This document shows, in pieces, positions 1-64,000 of a stretch of DNA of 64,000 bases. Below the pieces are notes generated by a model. That model saw nothing but the letters and a program-made list of their open reading frames with translations, was not told the origin of the DNA and did not search any database. Position 1 is the stretch's first letter. Each line of letters starts with the position of its first letter. Position numbers and translations under genes: made by a program. Location: IMG/VR virus record IMGVR_UViG_3300042301_002363, positions 1 to 64,000 of that record, one strand, 5' to 3'. The stretch is from a virus.

Positions 1-636
1 GATATAGATGAAAAGGATGAAGAACTATTCTTTAGCATTTGCAAAGAGTGGGAAGATTTGACGCAACTACAGCTTGAGTCTGTAGAGTACAAGAAGATGA
101 TTATTGGTGATGTAAACAATTACATTGGAATCTATGACAATGGTAAGACAAAATGCAAAGGTAGATTTGAGTTTGAAGAATTACCTCTTCATAAGAATAA
201 ATCTAATCTTGTAATACCTAAAGCATGGTTTGAATACTTTGTAAATGGTACTGATCCAAAAGAGTATCTCATGACAAACAGAAATATATTTGACTATTGC
301 ACTGGTTCTAAAATCAAAGGTAATTGGTTCTTTGTAGAGCGAGGTGTAAAAGAAGGTGTCTTTTATGAAAACAAGTTACAAAAACTTGTAAGATATTTTG
401 TATCCAAAAAAGGCACTAAAATAATTAAATGTAATCCTGATGGTAGACAAATACAACTTGAGAGTGGTCCAATTTTACAGACCATTTTTAACAAAGCAGT
501 TGTATTACCATGGGAAGAATATGACATTGATGAGAAATATTATCTTGATAAAATCTATGATGAGATTAAAAAGATAGAAAGCACATCTGAAGTCATTCCA
601 CAAAATATGTATCAACAGTTAAAATTAGAATTATGA
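1..636 (+). CDS. DNA polymerase family B, C-terminal part (5' end outside window)
   Basis: The reading frame is open from the left edge, so this is the 3' part of a longer gene. About 211 residues are visible. The segment with GDVNNYIGIY, then KCKGRF, then NKSNLVIPKA about 30 residues further on, and later LQKLVRYFVSKKG and NPDGR, matches my memory of the C-terminal palm/thumb end of family B DNA polymerases in Bacteroidota and crAss-like phages. The catalytic YxDTD motif would lie upstream and is not visible, so the call rests on family style only. A TTG at 58 could pass as a start, but the open frame upstream makes an internal start unlikely. The stop overlaps the next start by four bases (ATGA), which implies translational coupling. 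Alternative: another replication protein with the same C-terminal region. Confidence 0.6.
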   Translation, partial: DIDEKDEELFFSICKEWEDLTQLQLESVEYKKMIIGDVNNYIGIYDNGKTKCKGRFEFEELPLHKNKSNLVIPKAWFEYFVNGTDPKEYLMTNRNIFDYCTGSKIKGNWFFVERGVKEGVFYENKLQKLVRYFVSKKGTKIIKCNPDGRQIQLESGPILQTIFNKAVVLPWEEYDIDEKYYLDKIYDEIKKIESTSEVIPQNMYQQLKLEL

Positions 637-1412
637 AAAGAACAGTAAGTGGCATGGATGCCTATGCGAAAATTCTGTCTACTGGATTACCAGAGAAAAC
701 AGAAACTTACACCCCAATCTCACATGCAAGTGTGATAAACCGTGTGAGAAGTGAGATAACCAATGCTGGTTTTATTATCACTGGAGAAGATTACAGATGT
801 ACCAATGATGGGCAAATTGCTCTAGGTACATTAAGAATGAATTATAAAGCAGACCCAGACATTGAGTTGTCTGCTAATTTTACCAATTCATACAACAAAC
901 AACTTGCCTTCAGATTTAATCTTGGAGGCTTAGTAAAAGTCTGTATGAATGGTATGATGTTGAATAACAACAAGTTTGGCAAATTTAAACGCGTACATAA
1001 AGGTGCAGCAGATCTTTTAGCAGAAGGTATCATTAGTGATTATATAAATAACGCTGGTGAATACTGGGATTCTTTAGTAGAACACAAAGATTCTATGAAA
1101 GGAATCTTATTGTCAAGCACTGCGCAGCATGATGTACTAGGTGAATTATTCTTAAAAAGAGATGTCATAAATACAATGCAGCTTAACACTGTAAAGAAAG
1201 AGTTGATTAAACCATCTTTTGATTATAAAGTTGATTCTGATTCTGCGTGGGCATTGTATAATCACATTACTTTAGCACTGAAAGATTCACATCCTTCAGA
1301 CTGGATGGAAGATCAAATCAAAGTTCATGAAGTGTTTTCTAATATGCTTGACTTGGATAAAACTGAAGTAGAACTAACACCTGTAGAAGATGAACATATC
1401 ATTCTTGAATGA
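633..1412 (+). CDS. DUF932-like phage protein
   Basis: This is a 259-residue protein translated from an ATGA overlap with the polymerase gene. The middle contains the pattern FTNSYNKQLAFRFNLGG, then VCMNGM, then FKRVHKG, which resembles the core of DUF932 (phage/plasmid-like) proteins: an F-x-N-S turn, a V-C-x-N-G segment and a conserved histidine shortly after. The biochemical role of DUF932 is not established. The family is often found beside replication or recombination genes in phages and plasmids, which fits its place behind the polymerase. There is no signal peptide or membrane segment. The C-terminus is acidic. The family assignment is by pattern recognition and is moderately sure. Confidence 0.6.
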   Translation: MKRTVSGMDAYAKILSTGLPEKTETYTPISHASVINRVRSEITNAGFIITGEDYRCTNDGQIALGTLRMNYKADPDIELSANFTNSYNKQLAFRFNLGGLVKVCMNGMMLNNNKFGKFKRVHKGAADLLAEGIISDYINNAGEYWDSLVEHKDSMKGILLSSTAQHDVLGELFLKRDVINTMQLNTVKKELIKPSFDYKVDSDSAWALYNHITLALKDSHPSDWMEDQIKVHEVFSNMLDLDKTEVELTPVEDEHIILE

Positions 1413-1578
1413 CATAATAAAAGATACTTATTATGTAGTTATGAAGAGAAAGAAAAACTCTAATCATGACAAGTTAGAAATTCTCAGAAGATTCTTAAAA
1501 GTAAAGTACAATATTACTATTGGAATGGAGTCTTTGAAAAGAAGAGATAAAGAATACAAGGGTCAAAATAAAGGTTAA
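1390..1578 (+). CDS. small basic hypothetical protein
   Basis: This small ORF of 62 codons overlaps the end of the DUF932-like gene by 23 bases. An internal ATG at 1441 would give a 45-residue version beginning MKRKKNSNHD, which avoids the overlap. The product is rich in lysine and arginine and ends in KEYKGQNKG. It has no recognisable domain. It is the last gene before a strong hairpin at 1587-1631, so it lies in the same transcript as the polymerase. It could be a real small DNA- or RNA-binding protein or a chance ORF. The charged composition and position make it plausible. Confidence 0.4.
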   Translation: MNISFLNDIIKDTYYVVMKRKKNSNHDKLEILRRFLKVKYNITIGMESLKRRDKEYKGQNKG

Positions 1579-1586
1579 ATGGAAAG

Positions 1587-1631
1587 TCTGTAGAAACGAA
1601 AATCCCCCATCACTGGGGGACTTTCTACAGA
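1587..1631. terminator. bidirectional hairpin terminator between convergent operons
   Basis: A two-tier inverted repeat. The outer stem pairs TCTGTAGAAA (1587-1596) with TTTCTACAGA (1622-1631). The inner stem pairs TCCCCC (1603-1608) with GGGGGA (1615-1620) around a six-base loop. On the minus strand the inner stem is followed by TTTT and more T-rich sequence. It lies between the plus-strand polymerase operon and the minus-strand lysis operon, so it probably ends transcripts from both sides. Confidence 0.8.
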
Positions 1632-1669
1632 AGAAGAAAAACCACTAAACATTTGCATAGTAGCATCTT

Positions 1670-1816
1670 TTATCGCCCTTGCCCTTTGTAGCTCTTGCGA
1701 TAGTTTTTTGAGTTCTTAGACTTTGATGTTTTTGTTTTTGCATGAACACCTGGTCTAGAAACTTCAGGTTTCTTCAAAAAGGATGTAACGCTACTGGTTT
1801 TAAGCTTCGCTGCCAT
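1670..1816 (-). CDS. 48-residue basic small protein, last gene of the lysis operon
   Basis: This short gene starts at the ATG at 1816, overlapping the end of the upstream holin gene by 17 bases in another frame, and stops with TAA at 1670-1672. The product begins MAAKLKTSS. Its second half is very basic and low in complexity, with the pattern PGVHAKTKTSKSKNSKNYRK followed by SYKGQGR at the C-terminus. I recognise similar short basic proteins ending in K-x-Y-x-GQG in Bacteroidota and their phages, but I know of no function. It follows the second holin and precedes the terminator, so it shares the lysis transcript. A nucleic-acid-binding or ribosome-associated role is possible from composition alone. 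Confidence 0.65.
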   Translation of the reverse strand: MAAKLKTSSVTSFLKKPEVSRPGVHAKTKTSKSKNSKNYRKSYKGQGR

Positions 1817-1985
1817 CTTTCTTTTCTTTTTTGTCTACAACAGACCATATAAGACCTGCTAGAGTAATTACAGAACCAACAATTTCAGTAAGTGTAGATT
1901 CATCAACTGTGCCTCTTACAACAAGAAAACCTCCAACAAAGGTTAAAATGTGTCGTGCAATTCCTAGGATTTGATTTTGATTCAT
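1800..1985 (-). CDS. small two-helix holin (Pam3-gp28 type)
   Basis: A 61-residue protein with two hydrophobic helices at about residues 9-27 and 33-50, separated by a short polar turn, and a highly charged tail (DKKEKKDGSEA). The pattern IARHILTFVGG, then EIVGSVITLAGLIWSVVDKK, matches the Pam3-gp28 family of putative phage holins. Holins open the inner membrane at a set time and release or activate the endolysin. The gene lies downstream of two lytic enzymes in a tight minus-strand operon. It is one of several small membrane proteins in this cassette, so holin and antiholin roles cannot be told apart from sequence. Confidence 0.75.
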   Translation of the reverse strand: MNQNQILGIARHILTFVGGFLVVRGTVDESTLTEIVGSVITLAGLIWSVVDKKEKKDGSEA

Positions 1986-1999
1986 ACTTATTAGTTTAA

Positions 2000-2815
2000 T
2001 TAAATAATATCGCTGCTTTCTATTAATGTATAGGTAAAGTTATTACCATGAAGTGCTTTGGCCTTGCGACAAATTGCCATAAACTCTTCAAAGTCTGCTG
2101 CTTTTTTAAACACTTGACATCCTTCAGACCAGTTTTCTACAAATGTAGAATCTGCACCTGCTTTATGAATATTGATACCAAAAACACCTTCTTGAATAGA
2201 TTTCTCATCATATGTCATATCTTTGTTTGGATCACGATAAACTTTTACTGGTTTGTTTTGTCCTAATGCTTCATACTTACCAGCGTGAAGTCTCATGATA
2301 TGAGAGTCAACATATTGACCTTCAACTAGTCTAGCAACACCAGCCTTGTTACCAAATTGCATAACACCCTTTGTTCCTGGATCTGTAGTAGCTGGCCATA
2401 CGTGGCATTTCCAAACTCCATTTTCTGTATAAGAAAGAGTTATGTTATCATCAAATAGATTAGTTACCTTCTGACCTGTTGCAGAATTTCTTACCCCAAT
2501 GATGTTTAAAAGAAAGTCTTTATGCTCAAACCACTTATAACCTTTTGCCTTAACAGCAGTTTCAAGTTGTTCTTTGGTATACTTACCTACTGTTGCAGGT
2601 TTATTACTTTCAGTAGCACCAAATTTAGTTACAATAATGCCAAGTTTGGCTAATGTAGCAGGACCTACAATTCCATCTGGAGTAAGTCCCTGCTTTTTTT
2701 GAAACTCAATAACAGCAGCTTCTGTTTTTGGTCCAAAGTTTCCTGTTTGCTCTACACCTAATACTGCTTGAATTTTCTTAACAACATCATTGTTGTCTCC
2801 TTTTTTCAGTGTCAT
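2000..2815 (-). CDS. peptidoglycan-binding protein with L,D-transpeptidase-like C-terminal domain
   Basis: A 271-residue protein. Residues about 5-60 form a classic PG_binding_1 repeat (LKKGDNNDVVKKIQAVLG, then GNFGPKTEAAVIEFQKKQGL, then DGIVGPATLAKLG). After a short linker the C-terminal region contains INIHKAG with His217 and NWSEGCQVF with Cys233. This recalls the His and Ser-x-Gly-Cys active site of YkuD-type L,D-transpeptidases, though the second residue is Glu rather than the usual His or Arg. There is no signal peptide, so release would depend on the holin. The product probably binds and remodels or cleaves the cell wall during lysis. The gene follows the lysozyme with an 11-base gap. 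The binding domain is sure; the catalytic assignment is moderate. Confidence 0.75.
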   Translation of the reverse strand: MTLKKGDNNDVVKKIQAVLGVEQTGNFGPKTEAAVIEFQKKQGLTPDGIVGPATLAKLGIIVTKFGATESNKPATVGKYTKEQLETAVKAKGYKWFEHKDFLLNIIGVRNSATGQKVTNLFDDNITLSYTENGVWKCHVWPATTDPGTKGVMQFGNKAGVARLVEGQYVDSHIMRLHAGKYEALGQNKPVKVYRDPNKDMTYDEKSIQEGVFGINIHKAGADSTFVENWSEGCQVFKKAADFEEFMAICRKAKALHGNNFTYTLIESSDII

Positions 2816-2825
2816 AATTCTATAT

Positions 2826-3284
2826 TTATTTTTTAAAGTACAAGTTTGCTTCAGCTTCTCTACGTCTAACTAAACCAGTCAGCGTTTTACCACCTGCTTT
2901 TACCCATTTCATAAATTCTAATCTGATAGATTCATCATTAGGATTAGCGTTTACTTTTTTAAGTAACGTAGAAGATTTCAAGTTTGCTGGCCCTAAGTTG
3001 TAAGCAAATGATACTAACGCATCAAATTGATTCTGTGTAATAGTGTCTACACAATAACTGTCTACGTATTTTTCAAAACTAATAAGCATGTTTGCTAACA
3101 ATTCAACAGCTTGTTCTTCTGTTATGCTTGCATCACTCATTGTTACTTTTTTCCCACCAGGATAGAATGTTGCACCATATCCAATTGTAGGAACACCTGC
3201 AGAACATTTGTAAGGAGCTGCTCTGAACCCTTCAAAAGATTTGATTAAATCAATCCCTGCTTTCGCTGTCTGTGTTATTTTCAT
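2826..3284 (-). CDS. endolysin: GH24 (T4/P22-type) lysozyme
   Basis: A 152-residue glycoside hydrolase family 24 muramidase, the usual size for the family. The N-terminal catalytic signature is Glu18-x8-Cys27-x5-Thr33 within SFEGFRAAPYKC and GVPTIGYG, the Glu/Cys/Thr variant of the E-8-D/C-5-T triad. Other family landmarks follow: TITQNQFDALVSFAYNLG and the C-terminal LVRRREAEANLY. It cleaves the beta-1,4 bond between N-acetylmuramic acid and N-acetylglucosamine. No signal or signal-anchor sequence is present, so holin-dependent export is expected. The start overlaps the preceding holin-like gene by 35 bases, which is compatible with translational coupling. This is the most secure call in the lysis operon. 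Confidence 0.95.
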   Translation of the reverse strand: MKITQTAKAGIDLIKSFEGFRAAPYKCSAGVPTIGYGATFYPGGKKVTMSDASITEEQAVELLANMLISFEKYVDSYCVDTITQNQFDALVSFAYNLGPANLKSSTLLKKVNANPNDESIRLEFMKWVKAGGKTLTGLVRRREAEANLYFKK

Positions 3285-3525
3285 CTTCGTTCTTTTTTTT
3301 GTTTGACATAATTCTACCTACTGTAGTAATTCCAAATGCTCCAAGGGTAATAATCATAAAGCCATCAAAGATGAACTCTTTTATGACAAGTTCTTTACCC
3401 CATATGCCTGTAACTACATCTACTGTTAGGATAAATACCATAGCAAAAAATGCTATTACCCCTACAAATGTTTGCTCGTTTATTTGATTATCATTTGAAA
3501 CGAGTTGTTTAAAAAACTTTTTCAT
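3250..3525 (-). CDS. holin-like membrane protein
   Basis: I place the start at the ATG at 3525 (MKKFFKQLVSNDN), giving 91 residues. It lies five bases after the stop of the PAS gene and has an A-rich ribosome binding region. A longer start at 3588 would overlap the PAS gene by about 60 bases. The product has two hydrophobic helices (about residues 20-38 and 46-66) joined by WGKELVIKEFIF, with a charged tail (KKKNEDENNTDSESRD). This is the layout of class II holins. It directly precedes the lysozyme gene and overlaps it, the usual holin-endolysin order. Exact family not recognised. Confidence 0.7.
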   Translation of the reverse strand: MKKFFKQLVSNDNQINEQTFVGVIAFFAMVFILTVDVVTGIWGKELVIKEFIFDGFMIITLGAFGITTVGRIMSNKKKNEDENNTDSESRD

Positions 3526-3529
3526 ATTC

Positions 3530-4645
3530 TTACTTTTTTTCTTTACTGCCTTCTTGAGTAGCATACTTGATACCCATGATTGTACCAACTATTGAAAAGG
3601 CATTTGTTAATAATACACTAAACATGTTACTCCATGTTGAACCAATAATTTGTGTGTCTTGATTTGTTACAATGGCCATCCAGTATAACACAGTTGTTAC
3701 AGCCCCCACTCCTACTATAACAGATAACGCAACTTTGACAATTATTTTTATTAGCTCACTTTGACTTTTCTTCATCATTACATCTAAGTCATTTAAAGCT
3801 GCATCTTTCTCTATCTCTATTGCATTTTTAAGTTTTTGAGAGTTATCAAGTTCTATTTGTAAATTCTTTGAAAGATCCTCTATCTTCTTCTCATTGTTTA
3901 CAGCTTCAGTAACATCAGTTGCAATTTTAACTACGTCAGTGATATTTCCTTTACTGTCTAAAACAGGATTATAAGATGCTTGTAAGTAAACAGTAGAACC
4001 ATCTACTTTTCTTCTTTCAAATATCCCATCAAAGTATTTTCCTTTTCTTAAACTTTCCCAAAACTTAGTATACTCATCAGACTTAGAATACTCATAACTT
4101 ACAAAAACACTGTGATGTTTACCAATGACTTTATTTTGCTCATTAGCTTTATAACCCATTGTTTCTAAGAATACAGAATTTACTTCTGTTATAAACCCAT
4201 CAATGTTAAAATTGATAAGAGCTGTACTTCTGTTGATTGCGTCTATCTGTTTTTTGCTATTGACAATTAAACTAATGTCAGTAGCAATCTTCATTACTTT
4301 AGTAATCTTACCATCCTCATTAAAGATAGGATTGTAAGTTGCTTGAAGATTGATAAGACTTCCATCCTTTCTTCTTCTTTCAAATTCACCAGTGTAATAC
4401 TTACCACTTCTTAAGATGTCCCAGAACTTTTCATACTCAAGGGATCTTGCGTAATCATCACATACAAAGATGCTATGGTGTTTACCAATGATATCATCAT
4501 GGTTGCCTTTGCCATAACCCATTGCTTCCAAAAAAATGTCATTAACCCCTAGTATAATACCAGCGAGGTCAAAGTAGATAATAGCGTTGCTTCTATTAAT
4601 CGCTTCAAGTCTACTTAATAATTCTTCTTTTGGTAAATTTTTCAT
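3530..4645 (-). CDS. tandem-PAS sensor protein with C-terminal membrane hairpin in the lysis operon
   Basis: A 371-residue protein. Two PAS domains of the chemotaxis-receptor/BdlA type occupy about residues 15-125 and 136-246. Each has GKHHS, EYxKFW, LRxGKY, FERR, DG, the YNP turn and a terminal K-I-A-T-D. By my hand alignment about 61 of 110 positions match, so they arose by duplication. A coiled-coil stretch (about 247-295) leads into two membrane helices (about 301-325 and 343-363) joined by a short polar loop, and then a lysine-rich tail. Such PAS domains usually bind haem, FAD or small ligands, or sense redox state. No kinase, cyclase or methyl-accepting domain follows. The start overlaps the upstream stop by one base (TAATG), and the holin and lysozyme genes follow at once. 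I infer a sensor that gates lysis or acts as an antiholin. The ligand is unknown. Confidence 0.85.
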   Translation of the reverse strand: MKNLPKEELLSRLEAINRSNAIIYFDLAGIILGVNDIFLEAMGYGKGNHDDIIGKHHSIFVCDDYARSLEYEKFWDILRSGKYYTGEFERRRKDGSLINLQATYNPIFNEDGKITKVMKIATDISLIVNSKKQIDAINRSTALINFNIDGFITEVNSVFLETMGYKANEQNKVIGKHHSVFVSYEYSKSDEYTKFWESLRKGKYFDGIFERRKVDGSTVYLQASYNPVLDSKGNITDVVKIATDVTEAVNNEKKIEDLSKNLQIELDNSQKLKNAIEIEKDAALNDLDVMMKKSQSELIKIIVKVALSVIVGVGAVTTVLYWMAIVTNQDTQIIGSTWSNMFSVLLTNAFSIVGTIMGIKYATQEGSKEKK

Positions 4646-4902
4646 TACTTATTTATCAATTGTCTCACTGTATCTGCTAAATCTCCAACATTCTTTGCTA
4701 GATTTTTAATTTCCAACTGAGTTTGCTCTTGAATAGCTTGGTACTTTAGTCTTGATTCTTGTTCTACAAGTTCAATTTTTCCTTTAAGTTTACCTTGTTC
4801 TTCTGTATTTTTACGTACATCACTGTGTACAATTTTTAAGAAGTATCCAATAATTGTTATGGCAGTACCCAAGATGAATACTACAATGTCTGAACTTGTC
4901 AT
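4645..4902 (-). CDS. small membrane-anchored coiled-coil protein (XhlA/holin-like)
   Basis: An 85-residue protein with one N-terminal membrane helix (about residues 5-24, SDIVVFILGTAITIIGYFLK) followed by about 55 residues of charged, heptad-like helix rich in Glu, Gln and Lys. This architecture resembles XhlA-type haemolysin/holin accessory proteins, although in XhlA the membrane helix is C-terminal. Here the coiled coil would face one side of the membrane and might pair with the coiled coil of the PAS protein encoded next. Its start overlaps the spanin stop by four bases (ATGA) and its stop overlaps the PAS start by one base, so the three products are translationally coupled. Confidence 0.6.
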   Translation of the reverse strand: MTSSDIVVFILGTAITIIGYFLKIVHSDVRKNTEEQGKLKGKIELVEQESRLKYQAIQEQTQLEIKNLAKNVGDLADTVRQLINK

Positions 4903-5375
4903 CTCCTAAATTGTTTAATGATTAATAAGATTGCAACTAATATTATAGCAAGAAATAGCATCCACCAAGGAAAACCTGATCTTTCTGTATACTTTGTTTT
5001 TTTAGTTTCAGCTTTGGTATTTTGCTTATTAATCTTAACTGCTGCAGATAATGAGTCATCATACATTCTAGCCATGATTTTCAGTGAGTCTTTGAATCTC
5101 TTATTATCAAATCTAGTTTGCCATCTAGTTTGCCATCTTGTTTCTACAGTGGCTTCTGGACAATTGCAGGGTACTTGGGTAGTAACATAGATTAATGAGT
5201 CTTTGCCATCTTTACCTTTGACAAGTAAAGTATCTGTTTTTTCTACATAGATTGTATCACACGTAATTTTACCACCTTTGGAATAGAACTTATCCAAATG
5301 GTATTTAGCATTGTGACAACTAGATACAATAACTAACAATGACAATAATGTAAGTAGTACAAAAAGTTTTTTCAT
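4899..5375 (-). CDS. unimolecular spanin (u-spanin)
   Basis: A 158-residue protein with a lipoprotein signal peptide (residues 1-20, ending LLVIVSSC with lipobox Cys20) and a C-terminal membrane helix (about 133-154, FPWWMLFLAIILVAILLIIK) with a short basic tail. Tethering to the outer membrane by lipid and to the inner membrane by the C-terminal helix is the defining layout of u-spanins such as T1 gp11, which fuse the two membranes in the final step of lysis of diderm hosts. The periplasmic part contains a beta-rich stretch, PCNCPE, and a duplicated RWQT element. It is the first gene of the lysis operon. It implies a Gram-negative host. Confidence 0.85.
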   Translation of the reverse strand: MKKLFVLLTLLSLLVIVSSCHNAKYHLDKFYSKGGKITCDTIYVEKTDTLLVKGKDGKDSLIYVTTQVPCNCPEATVETRWQTRWQTRFDNKRFKDSLKIMARMYDDSLSAAVKINKQNTKAETKKTKYTERSGFPWWMLFLAIILVAILLIIKQFRR

Positions 5376-5554
5376 ATGTCTTTTTTTGTACTCTCACCTT
5401 CCTCAAGTATAAGATAATACAAATATCTGAAATTACATGAAAATACTTACACATTTTGTAAATTTTTTTCATAAAGTTTTTTGGCAGCCAATGTAAATTT
5501 TACGATCTTTGTTGCCTTTCCATTTTATTTTTTTAACCCTATAATTCTTAAATT
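5376..5554. other. divergent intergenic region between lysis and RNR operons
   Basis: At 179 bases this is the largest non-coding stretch in the window. It separates the minus-strand lysis operon from the plus-strand reductase operon and must hold promoters for both. It is very AT-rich. A plus-strand promoter candidate is listed separately. On the minus strand GATATTTG and TATACTTG (about 5400-5430) each miss one position of the Bacteroidota -7 consensus but lack a well-spaced -33 element. No ORF or stable hairpin was found. Confidence 0.6.
5480..5511 (+). promoter_or_regulatory. candidate Bacteroidota-type promoter for the RNR operon
   Basis: TTTG at 5480-5483 is separated by 20 bases from GATCTTTG at 5504-5511. 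The Bacteroidota sigma consensus is TTTG at -33 and TAnnTTTG at -7, so only the first base of the -7 element deviates. The spacing equals that of the two minus-strand candidates in this window. The reductase start codon lies about 44 bases downstream. Confidence 0.4.
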
Positions 5555-7462
5555 ATGACAGAAACAAAAGCGAGTTCTCTTGTTGTGCCTTGGGGTCCAG
5601 TAGGGTATGTTACTTACAAAAGAACATACTCCAGACCAACCAAAAATGGCAAAACAGAAGAGTGGCATGATACTATTGAAAGAGTAGTAGATGCATGTAA
5701 AAATCAACTAGAAGTTGGATTTTCAAAAACAGAAGAAGATTCTTTAAGAAGAATCATGGCAAACCTGAAAGGTACAGTAGCAGGGAGATTCTTATGGCAA
5801 CTAGGTACAAAAACCGTTGACAAATTAGGATTACCATCTTTGCAAAACTGTGCGTTTGTAGTTTGTGACGAACCCATTAGACCATTTACATGGGCATTTG
5901 AAATGCTTATGTTAGGTTCAGGTGTAGGATTTAACATCCAACGTGAACATGTTTATCAAATACCTAAAGTCCTTAAGAAGGTAAAGGTAGAACGCATGGA
6001 TGTTAATGATGCTGATTTTATTGTACCTGATTCAAGAGAAGGTTGGGTTGAACTTATGAGACGTGTTCTTGAGGCATCATTTGTAACAGGACAAGGATTT
6101 ACATATGCATGTCACCTTATTCGTTCAAAAGGTTCGCCAATCAAAGGATTTGGTGGTGTGGCATCTGGTCCACAAGACTTAGTATGGGGAATTGGAGAAA
6201 TCAATAACATCTTGAATAGTAGAGCTGGTAAAAGACTGCGTTCTATTGACTGTCTTGACATTATGAATATCATTGGTCGCATTGTTGTTGCAGGTAACGT
6301 AAGACGTTCAGCACAAATTGCACTTGGTGATTATGATGACTTTGATTTTTTACGTGCAAAACGTTGGGATTTAGGTAACATTCCTAACTGGCGTGCAATG
6401 AGCAACAACTCAGTCATATGTGATGATACAACAAAATTACCAGAAGAGTTTTGGGAAGGTTATAAAGGTAATGGTGAACCGTATGGTTTAATAAACCTTG
6501 ATGCTTCTCGCAGAATGGGTAGAGTTGATGAGATTCAGTATCCTGATCCAGAAGTTATGGGTTTCAATCCATGTGCAGAACAGTCTTTAGCTAACTTTGA
6601 GACATGTTGTTTGGCAGAAATCTATTTACCAAACATTGATTCTTATGATGAGTTAAAAGAAGTTGCTCGTACATTGTACAGAATCAATAAACATTCTTTG
6701 GCAATCAAGTGCGCTATTAAAGAAACTGAGGATATTGTACACAAGAACATGAGAATGGGTATTGGTGTTACAGGTTATCTTCAGGCTACTGATGAGCAAC
6801 GTTCATGGTTGTCAGATTGCTATGTGTATTTGCGCGCATATGATGAAGAGTACAGTAAGCAAAAAGGATTTAATCCATCTATCAAACTTACAACAGTTAA
6901 ACCTTCAGGTACATTGAGTCTACTTGCAGGTGTTACATCAGGCGCACATCCAGCTTATTCTCAATATTACATTCGTAGAATTAGAATGTCTTCTGACAGT
7001 CCTATTGTAAACGTGTGTAGAAAGAATGGATACCCAGTAGAGTTTCAGCGAAATTTTGATGGCACTGAGGATCATAGTACTGCAATAGTATCTTTTCCTT
7101 GTAAATTTCCAAAACATACAATTCTTGCTAATGACATGACAGCTGTAGACCAGTTAGAAGTAATCAAAAGATTGCAAACAGAATGGTCTGATAACGCAGT
7201 GTCTGTTACAATCTACTATCGCAAGCATGAGTTAGATGAAATTAAACAATGGCTTTCTGAGAACTATTTTAATGTGAAGTCTGTATCATTCTTGCTTCAC
7301 AATGATCATGGTTTTGATCAAGCACCATTAGAAGAAATCACTGAAGACAGATACAATGAACTTTCAGCATCTGTAATTCCTATTTCATCTTTTGATGATA
7401 CCATCAATTTAGATGATTTGGATATTGCAGACTGCGATGGAGGAGCCTGTCCTGTTAGATAA
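5555..7462 (+). CDS. adenosylcobalamin-dependent (class II) ribonucleotide reductase
   Basis: A 635-residue single-chain reductase resembling the monomeric class II ribonucleoside-triphosphate reductase (RtpR type, usually a little over 700 residues). Conserved features are QNCAFV with Cys99, the finger-loop NPCAEQS with Cys340 (thiyl radical) and Glu342, Cys351/Cys352 in NFETCC (a partner of Cys99 in substrate reduction), KPSGTLSLLAGVTSGAHP, and a C-terminal redox pair C-x4-C at Cys627 and Cys632 in the tail CDGGACPVR. It converts ribonucleotides to deoxyribonucleotides using cobalamin and a thioredoxin-type reductant, independent of oxygen. It supplies precursors for phage DNA synthesis. 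It is the first gene of its operon and is followed by a strong terminator. I am sure of the class; the exact substrate level (di- or triphosphate) is inferred. Confidence 0.92.
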   Translation: MTETKASSLVVPWGPVGYVTYKRTYSRPTKNGKTEEWHDTIERVVDACKNQLEVGFSKTEEDSLRRIMANLKGTVAGRFLWQLGTKTVDKLGLPSLQNCAFVVCDEPIRPFTWAFEMLMLGSGVGFNIQREHVYQIPKVLKKVKVERMDVNDADFIVPDSREGWVELMRRVLEASFVTGQGFTYACHLIRSKGSPIKGFGGVASGPQDLVWGIGEINNILNSRAGKRLRSIDCLDIMNIIGRIVVAGNVRRSAQIALGDYDDFDFLRAKRWDLGNIPNWRAMSNNSVICDDTTKLPEEFWEGYKGNGEPYGLINLDASRRMGRVDEIQYPDPEVMGFNPCAEQSLANFETCCLAEIYLPNIDSYDELKEVARTLYRINKHSLAIKCAIKETEDIVHKNMRMGIGVTGYLQATDEQRSWLSDCYVYLRAYDEEYSKQKGFNPSIKLTTVKPSGTLSLLAGVTSGAHPAYSQYYIRRIRMSSDSPIVNVCRKNGYPVEFQRNFDGTEDHSTAIVSFPCKFPKHTILANDMTAVDQLEVIKRLQTEWSDNAVSVTIYYRKHELDEIKQWLSENYFNVKSVSFLLHNDHGFDQAPLEEITEDRYNELSASVIPISSFDDTINLDDLDIADCDGGACPVR

Positions 7463-7469
7463 TCACAAA

Positions 7470-7502
7470 AGGGCTGTGTAAAAGCAGCCCTATTTTTTTT
7501 TT
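7470..7502 (+). terminator. rho-independent terminator after RNR
   Basis: The stem AGGGCTG (7470-7476) pairs with CAGCCCT (7485-7491) around an eight-base loop. It is followed by one A and then ten T residues (7493-7502). The next gene begins only six bases later, so that gene must rely on read-through or on a promoter further upstream. Confidence 0.9.
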
Positions 7503-7507
7503 ACATT

Positions 7508-7735
7508 ATGGAAGAACAACAAAAAATCAAAAGAAACATTTACAGATTTTTTCATCCTGAGTCAGGATCCAAATTGAACATTTGGGCAGCAACAGATGAA
7601 GAAGCTATGACAACATTTAGCACAATTGTTAAAAGTGTAATTCCTTGGAAATTAAGGAAACCTGCACCATCAAGCAAACGTTTTAAGCAACGTCCACATA
7701 CAAACCCAAAGAAAAATGGAAGTCCTGTGCATTGA
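7508..7735 (+). CDS. small hypothetical protein
   Basis: A 75-residue protein with no known domain. The N-terminal half (NIYRFFHPESGSKLNIWAA, then DEEAMTTF) is beta-alpha-like. The C-terminal third is strongly basic and Pro/Lys-rich (RKPAPSSKRFKQRPHTNPKK), which suggests nucleic-acid contact. It starts right behind the reductase terminator and its 3' end overlaps the next start by 20 bases, so it is the first member of a four-gene cluster of small phage proteins. Confidence 0.65.
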   Translation: MEEQQKIKRNIYRFFHPESGSKLNIWAATDEEAMTTFSTIVKSVIPWKLRKPAPSSKRFKQRPHTNPKKNGSPVH

Positions 7736-7967
7736 TGCTGACAAATTACCTCCTGGCGCAGAAGTTGAGGAGGGCAAAACTTACTCAGTTGTATCTGAGT
7801 TTATAAACAACTTTGACCAAAAAGTCTACATCATTAAAGGTGTGACAAATGAAGGTAGAACAAAATATGGTCTACCATGGATTGGATACAGAGCAAGCAG
7901 ATTTGTCTTGTTATCAGAGAAATCTATATCTGTAAAAGAGAAGAAATACGAACCAATACTAAATTGA
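7716..7967 (+). CDS. conserved small phage protein of unknown function
   Basis: An 83-residue protein starting MEVLCIDADKLPPGAEVEEG and continuing with a beta-rich fold that includes KYGLPWIGYRASRF. I recognise this pattern (an opening C-I-D, a PPGAxxxEGK turn, GLPWxGYRAxRF) from small proteins in many Bacteroidota phages, without known function. It overlaps the upstream gene by 20 bases and ends one base before the next start, so the cluster is transcribed and probably translated together. Confidence 0.7.
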   Translation: MEVLCIDADKLPPGAEVEEGKTYSVVSEFINNFDQKVYIIKGVTNEGRTKYGLPWIGYRASRFVLLSEKSISVKEKKYEPILN

Positions 7968-7968
7968 C

Positions 7969-8574
7969 ATGAAAGAATTCTTTGACTATCTGGTTAAGCA
8001 CAAGCTTAGCCCCAATGGCTTCTACGTGTTACATTCTACATTCAATGGGTACAGTCATTCTAATTTTATAAATGTTCGCAGTGAACAGTATAGATTAGCA
8101 TTATGTGACTATATGAAAGAAGTAGAAGGCACGTATGTGTTGACGACATTAGGTAAAGGTGTACTAAGAAATGGCCAAAAGCTATTAGAAAAAGCACCTA
8201 AACCAAAAAAAGTACCATTTGAAGAATGGGAAGAACACATTACTAAGTATAATGAATGTTTTCCAAAAGGAAAGCGTCCTGATTCAACGCATGCTTATCG
8301 CACAAATCCTAAAGAACTTTATGAGAGATTCATTTGGTTCTTTAATGAGTATCCTGAGTATACCTGGGATCTTGTACATCAAGCAACAGAACAGTACACT
8401 GAAAGTTTTAAAGAGCAAAGTGACTACACTTACATCCAAAGCTCTAAATACTTTATTAAAAAAGATGACAAGAACAAGCAAACTGTTTCTGGTCTTGCTA
8501 CAATGTGCTGGAATATTGTTGAAGGAAATGACACAGACATTATCAATGAGGGCTTTCATTACTTTGGACCATGA
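7969..8574 (+). CDS. conserved phage protein, possibly DNA-associated
   Basis: A 201-residue soluble protein. The first 75 residues look like a winged-helix unit with an ending of the type YVLTTLGKGVL. A lysine/proline linker (KAPKPKKV) follows, and then an alpha-helical part with YNECFPKGKRPDSTHAYRTN, aromatic-rich helices (ERFIWFFNEYPEYTWDL) and SGLATMCWNIVE. I do not recognise a named family. A DNA-binding or replication-accessory role is inferred from the winged-helix-like start and the basic linker. Its stop overlaps the next start by four bases (ATGA). Confidence 0.7.
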   Translation: MKEFFDYLVKHKLSPNGFYVLHSTFNGYSHSNFINVRSEQYRLALCDYMKEVEGTYVLTTLGKGVLRNGQKLLEKAPKPKKVPFEEWEEHITKYNECFPKGKRPDSTHAYRTNPKELYERFIWFFNEYPEYTWDLVHQATEQYTESFKEQSDYTYIQSSKYFIKKDDKNKQTVSGLATMCWNIVEGNDTDIINEGFHYFGP

Positions 8575-8849
8575 GTAAACCTAACGCTGATTATGAGCTG
8601 ATTTTCAATTTGATAAAAGAAGGATTAACAATGAATCAGATACATGTAAGAACAGGTGTATCCATGTCATATCTTGATAAGAACTATTCTGCTTATTATA
8701 GAACTGAAAAGCTCAACAAACTTGGTCATAAAGATGAACCTTATTACAAAACAGAAAAGGAGATGCTTGAAGACAAAGTGTATACTTATGAAAGTCTTAG
8801 TCCTTCTGAGAAAGAGATTTATGACAACTTAAATAAAGGGGAGATTTGA
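8571..8849 (+). CDS. small helix-turn-helix protein
   Basis: A 92-residue protein. Residues about 8-40 (YELIFNLIKEGLTMNQIHVR, then GVSMSYLDKNY) fit a helix-turn-helix of the homeodomain/resolvase type: helix, GLT turn, helix, GVS turn, helix. The rest is charged and helical. It may be a transcriptional regulator or may work with the preceding winged-helix-like protein, to which it is coupled by an ATGA overlap. Its stop codon lies inside the loop of the downstream terminator hairpin. Confidence 0.65.
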   Translation: MSKPNADYELIFNLIKEGLTMNQIHVRTGVSMSYLDKNYSAYYRTEKLNKLGHKDEPYYKTEKEMLEDKVYTYESLSPSEKEIYDNLNKGEI

Positions 8850-8862
8850 CACTCCCCTTTTT
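8835..8862. terminator. bidirectional terminator between convergent operons
   Basis: The stem AAAGGGGAG (8835-8843) pairs with CTCCCCTTT (8852-8860) around an eight-base loop. A T-tract follows on the plus strand, and the A-rich left arm gives TTTATTT on the minus strand. It separates the plus-strand small-gene cluster from the minus-strand structural block, and its loop contains the TGA stop of the upstream gene. Confidence 0.85.
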
Positions 8863-8866
8863 ATTA

Positions 8867-10267
8867 TTAACATGGATCATATGCCTCTAAACAATCTTGG
8901 CAATTGTTAAGTGTTTCATTTATAGTAAATTCATTTGTAAAGCCACTTGTGCTTAATCCTAATAATGTGTAACAACCAAACTCGCCATTTAAAACATCAT
9001 ACAAAGCATAAATTCCACCAACTCCATTGATAAATTGACCTGTAACATATCCTACTATAATACTGTTATCACAGCAATTTTGCAATTCAACAATTTTTGG
9101 AGCTTGTGTGTATATATTACAAAGTTCACATGATCCTGCGCTCCAGTTTAATCCTAAATCTAATTCAAATATAGGATCACCAAATGCAGGATAACCATAT
9201 CCAATTATTTGATAACACTCTTCTGATTTTTTATCAAAGTAGTATTGTCCAAAATTTATAGGGTCAAATGGAAGTCTGCATATTGCAACAGATGTTATGT
9301 TTGTTACACAATTGATTACTTCAAATAGCATGTAACAAGTTTTTTGACCACCATAGATTTGTTTTACACAATCTTGGCAATCTTGATAAACTGGAACTGA
9401 AGGTTCATCAGGCCAATTCCAAATTGGATAAGTTTCAGTACCAACAGTAGAAACTGACATTACCTCCCAACATAATTTCCATATATCGCTAATAATAGCA
9501 CCTTCACCAAAATTTATAAAATCTGCAGGAATTGAAGTAACCTCAACTCTATCTGGATCACAACATGCGCGTATTGTTAAAAAATACTCTGTTGGACAAG
9601 GATTATCATTTGTACATGGTGTACAAGCTTTTACTCCAATACCAGGAGGTGGATATACTGTAACAACATCAATACCATAATCTGTAGGTAATTCATTTAC
9701 ATTTGCATCGTTAACTGACCAACATCTTCCAAATTGATCTACAAATGAATCGTTAACATTCAAAATAGTTGTTGATGCTATTACTGCACCAATACCAAGA
9801 CAGCAAGAACTGACTTTATAAAAAATAGGACAAGGGTGCAATGCTTGACAAGCTTCACAAGCTCCATTTATAATTGTATCAACTGTAATTGACTCTTCTG
9901 ATATTGGTGCAGATGTGTCACCTACAACATTCCAACATAATCCATGATTGTCAACAAATGTATCACCTACTACTAATCCTGGAAGTGATCCAGTTACAAA
10001 TTCAGCTCCAGGTGCACAACATGATTCAATAACAAGGTTAGCTGGACAACCATTATCATTTTGACATTCAGCACACGAAACGTAAGCATTTACAAAGTTT
10101 CTGCTAAAGTTGGTTACATCTGTGGATTCAGATAAAACCTCCCAACAGTTACCTTCATCATCGCTAAGAAAATCACCAACTGTTAAACCATCAGGTGCAT
10201 AAACTAATTCAGTAATGATTGGTTCACAACAGTTTTTAATAATGTAATTATCAACATTTGCTGCACA
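8867..10267 (-). repeat. six cysteine-rich protein repeats
   Basis: Encodes residues 232-697 of the appendage protein. Each unit follows the order: C or CP, 8-10 residues, CC (CV in unit 5), about 15-30 residues, Gly or Glu near a C-(W/Y) landmark, a loop, then C-x-x-C. Units 2-4 are the most alike (VGDTFVD, NDSFVDQ and similar segments before the CW). Units 5 and 6 are more divergent. Confidence 0.7.
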
Positions 10268-10960
10268 AGGTCTTTCAACATCAAGTGTATAAGATAAACT
10301 AATAAGATTTTCAGCAATAGGTTCAACAAGTTCACAAGTATTACCTTCTGGACAAATAGCTGTTGCTCCAGCACCTACAAGAAACCTAGTAGTGTGTAAA
10401 TCATAATTTTTAGGTAATGTTACTTCTGCTGAAAAACAAAGTGAGCTGTCTTTACCAAAAAAGTATGTTTGCAAAGGAATTAATGTAAATGAAGGATATT
10501 TATCATCTATGATTTCTGAACAATCAAATACTGAAACAGCAATAAAAAAGTTTACATTAAATCCTCCATCATTATATTTCTCAAAATTATTATAGTAAGC
10601 TGATCCTGATATTCTTAAAACATCATTTTTAACCAAATTTGCTGGACATGCAATACCTAATGCTTTTTGATTAGGATTTATACCAGGTGTGGCAAAACCA
10701 AATTTGTAATTATGCAATTCAGTTGACCATATTGGCAAAAATGAATCATCATAATTATAAGGAAATCCACCAAATAAAACTGAAAGTTCTGGATTTTGTA
10801 TTGTTCCTACAATTACATTGCAGGAATGAGATGCAATTTTTATAAACTCTGGTTTACAAGAAGTAGATGTAGCTACTAAAGGACTACTTGGAGTTCCATC
10901 TCCAGTAATTGTTGTACCATCAACAGATATTCTTTTTGGTATGGTAATAAATGTACTCAT
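8867..10960 (-). CDS. cysteine-rich repeat appendage protein, candidate receptor-binding protein
   Basis: A 697-residue protein. The N-terminus has ISVDGTTITGDGTPSSPLVA, a motif seen at the start of many Bacteroidota phage fibre proteins and likely the virion-attachment end. Residues about 40-230 form a beta-rich domain. From Cys232 to the C-terminus there are six imperfect repeats of about 70-80 residues, each with a CC or NC pair, a central (C/Y)(W/Y) landmark in a (G/E)xCWxV setting, and a closing C-x-x-C. It has no signal peptide and no enzyme motif. It lies at the far end of the structural block, where adhesins are common. I infer a tail or capsid appendage that contacts the host surface. 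The many cysteines could form disulfides after release or bind metal. Confidence 0.65.
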   Translation of the reverse strand: MSTFITIPKRISVDGTTITGDGTPSSPLVATSTSCKPEFIKIASHSCNVIVGTIQNPELSVLFGGFPYNYDDSFLPIWSTELHNYKFGFATPGINPNQKALGIACPANLVKNDVLRISGSAYYNNFEKYNDGGFNVNFFIAVSVFDCSEIIDDKYPSFTLIPLQTYFFGKDSSLCFSAEVTLPKNYDLHTTRFLVGAGATAICPEGNTCELVEPIAENLISLSYTLDVERPCAANVDNYIIKNCCEPIITELVYAPDGLTVGDFLSDDEGNCWEVLSESTDVTNFSRNFVNAYVSCAECQNDNGCPANLVIESCCAPGAEFVTGSLPGLVVGDTFVDNHGLCWNVVGDTSAPISEESITVDTIINGACEACQALHPCPIFYKVSSCCLGIGAVIASTTILNVNDSFVDQFGRCWSVNDANVNELPTDYGIDVVTVYPPPGIGVKACTPCTNDNPCPTEYFLTIRACCDPDRVEVTSIPADFINFGEGAIISDIWKLCWEVMSVSTVGTETYPIWNWPDEPSVPVYQDCQDCVKQIYGGQKTCYMLFEVINCVTNITSVAICRLPFDPINFGQYYFDKKSEECYQIIGYGYPAFGDPIFELDLGLNWSAGSCELCNIYTQAPKIVELQNCCDNSIIVGYVTGQFINGVGGIYALYDVLNGEFGCYTLLGLSTSGFTNEFTINETLNNCQDCLEAYDPC

Positions 10961-10977
10961 AAATACTTTTTTAGTTA

Positions 10978-12225
10978 TTATCTACTTATTTCTTCCCAGT
11001 CTACTGAAGCATAAGCTCCTAATGTGCCTCCTATAACATCAATAGCCATTTCAATAACTATTTCAAATGCTACTCCTGTAAAAGTATTTCTTTCTAGTTG
11101 AGCTGCAAATAAAGCTTCTTTTAGTATATCCATACTTGGAGAACCTTGATTAGATGAATTTATATATCCTTGTGCTAATACTCTACCTCCTGTAGCAGAT
11201 GCTCCTGTAAGGTTATATTCTACAGATGAATCTGCACTTGCTGGATTCCAAGCTCCACCTGTTATTGTGGCTCCATTCACAACTCTCCATGCATAGTTTT
11301 TACCATTACCTAAACCTAATAAAGATACAGCAGTAAGAATAGCAATAGCATCCAATCTAGTAAATCTTAATCTAATACCTACAATAGGATAAAATGTCCC
11401 TGCTACTGCAAAAGTTCTTGGAGTAGTAATAGGAGTACCAACAGCTTGTTGTGCACCTCTTAATTCATAACCTCCTTCTGATATAACAGTAGAACATACT
11501 TGTTTCAATGTAGCAGGAATACCTGTTGCTCCTCCAGATATCTCATATCGTAATGGTAATGAAGCTGTTGTAATATATGTAGAGGTAATTAAGTTAGCGT
11601 GGTTAAATCTATGACAAAGTATAAAGTTGCCATCAATAACAAATCCTAATCTTACTGTTCCTTCACCCAACCACTCAATATCCATGAAAAGAATTTGAGC
11701 TTTAGTTATATCAAGAGTTACTCCTGAAGGGCCTGTGCCATCTAATGTGTCTACATTCCAAGCAGTTTGAGGTACACTATTTTCAGTTAAGCTACCTGTT
11801 ACTATACTTCTTTCTACAAAACTTAAAACATCATCTCTAAGTTCTATATAAATGCCATTATCTATTCCAAAATATCCTACTCTTTGTCTAAGATCTATTT
11901 GTGCAGGAGCCATTACAAATGTATTAAATACAAGTAGTGACTTACCTGGTTGATAAGAGAATACTTTTGAAGTTTCTCTTATTACTTGAGATCCAGCTGC
12001 ACCAGTTACATTTAAATTTACTAGTCCTTCATTTGGACTAAATACAGCAGTACCACCTATTGTAGCAAGTGTATTCCATAAACCATTGTCCCTATATCTA
12101 TGAGATGAATCAAATAAAGTTAAAGGTTCTGATACTCTCAATCTTCCAAATGCATCAGTCAGCATAGGTTGGTTACTAAGAAGCGAAAAGTTTTTTGGTA
12201 TCGCTGATGTTATAGATGTTCCCAT
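10978..12225 (-). CDS. virion structural protein of the AFGRLRVSEPxTLFDS type
   Basis: A 415-residue beta-rich protein. The segment LTDAFGRLRVSEPLTLFDSS, followed by RYRDNGLWNT near residues 23-52, is a signature I associate with structural proteins of marine tailed phages (cyanophage and pelagiphage types), where it marks a large fibre or decoration protein. Downstream features are QVIRETSKVFSYQPGKSLLV and a C-terminal region EIVIEMAIDVIGGTLGAYAS ahead of VDWEEIS. No enzyme motif or signal peptide is present. It sits between two other receptor-side genes with gaps of 17 and 5 bases. Role inferred: fibre, baseplate-like or capsid decoration. Confidence 0.65.
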   Translation of the reverse strand: MGTSITSAIPKNFSLLSNQPMLTDAFGRLRVSEPLTLFDSSHRYRDNGLWNTLATIGGTAVFSPNEGLVNLNVTGAAGSQVIRETSKVFSYQPGKSLLVFNTFVMAPAQIDLRQRVGYFGIDNGIYIELRDDVLSFVERSIVTGSLTENSVPQTAWNVDTLDGTGPSGVTLDITKAQILFMDIEWLGEGTVRLGFVIDGNFILCHRFNHANLITSTYITTASLPLRYEISGGATGIPATLKQVCSTVISEGGYELRGAQQAVGTPITTPRTFAVAGTFYPIVGIRLRFTRLDAIAILTAVSLLGLGNGKNYAWRVVNGATITGGAWNPASADSSVEYNLTGASATGGRVLAQGYINSSNQGSPSMDILKEALFAAQLERNTFTGVAFEIVIEMAIDVIGGTLGAYASVDWEEISR

Positions 12226-12230
12226 AACTA

Positions 12231-12848
12231 TTATACTCGATTATATGTGATCAATAATTGCGCACCTAAATTTGTTGTATCCCAATAAAATCTATTGTCC
12301 TCATAATACCAAGCATTTATTCCTGCATCCATATTAACAGTTGTACCAGGAGATAGTGTTGTATATGTAACACCTTGATCAAATGATACAGATGCATCTG
12401 CAGTACCAATAGACGCAAATGATATAGAATAAATAGGAAAATCAAAGACACCAGAATCACCACTTTTTGTAGTAATAACTGGTTGAACTTTACTTTGAAA
12501 TTGCTCTTTACATATTACTGTGGTAGCAGCTGAAGAACAATCAGTAGAAATTGATGGTGCTAAAACAGTTGTTGTATGCAAATCACCAGTGTTTAACTGA
12601 TACCATGTTTCCCAATCTGCTTGACTAAAAGGATCACCATCTTCATTATAAATTTGAGTATAGCTGACACTATAAAAAGCACCAGGAGTAACTTCTGGTC
12701 TTAAAAATACAATATCATAAATGCCACTTTCTGGTCCAGTTTCTTTAACAAAAACCCTAAAACTGTGTTCTTGATATAAAACGTTTTTGTCCATATCATA
12801 TATGTACACATAGTTTTCTTTTCTATAAATTTTTATGTCTGAAATCAT
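12231..12848 (-). CDS. probable tail/fibre-associated structural protein
   Basis: A 205-residue protein predicted to be mainly beta strands. Its N-terminus (MISDIKIYRKENYVYIYDMD) resembles small phage structural domains, and the end has SVSFDQGVTYTTLSPGTTV and a Trp/Tyr-rich strand. No specific family recognised. It is the first gene after the 2031-residue protein and begins the receptor-side trio. The 83-base gap upstream of it (12849-12931) is the only sizeable gap in this part of the block and could hold a promoter, but I find only weak matches there. Confidence 0.6.
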   Translation of the reverse strand: MISDIKIYRKENYVYIYDMDKNVLYQEHSFRVFVKETGPESGIYDIVFLRPEVTPGAFYSVSYTQIYNEDGDPFSQADWETWYQLNTGDLHTTTVLAPSISTDCSSAATTVICKEQFQSKVQPVITTKSGDSGVFDFPIYSISFASIGTADASVSFDQGVTYTTLSPGTTVNMDAGINAWYYEDNRFYWDTTNLGAQLLITYNRV

Positions 12849-12931
12849 CTTGTTTTTGTTTTATAATTTAAGTAACAAATACACCTCAATTTAATATACC
12901 AAATAATATTGAAATTAACTAGAACATTTAA

Positions 12932-15900
12932 TTACTGATTACGTTTTAACACATCAATTCTGTAATTAGGATCAAGTATATCTCTAAAGTTTTTAATACC
13001 TGTAAGGTCAACAATGTCTTTTACAATTTTTGCATCACCCTTTTCATATGCTCCTGATTTTCTAGAATAGAATGCATCTTTCCAAATAGATTGATACAAT
13101 TCACTATCATAATCTGGATCTGCTTCTTCACCACCATTCATTGTCATGGCCATTCCATATTTGATACCATGATTTAGCATTCTAATGGTTGCAGAAAATT
13201 CACGCACAAATGGTATTGCTGTTGTAAAGTTCTTAACGTATTCCTGAGAACCTTGTCCAACAGGGAACATGGATACAGTTTCACCTTTTGTACCCCAGAT
13301 CACTCTAATTGCATTACCTTCAAGCATGCTTAGTTCCTCATCATCGTCATCTCTACGTTTAACAAATGATAATAACATCATACTGATGACAGTTAATAGT
13401 GCCATTGCAATTGCGTCACGCCTTGCATGATGTACACGTTTTGCATAGAAATCACCAACATCTTCTGTTCTTACAACCTTACCTGTTTTAGGATCCTTGA
13501 TTACATAAGTTTTTAAACCACCAGACATTCCCATTTTGGAAAGAGTATTTGAACCTACCAAAAATTCTTTCATTGTATTTCCTACGCCAAACAACTTCAT
13601 TGATCTTGCAAATGCTCTCCAGTAACCTAATGCCATTTCTGAACCTTCCCAGTTAGGACGCAAATATCCAAATCTGTTTAGAAATTGTGGAACCAAGAAT
13701 TTTCTAAAGAAGAACACCATCTTACCAAGTATTCTACTTTCAAATTCTGTTTGGTCATTCCCTGCATAGTTACCTTGTGCTCTACGCATTTCTGAATAAA
13801 CAATATTCCTTATACGTTTTTCATCTTCTTTTGTATAGTTTACATCTTTTCTAATTACAAGATTACCATTGGCATCTTTGTAATATGCTTGATGAGAGGG
13901 TATCATAATAATATTCCCACTAGCATCTCGCTTAAAAGTTTTTTCACCAGTAACAGGATCAATAGATTCTATTTCTTCAAATCTGTAGTTATCCATAATT
14001 GCATACATTACTGTAACTGCAATTTCTGTATCACCTTTATCTTGAAGCATGTATCCTAACTCACCAACAGACGATAACTTTTCAGCCATTCTTCTTTTTC
14101 TTGATCCAGATGAGTTTTGAAAATACTTAATGATATCTTTTTGTGCAGGATTCATCATCCTGTAAAGCATTGTGCTTTCACTCAAGTCAGAAAGTCTACC
14201 CCAGTCTTTTAAATAATTTGCTAGAAAACCATTATACCCATACACTTTACCTTTTGCATAAAGCCAATTCTTTTTGCTATAATGATCACTGTCATTACCA
14301 CCAGCTGCAAGAAATGCTTGAACATTACCTGAAGTATAGTTTTTTGTTTGATTGACAATATCAAATCCAATTCTGATAAAACTTGTATACTTGAAGAAAG
14401 AATCTACCATCTTCTTCATCTTTCTACTTGCCTCTTGAGTACTTTCAGTAATACCATATAGATATTTACCATTCTCAAACTCAATGATCTTTAAGAGGTT
14501 ATCTATCTCACCAAGTTTTGTCTCAATATCAATTTTAGTTTTTTCTCCAGTCTGTGGATCTGTCACATAGATTTCACCTTTCAAACGATCTTTTGCTAAC
14601 TCATTACGTTGAAGTCTGAGAAATTCAATAAAACCTTTTGATACAGGGGCTACTTCTTGCATTGCAATATTCATGTGTGCTTCAGTAGTCCACTTCATAA
14701 ATGAACCAACAGCGTCAGTAGATTGTATTTCCTCATCAAGTTGATTAGAAAAACGCATGCGTATACGTGCACCAATATCACCATAGATATTTTCTGACAT
14801 ATCTTGTTGACCTTCAGCTTTCAAGTGTTTATCTACAAATGCATTATACTGCTTTGCAAAACCTCTACCAAATCCTTCATTTGCTATACTTTCAACAAGA
14901 CTAGCAGCAAAACCAGGAACAGTGTAACCAATTGTTCTACCTTCAATACGCTTTTGCATACCAAAGAAAATATCCATCATTGTATTGTAAAACTCAAACA
15001 TCTGAGGATTTTTTAACAAGTCAAGATACTTAGCATTTATGTTGTTTGTTGGAGCCTTGGTAGGATCAATAACAAAATGACCTTCGTCTGATACAATAAT
15101 TTCCTTTGGAAGAGGAATGCCATCATTACCCTTGATAAATCCAGGATTATATGCGCCTCTTTCAATTGTAAGTCTACCTGAGATATTTAATTCTGTAACT
15201 TCTTCAGGTGTTTCTTGTAGTGCTTCAATTTCTGAATTGCTAAGTTTTCTACCATCCAACGTCCAATTACCAATACGTAAGCGTTTAAGTTTGTAGTATT
15301 TAGGATTAGGAACAGTCTCCATGTATTTATCAGCAACAGTAGAAGATGGAAGTCTTTCAAAGTTAAATGACTTAGGAACCTTGTTTGCTTTTGTGTCGTA
15401 TCCAGTTGCAATACTTTGATATTTGTTGTAATGCGTTTTCTCATACCAGTTTCTGAAAGAATTTTCAACTTCACCAAATCTGCGTACAGAAAATATTACA
15501 TTATTCTCAGCCTCTTCTATTTCATCTGCAATACCTTTTGTTCTTGCAACAGCCAAATTAGATTGAGCATTATTCATCTCATTGAATGCAGTTTGTAATA
15601 ATCTATACTGTGTATCAAACTCTTCAATGTAATTAGGGTTCAACTGAAATGAAACAAGCTTTCTGATCTCTGCAGATATTTCTGCTACTTTTTTACGATC
15701 CTCTTTATCAAGTGTGCTCTTTTCTGTTTTCTTACCTTCAATAATGTCTTCAATCTCAGCCTCAATTCCATCTAATTCTGAAATCTCTTCATCAGTAAGA
15801 TACTTTGGATTAAAACGTCCTGCATTTTTATAAGGACCCATAATCTTTTTCTTCCTGTCAATAAGTTCTTTTATTGTTGGATCGCTTTGTACAATTTCTG

Positions 15901-18900
15901 ATCGCTGCTCATAAAGCTCATTCAGCTGATCATACCACTCAGCAGTTGGTCTAGTTACTGTATTGTCCTTATACCACTTGTCTAATTTCTCTGGACTATC
16001 TGAAAAACGCACGCGTGCATTCTTTTCCATTACCCTAAAGTAATTGTCATTAGTATCAAACTCATACAAACTATCTAACTCATCAAGATACGCAGCATAC
16101 TCAGGACTTCTTTCTGCAGCCTCCATTCTTAACTTTTTGGCTTCTGCATCAAGTTCTTTTAACCTGTCAAAGTCAGACTCTTCAAGTAATACTTCATTGC
16201 CTCTTCCTACACTGTATAGAATAACCTCTTGCTCAAGATATATTTCTTGCAACTTATCGCGAATGTCTTCTGGTAATTTTAACTGAAGATTATAAAATGA
16301 ATCAACGTATGGTAGATTAGAATTTTCTAACATCCACGCAATCATTGAACGTTTATGTTCATCTCTTTCTGATTGTTTTGCTAATAGCGCATCTTTTGCT
16401 TCTTGTTCAGCTTGTGCATCAATGCCAAATTTTTCTTGGTAAAGCGCATACGCCTCATAGTATTCTCTGTTGAGTATTCTAAGATTTTGCTGAAACCCTC
16501 TATATGCATTTTCATATTCTTCGCTGTAAGGTTTTACATACACAAGTCTACGTTGCTGCTTTACTTCTTTTGTTTTAGGGTCTTCATAAGATACAGTAAT
16601 CCACTCAGACGTAAGTTTGTTTATATCCTCTAATGAAAATCCTTGATCTTGAAGTGCACGAAGCATTCTGTCAAACTTTTGCAATTGTGGATCTGATAAG
16701 GTATTATACTCAGCTTGAGCTTTATGTTCCTTAAGCAATGTAGTAAAAGCAGAGACTGCTAAATCAGAGTTAGACGCTGAAGCAATTGCAGAATCCATCA
16801 TCCATCCTCCAAGTATTGTGTCAGAACCTTCATAAGGGTTTTGCATTCCAGGATAGAATGGTGATGTGTGGTCAGTAATACCATTGATATACTTTTCCAT
16901 TGCCTCCTCACTATATTCAAATCCATTAAGCAACATTTCAATTTGCATAATGCGTTTTTCAACTCTTTGAATTTCAGCAAGAACTATATCCCCATTAGGA
17001 CCCATCGCTTCTTTTACCTTTTCCTTGAAGTTCTTATTCATCAAAGAAAAGATAGAATACTTCATTTTTTTATAGATACCTAACTTTGGATTATTTTTAA
17101 GCATCTCAAGTTTATTCTTAAGATTTTCTAACTCAGGTATAAGAGCTTGGCGTTTTTGTTCATTTACACCAGAGAATACTTTTTCTCCAGGTGACATAAG
17201 AACTTTAACAGCATTCATCGTACCTATACGCTTAAAGTCTGACTGTATAGATTCTACAAATATAGATAGTTGTGTTAACCTTTGTCTCACAGGACTTGTT
17301 ACTGATAACTCACTACCTTCAATAGATGCTGCCTCGTTTACAACCTCATTCATAAAGTCAATGATTGTTGCTAAACTTGCACTTTTATTAAATGCAATAC
17401 GCACTGATTCAAAGTTTTTACTTTGCTCTTTAGCATCAGTTGTGCCAAGATATAGTTGAGTAGCTATTTTTGAAATTTGACTTAATGTATCTAAATCATT
17501 TTCCATCACATTCAACGCATTAAAGAAATTTGTTGAGTTTAATAGTACTGATGGAGATGTTGTTTTTAACTTTTCAGCAATCTGCTTTAAGTTATTCAAT
17601 GTATCTCTACGTGTTTTTAATAGCTTTTCTAATTCTTTATCACGTAATGGTTTGTTCTGAGCATCTTGGATTTCTTGATATGCTTTATCAATCTGACCAT
17701 TAATAACACTTTCAAGTATAGTTACAAAATCCTGCATGTTCTTATCAGTAGGATTTATGTCAAATAATTCTTCAGGTCTTTTGTTTCTGATTTCCTCTTC
17801 AGTGTATTCACCTGTTGGAACCTCAATTGCTACAGCTTTTTTAAAGTCTAAGACAACTTTGTTTACTGTATCAAGATCATTAAACCATACACCATCAGTA
17901 GTTAAATTAACACTACGTGCTTGATCGTAATAATCTTGCTCTTCAAATACATGAAGAACACTTCCTTTATAAGATTTATTGTCATCATCAATCTGATACA
18001 TCAATGCTGATATGATTTTATTAGCAACAGGTATATCACTTTGTAATAGAATATTTTCATATACATCCAGTTGGAGCATCCAGGTATCATACGTTGTACG
18101 TACAGGAAGTTCTCTGAACTTTTCTGCTGTACCTGGTTTGTTTCCAATTGGAAATTCTTTCAGTGCCAATCCATACAAAGCTCTGTCAACATTTACTTCT
18201 TGAGCACCTGTTATTGCATTTCTTTCAACAAGGTATTTTACCTTCTTTGTTTTAAAGTCATAGATGTGTACTTTACCAACAGCATCAATCATTAAAATAT
18301 CTAAACGCCCAATAACCTTGCTACCTGTTCTAGATGTACCAACAATAGTTACCTCTGGAAGAATGATATATCCACTTGCATTTTTAGAATTGACATGTGA
18401 CACCAAGCCCATTGCCATTTCATACATTTCTTCTTTAGAAAGTTTGTCAATGTCAAATGGATTTTTCTTTGTGTAATTCTCATACACTTTGTCAAAAAAC
18501 TCTTGACTATAAACCTGAGCTATGGTTTTGTTTTTAGCAATCGCCTCTTCTTGTGCAAGTTCTAAAAGCTCATGCATGAATGTACCAAACAATTTAAAAG
18601 CTTCATATTCTTTTGGATCACCTTTGAACTCTGAAGAACCAATAAACTTAGATACACTTAATGTTTGCTCTACAGCAGTACCATTTTTAGCTGCCTCTAT
18701 ATTGCTTTTTAGAAACTCTTGATATGCATCGTTCATGTCAATAAGCTTTTGCATTGTAGCTTTTTGATTTTTGTTTGCACGAAACTTCATTGTCTCTAGA
18801 ACCTGGCGTTGTTGTACAGCCCTTGACAATTTAAACTGATCAGATGCAAGAGAAAGTTGTTCATCCTTATCCTGAATTCTTAAATCTTTTAATATTTGTT

Positions 18901-19027
18901 TTGCCTTTTCAATTGATGGCACTTCATTACCATTACGCACAAATGCAGTCATTGCATCTGCTTCACTACTTAAGGCTATTACCAAGTCTTTCCAGGCTTG
19001 GTCATTTGGATTTGGACATGCACTCAT
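12932..19027 (-). CDS. giant virion protein with RecB-like PD-(D/E)XK nuclease motif and membrane segment
   Basis: A 2031-residue protein. Near the N-terminus, FMHELLELA (His152), GRLD (Asp243) and YDFKTKK (Asp257, Lys259) match the order and spacing of the RecB/AddB/Cas4-type PD-(D/E)XK nuclease core. Residues about 400-1200 are long charged helices, many probably coiled coil. A later region (KMVFFFRKFLVPQFLNRFG, about residue 1770) is aromatic and basic. A hydrophobic helix at about 1869-1886 (AIAMALLTVISMMLLSF) is followed by KRRDDDDEE. It lies two genes after the RNA polymerase gene, and in crAss-like phages giant proteins there are packaged and ejected. I infer an ejected protein that may cut or process DNA at or near the host membrane. 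The nuclease motif is well supported; activity is not proven. Confidence 0.75.
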   Translation of the reverse strand: MSACPNPNDQAWKDLVIALSSEADAMTAFVRNGNEVPSIEKAKQILKDLRIQDKDEQLSLASDQFKLSRAVQQRQVLETMKFRANKNQKATMQKLIDMNDAYQEFLKSNIEAAKNGTAVEQTLSVSKFIGSSEFKGDPKEYEAFKLFGTFMHELLELAQEEAIAKNKTIAQVYSQEFFDKVYENYTKKNPFDIDKLSKEEMYEMAMGLVSHVNSKNASGYIILPEVTIVGTSRTGSKVIGRLDILMIDAVGKVHIYDFKTKKVKYLVERNAITGAQEVNVDRALYGLALKEFPIGNKPGTAEKFRELPVRTTYDTWMLQLDVYENILLQSDIPVANKIISALMYQIDDDNKSYKGSVLHVFEEQDYYDQARSVNLTTDGVWFNDLDTVNKVVLDFKKAVAIEVPTGEYTEEEIRNKRPEELFDINPTDKNMQDFVTILESVINGQIDKAYQEIQDAQNKPLRDKELEKLLKTRRDTLNNLKQIAEKLKTTSPSVLLNSTNFFNALNVMENDLDTLSQISKIATQLYLGTTDAKEQSKNFESVRIAFNKSASLATIIDFMNEVVNEAASIEGSELSVTSPVRQRLTQLSIFVESIQSDFKRIGTMNAVKVLMSPGEKVFSGVNEQKRQALIPELENLKNKLEMLKNNPKLGIYKKMKYSIFSLMNKNFKEKVKEAMGPNGDIVLAEIQRVEKRIMQIEMLLNGFEYSEEAMEKYINGITDHTSPFYPGMQNPYEGSDTILGGWMMDSAIASASNSDLAVSAFTTLLKEHKAQAEYNTLSDPQLQKFDRMLRALQDQGFSLEDINKLTSEWITVSYEDPKTKEVKQQRRLVYVKPYSEEYENAYRGFQQNLRILNREYYEAYALYQEKFGIDAQAEQEAKDALLAKQSERDEHKRSMIAWMLENSNLPYVDSFYNLQLKLPEDIRDKLQEIYLEQEVILYSVGRGNEVLLEESDFDRLKELDAEAKKLRMEAAERSPEYAAYLDELDSLYEFDTNDNYFRVMEKNARVRFSDSPEKLDKWYKDNTVTRPTAEWYDQLNELYEQRSEIVQSDPTIKELIDRKKKIMGPYKNAGRFNPKYLTDEEISELDGIEAEIEDIIEGKKTEKSTLDKEDRKKVAEISAEIRKLVSFQLNPNYIEEFDTQYRLLQTAFNEMNNAQSNLAVARTKGIADEIEEAENNVIFSVRRFGEVENSFRNWYEKTHYNKYQSIATGYDTKANKVPKSFNFERLPSSTVADKYMETVPNPKYYKLKRLRIGNWTLDGRKLSNSEIEALQETPEEVTELNISGRLTIERGAYNPGFIKGNDGIPLPKEIIVSDEGHFVIDPTKAPTNNINAKYLDLLKNPQMFEFYNTMMDIFFGMQKRIEGRTIGYTVPGFAASLVESIANEGFGRGFAKQYNAFVDKHLKAEGQQDMSENIYGDIGARIRMRFSNQLDEEIQSTDAVGSFMKWTTEAHMNIAMQEVAPVSKGFIEFLRLQRNELAKDRLKGEIYVTDPQTGEKTKIDIETKLGEIDNLLKIIEFENGKYLYGITESTQEASRKMKKMVDSFFKYTSFIRIGFDIVNQTKNYTSGNVQAFLAAGGNDSDHYSKKNWLYAKGKVYGYNGFLANYLKDWGRLSDLSESTMLYRMMNPAQKDIIKYFQNSSGSRKRRMAEKLSSVGELGYMLQDKGDTEIAVTVMYAIMDNYRFEEIESIDPVTGEKTFKRDASGNIIMIPSHQAYYKDANGNLVIRKDVNYTKEDEKRIRNIVYSEMRRAQGNYAGNDQTEFESRILGKMVFFFRKFLVPQFLNRFGYLRPNWEGSEMALGYWRAFARSMKLFGVGNTMKEFLVGSNTLSKMGMSGGLKTYVIKDPKTGKVVRTEDVGDFYAKRVHHARRDAIAMALLTVISMMLLSFVKRRDDDDEELSMLEGNAIRVIWGTKGETVSMFPVGQGSQEYVKNFTTAIPFVREFSATIRMLNHGIKYGMAMTMNGGEEADPDYDSELYQSIWKDAFYSRKSGAYEKGDAKIVKDIVDLTGIKNFRDILDPNYRIDVLKRNQ

Positions 19028-19028
19028 T

Positions 19029-19610
19029 TTATAAACACTTTATTTTATCAAGTATATCGTCATTATTGTAGTTAAGACCTCGCATATTTGCGACAAGATC
19101 TCTAGCAGCTTTTACAAATTGATCTAGTCTCATTCTCTGACTGCTCTCACTATAAAGATACTCAATTACTGCAGGAGAAAGATCAAGATTGGCCATTTCT
19201 TCATACATATTATAAAGAGGATTGTCAGACTCTGGATTATCAAACAAGTACTCATCAGAGTATTCTATCCCAGCTCTTTTTGCATCTTCTTCTTGAATTG
19301 CTCTTGCTTCTATTTCATTAAATGCTTTCAAATACTCGTTATAGTATATGGTAACTAAATCCTGACTTGGATTAAATACAACCTCTTGACCATTAGACAT
19401 CTCTCTACGATACGCGACATTGCCTTCAAAAAGTTTATTGTTCTTATTTACAATGCTTTCAGCAACTCTATACGCTTGAGCTTTGCCACTTGGAAAAGCA
19501 GCGTTACTAATAAATAATGTATCAAAAGAGGTTTGCTGAATGTTCTTTGTTACATTAGGAGCAATTGCTTTTTTGATAATTGATTTTTTTATATCAGTTC
19601 TACATTTCAT
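19029..19610 (-). CDS. hypothetical protein between the two giant virion genes
   Basis: A 193-residue soluble, mostly helical protein with a basic N-terminus (MKCRTDIKKSIIKKAIAPN) and an acidic middle. No domain recognised. It sits one base before the 2031-residue gene and two bases after the 4004-residue gene, so it is certainly co-transcribed and probably co-translated with both. It may be a small subunit, a chaperone for packaging, or a split-off fragment of the neighbouring giants. It has no cysteine cluster, signal peptide or membrane segment. Confidence 0.6.
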   Translation of the reverse strand: MKCRTDIKKSIIKKAIAPNVTKNIQQTSFDTLFISNAAFPSGKAQAYRVAESIVNKNNKLFEGNVAYRREMSNGQEVVFNPSQDLVTIYYNEYLKAFNEIEARAIQEEDAKRAGIEYSDEYLFDNPESDNPLYNMYEEMANLDLSPAVIEYLYSESSQRMRLDQFVKAARDLVANMRGLNYNNDDILDKIKCL

Positions 19611-19612
19611 AG

Positions 19613-22600
19613 TTAACAGTTATTTTCATCTGTTGGGTCAATACTTGGTCTATTATTAGGCTTAATGATAGTCCTGTTCTGAGCAGCAAGAGCAAGTATG
19701 GCTTTTCTATTACCATCTTCTTCACCCCACATCATCCTCTTATTTGTTGTCAAAGATATGATAGTATTTTTAGATGTCACTATGTATTCTGTATCTTTAT
19801 ACTCTATGATTTTTGCAGCTATATCAAGTGCTTTCATATTTGCTTCAGCTACTGATATTTTAGATTTAGCACCTTCTAATAGTGGATTATAAAGTTGCCA
19901 TGTACCATTTGCATTTTGTTGAGTAACAATATAAGTTGTGCCATTATAATTAACATATCTTCCTCTTTGTATTTCAGGAACCTTTGCTTCATTTTCAGGT
20001 TGAGGTTTCATGCCCAATACATTCATAAGAGCTGCAAGAGAATTTTCACCAGCATCTATTTGATTCTGAGTCACATCAGTTTCTTTATCTATGCCTTCTT
20101 GCAAAATACCTGGATCATTCTTTTTCAATTGTGATTCAGAAATATCATCTGTGATAACAACGTTCTCAGTAGGTTTTTTACTTGTGTCTGGTTTTTTGTT
20201 TTCTTCACTCACATCAGTTCCAACTTTTTCACCAGCAGTGGTGTCAACAATATTTGTGTTGAATACAATTGATTCTTTTTTATCTATGTATCGCTTATAT
20301 GTTTCAGCATTTTCTGTACTGAAAGCAATTGGACTAAGTGCTTCTGAAGCATACTGTGATGGTATTATCTTATACTTTGCAAAGGTTCCAATATTTGAAA
20401 ATGTTGTTGTACCCATGATTGAATCAAACAAGTTAGATCCAATTGATTTTCCTTTAGAAGCATTGTTGTCAATACCCTGTAACACATATGTATTTAAACC
20501 AATACGCAAGATACTTGGGAATACAAACTCAACAGAGTCTTGTTCTGTCATGTCTTTTTGAATACCAAACATTCTACCAAGTGTTACATTTGCTTTTTGA
20601 TTTTTACCAGAAAGGTTTACAGTAAACTCTGAACCTAATGCGTCTGCTATATTTATACGATCTACTTTTGCAAGATCTGTACCTTCAGGAAACTGTAAAT
20701 CTAATGCATCAAGTACATAGTTCATTGCTTTAATCTTAGCTTCAGGTAAAGACTCTTTTGTCATATCCTGTTTTTCATCCAAGAATGCTTTTACAATAGG
20801 TTTTGAGAAATTTGGTTTCTTAGAGTTTATTGTAAACAATACTCCTCTTGTGTTGTTCTTATCTCTAAACTTAGGTATCTTTCTGTTATTATTTTCTGAT
20901 GCTGCAGCATATGCAATTTGATCAAACATCTCATCAAAAAACTTAATAACACCATCTTGTGATTTTTCTCCAGTATAGTTTAGCATAAAAGATTTGAAAT
21001 CTTCTTCAAAGTTTTTACTCTGAACAACTGACTCAATACCTTGTATAAACTCATCAATATAATTTGACAATGGAACTTTTAATTCTGCTGGCATATATGA
21101 TAAGAATGAACCCTCTTTGTATTGTAATCCTGTACGTACAAGGTCATGATAGAATAGACTTTTGACAAACTGTCTTTCATCTGTACCTCCTTGATTGTAT
21201 AAGAATGCAATATCATCAGCTATCTTACTTGCATATTCACCTTTGACTTTAGCTTTGCTTATCATTGATATAAATCTTTCACTTATACCCTGATAGCTTT
21301 TACCATTAAACAATACTGTTGCTGTGTTCTTAGATTCAGACTGACGCAACAATTTTAAGAATTCATTGTCAGGATATTTTTCTCTAAATCTTTCTACCTG
21401 TGTAAATAAATCATTTGTAAACCAGTACTCAGGAGTAAACGTTCTAAGTATCATCTCATCATCATTATCTAACAATGCTTGAATTGTTGGATTATTTACT
21501 TTTCTAGAACCAGGATAAGTCATTTTAAACTTATTCAATGCTAAGAAACTTGTAAGTGTATTTGAAATTGTCTTTGGATCTTCAAAGTATCCTTTAAACG
21601 CTGCTGTTATAGGGAAAAAGAATGGTGTTCTTTCTAAGAATATTTTAGAAAATTGTTCATTAGCATCATCTAATGCATCTTTTAAAATTGACCATACTTG
21701 ATTATCTCCAAACAACTCAGATGCAGATTCCTTATCAAAAAGCTTTTCATCATCTTTTAACTCATTGATGTTATCTCTCATCTTGTCAAAAGCTACAAGA
21801 CTTGGATTAAGTCTTTTAAACAAATTGGTAATACTAGCAGCTCTATTGATTGTCCATGTTTGCTGAGCTTGTTTTCCATAGTACATCAGCAAAATAATCT
21901 TCATTTCATTTTCAGTCAATGGTTGATCATTATCTGCATATACCATTTCAAAACCTATTGCAGATGGCGTAAGTTGATTATTTTTTAACGCATAAAGACT
22001 AAGTTTCTTTGGTGCAAATCCAATCTTAACTTTAAGTGGATTTTCAAATAACACCATGTCTTTAAATGATTTTGATGTAACAACCCCTGCAGCTTTTAAT
22101 CTATTAAGTGCAGACTCATCCTCTTCAATAAGTGCAGCTAGTTCTTCTTTTACTGCTTGATTGTAGAATTTGTAATCTTGTTCTAGATCTTCTGACAATG
22201 CAAACTGTGATTGTTGTACTGCTAACGCAGCTTTGCGCACCTCTGGTAAAAAGTTAAAGGCCAACGCAAACTCTGGATCCAATCCAATACCAATCATTGC
22301 AAGTGTGGTACTTGCGTTTACTTCATTCATTTGAAGAGCTGCAGGAATAGGATCTTTAGCACCATCAGCAAACATACCAAGTATGTTACCAATTATTGCA
22401 ATAACTCTTTGATCCTTTTCATTCATTTGTCCAAATGTATCTTTCAATACTATTCTTCCTTCAAGTGTTTGATATGCCCACACTATTGCTTTATCAGATA
22501 GCTTTAAGTTATATTGACTAGCTAATGACAAGAACTTGTTCATGACAGCTGTACGTCCAATACCATCCTTGTTCATGTTGTTTTCTACCTTAGACTCAAT

Positions 22601-25600
22601 CATGTTAGTAGGAGTAAACAAGTTGGATTTCTTTGTAATTGCTTTAAGATCAATTCCAAATGCAGATAAGATATCTTTAAATTCTTGTGTTGATGATCTT
22701 TGGTTTATGTATAAAAAGTTAAACACAGCTTCATTTGCAAGTATTTGCAAGCTTGCAGCAAGGTTTTTATTCTGATACTTTGGTGAAACCATTTCTGAGA
22801 AACCTGGTCTAGAAAGATATTGCGACACATTGCTTGGTATACCATACTTGGCAAGTGTATCCATTATTGCTTGATACTCAAATACAGAATCCAAATAGTT
22901 TAGTAACTCTTTTGTTTCACGTTGTTTTCTTACAGACTCTTTTCTTATTGCTTTAAGATCAGCCAGTTCTTTACCATAAATATTACGTGTCTTTGCAAGC
23001 TCTCTATTTTCTGGATTTTGTTCAGCTATCTCTTTTGCTTTTACATATAGTTCCTTAGATTCTTTTGTAAGTTCAAACATGTAATTTGTAAAATCTAATT
23101 GTTCTGTGTATTTAGATTTTAAAGCTACCTGTCTGAATGCACCCATAAACTTTTCATCACCAAAACCTAACGCTTCCATTACTTCAAACAATGGACCTTC
23201 ACCTGGCATTTCTATTGTGCCTTCATTTAAAAGTTCTTGTTTACGTTGTTTTATTGCTGGTGCAATATCTTCATGCTTAGACATGTAATGCATAAACTCA
23301 ATAAACTCACCAACTTCAGGATTGTCGTATATACTATAGTCACCATACAAAGAGTAATTTCCTTTGCCATTCTTATAGTATGACATCATTCTTCCAAACA
23401 ATGAGTCAATATCAAAGTCAGATCCTGCCAACAAGTGTACAAAATGTGGTACAATAATGTTGTTCATTTTAGAAGAATCAGTGAAGTCAACAACTTTCAA
23501 AGCAATCATTGAACGTTTATCTTCTGTAGGAATACGTACACCAAACATTCTGGTCAAGTTATCCATGTAGAACTGTTCTTGTTGTGCGTTCTCAAAAAAT
23601 GGTTTAGGAATAATTGCTTCTACATAATATAGCTTTGTTCCATCTGCTTGCTCTTCGACACTAATACCAAGTGGTCTAGATTTAAATCTTCTTGTGTCTT
23701 CAAATGCTTGTGGATTCTCACCAATCTCTTGTGTTGTTACTACTCTATTTTCTTGAGTATCAAACAATACATTATAACCAAATGAACTTTCATGGAAGTT
23801 TTTAAATCCTGAAACTTTTTCATCTGTTACGTTTTTGCTATACTGAGCCAATAAATAATACTCAAGAGTAGAACGTATTAGACTAAGGTTTGGATTAAAC
23901 ACTGGCGTGCCATCTGGTTTAACAGCAAACATATCAAGAATATTCTTTGGTGCATTTTGTTGTTGTAAACTATCACGTATCATTGTGAATAATTTACCCA
24001 TATCAAAGTCATCACCTTTTCTAAGAACTTCAGTAAAGTATAACAATCTTGCTTTTGTTGCCTGACGTAATGATAATTGATAATCATTAAGTGCAGTTTT
24101 TATATTTTGCATCGCAATGATGTCACCTTCAGAAACTGTTCTTCCTGTATTGCGTACTTCTGTTTCAATTATTTTTCTAAACTCTTCTTCATTGATATTA
24201 GCTGGAAGTAAAAGTTTTGACTGAACAGAATGTTTCGCTTTGTCTTTAACACCACTTGTTTCAACCTGCAAATACTTTGCACTGTTTGGAACATTAAGCG
24301 CTGCCATTTTAAAGTTAATGTATCCATCTTCTGTTTTTTCTGAGAAGAATACATCTACTGGTAGAAGTGTAGCGTTTTTAGATGCTGTAGTATCCATCAA
24401 CTGATCAATTTGGAAAAGTTCCATTGAGTTGAGAATGTTGTGCATCATTTGGCGATGTGGCATTGGCCTATAATAGGAGTGTATATCTCTATACAAATTC
24501 TGGATGTCAATATCTATTTTGGTTATTTGATTTTTGGCATCAGGCATTTCTGCTGCTAATTCACGATCCTTACGTAAATCATAAACAGACATGTATAATC
24601 CATGCAGCTCATCATATGTACGAGCAGTTGCTTCATCAATTGATTCTTCTCCTTGTGGTATGATATCAAGAATACTTACATCTGTTCTGTCAATATAACT
24701 TTCAGATTGTTTATGGTAAACATTGCGATCTGCTGTAATTGTTTTCTTAGCATTGTTGACTACCTTCATTGACTCAAGATATCGTGTTTCATCTTGAGTA
24801 AGTGCTCTGTAATGTTTAGCAACTAAGATGTACAAACCACGATCATCTAGCCTACCTAGTGTATCATGCATATCAATCTGGTGCATTAATGATGAAATAC
24901 TTTGACCATCAAAGATTTCACGCATCATGTCTGCCCATTTTACAACACGCCCATTAATATTTTCAACAGTATTACCTTTTGCTTTTTCAAAACCCTCCAG
25001 TAATTCCTCACGAATATTTTGATTAGGAATTGTAAAGTCACTTTCAATTTGTTCTGCATCAAAGTATGGTCCAAATTGAGGAAACTCTTCATGGATAAAA
25101 GCTGTAATAGTATTCATGTATGCAACTTTGTGACTTCCATTTTTCATATTGGATCCACTTGCCACAATTTTCTTTAGACGTTTTACATAATCTTGAGCGT
25201 TCTTTACGTTCAATGCCATGTCACCATCCATTAACTGATTTAAATAAAGTCCATTTCTCCAGTTATTCATGAACATATCAAACAACAATTTCTCAATTGG
25301 TTCAATTGCTGATGCTTCATTAGTACCATATGGTGTTCCATATGCATCTATAAGAGATTGTTTAGCAAAACCTTCTTTAAGAGATGTTGGTAACATACTT
25401 GAAGAATAATACTGAGATGGCAACAATGCTGCAACAGCTGGTCTTATTTCAGCCTTCTTATCTTTCTCATTAATAGGAAGTGTCTCTATTAAACCAAGTG
25501 TTTCAAGTTTTTCCAAATATGTTTGAAACTCTTTCTGTGCATAATCATTTAATGCTGATAACAAATCAGACATGTCTATCTCTTCAAATGCAACTTGTTT

Positions 25601-28600
25601 TTTGGCCAAGTCAATTAAATCATCTCTCAGAGATTGGTTATTTGGATCATCAAAGAAATCTTCTAACATGTTGAACCTGTAAGCTCTCAAACTTGAGTCA
25701 TCAACATTTGCTGTTACATTATCATCTTCTAATACAGCATTATATTTGTTTATTAACTCATTGCTTTTGCCATTTTCAAAATTAGCTTTCAAGTCAAGTC
25801 TACGATTCCACTCGCGAGATGCTCTATTGTATTCTTGATTTACAATAGAAACAAGATCCTCAACTATCTTAAGATACTTTCCTTGATAAAGCAATTGACC
25901 TTTGTCATTAGTTTGTTTTGCTTCTTTTGAAGTAAATGGCTGGTATATAGCAGATATTAAAAAGTTTGTAGATGTAGCCTCTAACTGATGGAATGATCTT
26001 AAGTATGTAGATATTTCATTACCTCCTTTGTCACGCAATACTTTTTTATCCATAAACGCTAATACCTGCAGCATGTGCAAAGATCTTTCGTCAACAGATT
26101 TAAAGGTTTGTCCTTTTTTAGTGACATCCCCAATACGTTGTTGTACGCCACCAAACATTGCTACAGTAAAGTTGTCTAAGAACAACTGCATTTTTACGCT
26201 GTCTGCATTAACTTCTCCTTTTAAAATTGGACCAAGTAATGCATTGTCTTCCATGAATGATCTTAATGTAGTTTCAAAATATGGATCATCAGCCAATGCT
26301 TCTTCTAATGTCATTGTGTTCAAACGCTGACCAAGTAGTAATAATGGATTGTATTTTGTAAAACGATAGATTGGTTTACCCTCAGCATTTTTTACAACAC
26401 TTGGTATTTCTGTTGGATCATACTTCACAACATATGCAGATGCCTTTTTAAGAATAGTAAGCAATCGTTTTGCATCTTTATTTTTAGATTTCTCATCATC
26501 TAGTATATTTCTAATACCACTATTTGGTTTACCACTTTCAAGATAAGATGCGTCTAAAACAATCTTCAAACTTCTGAAAAAGTCTTTTTCTAAATACTGC
26601 TCTTGTCGTACAAAGTCTTCATTGACATCATAAAACTTTTGCAGTCTTATATCAACATCAAGATTGATATTATTTTCAACCTTGTTAATTCCCATCAATG
26701 ATAATCGCACTAATGATTTTGGAACTCTCATTCCAATTGTAATCATAGCATTGTGGATTTCATCAGTAAGCTTTTGTAAACGCATTGTTTGACCAACCAT
26801 TCCATCAAGAATATCTGGTGCGTTCATAAAGTTTGTGGCAAAGTTTTTAAGATATTGAACTGCCTCTTTAAACTCATCAGTGTTTGCATCTGTTGAATGC
26901 TTCTTAATGAATCCTGAAATAATATCATTACGTTTTTTAGTAACGTCTGCATCAACAACCTTGTCAAATACTCTAAAGTTTACAGACTCAGAACGTAATA
27001 ATTCTTCGCCAGAAGTGATGTCTTCCATGTTAACCTTACGTGGAGTAGATACATTGAACATCACATTATTCAACTCAACACCATGTAATACTTCTACAAT
27101 AAGATTTAGTAATTGCTTATTGGTTTGTGCAACACCATTTGAGTCTGCTTTTGTACGTGTTTGTATTTCATTGAATATTGTCTGAAGATCTTTACCCACT
27201 TGATCGTATCCATCTTCAATCATTTGTTCTGACATTACACCAATGCTATCAATGATGTTTTTTGGATTAATGCCAGCTGTTATTTTCAAAAGTGTAGGGA
27301 ATAACACTTGTCCATCAATCATACGTGGAAAGTATATTCCATTCTTTTTATCAAACTGATCACTTCTAAGAGTAGAAAAGAATCTTCTTATTTGAGCTAC
27401 ATAAGAATCCATGCGATTATATTCTGCCATTCCAGAATCAAAGTCATTGCTTTCTAATTCTTCTTGTGCTGATACGCGTTCATCATCTTGTACCTCAGTT
27501 GCAGTTTCACCATTAAATGTGTTTTCTACTTCCTCTGAATCTAACGTAAACTCATCATTTTCTCTTAGTATCTGTACACTGTTAGCTTTGGTATACTTGT
27601 CTTTTACCAATCGTTTCAATGTTTCAAAAGAGTACTGACCCATAGTGTTGTCTATAACTTCACCATTAATTAGTCTTATCTTATTTACGTTAGCCTTACT
27701 GTCATACTTTGAATCACCAGTAAGGTTAATATCATTTACATTTAAACCCTTCATTCTTGCACCAAGAATAAATCTGTAAGATGATATCAATGGTCCATAA
27801 TCTTTTTCAATCTGCTCTCTTGCTGCAGGATTTTGCGCAACAAGTTTTTCCATACTATAAACCTCACTTAGAATTTTATCTGCAGCACGTTGGAATTTAG
27901 TTTCAAAAGTATCTGACTGAACTGCATCTTGAAATATAACACCAACCATCATGTCAATCAATTGGTTTTGTTCAGAAACACTAAGTGTAGAATTTTTCTT
28001 TTCTACGTTACCTTGTTCATTTGTATTATACTTTACAAGTCCATCAATTAATTCATATGCAACTTGACCATTGTACATGTCAGATTTAATAGTTGCTGTT
28101 TTGTAGTATCCAGTTTTCACACGGTCATACACAGCTTCTATCTGAGTTCTATTTTTGACAAAGAAGTTAAGTAACTTTTTAAGCATGTCAAAGAATATTT
28201 GCAATGCTGTTTTAGGTTTTCCTTTTCTTTCTTTGCTCATGTATTTTTGAAAGCCATCAGCAAGTATTTCTTCTGCTACTAACTCAGCAAGCACATCATA
28301 GTTTGTAATAGATAAATTTCTTACTCTTGCAAACTCTTTCAATGATAGTGATGTAAAGTTGTCAGAATGCTTTGGGTCATCCATTATTTGTTTGACTAAC
28401 ACCTTACGTTCTGAATCTGTTAAAAGATATCTAAAGACACCATGAAATGCTTCATGGTAGATTGTACCTTTACCAGTAATAGTATCATTTAGGTAAATGA
28501 TTTTGTCTTTAAACATTCCTAAAACTGTACCATCAATTTTAGCCAGATTGATCATATCCTTTAATGAACTTGTATCAAGTCCAAACTGAGGTAAGTTTTC

Positions 28601-31600
28601 AGCAAGCCATTGTGATTCTGTTAATATATCTTGTTCAGTAGCAACTTCAATACCTGTACCTTCAGCAATAGAGAATGGAACATCATCATCAGTAAAGTCA
28701 ATTACATCATTGTCTTCATCGTTTTGATTTTCATCAGTAACATCTTCTTCTGTTTCTGTAGTATCATTCAGGATAATTGGCGTACTGCTAACATTATCTG
28801 GTGTAATTTTTACAGAAGAATTTTCTTTGTCAGCAACCTCATCTACAATAGCTTTTTCTTCTGAAGTCTGATCAAGATTTTCAGAAGTTTGATCAGCCAT
28901 TGATACATTAACAGGAGACTTTGCAACAAGATTAAATGATCTACGACCAGTAGATTCATACACTTTTACATTTTTCATGGATCTGTTGTACGAACTTCTA
29001 GCATCGCTTTGAGTAGATAATGGTGAATTAATTTTCAAAACACGTACGCCTTCATCATTTTCTCTTGAGAATAAATCTTCTATTTGGAAATTTGTATATG
29101 GAGCAAAGTCTTCATTAAGCGCATCTAAAAATTCACCATATACATTATCAGGATTTGCCTTAATATATTTGGTAACAGAGTCTAGAACTGTTGCAGTAAA
29201 CTTCTCTTGTGCAATAGATACTTGCTGTGCAAGATTTTTAACATTTAGAGATGCTGTTGGTAATTTTGCTAATTCAAAAACTGTTGTATAAAATTGCACC
29301 AAATCATCTGCCTTGGATAAATCTAATTTTGATAATGCAATGTTTTCTGATTTTACTATACCAACAAGAGGTCCTTCAGTAAGTGCTTTTGATAATAACA
29401 TAATTTCCTTTTCAGGAATTATAAAATTATACGCGTACTTAGAGTTATCAGACTTAAGAATGATGTTACCATAACGAGAATCTTTTGAACCTCTGTATGG
29501 GCGTATCTCTACTTGCAACGCTCTTCCATTTTTAATGGTAGATGTTGCAAAGTCAATAGTCAATTGTGGTTCTGCTTTTCCTGGCATTCTTACAGGATCA
29601 AACTGATACATTGTCTTCTGCATTGCTCTTATGTTTGCAGATTTATTTATATTAGTTGGATCAATGATTGTTGCCATGGTTGTGATAAACTTTGCAAAAA
29701 ACTCAGGGTTTTGCAATTGGTATACCTGATCAACAATAGCATAAGAGATTTCACCAGTAGATGGAAACTTCAATACAAAATGCATTGTTTTTGTCACACG
29801 AGTCAATGGTTGATTTGTTTTCATCAACTCAATCAATCGTGCATCCTCTTCTTGAAATAATGTTTTTACTTTTTCATTTAGATTCAGTACATCCTCAATG
29901 TATGTTTTTTCAGTAAGCATTTTGACTTCTCCACCAGGCAGTGTTACTTTAATTCTTTCATTAGCTGATAAGAAAGTAGAACTGACATAGTTGATTGTAG
30001 CAAATTTTGGATCAAAGGTTTTGTAAAAGTAAAAAGGCAGTTTGCGTTCTTCTTCAGATACAGCATCTCCTTTTGCATCAATTTGCACTACTGTTACTGT
30101 TTGACTAAATTGAGGATTCTTTTCTACAAGTTCTTTAAGAGTTGTTTTTACAGGTTGTGAAGAACGCGTATTGGTAAAATCATACATCTGCAAAAAGTCA
30201 TCAGTGACATCAATTGATGTTCCTGTATTAAAAGCTTCTTCAATTTTATTGGATATCTTGTCTTTGAACTCTTGATACAATTTTTGAGAAGCAACAATAG
30301 AAAGGATGTCAGAATTATTTAAGTCCTGTACATTGTTTCCTGCTTTCTTAACTGACATATCCTGAAGCATTTTCAAATGTCCAGGATTTGTAAGATCAAG
30401 TTTTTCTGTAGAGTTGTCACTTGACACAAATACAAAGTTGTCCATAGAGTATATGTAAAACTTTTTACCTGTTGCAAGTATCTCACCTACCAACGCAAAA
30501 TCTTGTTCACTTGCTTTTGGTCTTGATACAGTAAGCACTTTGCCATTTGGATTAGACTGAAGATATGCAACCTGAGTTGAATTCTCAAAAGTTTCATAAT
30601 CTCTTTTTGCAAGAGCTGCATATTCTGTTTCTGTTGCTGCGAGTTCTTTTAATCTTTGAACACGCATATCACCAAAGTCACTTAGCTTAACAGCAGTAAT
30701 TTTAATACCTGATGATGGTGATGACATCTTACTTAGTTCTGTAAGGATACTAACATGGTCTTCAGGATTAATTGCATCTACTGTTAAACCAGACGCAAAG
30801 AAATCTTCTTTGAATACTTGCTTGCCATCATTTGAATCAGACCAGTCTGCAGGTCTTGCTGATTTTCTTGCGATAATATTTATAGGATCAATTTCTGTAA
30901 GTGTTCCATCGCTTTCAATCTTGTTAAGCATACCATCATATTCAATGGCTTCAATCATAGAACCATCCTTTAATGTGACAAGAACGTTATCTAATTGAAT
31001 AGTCTCTGCAACAGAATCAATAGGAATATAACTTGACTTAGGCTGCAAACTGTCAATGTAATCATCTATTGCAGAATACAATACCTGTTTGTATGAGTTA
31101 TCTGCTTTAGATAAATCACCAATTACTTCTTTTAATTGACCACGTATTTGATCAATGGCATCTGTCTTATCTTCTATTGTATCAAATTTATAAGTTGATA
31201 CATAGTTCTTTAATAACTGAAGAACACCTCCAGCTTTTGTTAAGTCTTGAAGAGTGATTAATGATTGCTTACCTAACTCTTCAATTGCTTTTGATATACC
31301 ATCATAAGTTTGAGGTCTTGGTTTTTTCAAATCAAAAAGCGTAAAAGCATTTGATAAATACTTAGCTGTATCATCAAACATGGAGTCTGTTCCAAGATTG
31401 ATAATATCCAGTCCTTTACCAATATTATACTTCTCTTGATTTAAACCAGAAAGCCCATTGTAGATATGGGCCATATTGTGCAGAGCTAATTTCTTTTGCT
31501 CTTCTGTCAAATTTGCACTTAGAATAAATCTTGCTGCGTTATCATAGTTAGTGTAAACACTTGGACTTAACCTAATTAAGTTTTCTACTACAGGTATATA

Positions 31601-31627
31601 TTGTTCAGTAGTTAAAGCACATCCCAT
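19613..31627 (-). CDS. giant virion RNA polymerase polyprotein with zincin domain
   Basis: A 4004-residue protein. LLAGSDFDIDSLFG carries Asp2737, Asp2739 and Asp2741, the DxDxD catalytic loop of crAss-type single-chain virion RNA polymerases (phi14:2 gp66 and relatives), which share a double-psi beta-barrel core with RNAi-type polymerases. About 1680 residues upstream, after an acidic linker (about residues 960-1000), IYHEAFHGVFRYLL contains HExxH (His1058, Glu1059, His1062), followed by VLAELVAEEILADG, which can supply the third zinc ligand of a zincin peptidase. The C-terminus (about 3880-3930) has an SH3/KOW-like module, GRYVNYNGTTYIVT. The known relative is about 2180 residues, so this version is nearly twice as long. 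In that system the enzyme enters the host with the DNA and transcribes early genes. The polymerase call is secure; the protease may mature the polyprotein or attack a host target. Confidence 0.85.
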   Translation of the reverse strand: MGCALTTEQYIPVVENLIRLSPSVYTNYDNAARFILSANLTEEQKKLALHNMAHIYNGLSGLNQEKYNIGKGLDIINLGTDSMFDDTAKYLSNAFTLFDLKKPRPQTYDGISKAIEELGKQSLITLQDLTKAGGVLQLLKNYVSTYKFDTIEDKTDAIDQIRGQLKEVIGDLSKADNSYKQVLYSAIDDYIDSLQPKSSYIPIDSVAETIQLDNVLVTLKDGSMIEAIEYDGMLNKIESDGTLTEIDPINIIARKSARPADWSDSNDGKQVFKEDFFASGLTVDAINPEDHVSILTELSKMSSPSSGIKITAVKLSDFGDMRVQRLKELAATETEYAALAKRDYETFENSTQVAYLQSNPNGKVLTVSRPKASEQDFALVGEILATGKKFYIYSMDNFVFVSSDNSTEKLDLTNPGHLKMLQDMSVKKAGNNVQDLNNSDILSIVASQKLYQEFKDKISNKIEEAFNTGTSIDVTDDFLQMYDFTNTRSSQPVKTTLKELVEKNPQFSQTVTVVQIDAKGDAVSEEERKLPFYFYKTFDPKFATINYVSSTFLSANERIKVTLPGGEVKMLTEKTYIEDVLNLNEKVKTLFQEEDARLIELMKTNQPLTRVTKTMHFVLKFPSTGEISYAIVDQVYQLQNPEFFAKFITTMATIIDPTNINKSANIRAMQKTMYQFDPVRMPGKAEPQLTIDFATSTIKNGRALQVEIRPYRGSKDSRYGNIILKSDNSKYAYNFIIPEKEIMLLSKALTEGPLVGIVKSENIALSKLDLSKADDLVQFYTTVFELAKLPTASLNVKNLAQQVSIAQEKFTATVLDSVTKYIKANPDNVYGEFLDALNEDFAPYTNFQIEDLFSRENDEGVRVLKINSPLSTQSDARSSYNRSMKNVKVYESTGRRSFNLVAKSPVNVSMADQTSENLDQTSEEKAIVDEVADKENSSVKITPDNVSSTPIILNDTTETEEDVTDENQNDEDNDVIDFTDDDVPFSIAEGTGIEVATEQDILTESQWLAENLPQFGLDTSSLKDMINLAKIDGTVLGMFKDKIIYLNDTITGKGTIYHEAFHGVFRYLLTDSERKVLVKQIMDDPKHSDNFTSLSLKEFARVRNLSITNYDVLAELVAEEILADGFQKYMSKERKGKPKTALQIFFDMLKKLLNFFVKNRTQIEAVYDRVKTGYYKTATIKSDMYNGQVAYELIDGLVKYNTNEQGNVEKKNSTLSVSEQNQLIDMMVGVIFQDAVQSDTFETKFQRAADKILSEVYSMEKLVAQNPAAREQIEKDYGPLISSYRFILGARMKGLNVNDINLTGDSKYDSKANVNKIRLINGEVIDNTMGQYSFETLKRLVKDKYTKANSVQILRENDEFTLDSEEVENTFNGETATEVQDDERVSAQEELESNDFDSGMAEYNRMDSYVAQIRRFFSTLRSDQFDKKNGIYFPRMIDGQVLFPTLLKITAGINPKNIIDSIGVMSEQMIEDGYDQVGKDLQTIFNEIQTRTKADSNGVAQTNKQLLNLIVEVLHGVELNNVMFNVSTPRKVNMEDITSGEELLRSESVNFRVFDKVVDADVTKKRNDIISGFIKKHSTDANTDEFKEAVQYLKNFATNFMNAPDILDGMVGQTMRLQKLTDEIHNAMITIGMRVPKSLVRLSLMGINKVENNINLDVDIRLQKFYDVNEDFVRQEQYLEKDFFRSLKIVLDASYLESGKPNSGIRNILDDEKSKNKDAKRLLTILKKASAYVVKYDPTEIPSVVKNAEGKPIYRFTKYNPLLLLGQRLNTMTLEEALADDPYFETTLRSFMEDNALLGPILKGEVNADSVKMQLFLDNFTVAMFGGVQQRIGDVTKKGQTFKSVDERSLHMLQVLAFMDKKVLRDKGGNEISTYLRSFHQLEATSTNFLISAIYQPFTSKEAKQTNDKGQLLYQGKYLKIVEDLVSIVNQEYNRASREWNRRLDLKANFENGKSNELINKYNAVLEDDNVTANVDDSSLRAYRFNMLEDFFDDPNNQSLRDDLIDLAKKQVAFEEIDMSDLLSALNDYAQKEFQTYLEKLETLGLIETLPINEKDKKAEIRPAVAALLPSQYYSSSMLPTSLKEGFAKQSLIDAYGTPYGTNEASAIEPIEKLLFDMFMNNWRNGLYLNQLMDGDMALNVKNAQDYVKRLKKIVASGSNMKNGSHKVAYMNTITAFIHEEFPQFGPYFDAEQIESDFTIPNQNIREELLEGFEKAKGNTVENINGRVVKWADMMREIFDGQSISSLMHQIDMHDTLGRLDDRGLYILVAKHYRALTQDETRYLESMKVVNNAKKTITADRNVYHKQSESYIDRTDVSILDIIPQGEESIDEATARTYDELHGLYMSVYDLRKDRELAAEMPDAKNQITKIDIDIQNLYRDIHSYYRPMPHRQMMHNILNSMELFQIDQLMDTTASKNATLLPVDVFFSEKTEDGYINFKMAALNVPNSAKYLQVETSGVKDKAKHSVQSKLLLPANINEEEFRKIIETEVRNTGRTVSEGDIIAMQNIKTALNDYQLSLRQATKARLLYFTEVLRKGDDFDMGKLFTMIRDSLQQQNAPKNILDMFAVKPDGTPVFNPNLSLIRSTLEYYLLAQYSKNVTDEKVSGFKNFHESSFGYNVLFDTQENRVVTTQEIGENPQAFEDTRRFKSRPLGISVEEQADGTKLYYVEAIIPKPFFENAQQEQFYMDNLTRMFGVRIPTEDKRSMIALKVVDFTDSSKMNNIIVPHFVHLLAGSDFDIDSLFGRMMSYYKNGKGNYSLYGDYSIYDNPEVGEFIEFMHYMSKHEDIAPAIKQRKQELLNEGTIEMPGEGPLFEVMEALGFGDEKFMGAFRQVALKSKYTEQLDFTNYMFELTKESKELYVKAKEIAEQNPENRELAKTRNIYGKELADLKAIRKESVRKQRETKELLNYLDSVFEYQAIMDTLAKYGIPSNVSQYLSRPGFSEMVSPKYQNKNLAASLQILANEAVFNFLYINQRSSTQEFKDILSAFGIDLKAITKKSNLFTPTNMIESKVENNMNKDGIGRTAVMNKFLSLASQYNLKLSDKAIVWAYQTLEGRIVLKDTFGQMNEKDQRVIAIIGNILGMFADGAKDPIPAALQMNEVNASTTLAMIGIGLDPEFALAFNFLPEVRKAALAVQQSQFALSEDLEQDYKFYNQAVKEELAALIEEDESALNRLKAAGVVTSKSFKDMVLFENPLKVKIGFAPKKLSLYALKNNQLTPSAIGFEMVYADNDQPLTENEMKIILLMYYGKQAQQTWTINRAASITNLFKRLNPSLVAFDKMRDNINELKDDEKLFDKESASELFGDNQVWSILKDALDDANEQFSKIFLERTPFFFPITAAFKGYFEDPKTISNTLTSFLALNKFKMTYPGSRKVNNPTIQALLDNDDEMILRTFTPEYWFTNDLFTQVERFREKYPDNEFLKLLRQSESKNTATVLFNGKSYQGISERFISMISKAKVKGEYASKIADDIAFLYNQGGTDERQFVKSLFYHDLVRTGLQYKEGSFLSYMPAELKVPLSNYIDEFIQGIESVVQSKNFEEDFKSFMLNYTGEKSQDGVIKFFDEMFDQIAYAAASENNNRKIPKFRDKNNTRGVLFTINSKKPNFSKPIVKAFLDEKQDMTKESLPEAKIKAMNYVLDALDLQFPEGTDLAKVDRINIADALGSEFTVNLSGKNQKANVTLGRMFGIQKDMTEQDSVEFVFPSILRIGLNTYVLQGIDNNASKGKSIGSNLFDSIMGTTTFSNIGTFAKYKIIPSQYASEALSPIAFSTENAETYKRYIDKKESIVFNTNIVDTTAGEKVGTDVSEENKKPDTSKKPTENVVITDDISESQLKKNDPGILQEGIDKETDVTQNQIDAGENSLAALMNVLGMKPQPENEAKVPEIQRGRYVNYNGTTYIVTQQNANGTWQLYNPLLEGAKSKISVAEANMKALDIAAKIIEYKDTEYIVTSKNTIISLTTNKRMMWGEEDGNRKAILALAAQNRTIIKPNNRPSIDPTDENNC

Positions 31628-31639
31628 TTCTTTAAGTAT

Positions 31640-34600
31640 TTATTTAAAACAAGAATTTATCTTTCTCAATTGATCCAAAATTGATTCTTCAGAGACAGTA
31701 TCCTCCTTAACAAATTTACCAATTTTTTCTGAGATTTTTGCTAATTCTCTTCTAGTATCTTCCACAGTTTGAGTTGCTTTTTCTATTGCATCATCATATT
31801 CAGCAATAAGCGTATTCAACTTTTCTACTAATGCAGGATTAGATGCAAGATTTCTTTGACTGACAAGATCTTTTCTTTCTTGTTGATAGTCTGGTATAAT
31901 AGCAGTTTCATAGTCATTGATTACAAATTCCAATGACTCAATGCGACTTTGTGTTCTTTTGTCTATTACAGGTTTGTTTGTAGTAATTGATTTTTGAATT
32001 GCATCTCTAATTTCATTTAAGACTCTTTCTGTTTCTGCAGGTGTAGTAGAATTAGGGTATTTGATTTCTGCTACAAGTTTTGCAAAAACAGTTTCATCAA
32101 AACCTTCTGGAACTTTAACATTCACTTTTGTAGAACCACCATCTCTTCCAAATAAATCTTTGCCCTCAATGATTACACCAAGCACTCCATTGTTGATATA
32201 GTAATTAGTCTTACCATATCGTTTTAACTTGTTAAGTTCTTGAGATTCATCACCCATTTTTATAGATGTATCATCATTGATAAGTCTTTCGTTACCATTT
32301 TTTGTAGTAGATTCTACATTCAAATTTAAAACTACATCAACTGCTGATGTTTGTGCAGACATGCTTTCAAGTCTGTCAAACAAATCTTGAACTGATTGCA
32401 TTGGTAATGCAGGTCCACCTACAAATCCAGATGTTGTATCTTCAAATAGATTTAATTGTTCTTGCTCTTGACGAGCTGCTTTTTTTCTTTTCTGTTTGAT
32501 TTTGTCAAGAGGCACACCTGTCAGTATGGATTCTTTTATATCATCAAGATTACGTTTACCTTGTGGTATCTTGTAATACTCTTCTAATGTTTGAATGGTA
32601 GTTTCATTTGCTTTGTTATAAGCACGCAAAGATATTTGACCTCTACGCACCATTTGATCTACCTTATAGGTTGGATCTTCAAATGCTGTTAAATCACCCA
32701 AATGTAATCTTGTCCAATCAATATCTGTTCTTGCGTTGTTAAGTTCATTTGCAAGATCATTTGCTTTATCTTCAGATTCAATTTTCTCATCAGTAAGAGT
32801 TATTCCATTTCTGGAAACAACGTCATACCCTTCTTCTGGATCTCCTTCAACAACAAATGGCTCTTGCTCATTCTCTGCTTTGTTTGTACCATCTTTACCA
32901 GTACCATTAAGTTTTTCAAGTATTTCCAACTGTGCTTGTGCTGCTGCATCAGCTGCATCTATTGTTGATTGGCTTACAGGATTGTCTAATGGATCTTTTG
33001 TTTCATCAAGTGTTCCTTCTGGTTGTTCAAATACTTGAGGAACTTCTTCCTCTTGTGCTTCTTGAACAGGTGCATTTTCTTCCTCTGATCTCAAACGTTC
33101 ATCTTCTATAATAGATTGAATATCAGATATTTCAGCAGCCTTTGCAGTCATAATTTCAACCTCACGTGGAGTTAAATCAATACCTTCAAGATCGCGTCTT
33201 GCAATACTTTCTAATGTAATATCATCAACTTGTTGATTCTGTTTAAAGTTTTCATATACAGTATCAGAAATTACTTCAATAGGTGTATTGTTAAAGTGTT
33301 CTATAACATCATCATTGGTGATGAGATTTCGCTCCATTGCCAAATTCAACACTTCATTTTCTGGCATTGCATCAAGTTGTGCCATTTCAAATTCGCCACT
33401 ATTAACAAGAGCTTCTTTTGCCAAAGTTACTTTTGAACCATCCTCTACACCTCCATTTGCATTTTCATCAAAGTTTAAAGTTGATACAATAGAATCCACT
33501 TCATCTTTGTTAGCATTATATACTTCACTTTGTCTGTCAGTTAATTGAACCTTTTGAGCAATTCTACGTGCAATAAGTGCAAGTGTATATCTTGGAACTT
33601 TTTTGGTTTTTTGAAACTCTTCATACTGCATGTCATTGATGTCACCTGTAACATCCTGAGTTGCATATGAGTCAAGCATTTCAGCAATCTTGTCAGAAAT
33701 TAAATCATTAAGTTTTTTAATGTTTTCCTGTGCAAACTTTGCATTTTGTAAACCTGTGTTTTCATCAATACTAACAAGAACAAGATTTTTATAGTAGTCA
33801 CTACTTGTAACAGCAGTAGATAGTTCCTCATATAGTTTAGCAGCAAGTTGTAATTTTTCTACAACATCTTCTAAATCTGAGTTGGTAGCTACACTTAAAA
33901 TTATATCTCTTAATCTGTTATTTAAATTATCTACGAACTCAAGGATTTCATATTTGAATCTACCATCTTGAATGTTTGTAAGCGTTTGACGATAGTACTC
34001 TGGATTAAACAGCAAGTCCATTGCCTGTGTGTAATCTTTTGAATCTTGATCTAAACGCATGAAATCTACAACCTTATCAAGTGCATCACGTAATGATTGT
34101 TCTGATAATTTATCTGATATCCCAAATTCTTTATTGCGCAGATTGATAAATTCTCTAAATGTTTCTGCTATGTCTTTATGATCTAAAGAGTAGACAGTGG
34201 TATTTTCATCAATAAGGTTCCCATTCTCATCATAGTATTTAATAGAATTGATTGGAACTCCAACAAATGTGTTATAGATTTTTTCTTTTTGTTCTACAAC
34301 TTCTCCTGTTTCAGAATCTTGTCTCATCGCAATAGTATCACGATCATCCCAAAATTCCATCCACTTATCATATAATTCTAATAAGCGTTTCTTATCTTTT
34401 ATTTTTGCTTGTACTTGTTCTTTTTGCGCAGGTGTCATCTCTGTTGACTCTAAACTTTCTTCAAGAAGTTTAATATCTGCAAGCATGTTACCTGATTCAG
34501 CTTTGAAATTTTCAGGATTAGCAAGAACACGTAATGCATACTCAGATGAGTTAGACATTCCAGGAATTGCCAAAAGATCTTGAGAAACTTTTTGTGCGCG

Positions 34601-37219
34601 CTCAGAAGCACGCGTTGCTTTCATAGCGTTAAGTGCTACAATACGAATTGCTTCTTCTTGAGCATTATGCATTATGATTGCAGTCATTTGTTCTTTGGAT
34701 CCTTTTTCATACATTAAAGGATCTGGTATATTGCGCACCTTTCTGCGTATACCATCAACAGTGTCAGAATATTTTTTAACGTCTTTGGCCATTGCCTCAG
34801 TCATCTCAGCAGCAGAATTATATTTTGTGTCTGAAAGTTTAATTCCAAACGCAGCCTCAAACTCTTCATTACTCATAGTTTTACCCATTTCACGAAGTGC
34901 TTGTTGGAATGTAAGGATAGTACCAGAACGATTAGCTGCAAGCGCAGCACCAAGTACTGAATTATCCTGAGCATTTTGCCATTCATACTGATGACCTTTT
35001 GCTGCTGCTTCTGTTTGTGCTAAAGTTGAATCAACTTGGTTTGTAAAGTTTACAACATTATCTTCAAATTTCTTACCTGACATCTGAGCCATGACATCAT
35101 TTTGTAAATTGATATCACGTTTCAATTGCTCACGCATTTTTACATATGGATTTTCAGCAGGATTATCTTTGTACGCTCTTTCTGTTGCTTTTTCATTTAT
35201 GTAACTTGTCATTTTGCCAACAGTGTGAGTAACAGGTCGTATCATAGATCCTGTTAATGCACCTTGTAAAAATGTTCTAAGTCCTTGTTTTGTAAACTGC
35301 TCATCTAGACCTTTATTAAAAGCTTCGCCCAATGTGTATTTAGTACCATTGTACTGTCCAGCATAATAGTATTTCCAACCAGCTCCAGACATTTCTTGAA
35401 GGTTCTCTTGAATACCTTCAGTAACCTCAAACCTAAGCAAGTCCTTAGCAAAAGCTTTACCTACTTCAAATGCTGCTTGCTTTCTTCCAAAATCTTTAGC
35501 AATCTTTCCTGCTAAACCATACGTACCAAAGAAACCTTTTTCATAAGTCTTGCCAAGAAGCTTAGTTGATTTCCACATTTTATTTACACCAAGTGTTTTT
35601 TCAACACCTTCTTCTAAAATTTCTTTTGTCCATTTATTTGCTCCAATAAAGCGATTGAATAAAGTACCAAATTGCAATCTGTTTGTGACTAGTAACAGGT
35701 TAAGATTTGTATTATAATTTGCACTTGCTGATCTCATTGCAAGATCTTGCATTTTAGTAAAGTCTTCAGCAGATGGATTTTTACCTTCATTATCAGAACG
35801 ATACTGTTCAACCATCATATCTAATGTTGAACCATAAGATGTAACAGCCTCAAAGTTTGCTTCTGTAGAAGACATGTTAAACTCTTGAGCCATACGTCTC
35901 ACACCTTGTAATCCAATTCCTGTAAGCTTGCCTGCACTTAATCCACCTTTAGCACCTGCTACAACCTTTTCACCATAGCGTATTCCTGTACCTAGTATAG
36001 GCGTACCTTTTGCAAAATTAGCAGCAAGTTCTCCAAATGATTTAGATTTGATAATGTTACGCATGTTTAGTGTGTAAATATCAAATACTTCTTTCATTGA
36101 TGAACGTAATGCTTCAGATCCCACCTTACCAGCATTGGTTATATTTTTTGCTTGATTAGCTTTCTGAGTAACCTTACCAGCTGCTGATAATGCGTCAGTA
36201 GATTGGTTAGCAAATTGATATGCCCCCTTACCCATATCAGCAACAAAATCAGTAAATCTAAAAGCAGTAGATTTTAAAGTTTGCCTTAAACCAGTTTTTG
36301 CTCCTGCCATTGCTGCTTCTTTAGCACCAACACGTGCAGCTGTTGCACCAAAAGATACAGCACCACCACCGCCAGTTACAGCTGTTAGCACTGCATCAGC
36401 AACAAGTTCCAATCCTAATCCTGCAAATGTACCTAATGCAAAACCAGCATTACCTACAAACTCAGATACTGAACGTTTACTAAATATATCATCTTCTTCT
36501 TCTGGTGGTACAAACGTATAGTTACGCATTGATTCTTTGTACTCTTCAAAATTGGCATCTATCATTTCACCCTCAGTATACTTGAGTTTGTCCCAGTCCC
36601 AATTCCAAATTGCTTCACCTATCCTTCCATAGGATGCAAAGTAATCTGTAAAAGTATTACCAAATCTTGTGGCAAAACTGTCAAAGCCTTTGCCTAATGC
36701 GGATCCCCAAGTTTCTGCTTCAATATAACCCTTCTGCTTTTCAGGATTGAAGTAGTTAAACCCTTGAGGATCAAAGTCATCTTGATATCTAAACATATCA
36801 ATATCCTGTCCTGCATACCTTGTCTTAGGTCCTACAATAGGATTGATCTTTTCACTTAAAGTTTTTGGTTGAAATCTTTCTACAAATATCTCATTAGCAT
36901 TTGAATCAATTACTTGATTCATTGCACTCATAAAATCACTTGGCTGAGGTGTTGGCTGTGTTGATATATTTGGTTTTGCAGGAGCAGAAGGTTGTCCAAA
37001 ATTATTTGCACCATCTCCTGGTCCAGGAGCTACAATGTTATTAATATTAAAGGATGGCGCAGATGCTTCAGACGTAGCTTGTATTTCTGCTGCGCCCATA
37101 TCTAATGCATCTTCTACTGATAAGTTTTGTGACAAACTTGTTTCAGCACCCATGCTTGCTTCAGCATTAGCAGCCATTTCTGCTAATTGCTGTGTTCCCA
37201 TTTCTAGTTCCTCTGCCAT
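31640..37219 (-). CDS. giant cargo/ejection protein with hydrophobic Gly/Ala segment
   Basis: A 1859-residue protein encoded just upstream of the polymerase gene (12-base gap). The first 130 residues are low-complexity, Ala/Pro/Ser-rich. A conserved-looking region (FVERFQPKTLSEKINPIVGP, then RYAGQDIDMFRYQDDFDP, then WGSALGKGFDSFATRFGNTF) follows. At about residues 253-300 there is a glycine/alanine-rich hydrophobic stretch (GFALGTFAGLGLELVADAVL, then TGGGGAVSFGATAARVG) that could insert in a membrane. The rest is mostly charged helix, with an acidic Gln/Glu-rich section near residue 1380. No catalytic motif seen. By position and style it belongs to the large cargo proteins of crAss-like virions. 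I infer a role in the ejection conduit or in holding the polymerase. Confidence 0.7.
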   Translation of the reverse strand: MAEELEMGTQQLAEMAANAEASMGAETSLSQNLSVEDALDMGAAEIQATSEASAPSFNINNIVAPGPGDGANNFGQPSAPAKPNISTQPTPQPSDFMSAMNQVIDSNANEIFVERFQPKTLSEKINPIVGPKTRYAGQDIDMFRYQDDFDPQGFNYFNPEKQKGYIEAETWGSALGKGFDSFATRFGNTFTDYFASYGRIGEAIWNWDWDKLKYTEGEMIDANFEEYKESMRNYTFVPPEEEDDIFSKRSVSEFVGNAGFALGTFAGLGLELVADAVLTAVTGGGGAVSFGATAARVGAKEAAMAGAKTGLRQTLKSTAFRFTDFVADMGKGAYQFANQSTDALSAAGKVTQKANQAKNITNAGKVGSEALRSSMKEVFDIYTLNMRNIIKSKSFGELAANFAKGTPILGTGIRYGEKVVAGAKGGLSAGKLTGIGLQGVRRMAQEFNMSSTEANFEAVTSYGSTLDMMVEQYRSDNEGKNPSAEDFTKMQDLAMRSASANYNTNLNLLLVTNRLQFGTLFNRFIGANKWTKEILEEGVEKTLGVNKMWKSTKLLGKTYEKGFFGTYGLAGKIAKDFGRKQAAFEVGKAFAKDLLRFEVTEGIQENLQEMSGAGWKYYYAGQYNGTKYTLGEAFNKGLDEQFTKQGLRTFLQGALTGSMIRPVTHTVGKMTSYINEKATERAYKDNPAENPYVKMREQLKRDINLQNDVMAQMSGKKFEDNVVNFTNQVDSTLAQTEAAAKGHQYEWQNAQDNSVLGAALAANRSGTILTFQQALREMGKTMSNEEFEAAFGIKLSDTKYNSAAEMTEAMAKDVKKYSDTVDGIRRKVRNIPDPLMYEKGSKEQMTAIIMHNAQEEAIRIVALNAMKATRASERAQKVSQDLLAIPGMSNSSEYALRVLANPENFKAESGNMLADIKLLEESLESTEMTPAQKEQVQAKIKDKKRLLELYDKWMEFWDDRDTIAMRQDSETGEVVEQKEKIYNTFVGVPINSIKYYDENGNLIDENTTVYSLDHKDIAETFREFINLRNKEFGISDKLSEQSLRDALDKVVDFMRLDQDSKDYTQAMDLLFNPEYYRQTLTNIQDGRFKYEILEFVDNLNNRLRDIILSVATNSDLEDVVEKLQLAAKLYEELSTAVTSSDYYKNLVLVSIDENTGLQNAKFAQENIKKLNDLISDKIAEMLDSYATQDVTGDINDMQYEEFQKTKKVPRYTLALIARRIAQKVQLTDRQSEVYNANKDEVDSIVSTLNFDENANGGVEDGSKVTLAKEALVNSGEFEMAQLDAMPENEVLNLAMERNLITNDDVIEHFNNTPIEVISDTVYENFKQNQQVDDITLESIARRDLEGIDLTPREVEIMTAKAAEISDIQSIIEDERLRSEEENAPVQEAQEEEVPQVFEQPEGTLDETKDPLDNPVSQSTIDAADAAAQAQLEILEKLNGTGKDGTNKAENEQEPFVVEGDPEEGYDVVSRNGITLTDEKIESEDKANDLANELNNARTDIDWTRLHLGDLTAFEDPTYKVDQMVRRGQISLRAYNKANETTIQTLEEYYKIPQGKRNLDDIKESILTGVPLDKIKQKRKKAARQEQEQLNLFEDTTSGFVGGPALPMQSVQDLFDRLESMSAQTSAVDVVLNLNVESTTKNGNERLINDDTSIKMGDESQELNKLKRYGKTNYYINNGVLGVIIEGKDLFGRDGGSTKVNVKVPEGFDETVFAKLVAEIKYPNSTTPAETERVLNEIRDAIQKSITTNKPVIDKRTQSRIESLEFVINDYETAIIPDYQQERKDLVSQRNLASNPALVEKLNTLIAEYDDAIEKATQTVEDTRRELAKISEKIGKFVKEDTVSEESILDQLRKINSCFK

Positions 37220-37221
37220 TA

Positions 37222-39897
37222 TTATTCTATTGTAGGATATTGTAATAAATCTTGCGTACTAAACTGTTCTTCCCAAATTGACGTTGCGTTTTGGAAGTTG
37301 GTCCATGTTGTATTAACCATTTCAGATATTTGCATAAACTGAGAAGGATCATTTGGATCAACTTGAAAGAATCTACTTGTACCTTCTTTTACACCTTTCT
37401 GTGGATTTAACATTGTAAAGTCAATATTTACACCATACTGTCCATTATTATTTCTTACGCCTGCTGCAGTAAAATCAAACCCAGTTGCTGTCATACTTGC
37501 TGGAGCTTGAACTCTTGCCATTGGATTTCTAGAAAAGTCTTCCATGATACCATAAGAATCAGCAACAATAGAGTTATTAGGAAGATAATTTTTAAAACGT
37601 GTTAGTGGACTATTCTGTATATATGAGTATGGTAATTTTACACGTATTGTTTCACCTGCTTGCAGTTTCATAGATTTTGCTTCACCGCTATCTGGATTAA
37701 CTTTTAAATCTACATAAACACTTTTACCACCAGGATCAAAACTTGCCAAGAAACTTTCACCAAATAATTTTACTTGACTAGCATAAGGCAAATTACCAAT
37801 AAGTGATGGATCAATCTTTTCACCATTTGATCTTGTAATAACAATGTTTTTATCTGCTTTATTAAAAAACTGATACAACTCTTCTGGTTGAGGTTTGGTC
37901 ATGCTATATGTTGAACCTATAGGATTTGCACGACTACTAAACTCAGAACCAACAACTGTGCTTAAATGTTTACGCTTTGCTTCTGACAAACCAGATAAGT
38001 CAAATATAGGAGTACCATCAGCAAGTCGCGATACAATTTTAGCACCTGCGTAATCTGATTTAACTTTTCCTGATCTAAAATCATATACTTTAGATGCTAC
38101 TTCTCTATAACTTTTATCAAGTTCTTTTTGTTCTTGCAATATACCTTTCATTGATGTAATTGTACCTTCAAAGGATTGAGCATATTTTCTACCTTCAGAC
38201 TGTTTACCATTATCTGAATACCATTGTAAAACTTCAGTTGCTTTATTATAAGTATTTGATGCAAGAGTTTGTATTAAAGCATTAGCACTTGACGCATTAT
38301 TGACCTCAATACCACGTCTGTAACCTACAAGACTTCCATATTCTTTTAATAATTGTGTATCTTGTGCAGTTAGTTTTGCGCCATTACCTTGAGCAATTCC
38401 TTGAACTTTTGATAGCACTTGATAATATTTAGAATGGTCTCTATTTTTGCCAATAACCATATTCATTAAACCATTCTGTGCACCAAATGCATTATTAAAT
38501 AGTTCAGTTTTATTTTTAGAATTTGCTGTTCCAAGAACGTCTACACCTGTACTACCTGTACCAACATAATCACCAACATAAGTTTCAGTAGGAAGTTTGC
38601 CTTCTGCTTTGAGTTTCATCATTTCAATCTCATTGGCATTTTGCATTTTCGCAATTTCCATTTGTTGGTTTTGTTGAAAATGTCTTTCGTTTTGTGCAAG
38701 AGTAGCAGCATGTCTTGCATTGGCTGCAGCTCTATCAAAATCAGCAATTACTTTTTGATCTGGCTTTACATCCACCTCAGCAGTAGCTTGAGCAGTACTC
38801 ACACCCCATACTGTAGCAGCGTTTTTCTTAGCTTGTCCAGAAAGTATTCCATACAAATTAGAGACAGTATAATTTTCAGGATCCTCTTCTATTTTTTTGA
38901 TTTCGCCTTCTGATTGAGTTTTAGATGAATTTAAATCATAACGTAATTGCAAAAGTTTTTCATACTTTTGAAGCACATCTGCTCTACCAGATGGAATACC
39001 TTGAGGATACAAATCTTTTATTGTCTGAATTTGTTGTTCAACACTTGTTAAATTGGTAGCAGTTTCTTCAACGTCAACCTGCTGAGACTTCATGTAATCA
39101 GCAGACAAACTTTTTGCAACTTGTTGCGTAGCTTGCTCTCTTGATACTCCTTGACTTATTAAGTCACGTATTTGATTTTCAGCTGTCACACGTCCAATAA
39201 CTCCAAACTGTCTATCAAAACGATTACCCATAGTCATTGCAGCCCAGTTACTAAAAGGAACTTCAGCATACTTACCATTGGTATATGTCATTATATATCC
39301 TTTTCCATCAGGATTAGCAAACTTTACTTGAAGTTTTGCTTCTTTTGCTGCACCTGATAAATATTCATTGATATCTTCAAATGGTGTAAAGTCACGTGGT
39401 TGTACAGATGTTATAGATCCATCGCCACGTTTTGCCTGACGCAAGTCATCTTCAGCAAACATCAAGTCAAGTTTTGCATAGTCACTATATTGAGCGCGCA
39501 CTTTTGCGTCAGTACTATTTTTATAACTATCCATTAATGCTTTTTGATTACCCTCATACTTAGTAAAGTACATATCATACGCAATCTCTTTGTCATCTGT
39601 AATTGGATCCAACAATGATTGTGCACGCATAACATTTGATGGATCAGATAAATCTAATGCAGAAACATTACGAAGACTTCCTTGAATTTTTTCAAACATG
39701 TCTTGTCTAAATTTCTGATTGTCACCATTTGTCAGTGGACTATTTAATACAGAATTGTATAAACTCTTAACTTGATTAAATCCTTTATCAAAACGTGCTT
39801 GAGTCACACCATAAACCTGAGATAAAAAAGACCAATCAGGAGACCATGGTTTTATCTCTGCTATTGGGTTTGCATCACCTGGAACAAAATTTGCCAT
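37222..39897 (-). CDS. crAss-like cargo protein
   Basis: An 891-residue protein. The N-terminus, IKPWSPDWSFLSQVYGVTQA, then RFDKGFNQVKSLYNSVLNSP and LTNGDN, followed by helices with LRNVSALDLSDPSNVMRAQS, is a pattern I recognise from conserved cargo-region proteins of crAss-like phages. The middle (about residues 390-440) is a long polar helix with AANARHAATLAQNERHFQQN. The C-terminal third is beta-richer. No enzyme motif, signal peptide or membrane segment. The 2-base gap to the next gene suggests coupled translation. Likely located inside the capsid or tail and possibly co-ejected with the polymerase; this is inferred from gene order. Confidence 0.7.
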   Translation of the reverse strand: MANFVPGDANPIAEIKPWSPDWSFLSQVYGVTQARFDKGFNQVKSLYNSVLNSPLTNGDNQKFRQDMFEKIQGSLRNVSALDLSDPSNVMRAQSLLDPITDDKEIAYDMYFTKYEGNQKALMDSYKNSTDAKVRAQYSDYAKLDLMFAEDDLRQAKRGDGSITSVQPRDFTPFEDINEYLSGAAKEAKLQVKFANPDGKGYIMTYTNGKYAEVPFSNWAAMTMGNRFDRQFGVIGRVTAENQIRDLISQGVSREQATQQVAKSLSADYMKSQQVDVEETATNLTSVEQQIQTIKDLYPQGIPSGRADVLQKYEKLLQLRYDLNSSKTQSEGEIKKIEEDPENYTVSNLYGILSGQAKKNAATVWGVSTAQATAEVDVKPDQKVIADFDRAAANARHAATLAQNERHFQQNQQMEIAKMQNANEIEMMKLKAEGKLPTETYVGDYVGTGSTGVDVLGTANSKNKTELFNNAFGAQNGLMNMVIGKNRDHSKYYQVLSKVQGIAQGNGAKLTAQDTQLLKEYGSLVGYRRGIEVNNASSANALIQTLASNTYNKATEVLQWYSDNGKQSEGRKYAQSFEGTITSMKGILQEQKELDKSYREVASKVYDFRSGKVKSDYAGAKIVSRLADGTPIFDLSGLSEAKRKHLSTVVGSEFSSRANPIGSTYSMTKPQPEELYQFFNKADKNIVITRSNGEKIDPSLIGNLPYASQVKLFGESFLASFDPGGKSVYVDLKVNPDSGEAKSMKLQAGETIRVKLPYSYIQNSPLTRFKNYLPNNSIVADSYGIMEDFSRNPMARVQAPASMTATGFDFTAAGVRNNNGQYGVNIDFTMLNPQKGVKEGTSRFFQVDPNDPSQFMQISEMVNTTWTNFQNATSIWEEQFSTQDLLQYPTIE

Positions 39898-39907
39898 AAC
39901 CTTTTAA

Positions 39908-42900
39908 TTAATAATTATCATCAAAAAACATACCTCCAAATTCCATAGCGCCTGGTGCTGTATACATTGTTCCCCCAAACCTTTGAATAAAGTTTTGACC
40001 GTACATTTGTTGTTGTGTTTTTGTTTGTGCATTTGCTTTATTTAAATTCTGAGAAATACAAGCCTTTTGCATATTAGACGCATACTCTTCTTTAGCATCT
40101 TGATCCATTGTTGTATCATTTTTAACTTGGGCCATTGCATCAGAATATGCTTTTGAACAATCTGCTTGTGTTGCTGCTGCACCTGAAGAGACTGAGGTAT
40201 CAACAGATGATAATGGATCTTTACCATAACCTGACCATGCAAATGTAGGTTGAAGACGTTGTGCATGCCATGCATTTGGATACATAACTCTTAAAGCATT
40301 ATCTTTTTGTACATTGCCAAATCCTTGACCAAAAAGCATTGCACCTTGTGCATCTTTCTTATTACGTTGTGCAGCTAATTCCTCTTGATATGTTGCACCT
40401 TCTGTATCAAACTTACCACGTAATAATGTGTTTTTGTAATCAACATCAGTATTAAGTTGACCAATTGTTTGAAGATATGGATTAACAATCTTAGTTGTGT
40501 TGCCTTCTTCAACATCAGCAATGTCTCTTGACAATTGTTCATACCCTTGATTTGCACCTGCAGCAAATGCTGTTTGTGCATCCATAGTATTCATTGCCAA
40601 ATCCTGACTTTGTTTTACCAATCCTGTAGTACCAGCAATTCTAGTAATAGGATTAATTGTATCATATCCACTATAGGCAGCATTCATCTGTCTTAACACA
40701 GGTGGTGTGTTAGGAATTATTTGACGCTCATTAGCCATATAGTTTACAATGTCTGGAGCAAACCATGTTTGAGGCTGAGGTATACCACCTGGAGGTTTTT
40801 TAGGTGGTGGAGGTGTGCCACAATTTTTAGTTGCGTCATCAGCAGTTTCATACTGAGTAGCTTTAGTAACAGTTTTACCATTCACCTCACCACTTGGCGC
40901 AACAGGTTGTTCACCTTCTTTGTAAGAAACTGTTTTAGTTTCTTTTGTACCATCAGAATACTCAACACAGTAATATGTGCTTTTTTCACCTGGAACTTCT
41001 GGTGGTGGCGGTGGTTTAAGGTTATAACCAAGTCTTTCCTCTAACGTTGTGTTAGTACTAAATCTATCAATACCAGATACTTTACCTTGAATGCCAAATA
41101 CAGTTTCATCAGCTACACCAGTTTGTTGATGACTAGCTAATCCTTGAAAGTCTGGGTTATTCATAAGAGCACGTCTATAAGAAATATATGTACCCTGTCC
41201 TAGTTCATTTTTAGAAAAATCAATATCACTAAGGTTTACCTTGCCATCTTTTGACTGATTATCTTTAATGATTTGTCTGGCTTCTGCGTTTACGTAATTA
41301 CCTTGATAGTCACCATGAGTAGCATCTGATTTTACAGCAACATTCTGGCCAGCTACAAAGTTAGGATCTGACCATGGACCTGTCCCTGATGTTCTATCCC
41401 CATAACCAAACGCTGCCATTCTTGCATTGTTTTCTTCAAATTGCATCATTGTATTAATGATTGCTTCAGGATTTTGTGCAAGTGCTTTTACATCTGTGCC
41501 ATATAAGTCTGAAAACTTCTTTCTTGTATCTTTTTCTTTACCAGTATACATTCGCAGTTCTGGATCTGCAACATCTGCTTGATACTGACCTACAATTGCA
41601 TCTCTAAATTTACTATTTAATCGTATTTGATTATTTGCATTTTTAAAGTCAATGTATGCTTGTGTATTACCATTCCATCTTGAGTCAACTTCCTTTTTCT
41701 CAGAAGCATTAAGATTATCTGCTGTTATCCAATCATAAGAACTACGAGTTATTTCTGCACCTGCAGGAATAGATTCTTTAGTTGTATTGTTTCTTCTAAG
41801 AATAATATTACCAGTTGCTTGGTCTTCTAAAACCTGAACTTCAGTATCACCACTTTTACTTTTGTAAGTTAATGTATACGCATTCATTGGTTTACCACCA
41901 TTTCTATTTGGATCAGTTACAACTTTTACTTCACTCTTAACTGGATCTCCTGAACCTGATACTGTCCCAGCATTATTGTATTTAGGTAAAACAGAACCTC
42001 CTCTGTCATAACGCAGTTTACCATTTTCATTAATAAGACCACCATACTTAAAGACTTTATCTCCAATGGTTATATTAGAACCAAGTGTTGGCATTGTACC
42101 ACCAAATTTCATACCCCCAGAAGATCCAAAAATATTATCAAGATCCTGATCTGTAAATCCACCTTCATATTTTGGTTTTGAAGGTGCTGGTTGTGATTGT
42201 TTTCCTACTGGAGTTACAGTGCCAGGTTTTTGTTCTGTATTCTTTTTTACAGGAATTACAGTTTGTGGATTAATTTTATTTTCTTGCTCTAGCATTTGAA
42301 TAGCATCCATTGGTGCTTTGGCTGCAGGAAGTGCAACTTTCTTACCTTCTTTTGTAGAAGCTGCTACATTCAATGCGTCAACCCAAACTTGGTTTGATAC
42401 TTCTAATTGAGCACCATCTTGTGTTTCTTCAAACCAAACCATTTGACCATCAATATTTTTACCCATTGTAAATATTGAGTTTGGCGCAGCTTTAAGTTTA
42501 TATGGTTGAGCATAACCTTTTGAATCTTTTGCACTGTTAGATGGATTTTGTACTTGACTTATTGCTCTAACATTGTCAGCTATTTCTGGTGCATTATAAT
42601 TTAAAAAACCTTGTCTTTCATTTGTATGTGTCAACCCTTTATTACCCAAAGGTGCAATTGTTGCAACAGTAGTACCTTTTATTTTGTCATGACCTTTTGT
42701 AATTTCATCATATATTTCAAAATAAGTTTTGTATCTAGGTCCACCAAACCATGAATCAGTTCCCTCAACAACATCATTTTGATCAAGATTCATTCCTAGT
42801 ATTTCTGTTTCGTTAAACAAAAAGTCAGTAGGATAACCATAACGATACATTACCTCCTCATCTTGAATTACGTTTCCTATACCTGGTCCAGGTAGCCAAC

Positions 42901-44866
42901 TGTTTTCTGCTTCAAACTTTGAAGAGTTTACATTTTTTTTCCAACTTTTATGACCTGGGCTTTCTAAGTATTCCTTATAGCGTTTGTATTTAGCAGAAAG
43001 ATCAGCATACTGTTTTTTAGTTTTTACATCTACTGCTTCTCTAGCTTTTTTATCAAAATCAGCTATCAAATCATCTGCTTTTGACAGCATTGTTTCTGTT
43101 TGATAATACTTTTGTATTTTAGTTTTTTCCTTTTCATTTAAAATTTTATAAGCTTGCTCATACAATATGTCATACATATCATCAACCTTATCTTGATCTG
43201 TAAAAGGCAACCAACCTAAACTCCAATCTACATCAATGTTTTTTATATCATCAGCTGCAGCTATCATTTGCTGAGGGTCATTTGACAAAAGTGCTTTGTA
43301 AAATGTATCCCCTGCTACAAATTGACCTGAACCAGAGTTCATATATTCTTTAAGAGCATCTTTGCTACCAAATCCTGGGATAGTATTTCCTAATGCTTTT
43401 TCTTTTTGATACTTATCAGCATAACTTTCAAAACCTTCTGCTTTAGCTTCCTCTTCTCTTTTTGCTTTTGCTTTTTGCTCACTTGAAAGTGTGCCATACT
43501 TTTTATCTGTGTCATACACAAGATCCTCTTCTGCTTGACGTTCATCTGTAAACTTGCCAGTAGCAGGATCTAATCCCAAAAAGTATTTATTAAGATCTTT
43601 CAGTAACGCTTGTTCTTCAGTTGTTGCATTGCCTTCTAATACCTTTTTTGTGAGTGTACCTGCTTGGCTTGCTTTTTCGTAGTAACCTTCTTTTTTGCGT
43701 TTTTCTTCAATAAGTCTTGTTTGTTCTGCTTTTGACTTTTCATATGCAGTAGGACCATTGTCAATTATCTTAAAAGATTTGTCAAAAAGTTCTTGAGCTT
43801 TTTGATCTGCTGCAGTAGGTTTTTTCTTAGGCGCTGCTGTTACTGGTGGAGATTGCCATTGTTGAGCATTACTTTGAAATGCTTCGTATGGTATATTATA
43901 AATTTGTTTTACATTTTTAAAAGTAGGAGTGACACATTCTCCAATAGATGAATTATAAACATAACCAGGTTTACATGCAGCTGGTGCATAACTATTACCA
44001 TAAACAGTTCTGTTTAACATGTCAAACCATGATTCACCACCTTCAGGAAATTTAGGTTTCATACTTCCACCATATCTTCCTTGCATTTGATTAGCAATAT
44101 CTTCAGGTGCTACAGCAGGACCTTCAGGTAACATACCTTGCATTGCATCCTCATCTTCTGACATAGGTATTCCCTGTCCTTCCATTGGAGGCATCATTCC
44201 TTGTTGTGGCATTCCCATACCTTGCTGAGGTTCCTGTGGCGCAAACTGTTGTGCCATTTGATTAGGGTCAATACCCATTGTGGAAAGAACCTCTTCAGCA
44301 ATAGCAGGAATTCCATCAGGAAATCCTTTCATTGATTCTTGAATGAAAGCAAGTAAACCAAGTTTCTGTTTGTTCTTTTTAAGCATTTCAGCTGCAGAAC
44401 GTTTTGCTAATGGATCTGAAGTTTCATCTTTTAAAATCTCAACATACATGTTGATATCATATTTCCTAGAAATTTCAGCAGGTGTGTATCCTTGTTTTCT
44501 TGGAGGAAGATTAAATATTTTTTCAATTACTTCTGGATCTTTTATTGTAAGATTCTTTGTGTCTGAGTAAATAAATGAACCTTCAGGTATATTGACAGGT
44601 ACGCCACCTTCAGTATGTCTTTTTCCTTTAAAGTGCATAAGCTCCATAGTGCCATCTTTATTGACATCGCCAATAACAGATTCACCACCTTCAACTTCTA
44701 TATTTGCTTGATCTCTTGGAATAGCACCCATTGTATCATTTACAGAAACAGATTCAGGAGACGTTTGCATTCCTCTTGAATTTCTAACAAGACCATATCC
44801 ATCTTGTTGTCCTGTGCTTTTATATGTTCCACCTTCTGGAGATGTTTTTATGCGTACCTTAAACAT
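39908..44866 (-). CDS. large cargo protein with VEGGE block and repeated aromatic-Gly-Gly motifs
   Basis: A 1652-residue protein. The N-terminal 120 residues have NIEVEGGESVIGDVNKDG, then KGKRHTEGGVPVNIPEGSFI and YSDTKN, a block I know from large virion proteins of Bacteroidota phages. Then come GRYGGSM (about 262), a CKPGYVYNSSIGEC loop (about 296), long Lys/Glu helices, FGGTMPTLGS and YGGLINENGKLRYDRGG (about 920-955), a proline-rich linker (KPPPPPEVPGE, PPPPKKPPGG), and a C-terminal region ending in RFGGTMYTAPGAMEFGGMFF. No catalytic motif is evident. A terminator-like hairpin and a candidate promoter lie just upstream, so this gene may start a separate transcription unit within the block. 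Function: inferred internal virion or ejection protein. Confidence 0.7.
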   Translation of the reverse strand: MFKVRIKTSPEGGTYKSTGQQDGYGLVRNSRGMQTSPESVSVNDTMGAIPRDQANIEVEGGESVIGDVNKDGTMELMHFKGKRHTEGGVPVNIPEGSFIYSDTKNLTIKDPEVIEKIFNLPPRKQGYTPAEISRKYDINMYVEILKDETSDPLAKRSAAEMLKKNKQKLGLLAFIQESMKGFPDGIPAIAEEVLSTMGIDPNQMAQQFAPQEPQQGMGMPQQGMMPPMEGQGIPMSEDEDAMQGMLPEGPAVAPEDIANQMQGRYGGSMKPKFPEGGESWFDMLNRTVYGNSYAPAACKPGYVYNSSIGECVTPTFKNVKQIYNIPYEAFQSNAQQWQSPPVTAAPKKKPTAADQKAQELFDKSFKIIDNGPTAYEKSKAEQTRLIEEKRKKEGYYEKASQAGTLTKKVLEGNATTEEQALLKDLNKYFLGLDPATGKFTDERQAEEDLVYDTDKKYGTLSSEQKAKAKREEEAKAEGFESYADKYQKEKALGNTIPGFGSKDALKEYMNSGSGQFVAGDTFYKALLSNDPQQMIAAADDIKNIDVDWSLGWLPFTDQDKVDDMYDILYEQAYKILNEKEKTKIQKYYQTETMLSKADDLIADFDKKAREAVDVKTKKQYADLSAKYKRYKEYLESPGHKSWKKNVNSSKFEAENSWLPGPGIGNVIQDEEVMYRYGYPTDFLFNETEILGMNLDQNDVVEGTDSWFGGPRYKTYFEIYDEITKGHDKIKGTTVATIAPLGNKGLTHTNERQGFLNYNAPEIADNVRAISQVQNPSNSAKDSKGYAQPYKLKAAPNSIFTMGKNIDGQMVWFEETQDGAQLEVSNQVWVDALNVAASTKEGKKVALPAAKAPMDAIQMLEQENKINPQTVIPVKKNTEQKPGTVTPVGKQSQPAPSKPKYEGGFTDQDLDNIFGSSGGMKFGGTMPTLGSNITIGDKVFKYGGLINENGKLRYDRGGSVLPKYNNAGTVSGSGDPVKSEVKVVTDPNRNGGKPMNAYTLTYKSKSGDTEVQVLEDQATGNIILRRNNTTKESIPAGAEITRSSYDWITADNLNASEKKEVDSRWNGNTQAYIDFKNANNQIRLNSKFRDAIVGQYQADVADPELRMYTGKEKDTRKKFSDLYGTDVKALAQNPEAIINTMMQFEENNARMAAFGYGDRTSGTGPWSDPNFVAGQNVAVKSDATHGDYQGNYVNAEARQIIKDNQSKDGKVNLSDIDFSKNELGQGTYISYRRALMNNPDFQGLASHQQTGVADETVFGIQGKVSGIDRFSTNTTLEERLGYNLKPPPPPEVPGEKSTYYCVEYSDGTKETKTVSYKEGEQPVAPSGEVNGKTVTKATQYETADDATKNCGTPPPPKKPPGGIPQPQTWFAPDIVNYMANERQIIPNTPPVLRQMNAAYSGYDTINPITRIAGTTGLVKQSQDLAMNTMDAQTAFAAGANQGYEQLSRDIADVEEGNTTKIVNPYLQTIGQLNTDVDYKNTLLRGKFDTEGATYQEELAAQRNKKDAQGAMLFGQGFGNVQKDNALRVMYPNAWHAQRLQPTFAWSGYGKDPLSSVDTSVSSGAAATQADCSKAYSDAMAQVKNDTTMDQDAKEEYASNMQKACISQNLNKANAQTKTQQQMYGQNFIQRFGGTMYTAPGAMEFGGMFFDDNY

Positions 44867-44879
44867 ATTTTAAAATTTT

Positions 44880-44906
44880 AAAAAGGGATATGTCTTACCA
44901 CATCCC
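44880..44906 (-). terminator. intra-block hairpin terminator or attenuator
   Basis: Read on the minus strand, GGGATGTG (44906-44899) pairs with CATATCCC (44892-44885) around a six-base loop and is followed by TTTTT (44884-44880). One pair is G-T. It lies after the 906-residue gene and 14 bases upstream of the 1652-residue gene start, and downstream of a promoter candidate at 44955-44985. It may end the upstream transcript or attenuate the leader. Confidence 0.7.
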
Positions 44907-44954
44907 TCATTAGAAGTTACAAAATTATTCTGATTTATCCTATCCTCCATAATA

Positions 44955-44985
44955 CAAATGTAGGAATTCTAATCTAAAAATTCAA
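44955..44985 (-). promoter_or_regulatory. candidate Bacteroidota-type promoter for the 1652-residue gene and downstream block
   Basis: On the minus strand TTG (44985-44983) is followed by 20 bases and then TACATTTG (44962-44955), an exact match to the Bacteroidota -7 consensus TAnnTTTG. The same octamer with the same 20-base spacing occurs upstream of the 192-residue gene near 62790. It lies in one of the few gaps of the structural block. Confidence 0.45.
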
Positions 44986-47689
44986 CCTCGCCACCCATCT
45001 GTATAATGGCTTGCAATTCTTGTGGAGAAATCATATATGTTCCACCCCTTCTATAATTTTTGGTTCCTCCAAATTTAGAAAGTGTAGTACCCCAATCTTG
45101 TGTATGACCAAGGTCTGCAACATATTGATTGGCTCCTGGTCCAGCATTCAAATTCCAAGTACCATAACTTCCTTGAGTATTGATTGCATTATTAGCCATC
45201 ATAGTATTACCAGCTTGTTTCTGACGTTTCTTTAAGTCTTTAACTGCTCTTCTTTCTGCCCATTGTGCTGTGGCATCCTCCATCATATTGAGACCTTGAA
45301 GTGTATTACTTGCTACTTGAAATCCTAATGGATCTCCACGTTGAGTAGTATACTCTTTTGTGTCAGTCATGTTAGCATTAGGATTAGCACTCAATGCATT
45401 ATTAGTATTGTCTGTAGTATTAATTGCTCCATTTGTCCCTGGTGCAGATGCGTTTGCAGGATTATTAAAGTTTGAAACATAAGTGTTATAAGCATCCCAA
45501 TCATTTCTATTTAATGGGAATGGTCTACCTGTTTTAGTTGCCCATTCTTGCTGAGAGTATGCAACTGTTTCAGTATCAAGCGCACCACCCCCAACATACA
45601 TTGGCATTGTGATATTTAACTTACGTCTATTATCTACAAATGGATTCCACTCGCCACCATCTCTTTTGTTCTCATCATTAATTGGTCCTGACAAATTGCT
45701 AACCATTGAAGGTGCAGCTACAGGCGCTCCTCCAGCATTAGGATCAACAGGTGCAACTGGATTCTTTTTAGGAACATTAGGATTATAGTTAGGTGCAGAT
45801 GGATTATCTGATTGTAAGTCTCCATTGACTGAACCATTTGGTGGTTGATTCACGTTCAATTGACTATTCATATAGTCAAGTTTAGGATTACCTGTTGATG
45901 TATTTTCTGGTACAGTTGATGTTGTTGGTTGTACAGGTCCACTTGGCGTGGCTGCAGGCTGCTGAGCATTTCTTAGCGCTCTTCTCTCATCACCTTTACT
46001 GTTATAAAAGAATACATTACCCTTATCATCATAAACACGAGATTCATCACCAGCCATTCCTTTAGCAATACCTAATCCTGCACCTCCAGCAACTGCTGCT
46101 GCACCCATTAAAAACTTAAGTCCAGGACCAAATCCACCAGTAATAGGTGCAAACCTTGGATCAGCAAATGAATTACTTACTGCCATTGCTCTTGTTGCCC
46201 AATTGGAATCAATGTTTGCAATTTTATTTTTGTCAGACATTACAATGTATGGGCTATTAGTAGTTCTTGGATCTACAGGCATTGTACCAGATGGATTATT
46301 AGCTGCTCCAGTTTTCCATTGGTCATATGACAACTGAGGTGCAGCACCAGTATTACTAGCATTAGTTGCAGAATATTGATTTACATAATTCTGGTATGCA
46401 GCTGGACTAGTTTTCATTTCGTTATACATTTGATCCTGAGCAGGATTCTGAGAAATAAATTCCTCATACGATTGCATTGGTGCTCTATTCATGCTAGGAT
46501 CAACTTTACCACTATTATAAAAGTCTACAACTTGTGTTTGATATTCTTGTTGTGCTTGACCTGCACCAAATATTTTTAAGCAATCACCATCAGGACCTTT
46601 GTAGTATCCAATTGGACATCCATCCTCAGTTCCTCCTGCACCATATTGCTTCATTCCACCATTGACAAATTTATTAAGTCCACCAAAGCGTGCATATCCT
46701 TGAGTAGCGGGAACTTGTGGTTGTGGATTAGTTGTATTTTGAAAAGATTGAAAAAAGTTATTTCCTGGATTTGCCATCTGATCATTGCGAATACCAGAAT
46801 ACAAGTTGCCAATAGCTTGCTGTGATGCCTGTTTTTGTGCAACACGATTGGCATCATAATTTGCTAGTCTATTTGCATAATAACCAGCTTCTGCACTATT
46901 TCTAGTATCAGCTGCTTGTGCAGATGCAACTACATTTTGATTATACTGATCCATTCCTGCTTTTGCACCTTGTGGTCCAGCAACTTCATTGCCACCAAAT
47001 ATTTTCATTCCACCAGCACCTTGTTGTGCAGTGTTTGCTGTAACAGCAGTAGGCATACACGTTGCAGTCATTTCATTCCATTCGTATCCATCAGGACATG
47101 AATTACCACCTGCACCATATCTACGTAACTTTTTCATAGAACCACCATATCTTGCTTGCATTGCCATTTCTTGATCTGACATTTGTTGTTGATCAGAACC
47201 TTGAGCCATTGCCATTTGAGACTGATCCATGCCAGTTTGTGGTCCAGCTTGTTGCCCCATTCCCATTGGATCTTGGTTGTTAAGGATTCCCATTTGTTGT
47301 TGCAATGCCATTTGCTGCTGTTGTTGCAACTGTTGCTGTTGAGCCTTTTCATTTACATAGTCTCCTTCTTGAGCAAGTTTCATGTATTCCTCTTTGGCAA
47401 CAGTTAATAATTCTTCAGCTTGTTCGCGCTTTACTCCAGAATCAATTAATGTCTTTTTAAGAATACGTTCACTTGTTCCTTTGTTCAACTGTTCTAAGAG
47501 AAAAGTCATAAGTTGTTTTGCAGTTGCATCTAATGGATTAGGTGGACGCATTTGTTGTTGTTGCATTTGACCCATGTCTGCAACAGCTGATTGATTTTGC
47601 TGCATCATGTCTCCACCATCAGCATAACGTACTTTGCCACCACACTTGTAGCATTGGCCTCCAGTCATATATTCTAACATGTTATTCAT
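44969..47689 (-). CDS. cargo protein with Cys4-like start, Gln-rich tract and repeated aromatic-Gly-Gly motifs
   Basis: A 906-residue protein. It begins with GGQCYKCGGKVRYADGG, a C-x-x-C pair, followed by a very glutamine-rich low-complexity tract (about residues 95-175). RYGGSMKKLRRYGAGG begins at residue 180, RFGGLNKFVNGGMKQYGAGG at about 333, and KFGGTKNYRRGGTYM near 872. Two disulfide-loop-like units (CPDGYEWNEMTATC at about 197 and CPIGYYKGPDGDC at about 356) follow the glycine motifs. A hydrophobic Gly/Ala stretch (FLMGAAAVAGGAGLGIAKGM, about 520-545) could insert into a membrane. The start overlaps the preceding stop by four bases (ATGA). No enzyme domain seen. The composition is typical of flexible internal virion proteins. 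Confidence 0.65.
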   Translation of the reverse strand: MNNMLEYMTGGQCYKCGGKVRYADGGDMMQQNQSAVADMGQMQQQQMRPPNPLDATAKQLMTFLLEQLNKGTSERILKKTLIDSGVKREQAEELLTVAKEEYMKLAQEGDYVNEKAQQQQLQQQQQMALQQQMGILNNQDPMGMGQQAGPQTGMDQSQMAMAQGSDQQQMSDQEMAMQARYGGSMKKLRRYGAGGNSCPDGYEWNEMTATCMPTAVTANTAQQGAGGMKIFGGNEVAGPQGAKAGMDQYNQNVVASAQAADTRNSAEAGYYANRLANYDANRVAQKQASQQAIGNLYSGIRNDQMANPGNNFFQSFQNTTNPQPQVPATQGYARFGGLNKFVNGGMKQYGAGGTEDGCPIGYYKGPDGDCLKIFGAGQAQQEYQTQVVDFYNSGKVDPSMNRAPMQSYEEFISQNPAQDQMYNEMKTSPAAYQNYVNQYSATNASNTGAAPQLSYDQWKTGAANNPSGTMPVDPRTTNSPYIVMSDKNKIANIDSNWATRAMAVSNSFADPRFAPITGGFGPGLKFLMGAAAVAGGAGLGIAKGMAGDESRVYDDKGNVFFYNSKGDERRALRNAQQPAATPSGPVQPTTSTVPENTSTGNPKLDYMNSQLNVNQPPNGSVNGDLQSDNPSAPNYNPNVPKKNPVAPVDPNAGGAPVAAPSMVSNLSGPINDENKRDGGEWNPFVDNRRKLNITMPMYVGGGALDTETVAYSQQEWATKTGRPFPLNRNDWDAYNTYVSNFNNPANASAPGTNGAINTTDNTNNALSANPNANMTDTKEYTTQRGDPLGFQVASNTLQGLNMMEDATAQWAERRAVKDLKKRQKQAGNTMMANNAINTQGSYGTWNLNAGPGANQYVADLGHTQDWGTTLSKFGGTKNYRRGGTYMISPQELQAIIQMGGEVEFLD

Positions 47690-50600
47690 TTTCTGATAAA
47701 TTTACTTAATTTTTTTATACTACCACCATATCTATTATTAGTAGTTTGCTGTTCTTCACCATTGTTCATCATTGTACCAGCAGCTCCTCCAACACCAATT
47801 GTAATTGCAACTTGAGGTAAAATTTGAATCAATGATTTTTTAGTCTCATATGTTGCTTCTGGTTTAAAATGTTTATTCAGATTACCAAAGCCACTATCTA
47901 AATAATATTGATAAAGTTCATCATCTCCTATCCTTTCCATTTCTTTGATTTGCTTTATAGCATCATCCATATTGATATTTTTTTCTTTCATTATTTGATT
48001 TGCAAAATTAAATCTAGCCTTTTGCAACTCTGAATGAAGTTCTCCTGGACTACTTAACCATGATTGATAATCATAATCTTTTTCCACTGTTCCATCTGCT
48101 TTTGTTACTTCTTTAGCAGGTAAAGGATTTAGCATTGCTTCATTATATGTCTCAGCTAATATGTTATCTGAATGACCAGTATAATATCCAGCATCTTGAT
48201 CATATTTCTGAATAAGATTTATCCAACTATCATACATAGGTTGTATATCATGACCAATCTCATGAGCATTAACTCCTGCAACTTGATAAAGAGAAGTTGG
48301 ACTTTGATAACTTCTATCTATTAGTCTAGCTGTTCCATCAGAAGTTGGATCAACATAACTATATGTACCTTCAGGTTCTATCCAATTGTATTTTGGTTTA
48401 AACCATGGGTTAAATGTATTATTTTTCCAAGTCAATGGGTTTGTAATTTGAAATGGATTTGTTTGTTCATAATAACCAGGTTTTGTCACATTAAACTTTT
48501 GTTTAGGTTTTGCTAAAAAATAAGATTGTACAGGTTTAGATGCAAGTGTTATTGTGCTATTGCCAGTTCTAACTCCACCTAAAGTTGGATAATTTTTTAA
48601 CAAGTAGTCTTGGTCATCAAATGATAAATTTGAGAAATTTTTTGCTGTAGGATCAACATCTACAAGTGTTGTCCTTTTAGCATCAAATAATGGATTCCAC
48701 ATACTTACTTTTGTACCACCAAGATCTATTGGCGGTGTACCTATCATTTCTCTATTAAAACCATGCATATATTGAGGCATAGGTCTACCAGCTAATGTGT
48801 GCAATTCACCAATTTTACCTCTAAAATCTGGATCCATGTTGGCTTCCATTTCATCATACAACTTGAAACTATCATCATATAATTGTTGTTCTTGTTGTGC
48901 TAATTTTAAACCACGGTTATATGCTAACTTTACAGTTGGATCTTCTTGTGATATCGCTTTATCAAAATAACCACTTGAATGCATTTCTTGTTTGAGCGCA
49001 TCAAGATCGTCATATTTTTGAGTAAGAGCAGTGGCATCATTTCCTGCAAATCTACCAAATGCCTCACTTGGTTTTAAGAATGGTTTATTATAAGTTCTAA
49101 ATGTATCCAACGCTGTATAAAGATCTTTTATTTCAGTATCACCTAATCCTTTTACATCTCTTAAATAATTATCAAGTATAGATCTTTCTGCATATATATT
49201 CCAATTATAATATTTATTTTGTTTAAGTGATACAAGATCATTATGATTGGTCGTTAACTTAGTACTTAAATCTTCATATTTTAAAGGATCTTTAAACATC
49301 CATTTTTGTGAGAAGTCTGTGGCTTGATCAAATACTCTTTGTTGAGCTTGTTCAACTGTTTCTCCAGGAAGAAAACCTTCTTCCCCAAAAGTGTTTAGTT
49401 TTCCTAAGCGTTGTTGATCTTGAATTAAATTTGGATATCTTTTTAAATATGCATCATACTCATCTTTGCCAGATAATCTAGTAAATTCATACTTGTCATA
49501 ATCTTTAGTAGGATCTAATGAAAGAGGTGGATTTTGAGAACTATTGATTCCATTTGTGTTTTGCAAATTAAAACCTTGCTTCAAGCTAGGAACAGAAAGT
49601 TGTGACTGCAAACCATTTGAAAGTTGCAATGCTTGGTTTGAAAATGCTGGCAAACTTGTAGTACCACTTCCTAGAAATTTGGTAAGTGGAGTTTGATTTG
49701 CAAGTTGCATTGCTTGTGACTCTCCTAATTGAGGAGCTGTTTGTCTTAAAAATTTATATTCTCCAAGATTATTTGCACCTGTAAATCTATTCAACCTGCT
49801 TGTAAATCCAGGAAACATTTCTGTAGTATTAGCCAGATTAGTGTTACCTGCTAATAAATTTGAACCTGATGGAGTTTTAGCAAGAAGACTATATGAGCCT
49901 GGTGTTTTCAATATTGCATTTGCGCCTGGTGTTCTTAAAGCATTAAGTGCTCTGTATGAACCAACTAATGGTTTAACTGCAGGCAAAAGACCAAGAGCTG
50001 AAAAAGCTGTGTTTTTCCATGCTTCATCTGTATCGCCTTTTTGAAATGCGTCATATGCTTGTTCAGCAAATCCTTGTGGTTTTAATGTTTCATATGCTCC
50101 ATATGCTCCTAATGCATTACCTACTGTCAATCCTGGTAATGTTGAGAATGGTGCGTATGCCATGGCTGAACTTAATGCTCCTACAGTAAAAGGAGCTGCA
50201 GCAATCACACCTGGTGCATAGAATAATGGATGTTTATAAAACTCTTCCATATTATCACCAAGCATTGCTTTGTTATATTTATCTGCTTCTTCTTGTGTCA
50301 TGTATACTGTTTGTCCAGCCATTTCATCTGGAGTTACAGTTTTTGTACGAAGTTCGCCAGTCATTGGATCAACTCCTCCAGTTGGTACTTGAAATGAGTA
50401 TTGATAGAACTGTCCAGAAGGATTACCAAAAGCATCCTTTTTATTTGGATCAGTGACAAACATTTTATTTGGTCTCCAAGAATCTTCACTTGCTATTTGT
50501 ACAGCAACTCTTCCATCTTTCCATCTTTTTTCTGCTTCTCCTAACGTAGGAGAATATTTTTGACCAAATGCTTGTGGAGTCAAAGATGTGTAATCTTTAA

Positions 50601-52125
50601 GTTTATTCATTGACTGCACATCAAGTTGAGATGGTTCAGTTATCAATGCTTTGTATGAATCATCTGAATCTAATCTTACCAATTGATTTGATTTAGGCAT
50701 CCATCCCCATTTACCTGTTCTAAGTTTATAAAGGATTTGCGCACCATAGTCAGGACTATTGCTGTAATTAGGAGAAACAATATCAATATTAGCACCATGA
50801 CTATCAATAAAGTCTCTATCTTTTGCCAATGTGATTATATCATTATCATTCCATCTATTAACTATATCTAGATCTTGTCCTTGCTCATATGGTTTTTCAT
50901 ATTCATCGCTGTAAGCAACAAAAGATTTTGCCCATTTCTCTACCTCATTAAAATCTTGATTATACAATTTTTCCAAAGATTCTCTTGATTGACCAAGACC
51001 TTTTTTATTAACCAAGTAGTCAATAGCAGCATCTCTACTCATACCTTTTTTCATAAGGTCAAGCAAGAAGTTTTTGGTTTGATAAGCATGATACTGATCA
51101 GCTTGATCCATGATAGTACCAAATGATTCTTTTATGCTTTCTGCTGTACCAACACCAAGTTTGTTTACAATTTCACCTGTTCTTAAACCATTATCCCATA
51201 TTCTAGATTGTATTTCTGTTGCTGGATATAATTCAACAATATTATCTTTAACATTTACAAAATATCCTTGTTGTTTCAATTCTTCTAGATAGTCAGGATT
51301 AGCATTTATTCTGCTATCATATTCATATTTTGGTATTGTTTCAAATGGTTCTAGTGCATCATGCTTACCTTTTTTGTCAAAATCTTCTTTTCGTTTTGTC
51401 AACTTATCTTGCCATTGTTGCGCAGCCCACTCTTGGTTTTTCAATTGTAACGCTTCTCTTTCAGCTTTTAAGTCGCTCAAAGTTTGGTCTAACTTTGCCA
51501 TTCCTGCAGACCAATCCACATCTTCTTGTGTTACAATAGGATATGTTGCTTCTTGTCTTGCCCATTTTTCCTCTTGTGTCAATTCGTCTCCAGGTAATTC
51601 AAAACCTTGACCTGGTTGATTTATAACCAATGGTACTTTAGTTTTCCAATCCTCATTTGTATTTACTTCTCCAGTAATAGGATCTATCATATGGGTTGTG
51701 TTCCAAATATCATCCAAATATCCTGGTTGTCCATAGTCAGGTCCCATGCTTTTTTTCTTTCTTCTTTTTCCAAAAAGACCACCTTCATCAAATTGTGGAA
51801 CTTGTTGTGAGAACTTTTTACTTTGCATTACTTGCAAAAAGTTAGGTTCTTTTCTAAGTTTCTCAATAACAATTTGCTCCATGTTTAATGGACCTCCAAC
51901 TCTTTGACTATTTTCTTTTGACAAGTAGTATTCATACAACTCAGGAAAATGCTTATCTATATTACCAGAGTTAATTAAAGATTGTGCTAGTTTTTTTTGA
52001 CGTCTAGCAATAGATAAAAATTCACCACCATCTGGATATTTTTTTAAACTAGAGTTTTTCTTTCTTGAACTTGAGAATTCAGAAAGCTTATCAAACATCC
52101 TTTTTTGACTATACTTTGCCATCAA
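47686..52125 (-). CDS. large cargo protein with HEIGH zincin-type motif
   Basis: A 1479-residue protein. GVNAHEIGHDIQPMYDSW contains HExxH (His1288, Glu1289, His1292), with ILAETYNEAML about 30 residues later as a possible third zinc ligand. This suggests a metallopeptidase domain near the C-terminus. A hydrophobic Ala/Gly stretch (YAPGVIAAAPFTVGALSSAM and onward, about 630-680) resembles a membrane-active segment. The N-terminus is basic and contains DGGEF and DEGGLFGKRRKKK. The C-terminus is RYGGSIKKLSKFIRK, almost the same as an internal motif of the 906-residue neighbour. It overlaps that neighbour by four bases. I infer an ejected protein that may cleave a host or phage protein. The zinc motif is clear; activity is untested. 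Confidence 0.7.
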   Translation of the reverse strand: MMAKYSQKRMFDKLSEFSSSRKKNSSLKKYPDGGEFLSIARRQKKLAQSLINSGNIDKHFPELYEYYLSKENSQRVGGPLNMEQIVIEKLRKEPNFLQVMQSKKFSQQVPQFDEGGLFGKRRKKKSMGPDYGQPGYLDDIWNTTHMIDPITGEVNTNEDWKTKVPLVINQPGQGFELPGDELTQEEKWARQEATYPIVTQEDVDWSAGMAKLDQTLSDLKAEREALQLKNQEWAAQQWQDKLTKRKEDFDKKGKHDALEPFETIPKYEYDSRINANPDYLEELKQQGYFVNVKDNIVELYPATEIQSRIWDNGLRTGEIVNKLGVGTAESIKESFGTIMDQADQYHAYQTKNFLLDLMKKGMSRDAAIDYLVNKKGLGQSRESLEKLYNQDFNEVEKWAKSFVAYSDEYEKPYEQGQDLDIVNRWNDNDIITLAKDRDFIDSHGANIDIVSPNYSNSPDYGAQILYKLRTGKWGWMPKSNQLVRLDSDDSYKALITEPSQLDVQSMNKLKDYTSLTPQAFGQKYSPTLGEAEKRWKDGRVAVQIASEDSWRPNKMFVTDPNKKDAFGNPSGQFYQYSFQVPTGGVDPMTGELRTKTVTPDEMAGQTVYMTQEEADKYNKAMLGDNMEEFYKHPLFYAPGVIAAAPFTVGALSSAMAYAPFSTLPGLTVGNALGAYGAYETLKPQGFAEQAYDAFQKGDTDEAWKNTAFSALGLLPAVKPLVGSYRALNALRTPGANAILKTPGSYSLLAKTPSGSNLLAGNTNLANTTEMFPGFTSRLNRFTGANNLGEYKFLRQTAPQLGESQAMQLANQTPLTKFLGSGTTSLPAFSNQALQLSNGLQSQLSVPSLKQGFNLQNTNGINSSQNPPLSLDPTKDYDKYEFTRLSGKDEYDAYLKRYPNLIQDQQRLGKLNTFGEEGFLPGETVEQAQQRVFDQATDFSQKWMFKDPLKYEDLSTKLTTNHNDLVSLKQNKYYNWNIYAERSILDNYLRDVKGLGDTEIKDLYTALDTFRTYNKPFLKPSEAFGRFAGNDATALTQKYDDLDALKQEMHSSGYFDKAISQEDPTVKLAYNRGLKLAQQEQQLYDDSFKLYDEMEANMDPDFRGKIGELHTLAGRPMPQYMHGFNREMIGTPPIDLGGTKVSMWNPLFDAKRTTLVDVDPTAKNFSNLSFDDQDYLLKNYPTLGGVRTGNSTITLASKPVQSYFLAKPKQKFNVTKPGYYEQTNPFQITNPLTWKNNTFNPWFKPKYNWIEPEGTYSYVDPTSDGTARLIDRSYQSPTSLYQVAGVNAHEIGHDIQPMYDSWINLIQKYDQDAGYYTGHSDNILAETYNEAMLNPLPAKEVTKADGTVEKDYDYQSWLSSPGELHSELQKARFNFANQIMKEKNINMDDAIKQIKEMERIGDDELYQYYLDSGFGNLNKHFKPEATYETKKSLIQILPQVAITIGVGGAAGTMMNNGEEQQTTNNRYGGSIKKLSKFIRK

Positions 52126-52131
52126 TTAAAT

Positions 52132-54477
52132 TTAAAAAAACTTACGCAATTTTCCTATATTTCCTCCATATTTAGCCATCTGTATATCAGATCCTGATAC
52201 ATCATTTTTACCTTCTCCAGAACTAGCAAGAAGGTTAAACAGATTTGCCAAAGATTTGTTATCCTTAGAAAGTCTATACAACCTGTAAATATCATCAATA
52301 TAGTTAGGATTATTTCTATCTGTATATCCTTTTTGTACAGCTTCTTCCATCATTTGTTTAACTCTTTCTTCTGTAATAACATCTGTTGGTTGAAGGTTAA
52401 ATAATTGTCTTGCTACATTTATGTTTGAATGAATATTATCTTCTTTTGGTGTAGTTGAATAATAATAGTCTTCCTCCATTTGTGCTATGGTTTCATCATC
52501 TTTTGGATTAATCTTTCCTTCTTTGATTCCTCTATCAATGATATCATCAAATGACATTAAGTTATCCTCAATAGTTCCTGAATAAAACTGTTGATACTTT
52601 TTGTTCTCAAAGAATGGTTCATTTAGATACGTAGTCCATTCATGATCTAATGTTGCAGCATAATCAAGAGGTTTACCTAACTCATCCTTTCTTACATAAA
52701 TCTGTGCTGGATTTCCATCAGCAGCTTTCACATATTGACCTACAGCACTAGGATCACCAAGCTCATCTTTATATACAATTGGTGGAAGTTCTGAACCTCC
52801 TTCATTTGGAACAAATTGATTTTGCATTTGTGGAATCACAGTATTCATAAGATCAACATGTTTCTGTACTTCATTTGGATATTTTGGATCAGTAATCGCT
52901 TTAAGGTATTCAGGATCAGTAAGAATTTCTGGACGTTTTTGATACCAGTTTTTCATATATGTTTCTGTATCCATTGGATTAGGAAGTTCAACTCCCATTG
53001 GTACGCATGTTTGATGCACATCACTCCATTCATGATTTTCTGGACAATCACCTGGACCCATCATTCCACCCATTGCTTTTCTACGCAACTTACGTTCTTG
53101 CTCTATCATCTCGCGCGTAGGCTTTCTACCAGAACCTTTGTTAGCTCTTATGTTATCCCAAAGACCTCTTTGTGAATATGACCCATCAGCACGTTTAATC
53201 ATCTCACCACCTTTTCTGTAATTGCCATTCATAAATGCAGGAGACACTTCTTTGTAGTGTTCTGCAAAGTATCTAGCATCTGCTGGATTATCAAACTGCA
53301 TTGCTTCATTTGAAGACGCATCGTAATCACCTAGCATCAACTGACCATTTTGGTTTTGTATTTGTGGTACAGCGTAATTGTCCATACTTGCCATATAATG
53401 TGTACCAACTTGACCATTATCAAACATATATGGATTATCAACAGGTGCTACCATTCTTTGAGCTGCTGGATTACCAAATTCATTTGCATAAGCTAATCTT
53501 GATTTCATCATTGCATTGGTAGAGTCTTGCAAGTGTTGTGGTAATGGCACATCATATTGGCCTTCATATTCTTTATAGTCTTTTACAACTTGTCCTTGTG
53601 GTGTATTTTCTCTCCAATTTCTGTACTCATTCAAAGTATCCTGCATTAATTGGTAATCAGTTAATGTCCAACTTGCTGGATTTCCTATTTCTGCTTCAAC
53701 ACTTTTTATATATTGTTTCCATTCTTCAGGAGAATTTGGCACACCCATTCCTAGTTCACCACCTGTTTCCCAGGTAGCTTTTGCGTATGCTCTAAAGTAT
53801 GGGTTCTTTTTAAGATTGCCTGCATGTCTTGCGTAAAAAGCATCTTTACCATTCTTTGATTTGCTACGTTCACCCATATTTGGATCGCCAAAATATTTTT
53901 TAGTACCATCAGGTCCAGTTACAACATGCGTTTTTCCTTTACGATCATTAGATTTTCTTACAGTGTATCCACCTTTACCATATTGTGGCATATCAAAATC
54001 ACCACCATACTGCATGTTGTTAAGAATTTTATTCTGAACATATTCTGGTAAAGCATTAAAACCTGGATTGTTGATTGTACCTCCTTCTTCTTTAGCAAAG
54101 TTTCTGGCAAAGTTTGCTTTCTTTATCATTGCTGACGAATAGTTATCTTTATTTGCCAATATATGTGCAGCTGCTTCTTGTATGCCCATACCCATGCGCG
54201 TAGCTTGAGCTTTGAATGTTCCTTTTTTAGCAGGATCTAGATGTATACCACCACGCTTTGCTTGTTGATATGCTTGCTCCATGCTCATCTCTTCTTGAGG
54301 AGGCATTTGTTGTTGCATACCTGGTACAAATTGACCAAGTTCTTGAGCTTGATTCTGCATCAATGCTTGTTTCAGTTGATCTTTTAGAGACTTTTCTTGT
54401 TGCACTTGAGCTTGTCTTTTACCAAAGTTGGCTAACACATCAGCTATTGTGAACTTGTTAGGGTTACTTGAATTCAT
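52132..54477 (-). CDS. cargo protein with DUF5754-like segment
   Basis: A 781-residue protein. Residues about 168-235 (GGYTVRKSNDRKGKTHVVTG, then KYFGDPN, then DAFYARHAGNLKKNPYFRAY and AKATWE) resemble a small domain of unknown function (DUF5754-like) found in some virion-associated proteins of large viruses; this is pattern recall only. A QYGGDFDMPQYGKGG motif precedes it (about 155), CPENHEWSDVHQTC occurs at about 477, and the C-terminus is KYGGNIGKLRKFF. DHEWTTYL near residue 625 looks zincin-like but lacks the second histidine. The start overlaps the muzzle stop by one base (TAATG). Internal virion or ejection role inferred from position. Confidence 0.65.
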   Translation of the reverse strand: MNSSNPNKFTIADVLANFGKRQAQVQQEKSLKDQLKQALMQNQAQELGQFVPGMQQQMPPQEEMSMEQAYQQAKRGGIHLDPAKKGTFKAQATRMGMGIQEAAAHILANKDNYSSAMIKKANFARNFAKEEGGTINNPGFNALPEYVQNKILNNMQYGGDFDMPQYGKGGYTVRKSNDRKGKTHVVTGPDGTKKYFGDPNMGERSKSKNGKDAFYARHAGNLKKNPYFRAYAKATWETGGELGMGVPNSPEEWKQYIKSVEAEIGNPASWTLTDYQLMQDTLNEYRNWRENTPQGQVVKDYKEYEGQYDVPLPQHLQDSTNAMMKSRLAYANEFGNPAAQRMVAPVDNPYMFDNGQVGTHYMASMDNYAVPQIQNQNGQLMLGDYDASSNEAMQFDNPADARYFAEHYKEVSPAFMNGNYRKGGEMIKRADGSYSQRGLWDNIRANKGSGRKPTREMIEQERKLRRKAMGGMMGPGDCPENHEWSDVHQTCVPMGVELPNPMDTETYMKNWYQKRPEILTDPEYLKAITDPKYPNEVQKHVDLMNTVIPQMQNQFVPNEGGSELPPIVYKDELGDPSAVGQYVKAADGNPAQIYVRKDELGKPLDYAATLDHEWTTYLNEPFFENKKYQQFYSGTIEDNLMSFDDIIDRGIKEGKINPKDDETIAQMEEDYYYSTTPKEDNIHSNINVARQLFNLQPTDVITEERVKQMMEEAVQKGYTDRNNPNYIDDIYRLYRLSKDNKSLANLFNLLASSGEGKNDVSGSDIQMAKYGGNIGKLRKFF

Positions 54478-57400
54478 TATCTTGGACTATTTAAATTTTT
54501 AACGTTTGTAAGTTTAAGGATCATTTTGTTATCACCACTTATGTTCCTTCTTAAAATTACTCTATTACCATAATGTCTGAACTTTTTATGTTCAAGTGGT
54601 GATTTGTTGTAATCCACATAATCAGGATTGATATACTTTTTACAACCTGCACATTCAGTAATCCACATTGGAAGTTTTGTGCCAGAAAACTCTCCTCTGT
54701 CATTAGTAATATCCCAGAATGTATTGAATCTATACTTGTTCTCTTCTTTAGAGAAAAGTATTTCAATATAATCAGCACCTATTACAGGATTTGCTAATAT
54801 GTCAAGAGGATTGCTTTTTTGCTTAATCCTCATTCTGAGAACACCTGATATCTGTTCTGAATTATAAATGATAGCTCTATCAAAGTTTTCATCTAAAACA
54901 TGGAAGTAATCCTTACCATCATTGTAAAACTTATACACATCAAGATAGTATTCAAAACTTCTGAGAGTTGTAATCTGATTTGGTGTTACAATTGGGTATT
55001 CAATTTCCCAAGGGTAATTTGTACCATAGTAATTACAAAAACTATCCCATCTATTGTTATGCTTCCATATCTGATTGTTGTTGATTGTATAAAAGTTTTG
55101 ATATGATGGCATCATTAGTGATGGCAACCAGTCATGGAAGCTAATCCACATTTTTGATTTTGGATCATAACTTACTGTCCAATTACAAGGTTCAAAACAT
55201 AATGGATCATCAAATGCACATGGACATCTTTGAACAATTGCGTTTAATGTTATATGTATTTCGCATAACTTTTGATCTCCGCTTGCATTTTCCACAAGTA
55301 TATTGTAGGTTGTATTACCTGCTGGTGTTACTGTAAGGCTGCCATTTAATGGTATTGGTCCAATGCCATTATTCATTACAACTGAAACAGCATTTATAGT
55401 AGACCATGTCAATGTAACTGATTGGCCATAATCTACATTTATTGCTGATGCTCCAAGTTGACAATCAGGACAAGGATTGCCTGGTAATACTTCTGTTATT
55501 TGACAAAGTGGTATTTCACAAGATCCTTCAATCTGAGTACTTCCATCAGGACATGTATATTGACCAGACGAATTTGGTACTGGAATTTCTTGACCAATAA
55601 AATCTCTTGTTGAAAATATGATAAATGGTTCTAAGTCTGCTGGAGTTGGTCCACAATTGGTAGGAGCTGTTGTAAATGGAGTCAGCAATGTGCTTGCTTG
55701 CAACTGTGCTAAAGTCATATCATATACTTCTCCTGCAAATGCAGCATCAAGGTCATGATTTCTTCCACACAATCTTATTGTTCTTGTACCTGCAGGAAGA
55801 GTTACAGGAAATACATGCCAGTGATTAAAAGGTCTCATTACGCCACTATCCTCACCACCAGCTGAATCACGTGCAGATAAGTATACCCATAAGTTACCAT
55901 CAACATATATCTTTACTTCATTGTCACCTGCAATCCCAACTAAATATTGTTTTGTTTGAGGAACATCAAAACAAAAAGAATAACACACGTCAACATCTTC
56001 AGGAAGTGTACCACCAGCTGGCCATACACCTGCAATATTCAATCTTCCTCTTGTTGCTCCTCCACATGCACCACCATCTGAGTTCCATAAACCATTTTGA
56101 ACATTTACCAAAGGAGTAACAGGAGCACCAATACCATTCATTCCTCTTACTTGGTATGTACTTTGACTTCCAACTCCTTTTAATGGTTTTATTTCAGTTG
56201 TAATATCTGGATATAATCTAATACCAAATTTATTGTAAGCTGCTACGTTTTGAGCTGCCTCAACTGTAAATGTTGGTCCTGTATATTCAGCAGGAGCTGT
56301 AGATGTTATTACACATTCACCATTAATAATTTCTGCTTCAGGAGGACATCCTTTACATTCTGGAATTACTGGTGGATCATAAGGAATATCTGATGGTATT
56401 ATCTCACCACATATATAATATGGTACACCATTTGGATCATCAAATAATAAATCATCTCTCAATGGTCTATAATCCTTTTTTGAGAAATAGAGTAACTCAT
56501 ATGTTGAGTCATAAATAGCTTGTACTCCAATTCCTGCTACAGGATTATCATATAATGGATAGTTTGGATATACATCAAGCATCTTTGATGGCAAGTTATC
56601 AGCAAACCAAAACTTTAATCCAGTTCTTGATATTTCCTCTAAACCAGAACCATTAGACACAAAGATTTTACCAATGTCTTGAGATACAAAGAATAAACCA
56701 TAAGGTGTGTTTATTGCAGCTCTTGATGAGATTGAAGCCCCATAAGAAAGCGCATCATCTGCGTTAACAAGACTCTGAAAGTTTTGTTGAAATAAACCAC
56801 TATCACCAATTGATACTTTTGTTCCAGCTGTAGTTTGTAATTGATCCTGACCTACAAACGTTGTTGGTTCAGCATCCTCAAACAAAATAATACAACCTGT
56901 TGCATTCAATGGTTTTATGATGTTTATTTTACCATAGAAATCTTTGTAGTTAAGTGGTAGATAATTTCTCCAGTTGTCTCTTCTAAGTCCTGACCTTTGT
57001 TGTAATGAGTACACACTTCTTCGTGGGTAGTATTCAAAACATGATGAATACAGTTGTGGGTCATAGTCACGTGGTAAGATTTGTCCCCAGTTTGCGAGGT
57101 TGTTAAATAACTTGGAACTACTAAGTGATAAGTCATATTTGTAATATGTTGGTTTAGTAATAATATCAGATCTAAACATTGTACTAATGTCATTGAAAGA
57201 AAAGCCATATACATCATAAAACTTTTGGAAATCCTCAAGTCCATAGTCTCTATATGCCATGTTTAATTCTGACTCTGTAAAGTAATCGCGTACACCATTG
57301 TAAAATAAATAAAACCAGTTGTTTCTTCTTACCAATCTTAGAGTAGAACCATCACCTGGTGCATCTAATCTATAATTATCTGAAGGTGTGGTTGCATCCC

Positions 57401-60320
57401 ATTGTGGTAAAATTTCACTAGGAAAGTTCCAAGAAAATGTCAAATCAAAATCTGATGAATCAAAGTTTGCATAGTTTGCCCAGTACCTTGGCGCAGGTCC
57501 ATTTACATAATTTCTGTAATCCCATTCAGTACCATCTAATTCACCTAGCATCCATGTGTTAAAAAAGTAGTATGGATTCTTTTCTGTATATCTGTTGATA
57601 TATACATCCCCACCAAAAATGGCAGAGGTAGAATATGTTAATCCTACTGCTGGTGTTGTTTCGTATACACAAGAATCTGTTGGTATTTGCACAATCCCAT
57701 ATAATTGACCATACTGATTTTGATAGTCAACTTTAATTGCGCCATAGTACTGACAAATATTAGATATAAATTCACCATATGGATCCTTATATGTAATTCC
57801 ATTTACAACACCATCTAAGTCTCTAACTCTTTTTTTAGAGTTATCTGATGATGATGGATTTGGTAAATCTTTTGTCAACTTTAAACATAAAAATTTAGTT
57901 CTGTTTAGGTTGTTGATTCTATAAGTATTATCAAAATCCTGTACATGCATTCCAATGTACTTGATCATATTATTCTGTATCTTTCTTCTATAGCATTTTG
58001 GATATGCAGCAGGAACACTTGAATTGTTTACGTTTGTATAATTTGAATAGAAACCATGACTATTGTACTGAAGAGCATAATCTCTATAGTTAGCCATATT
58101 ACGTATCAAATCTAATACAACGCTCATTCCTTTTGGAACCCAGAAACTTAATTGTAGAATTAACTGTACAATACCTGCAATAGTACCAAGCAAGTTACCT
58201 TGACCACCTGCAGAAATTGCTGACAAAATACCACCACTAATTAAATCTGCAATTGTTGTCGCTGGAGCTGATTCACGTGTTGCGTCTGCGTATATACCAC
58301 CACTACCCACAGCTAATGGAAAGTTACCACCCTTAATTGTGGATTTTCCTACAGCTTCAATAAGTGCAATACCTACTCCAACACCTAACGCTAATGTAAA
58401 TGCGTTATCAGTAAGCAGCTTGAATCTTGGATGTTTATATGGTAATTGATAGTTACCTGTTGAAATTCCTTTTTCCTCAGTGTAGATCTTTATGTAATTT
58501 GTTCCAAATGCTGGTCTTTCAAAATGAATCTCAGGAGAATGGAATGCAAGATAATTCTTTTTGTACTTGTTAAGTTTTGAAGCATCTTCCCAATTTTCCT
58601 CATTTTCATTGTTATCTAAGATTGTGTAATCATCAGATAAGAATGGATCAGGTCTTAAGTCATTATAAGGATAGTTTTCAAATAAACCTTTTCTATTACC
58701 AATAGAACCATTTACATTGAACTCAACCATATTAGAGAACAATCCTTTTGTAATAATAGACTTGTTGTTCTCTCTTGAACCTCTTAGTATTTCATATCCA
58801 ACAATATCAGGAATTGGATTGCCATTTGCATCAACAGGTGGTTCTATATTAGAGAATTCAACACCAAGTACTATAATTCTACTACCACCTTGATTATGAA
58901 TATGCGTGGTCTCATTAGATGGCATTTTGTGATGACGTATAGGTTCATAACACAGATCACCCCATACTTCAGGATTAGTTGGATATCTTTCTGTTGATTC
59001 CCAATATGCCATATTTCCTCTTGCTACTACAATACCTCCATCCTTTTCTGTTCCAGATGAAGGAGCATACGTAGATGTATCATAAACTTGCCATGCTTCT
59101 ATTTCAGTTGGATCCACCACATCGTTGGTTGTAATATTTACCAAATCAGATGGTATTGCAGCTCTTCCTGGTATATGATATGATGCTGTTCTATTACCTG
59201 TATTGTATATCCATCTGATAAAGAATGAATATACTTCATCACGCATGTAACCAACAATATTACCACCATTCCAATAATAATTAACATCATACTCAACAGC
59301 TACCCAGTTGGTAAGTATTTTATTTGCTTGAAGTTGGTAGTTAATATATGGTTGTGTGCTAACGCCACTTCTGATAAGATATCCATTTACTGCAGCCATT
59401 TTTTCACTGCGTTCATATACAACATTTCTAAGTGGTATATAAGAAAGTGGAACAGTTTCTAAACTACCTTGTATAATATCAAGTACTACTGTCTTTTGAT
59501 TAATATTGTAGTATCCTATCTTTTTTGCAATTGCTTGTTGTGTGACAACAGAGATAATAACAAGTTCATACTCATTATATTCCTCATCAAGATCAGTAAG
59601 ATCTATTTGGATACTTCCACCTTGCCCACTATCTTGCCATAATCCTTGTGGCACACTTGGCATTGAATATTCAGTAAGGCGTATGCCATCTTCTGAATAT
59701 GCAATTACTGCCATATAACTTCCATTATTTAACTGTCCAGCACCTAGCGCTTTTCTAATAGATACACATGGTTGTTGGATTAAAGGATGCAAACGAATTT
59801 TGTCACAATCAAGTCTATCTGTGCATATCTCACCATCACATGGATTTTCACTTACTGGCTCACATATGTAAGGAACATTGTTAATGTTCATTGTTCTATC
59901 AGGATTTAGATTATCCTGCCAGTATCCTGAAAAAGTACAGTCATAGTTTTCTTTAACAAATGCTGTTATAAGATGAGTAGTCTTAAAGTTTAAGCAGTCA
60001 TCATTTATGACTGTTGTATAACTACACTTAGACTCATCAAATATTCCAATTTCTGAACCAATATTATTTGTTGAAAATATCAACCATTCAGTCTCTCTAA
60101 TAAAAGCATATCCAATAATTGTATAAGGTGCTTCAGTGCAATATCTATTTGATGGCTCATTGCCTATAGAACCAGATTCTCCATAGTGAGAATTATTTAT
60201 TGCATTAATAGCATTGTACCAAAGACCATCTGACATATAAATGTCAGTATTGTCTTTATTCATTCCTTTATTAAAGGACTGAGTCTTTGCGCCAGATGTA
60301 TTTTGGATTCCTTCAGCCAT
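54477..60320 (-). CDS. tail muzzle/stabilisation protein of crAss-like phages with inserted domains
   Basis: A 1947-residue protein. The N-terminus, TSGAKTQSFNKGMNKDNTD, then LWYNAINAINN and GSIGNEPSNRYC, is a hallmark of the crAss-like muzzle (stabilisation) protein at the tail tip, a large beta protein that closes the tail until ejection. The core can be followed to about residue 1315 and resumes at about 1700 with WTVSYDPKSKMWISFHDWLP. Between them lies an extra region: CPPEAEIINGEC (about 1321), a PA14/galactose-binding-like unit with LVGIAGDNEVKIYVDGNLW, CPDGSTQIEGSC (about 1588), and an Ig-like unit (YGQSVTLTWST, then NGSLTVTPAGNTTYNILVEN). These insertions could bind host surface glycans. 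No enzyme motif. It follows the ring-like genes in the usual crAss order. Confidence 0.78.
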   Translation of the reverse strand: MAEGIQNTSGAKTQSFNKGMNKDNTDIYMSDGLWYNAINAINNSHYGESGSIGNEPSNRYCTEAPYTIIGYAFIRETEWLIFSTNNIGSEIGIFDESKCSYTTVINDDCLNFKTTHLITAFVKENYDCTFSGYWQDNLNPDRTMNINNVPYICEPVSENPCDGEICTDRLDCDKIRLHPLIQQPCVSIRKALGAGQLNNGSYMAVIAYSEDGIRLTEYSMPSVPQGLWQDSGQGGSIQIDLTDLDEEYNEYELVIISVVTQQAIAKKIGYYNINQKTVVLDIIQGSLETVPLSYIPLRNVVYERSEKMAAVNGYLIRSGVSTQPYINYQLQANKILTNWVAVEYDVNYYWNGGNIVGYMRDEVYSFFIRWIYNTGNRTASYHIPGRAAIPSDLVNITTNDVVDPTEIEAWQVYDTSTYAPSSGTEKDGGIVVARGNMAYWESTERYPTNPEVWGDLCYEPIRHHKMPSNETTHIHNQGGSRIIVLGVEFSNIEPPVDANGNPIPDIVGYEILRGSRENNKSIITKGLFSNMVEFNVNGSIGNRKGLFENYPYNDLRPDPFLSDDYTILDNNENEENWEDASKLNKYKKNYLAFHSPEIHFERPAFGTNYIKIYTEEKGISTGNYQLPYKHPRFKLLTDNAFTLALGVGVGIALIEAVGKSTIKGGNFPLAVGSGGIYADATRESAPATTIADLISGGILSAISAGGQGNLLGTIAGIVQLILQLSFWVPKGMSVVLDLIRNMANYRDYALQYNSHGFYSNYTNVNNSSVPAAYPKCYRRKIQNNMIKYIGMHVQDFDNTYRINNLNRTKFLCLKLTKDLPNPSSSDNSKKRVRDLDGVVNGITYKDPYGEFISNICQYYGAIKVDYQNQYGQLYGIVQIPTDSCVYETTPAVGLTYSTSAIFGGDVYINRYTEKNPYYFFNTWMLGELDGTEWDYRNYVNGPAPRYWANYANFDSSDFDLTFSWNFPSEILPQWDATTPSDNYRLDAPGDGSTLRLVRRNNWFYLFYNGVRDYFTESELNMAYRDYGLEDFQKFYDVYGFSFNDISTMFRSDIITKPTYYKYDLSLSSSKLFNNLANWGQILPRDYDPQLYSSCFEYYPRRSVYSLQQRSGLRRDNWRNYLPLNYKDFYGKINIIKPLNATGCIILFEDAEPTTFVGQDQLQTTAGTKVSIGDSGLFQQNFQSLVNADDALSYGASISSRAAINTPYGLFFVSQDIGKIFVSNGSGLEEISRTGLKFWFADNLPSKMLDVYPNYPLYDNPVAGIGVQAIYDSTYELLYFSKKDYRPLRDDLLFDDPNGVPYYICGEIIPSDIPYDPPVIPECKGCPPEAEIINGECVITSTAPAEYTGPTFTVEAAQNVAAYNKFGIRLYPDITTEIKPLKGVGSQSTYQVRGMNGIGAPVTPLVNVQNGLWNSDGGACGGATRGRLNIAGVWPAGGTLPEDVDVCYSFCFDVPQTKQYLVGIAGDNEVKIYVDGNLWVYLSARDSAGGEDSGVMRPFNHWHVFPVTLPAGTRTIRLCGRNHDLDAAFAGEVYDMTLAQLQASTLLTPFTTAPTNCGPTPADLEPFIIFSTRDFIGQEIPVPNSSGQYTCPDGSTQIEGSCEIPLCQITEVLPGNPCPDCQLGASAINVDYGQSVTLTWSTINAVSVVMNNGIGPIPLNGSLTVTPAGNTTYNILVENASGDQKLCEIHITLNAIVQRCPCAFDDPLCFEPCNWTVSYDPKSKMWISFHDWLPSLMMPSYQNFYTINNNQIWKHNNRWDSFCNYYGTNYPWEIEYPIVTPNQITTLRSFEYYLDVYKFYNDGKDYFHVLDENFDRAIIYNSEQISGVLRMRIKQKSNPLDILANPVIGADYIEILFSKEENKYRFNTFWDITNDRGEFSGTKLPMWITECAGCKKYINPDYVDYNKSPLEHKKFRHYGNRVILRRNISGDNKMILKLTNVKNLNSPR

Positions 60321-60325
60321 TGCTT

Positions 60326-61495
60326 TTAAGTATAATATGGATGATAAGGCATGTGATTCTTGAACATGTCATAGTACTTGTGATACTGTGCTCTTTTATT
60401 TGTCTCCCAAACTTGTTTCATCTCACCAAAGTCAGGAGTATTAATAAATCCTAATGCTTTGTTTCGTGCTTCACGCAATTTGCCAGACATAAGTTGCATC
60501 AACTGCACTGTGTTCTCACCTGCCTGAGCAAGATTTTCATAGATTCTTTCTTTCAATGCGTACTCATAATACTCATCTGCATATGGATGACTTAGTACCA
60601 TAAGTTCTCCTTTGTCAGTTTCCATTACACTTTCATACATGACAAGGACTTCACCTTCTTTAAAGTTTGTTTCTAAGAATCCATTCTTTAAGAATACATT
60701 GTAATAGTTGCGAGAATTTACATCAACACAATCTGCAGAAACTGAATTGTTTTTTACAATGCCAAGTCTAAATAAATTTTTAAACTTTCTAGTTCTACCA
60801 TTACATCTATCTACAACAATAGGACAACCTCCTTCTGATGTAAGAGATGTTTCATGACATGGATTAGGGTCAACTATACAAGGGTTAGGTGGAATAGGAC
60901 ATGGGTCTGGAGGACATGTTGCATCACATGACGATTTAGAACCCATTATTGTAACTACAACTCCACTGTAAGTCGTGGTATAATTGGAAACCAACTGTAT
61001 TGTATCTTGATCAATAACAATAATCTCCAAGTTTAATAAAGTATGATTTGCAGCAAGTGCTTGTACAATCACATAATTAGTTCCTAAGTTATGTGTAACT
61101 GTATTTATGCCTGGTGCAATTGTCAATACTTGAGTACATTGCTCTACCATATTTCTATAGATTTCAAATTCTGCTTGATATATACCATCTGCTACACCTT
61201 GTTGATATGTTTTATAAGACCAAAGTGGTGGAGTTTCTGTTTCAATGGAACCTGTGCATAATAACGCATGATTCAATACAGCAAAGTCAGATGGTAATTT
61301 TGCACGATAGTTTGATACTTCTAACATTTTTGTGCGATTTGGATTTATCTTTAATCCTAAATCATAATTTACACGCTGAACAACTTTGATAAGTGTTTGA
61401 TCATCTATCATTCCTTCAAGATCATACGTTCTTATATCAATCTTGACACTGTCAAGAAGCTCATCAAATGTTCTATATTTAAGTTCTGCTTTCAT
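60326..61495 (-). CDS. tail ring/tubular-type protein (crAss-like)
   Basis: A 389-residue protein between the muzzle and the 226-residue ring-like protein, with gaps of 5 and 3 bases. The N-terminus (ELKYRTFDELLDSVKIDIRT) and segments such as LKINPNRTKMLEVSNYRAKL, PSDFAVLNHALLC, and the end with YYEYALKERIYENLAQAG resemble ring or tubular connector proteins of podovirus-like crAss tails. A Cys/Pro-rich insertion (about residues 185-230, with PPDPCPIPPNPC and repeated Pro-Asn-Pro-Cys) is unusual for such a protein and may be a surface loop. No catalytic motif. Function inferred from position and fold-like pattern. Confidence 0.65.
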   Translation of the reverse strand: MKAELKYRTFDELLDSVKIDIRTYDLEGMIDDQTLIKVVQRVNYDLGLKINPNRTKMLEVSNYRAKLPSDFAVLNHALLCTGSIETETPPLWSYKTYQQGVADGIYQAEFEIYRNMVEQCTQVLTIAPGINTVTHNLGTNYVIVQALAANHTLLNLEIIVIDQDTIQLVSNYTTTYSGVVVTIMGSKSSCDATCPPDPCPIPPNPCIVDPNPCHETSLTSEGGCPIVVDRCNGRTRKFKNLFRLGIVKNNSVSADCVDVNSRNYYNVFLKNGFLETNFKEGEVLVMYESVMETDKGELMVLSHPYADEYYEYALKERIYENLAQAGENTVQLMQLMSGKLREARNKALGFINTPDFGEMKQVWETNKRAQYHKYYDMFKNHMPYHPYYT

Positions 61496-61498
61496 TTA

Positions 61499-62179
61499 TT
61501 AAGATGTTGCACTTGTTGCTGATTGACCTGGATCTGATGGGATTTGAATCATCACACCTAAATCACGCATAACTAGTTGTTCAATTTCTGAGAATAAAAA
61601 CTCTGGCACATTTATCTTTTGATTTACAATTGCCAAACAATCATCCTGTGTGTCACAAGTTAACTTTGATATGTCAGCTTCAAACACACCTTCAATTCTT
61701 ATTGCATCCCAATCTAAATTAGGAAAGTATAAGTAACCATTTAAATACCAGTAGTATTTTTTAGTGTTGTATTTGAATGTGCTTTGTTTTGATATTTGTT
61801 GAAACGTAGATGGAAAAGTTGCTAATAATTGATGTGATAAATCTAAAGATGTTACTGCTCTTAATAAAGGACCATAATATCCTTCAATCATTCGTGGTAG
61901 TTTGTCTTTAGTTCTTTTAAAATAACAACCTGTATCTACGCCATAACATTGTGCTTCTGCTTTATCTACAGTAATTAATTCAATAAAGTTTAGTGTTTGA
62001 AATACACTGTTAAACTTCATTATGCGATTTAGATTATCCTGACGATGCATGAAAAAACGTGCATGTTTCATGATCATAGAATACAAATATCTATTTGTGA
62101 TATTTGCATCTTGCTTTACAGATTTAATCTGGTTACGCACTCTTGATATAGCTTCTCCAATTGTCATTTTAAAATTCAA
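61499..62179 (-). CDS. crAss-like ring/structural protein
   Basis: A 226-residue protein starting with MTIGEAISRVRNQIKSVKQD, then NRYLYSMIMKHARFFMHRQD, and later NLDWDAIRIEGVFEADISKL and FLFSEIEQLVMRDLGVMIQI. This helix-rich start followed by a small beta domain and a C-terminal helix is a pattern I know from conserved ring-type structural proteins of crAss-like phages, which line the tail connector below the portal. It overlaps the preceding gene by 11 bases and precedes the 389-residue protein. No signal peptide or membrane helix. Moderately sure. Confidence 0.7.
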   Translation of the reverse strand: MNFKMTIGEAISRVRNQIKSVKQDANITNRYLYSMIMKHARFFMHRQDNLNRIMKFNSVFQTLNFIELITVDKAEAQCYGVDTGCYFKRTKDKLPRMIEGYYGPLLRAVTSLDLSHQLLATFPSTFQQISKQSTFKYNTKKYYWYLNGYLYFPNLDWDAIRIEGVFEADISKLTCDTQDDCLAIVNQKINVPEFLFSEIEQLVMRDLGVMIQIPSDPGQSATSATS

Positions 62180-62747
62180 ATTCGTTATATGTCTTCAAAC
62201 TTTCTTTAGCATCTTCATTGCGTTCAATGTTATATAATCTGCTTCTATAAAGACTACTAATTTTCATGCGAGGATCTACCTGTATATAAGAATTCCATTT
62301 CTTAGGGTATTCTTTTGCAACAGTTCTTTTAAACTCCCTTACACCAGTAAAGCCCCACAATTCATTATTTTTGAATTTGTATCTACTAGCAAAAGTTGTG
62401 AAAAAGATTTTTGCCAAATAGTCATCGCTTTCATAGTTCTTATGCTGTATCACTTTACCATAATCAGCAGATGTCTTAAAGTCTACGTTTTTACTTTTCT
62501 TACGTGGACAAGAACCTATAAATAGATGACCAAGCTGACTTGGTATTTCAACACCATCTCTTTTCTCTATCACTGTATTCCAAACTTCATTATTGAATTC
62601 TAGAATAATGCTTTTAATTTGTTTTTCTGTTAGGTATTTTGCTGCAAAAACTTCAGACTGTATATGGTCCACCATTTCTTTAACAACAGTTTTCTTTGTT
62701 GTCTTTCTAAATCTTGGTCCTTTTACGTCTGGCATACAATTTTTCAT
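62169..62747 (-). CDS. conserved crAss-like structural-block protein
   Basis: A 192-residue basic protein. VKGPRFRKTTKKTV at the start and the block VWNTVIEKRDGVEIPSQLGH, then LFIGSCPRKKSKNVDFK, then DDYLAKIFFTTFASRYKFKN and LWGFTGVREFKRTVAKEYPK match a protein I recognise as conserved in this part of crAss-like genomes. Its role is not established. The GVEIPSQLG turn and the CPRKK loop resemble HU/IHF-like or nucleic-acid-contacting proteins, but this is speculation. It is the first gene after a promoter candidate at 62790-62820 and begins the ring/muzzle unit. Confidence 0.65.
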   Translation of the reverse strand: MKNCMPDVKGPRFRKTTKKTVVKEMVDHIQSEVFAAKYLTEKQIKSIILEFNNEVWNTVIEKRDGVEIPSQLGHLFIGSCPRKKSKNVDFKTSADYGKVIQHKNYESDDYLAKIFFTTFASRYKFKNNELWGFTGVREFKRTVAKEYPKKWNSYIQVDPRMKISSLYRSRLYNIERNEDAKESLKTYNEFEF

Positions 62748-62789
62748 AACAGATCCTCATTAAAATATAGGCAAAATAATTGGTTTTAA

Positions 62790-62820
62790 CAAATGTAATC
62801 AAAAAACAAAACCCTCACAA
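62790..62820 (-). promoter_or_regulatory. candidate Bacteroidota-type promoter for the structural block
   Basis: On the minus strand TTG (62820-62818) is followed by 20 bases and TACATTTG (62797-62790), an exact TAnnTTTG element identical to the one at 44955-44962. The next start codon is at 62747, about 43 bases downstream. The -33 part overlaps the terminator hairpin of the fibre gene. Confidence 0.5.
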
Positions 62821-62830
62821 GATGCAAGGG
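62801..62830 (-). terminator. terminator after the partial fibre gene
   Basis: Read on the minus strand, CCCTTGCA (62830-62823) pairs with TGTGAGGG (62819-62812) around a three-base loop, using two G-T pairs, and is followed by TTTTGTTTTTT (62811-62801). It ends the fibre transcript just before the next promoter. Confidence 0.75.
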
Positions 62831-62855
62831 ATTTGTCTAGTATCTCAGAAGTCTG

Positions 62856-64000
62856 TTAACTGCCTATTATTTTTACAAATGCAGGTTTGCTATCTGCAGC
62901 ACCAGATATGGATATAATATCAAGAGATCCTGCACTTGTATTATACACATAATCAATGCCATTGGCTAATACCAGATATGGAAATGCTCCATTTTTTGGC
63001 ACATATATGGTAATTGATGCAAATGCACCAAATCCATGTGTTATTGTAATTAGACCATTTAGTGGGGCTAACGTAACACTGAAAACATTTGCGTCTAATC
63101 CATCTATTGTAACATCTGTAGCTGTTGATGATAACGTAATTCCTGTTCCTGCTTTTAATCCTTTTGTTGCCAAACTAGGACCATTTCCATCATTTACTAA
63201 TGATTCATGCGCTGTTGTACCAGCATCTGCTAAAACAACACCTGATCCAGAATCAGCATTTATAATTGTTATCTCGTCTGTTGCAGAATCTGTTGTTATA
63301 GAAATACCTGCACCTGCCACAAACGTCAAAGTATCATTGTTACTATCTGCTACTACTGTAGGCTGTGTCGCAACTGCAATATTTTTAAAAATAAATTGCG
63401 ATGACCCAAGATCACTGTTTGTAATTGTGAGTTCATCAGTTGCTGGATTTGTTGTAACCGCAATACCTGTTCCAGACACAACTGTCAAAGTATCGTTATT
63501 AGTATCTGCTACAATAGTTGGTTGTGTTGCTACTGCAACATTTTTAAATATATTCTGAGCTGAACCTGGATCAGTATTAGTCACAGTGTAAGTTGTTTGA
63601 GCACCTACTACATTAGGATTAACTTGAATCCCTGCTCCAGCTGCAACTACAAAGGTTTGAGTACTTGTTGGAATAAAATCTAAGAAATTTTCAAATGCTA
63701 TTTTTACTTGCTGACAACCATCCACATACGTAATTGTAAACGTTGAACTATTATTTGGATAACACCATGCACCTGTTGTAGCAGCTATCCATGGAGCATC
63801 AAAAATAATATTTGAAATTGGTGCAGCGTTATTATATTTTGTATCAATTAAATCAGAGTTCAACCATACTAAATTTCCAATAACCTCAGCATTGTAAAGA
63901 TTACCATCATTGTCTTTATATGCGTTTGATATAAAGTCTCCATCTGTTTCATTACAGTCAATTGGTCTTACCAATCTTACTTTGTATCCAAATCTATACG
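62856..64000 (-). CDS. fibre-like structural protein, partial (5' end outside window)
   Basis: The frame runs open to the right edge (upstream codons read YRFGYKVRL), so a TTG at 63974 that could be taken as a start is probably internal. About 381 residues are visible. The N-terminal visible part (RPIDCNETDGDFISN, then GNLVWLNSDLIDTKYNNAAP) is a small globular unit. The middle is a Thr/Ala/Asn-rich beta fibre with a 53-residue tandem repeat. Further fibre-like turns follow (KAGTGITLSSTATDVTIDG), and the end has ITHGFGAFASITIYVPKNGA. This composition is typical of trimeric phage fibre shafts. No signal peptide or enzyme motif. It probably encodes an adhesion or head-fibre protein; head versus tail cannot be decided here. 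Confidence 0.65.
   Translation of the reverse strand, partial: YRFGYKVRLVRPIDCNETDGDFISNAYKDNDGNLYNAEVIGNLVWLNSDLIDTKYNNAAPISNIIFDAPWIAATTGAWCYPNNSSTFTITYVDGCQQVKIAFENFLDFIPTSTQTFVVAAGAGIQVNPNVVGAQTTYTVTNTDPGSAQNIFKNVAVATQPTIVADTNNDTLTVVSGTGIAVTTNPATDELTITNSDLGSSQFIFKNIAVATQPTVVADSNNDTLTFVAGAGISITTDSATDEITIINADSGSGVVLADAGTTAHESLVNDGNGPSLATKGLKAGTGITLSSTATDVTIDGLDANVFSVTLAPLNGLITITHGFGAFASITIYVPKNGAFPYLVLANGIDYVYNTSAGSLDIISISGAADSKPAFVKIIGS
63249..63566 (-). repeat. two tandem 159-base repeats in the fibre gene
   Basis: Two 53-residue units, 63566-63408 and 63407-63249. Both contain IFKN(V/I)AVATQPT, then VAD(T/S)NNDTLT, then G(T/A)GI, then ATDE(L/I)TI. A half-unit (AAGAGIQVNPNV, TVTNTDP) precedes them. 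The close match indicates recent duplication and a length-variable shaft. Confidence 0.8.

Follow-up and report, generated by a model that had tools for sequence, protein, structure and literature searches.

A RecB-family nuclease domain on a giant, probably ejected cargo protein of a distant crAss-like phage, and a junction-cysteine pattern that suggests a disulfide-joined cargo train

The window analysed (positions 1-64,000 of the IMG/VR record IMGVR_UViG_3300042301_002363, 64,000 nucleotides) encodes a giant protein, designated N, whose N-terminal domain is a RecB-family PD-(D/E)XK nuclease with an apparently intact, Fe-S-free active site for which catalysis is predicted. With a probability of roughly 0.6, N belongs to the cargo of a distant crAss-like phage as its RNA-polymerase-associated subunit, corresponds in position to phi14:2 gp65 and crAss001 gp49, of which it is a distant homologue, bears a nuclease, is ejected with the virion RNA polymerase (vRNAP) as the last link of a disulfide-joined A-R-S-N chain, and carries a helix that halts at the membrane. 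The open reading frame lies where the sequence-only reading had placed it, and the protein combines the nuclease at its N-terminus with a C-terminal module related to gp49 and gp65.

12932..19027, minus strand: the 2031-aa protein N, the putative last link of the cargo train (ORF; 24 homologues of the same architecture; hhalign)

A PHROGs search with all 2031 residues gave no match, a scan of bacterial and archaeal genomes found no relatives, and a PDB sequence search gave no match to the nuclease profile; with the full N profile it gave weak matches only, which are probably chance similarities of coiled coils.

By its sequence the phage is a distant member of the Crassvirales. Matches of TerL are almost only to Crassvirales and their near relatives, at roughly 22-28% identity, PHROG matches comprise TerL, the portal and the MCP, and the catalytic region of the giant polymerase homologue R matches the RNAP of crAss002 and jaberico and contains the DxDxD motif, as DFDID.

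19029..19610, minus strand: the 193-aa link S, whose two cysteines are at 3 and 192; in sister phages it is fused to the RNAP
19613..31627, minus strand: the 4004-aa virion RNA polymerase homologue R, with cysteines only at 3 and 4004
23405..23419, minus strand: DFDID, the RNAP catalytic motif, residues 2737-2741 of R
28442..28456, minus strand: HEAFH, a zincin-like motif, residues 1058-1062 of R
31640..37219, minus strand: the 1859-aa first link A, with a single cysteine at 1857

The vRNAP gene stands directly before gp49 in crAss001 and gp65 in phi14:2; the N gene is likewise downstream of the RNAP gene, here with S between them. In crAss001, the segment that bears HEAFH in R is found instead at the C-terminal end of gp47. 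Homology of the A protein of this clade to gp47 was searched for and not detected; the role of A is assigned by position.

The nuclease assignment rests on several lines of evidence, beginning with the residues listed below.

17753..18772, minus strand: the nuclease domain, residues 86-425 (Pfam PDDEXK_1; AlphaFold; Foldseek)
18572..18574, minus strand: His152, motif I, in GTFMHE (invariant in 25 sequences)
18353..18355, minus strand: Glu225, in LPE, second strand (invariant in 25 sequences)
18299..18301, minus strand: Asp243, in GRLD (invariant in 25 sequences)
18251..18259, minus strand: Asp257-Phe-Lys259, in DFKTKK (invariant in 25 sequences)
18059..18073, minus strand: Gln319 to Tyr323, QLDVY, the RecB-family Q..Y motif (both Q319 and Y323 unchanged in 25 sequences)

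The sequence-only reading had named His152, Asp243, Asp257 and Lys259, correctly numbered, as a RecB-type site; these four residues hold, and the QLxxY element had been overlooked. Its reliance on motif order and spacing does not stand as evidence, since the bare pattern H-x(60-120)-D-x(10-18)-[DE]xK was present in 98.6% of 1000 shuffled copies of N. The full RecB signature (GTxxH, GxLD, DxKT, QLxxY) appears a single time in N itself and in none of the 1000 shuffles. N scores 29.9 bits against Pfam PDDEXK_1 (cut-off 22; E = 6.6e-7), and this profile was matched in all 23 of the sequences scanned. The structure prediction proposed earlier recovered the alpha-beta PD-(D/E)XK core in an AlphaFold model of the domain (pLDDT 86.8, pTM 0.87), which Foldseek matched to EXO5 (the best PDB match, E 1.7e-5), AdnA, Cas4 SSO0001, ACE1 and RecE. 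The Foldseek matches have high probability, but their TM-scores over the whole chain are low (for the ten best PDB matches, 0.15-0.32 of the query), and therefore only the nuclease core is comparable. An Fe-S nuclease of the Cas4, AddB or EXO5 type was considered and is excluded because the domain lacks cysteines, including the four that would bind the cluster around the core; residues 80-440 hold none in 24 of the 25 sequences and two in the remaining one.

It is improbable that the fold has been kept in a catalytically dead form that serves the transcription cargo by binding DNA or as a structural element. Degenerate enzyme folds do persist in many giant phage proteins, and crAss001 gp47 and other Steigviridae show no obvious histidine at motif I. 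However, H152, E225, D243, D257, K259, Q319 and Y323 are unchanged across the alignment of 25 sequences, in which the relatives are at 40-98% identity, and residues 86-345 have a dN/dS of 0.016, the lowest in the whole protein. As for the substrate of an active enzyme, DNA of the host or of a competitor, cut early in infection, is inferred to be the likeliest, followed by the ends of the phage genome, with a smaller remainder for counter-defence or other uses. The second of these, in which the enzyme would leave host DNA alone and work on that of the phage (resecting ends, or in circularisation, packaging or recombination of crAss-like genomes), may tentatively be entertained. End resection is frequent among RecB-type enzymes, crAss-like phages encode Sak4-like annealing proteins, and N would be delivered alongside the incoming genome; however, complete relatives also possess free-standing PD-(D/E)XK nucleases able to do this job.

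The supposition that N is a giant protein delivered by the virion has gained from comparison with its relatives. In crAss001, gp47, gp49 and gp50 were detected in virions by mass spectrometry (PMC10172136), gp47 itself carrying a similar nuclease domain with GxxD..DxK..QxxY, and the annotation of phi14:2 gp65 and gp66 is based on MS/MS. Because the distant homologues gp65 and gp49 and the nuclease-bearing gp47 are virion components, the view that virions contain N and eject it along with the vRNAP is well supported by analogy. An ejected giant nuclease is not new in kind. Yutin et al. 2021 described some crAss-like phages in which a large transcription-associated protein contains a PD-(D/E)XK domain (PMC7886860), in main-text passages that give no analysis at the residue level or of virion delivery, membrane or cysteines. 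The nuclease on N would mean that enzymes other than polymerases also travel into the host on this cargo.

The C-terminal part of N links it to the transcription proteins of the order and holds the hydrophobic helix.

12935..14980, minus strand: the C-terminal module, residues 1350-2031, common to RNAP-associated virion proteins of Crassvirales (profile comparison)
13361..13417, minus strand: hydrophobic helix 1871-1889, a candidate membrane or stop-transfer segment (with an equivalent in most N proteins)
13334..13360, minus strand: KRRDDDDEE, right after the helix (sequence)

The module aligns with gp65/gp49 at an hhalign probability of 97.3 (E 2e-11, 422 columns). The helix reported earlier is real and is the sole strong hydrophobic stretch of N (Kyte-Doolittle 2.14), but it is not flanked on its two sides by KRR and DDDDEE; the order is HHARR, helix, KRR, DDDDEE, with both of the latter C-terminal. 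Anchoring of N in the membrane by this helix is plausible from its sequence. It is also quite possible that it is instead buried within the RNAP-associated module, as several homologues are only moderately hydrophobic (1.4-1.7), the AlphaFold model of the module is poor (pLDDT 50) and was left unused, and the transmembrane helix of crAss001 is reported for gp45 and not for gp49 (PMC10172136). Against burial stand the score of 2.14 in N itself and the recurrence, in 18 of 19 N proteins, of a comparable hydrophobic stretch near the C-terminus with three or more acidic residues after it, which in 17 of those 18 lies 109-142 residues before the end.

A further property of N is that it contains only one cysteine.

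19016..19018, minus strand: Cys4, the sole cysteine of the 2031-aa N and its junction cysteine (invariant column in 25 sequences)

Over the 8087 aa of A, R, S and N, four cargo proteins in succession, there are six cysteines, none of them more than five residues from an end at which one protein meets the next. A terminal cysteine was found at 102 of 104 junction ends and 0 of 53 free ends in a first set of genomes, and at 11 of 12 and 0 of 8 in five further genomes under the same scoring rule, giving 113/116 and 0/61 over 34 genomes, counts that are not independent because the genomes are related and that include two intron-made ends of cr116_1 (one scored as a match, one as a miss) which are not true ends. 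Exceptions to the terminal position are crAss002 gp33, only with its annotated start, and cr273_1, with a cysteine 49 residues from the end. Internal cysteines make up 0.062% of the cargo proteins of the first set, against 1.02% in control ORFs. The RNAPs of some other families are rich in internal cysteines (up to 25, in cr130_1), and the cysteine-free rule is thus strict only in part of the set. In the stretches of phi4:1 (Lightbulbvirus) that were covered, no comparable gene block was found, a result that speaks neither for nor against the rule. A nucleotide artefact is not favoured, since the cysteine codons include TGT as well as TGC, they lie at varying distances from the end, and in several Steigviridae the A and RNAP genes converge. 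The literature searched holds no report of junction cysteines in crassviral cargo; an earlier mention is possible, as the phi14:2 RNAP paper lay outside the search.

Since cysteine is nearly absent except where one cargo protein ends and the next begins, the pattern suggests that the injected cargo may be a train of proteins, each bonded through a disulfide from its C-terminus to the N-terminus of the next, with the nuclease protein at the rear. The order would be A(1859)-R(4004)-S(193)-N(2031), links free of cysteine but for one at each meeting end being joinable in this manner. Such a train could thread the tail N-to-C in fixed order as a single thread of about 8100 residues, reduction in the cytoplasm would separate the links, and the C-terminal helix with its acidic patch might bring the rear of the train to a stop in the inner membrane and leave the nuclease in the cytoplasm beside the incoming DNA. 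In its general form, to which we give an even chance, crassviral cargo would be a pseudo-polyprotein, a thread of ~4300-8100 residues encoded by two to four genes, with lineage-dependent break points each bridged by a disulfide from C-terminus to N-terminus, pulled N-to-C through the tail in fixed order, reduced in the cytoplasm, furnished with exchangeable enzyme payloads, and with a helix close to the last link's end that may arrest the thread in the inner membrane. The payloads would include the RecB nuclease here, an acetyltransferase in phage Lbo-JY46 and zincin segments elsewhere.

Alternatively, N may be an ordinary virion-delivered nuclease whose terminal cysteines serve an inter-subunit metal site, homodimer bonds, an N-to-C intrachain bond of the RNAP, or attachment to the portal or tail. 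This is rather unlikely, although the junction disulfides are deduced from sequence and the crAss001 cryo-EM did not resolve gp47, gp49 and gp50 (PMC10172136). Inter-subunit disulfides do occur in crAss001 virions, in tail proteins (PMC10172136), which speaks for the train as well as for this reading. Middle links, with one cysteine per end, could form an intrachain bond, but this is not the general use because the cysteine of the first link is at its C-terminus alone and that of the last link at its N-terminus alone; free ends have none. Moreover, where neighbours are fused into one gene the cysteine pair of that junction is absent, and fusions at three different junctions each remove exactly those two cysteines. 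Nor do just two cysteines make up a typical metal site, and their surroundings in the sequence are not conserved.

The train bears on how the giant ejected proteins of the most abundant gut viruses traverse a narrow tail in the right order; the 2023 crAss001 structure paper left cargo order to packing and to interactions between cargo proteins (PMC10172136). A residue-level junction rule with very few exceptions across many genomes offers a testable answer. If true, the train would account for the avoidance of cysteine elsewhere in these proteins, and the rule would flag cargo genes in unannotated phages.

Several known systems share parts of this arrangement. The exonuclease clade of RecB, Cas4, EXO5, AdnA and RecE has in common with N the H, GxxD, DxK and QxxY motifs and the Foldseek matches, while N lacks Fe-S cysteines and places the domain within a 2031-aa phage cargo protein. 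Ejected giants such as the N4-like virion RNAP and T7 gp14-gp16 are likewise nearly or wholly cysteine-free (N4 vRNAP 0, T7 gp15 0, gp16 0), a scarcity ascribed to the route that these proteins take across tail and periplasm (PMC3715699, PMC3915230); unlike here, their protein junctions are without cysteines, T7 gp14 having one at position 2. Cellulophaga phage phi14:2 resembles the present phage in its RNAP gene (gp66, vRNAP) followed directly by the RNAP-associated gp65, with C-terminal module, hydrophobic helix, acidic patch and terminal cysteines, but gp65 is of 1421 aa and neither it nor the preceding 1797-aa protein has a nuclease match. The last cargo protein of Azobacteroides phage ProJPt-Bp1 (1551 aa) has the same architecture, with a PD-(D/E)XK domain near the N-terminus and an N-terminal cysteine, though its sequence is very distant and A and R form a single gene. 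The crAss001 cargo (Bayfield et al. 2023, PMC10172136) likewise comprises three giant RNAP-related proteins, gp47, gp50 and gp49. There, the RecB-like nuclease is in gp47, before the RNAP, and not at the start of gp49, which has the N-like C-terminal module; gp47 is on the opposite strand to gp49-gp50, and the extra 193-aa link is absent. The terminal cysteines nevertheless follow the same pattern, with C2339 of 2341 in gp47, C5 and C2404 of 2412 in gp50, and only C5 in gp49.

The virus record that contains the window spans 88,097 bases, and its relatives in IMG/VR reach up to about 124 kb. The TerL, portal and major capsid protein of the record match phage head and packaging families; the TerL matches, with identities of about 22-28%, fall almost solely within Crassvirales and their close relatives. 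The 4004-aa protein encoded next but one upstream of the reading frame listed below bears DFDID, a motif of crAss-like virion RNA polymerases, and matches the RNAPs of crAss002 and jaberico. Because of these matches and this motif, the record is, by homology, that of a distant crAss-like phage.

12932-19027, minus strand: open reading frame for a protein of 2031 aa

Other genes of the window include one for a 371-aa protein in which Pfam detects two PAS domains and no output domain (3530-4645) and a B12-type ribonucleotide reductase (5555-7462). A 415-aa virion structural protein (10978-12225) is up to 64.7% identical to those of cyanophages (S-RIM12 and others), far closer to its matches than any other gene searched. 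Such identity points to a recent exchange with cyanophages and perhaps hints at a cyanobacterial host.

The sequence-only reading had placed His152, Asp243, Asp257 and Lys259 of the 2031-aa protein in a RecB-like nuclease site, and the residues were correctly chosen. Pfam assigns PDDEXK_1 to residues 140-291. Among relatives gathered from IMG/VR, the domain lies at the same position in all 24 compared that have the full-length protein, PDDEXK_1 is matched by 23 of 23 members scanned, and H152, E225, D243, D257, K259, Q319 and Y323 are invariant in 25 sequences, the last two forming the RecB-family Q..Y motif. The spacing of the four residues, also offered as evidence, is meaningless alone, as it occurs in 98.6% of shuffled sequences. 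The structural check that had been proposed gave a confident AlphaFold model of residues 86-425 (pLDDT 86.8, pTM 0.87); its best PDB matches in Foldseek were EXO5, AdnA, Cas4 (SSO0001), ACE1 and RecE (E-values from 1.7e-5, with low global TM-scores), and among its top viral matches are giant crAss-like phage proteins that carry an exonuclease or PD-(D/E)XK annotation. Synonymous divergence far exceeds non-synonymous divergence in the protein, and dN/dS is lowest (0.016) at residues 86-345. Sequence and model together place the domain, with near certainty, in the RecB-like PD-(D/E)XK nuclease family. A Cas4- or EXO5-type Fe-S enzyme is ruled out, since 24 of the 25 sequences have no cysteine in the domain. 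A second, free-standing PDDEXK nuclease is encoded near TerL, outside the window (82418-83089 of the record), and most sister genomes carry one or two further PDDEXK nucleases.

The same reading took the protein to be probably ejected from the virion, a claim that homology supports. Its C-terminal module (residues 1350-2031) matches phi14:2 gp65 and crAss001 gp49 (profile-profile probability 97.3, E 2e-11, 422 columns), whose genes follow the RNAP gene as in the window phage. Mass spectrometry detected gp47, gp49 and gp50 in crAss001 virions (PMC10172136), and the annotations of phi14:2 gp65 and gp66 derive from MS/MS. crAss001 gp47 holds a related nuclease that shows GxxD, DxK and QxxY motifs; the first cargo proteins of cr116, cr126, cr128 and DAC15 have the same element, and in ProJPt-Bp1 it lies close to the N-terminus of the last cargo protein. 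Since gp65, gp49 and the nuclease-bearing gp47 are virion proteins, virion delivery of the 2031-aa protein is very probable. A giant ejected nuclease is no novelty in kind, because Yutin et al., 2021 (PMC7886860) had noted that in some crAss-like phages a large transcription-associated protein contains a PDDEXK domain. In Leptolyngbya phage Lbo-JY46, the last cargo protein (13353-21599) has a GNAT acetyltransferase domain (Pfam, 34.1 vs 20.7 bits) at residues 122-210, close to its N-terminus and in the region that holds the nuclease in the window protein; the payload seems to be exchanged.

The hydrophobic C-terminal stretch, read earlier as a membrane helix, is real (residues 1871-1889, score 2.14) and the sole strong one in the protein. 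Of 19 last-link proteins examined across families, 17, crAss001 gp49 and phi14:2 gp65 among them, have a comparable stretch that lies 109-142 residues from the C-terminus and precedes three or more acidic residues, which makes the stretch characteristic of the cargo family rather than of this nuclease.

The four cargo proteins of the window (12932-37219) total 8087 residues, of which 6 are cysteines, each placed at an end that meets a neighbouring protein: Cys1857 of the 1859-aa protein preceding the RNAP, Cys3 and Cys4004 of the RNAP, Cys3 and Cys192 of the 193-aa protein, and Cys4, the sole cysteine of the 2031-aa protein. There is none at the N-terminus of the first or the C-terminus of the last. 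Scoring covered 29 genomes of the freshwater clade (a working name for the nearest relatives of the window, habitat unchecked), Steigviridae, Intestiviridae, Suoliviridae, Fipvunavirus and others, found via similarity of TerL, RNAP or the C-terminal module and not via cysteines; IMG/VR ORF starts were taken as the first ATG. A cysteine within the first 6 or last 12 residues was present at 102 of 104 junction ends and at no free end, the outer termini of the first and last links (0/26 N-ends, 0/27 C-ends). Internal cysteines make up 0.062% of cargo residues; the figure for 155 other ORFs from these phages is 1.02%. By the same rule, five further genomes (one a Crevaviridae member) gave 11 of 12 junction ends and 0 of 8 free ends. 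Exceptions are crAss002 gp33 with its annotated start (MSC if the next Met is used) and cr273_1, with a cysteine 49 residues from the end, ahead of a low-complexity tail. The RNAP of cr116_1 is split inside its DFDxD catalytic motif by an apparent intron with a homing endonuclease, which creates two unreal ends, scored as one hit and one miss; its second part has a terminal cysteine, as the rule predicts. In the window, a 1479-aa protein of the same block (47686-52125) is cysteine-free and has a HEIGH zinc-protease-like motif at residue 1288, and a 697-aa protein adjoining the cysteine-free cargo block (8867-10960) has 43 cysteines (6.2%).

The counts of junction and free ends are not independent, because the genomes are related, yet three different junctions have undergone fusion, in different families, and the fused genes lack the cysteine pair of the joined ends. 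Fusions were recognised from the DxDxD position and module matches; in ProJPt-Bp1, DxDxD was looked for and not found, and the fusion was assigned by order and size. The RNAP and 193-aa protein form one gene in six genomes of the window's clade, retaining the N-terminal cysteine of the RNAP and the cysteine ending the small protein (usually IKCL), with zero or one cysteine elsewhere in five of the six. Intestiviridae and Crevaviridae have the RNAP fused to the last protein and keep the cysteine pair only at the first junction; Suoliviridae, Fpv3 and genome G012 have the first protein fused to the RNAP and keep pairs only at later junctions. By sequence comparison, the break point between first protein and RNAP has shifted along the thread, taking the cysteines with it, because the zincin-like segment that lies in the window RNAP (profile positions 880-1117) has its match at the C-terminus of crAss001 gp47 (2040-2293). 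Read in this way, the cysteines mark breaks, not domains. The zincin-like motif itself, HEAFH, lies at 28442-28456 (RNAP residues 1058-1062), and zincin fusions are annotated in Intestiviridae.

We infer that the cargo may be one thread split into separate genes and rejoined by disulfides, the C-terminus of each link to the next N-terminus; disulfide linkage is the simplest reading, with a probability of roughly 0.5-0.6. The nuclease would then enter the host at the leading end of the last link, and the C-terminal helix could keep the rear of the train in the inner membrane. In crAss001, disulfides are documented between other virion proteins, and several tail constrictions demand partial unfolding of the cargo, the order of ejection being left to packing and interactions (PMC10172136). 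N4 vRNAP, T7 gp15 and T7 gp16 have zero cysteines; T7 gp14 has one, at position 2. Passage through tail and periplasm has been given as the reason why the ejected vRNAP of N4-like phages lost its cysteines (PMC3715699, PMC3915230), and cysteines confined to junctions would add ordered linkage on top of such avoidance.
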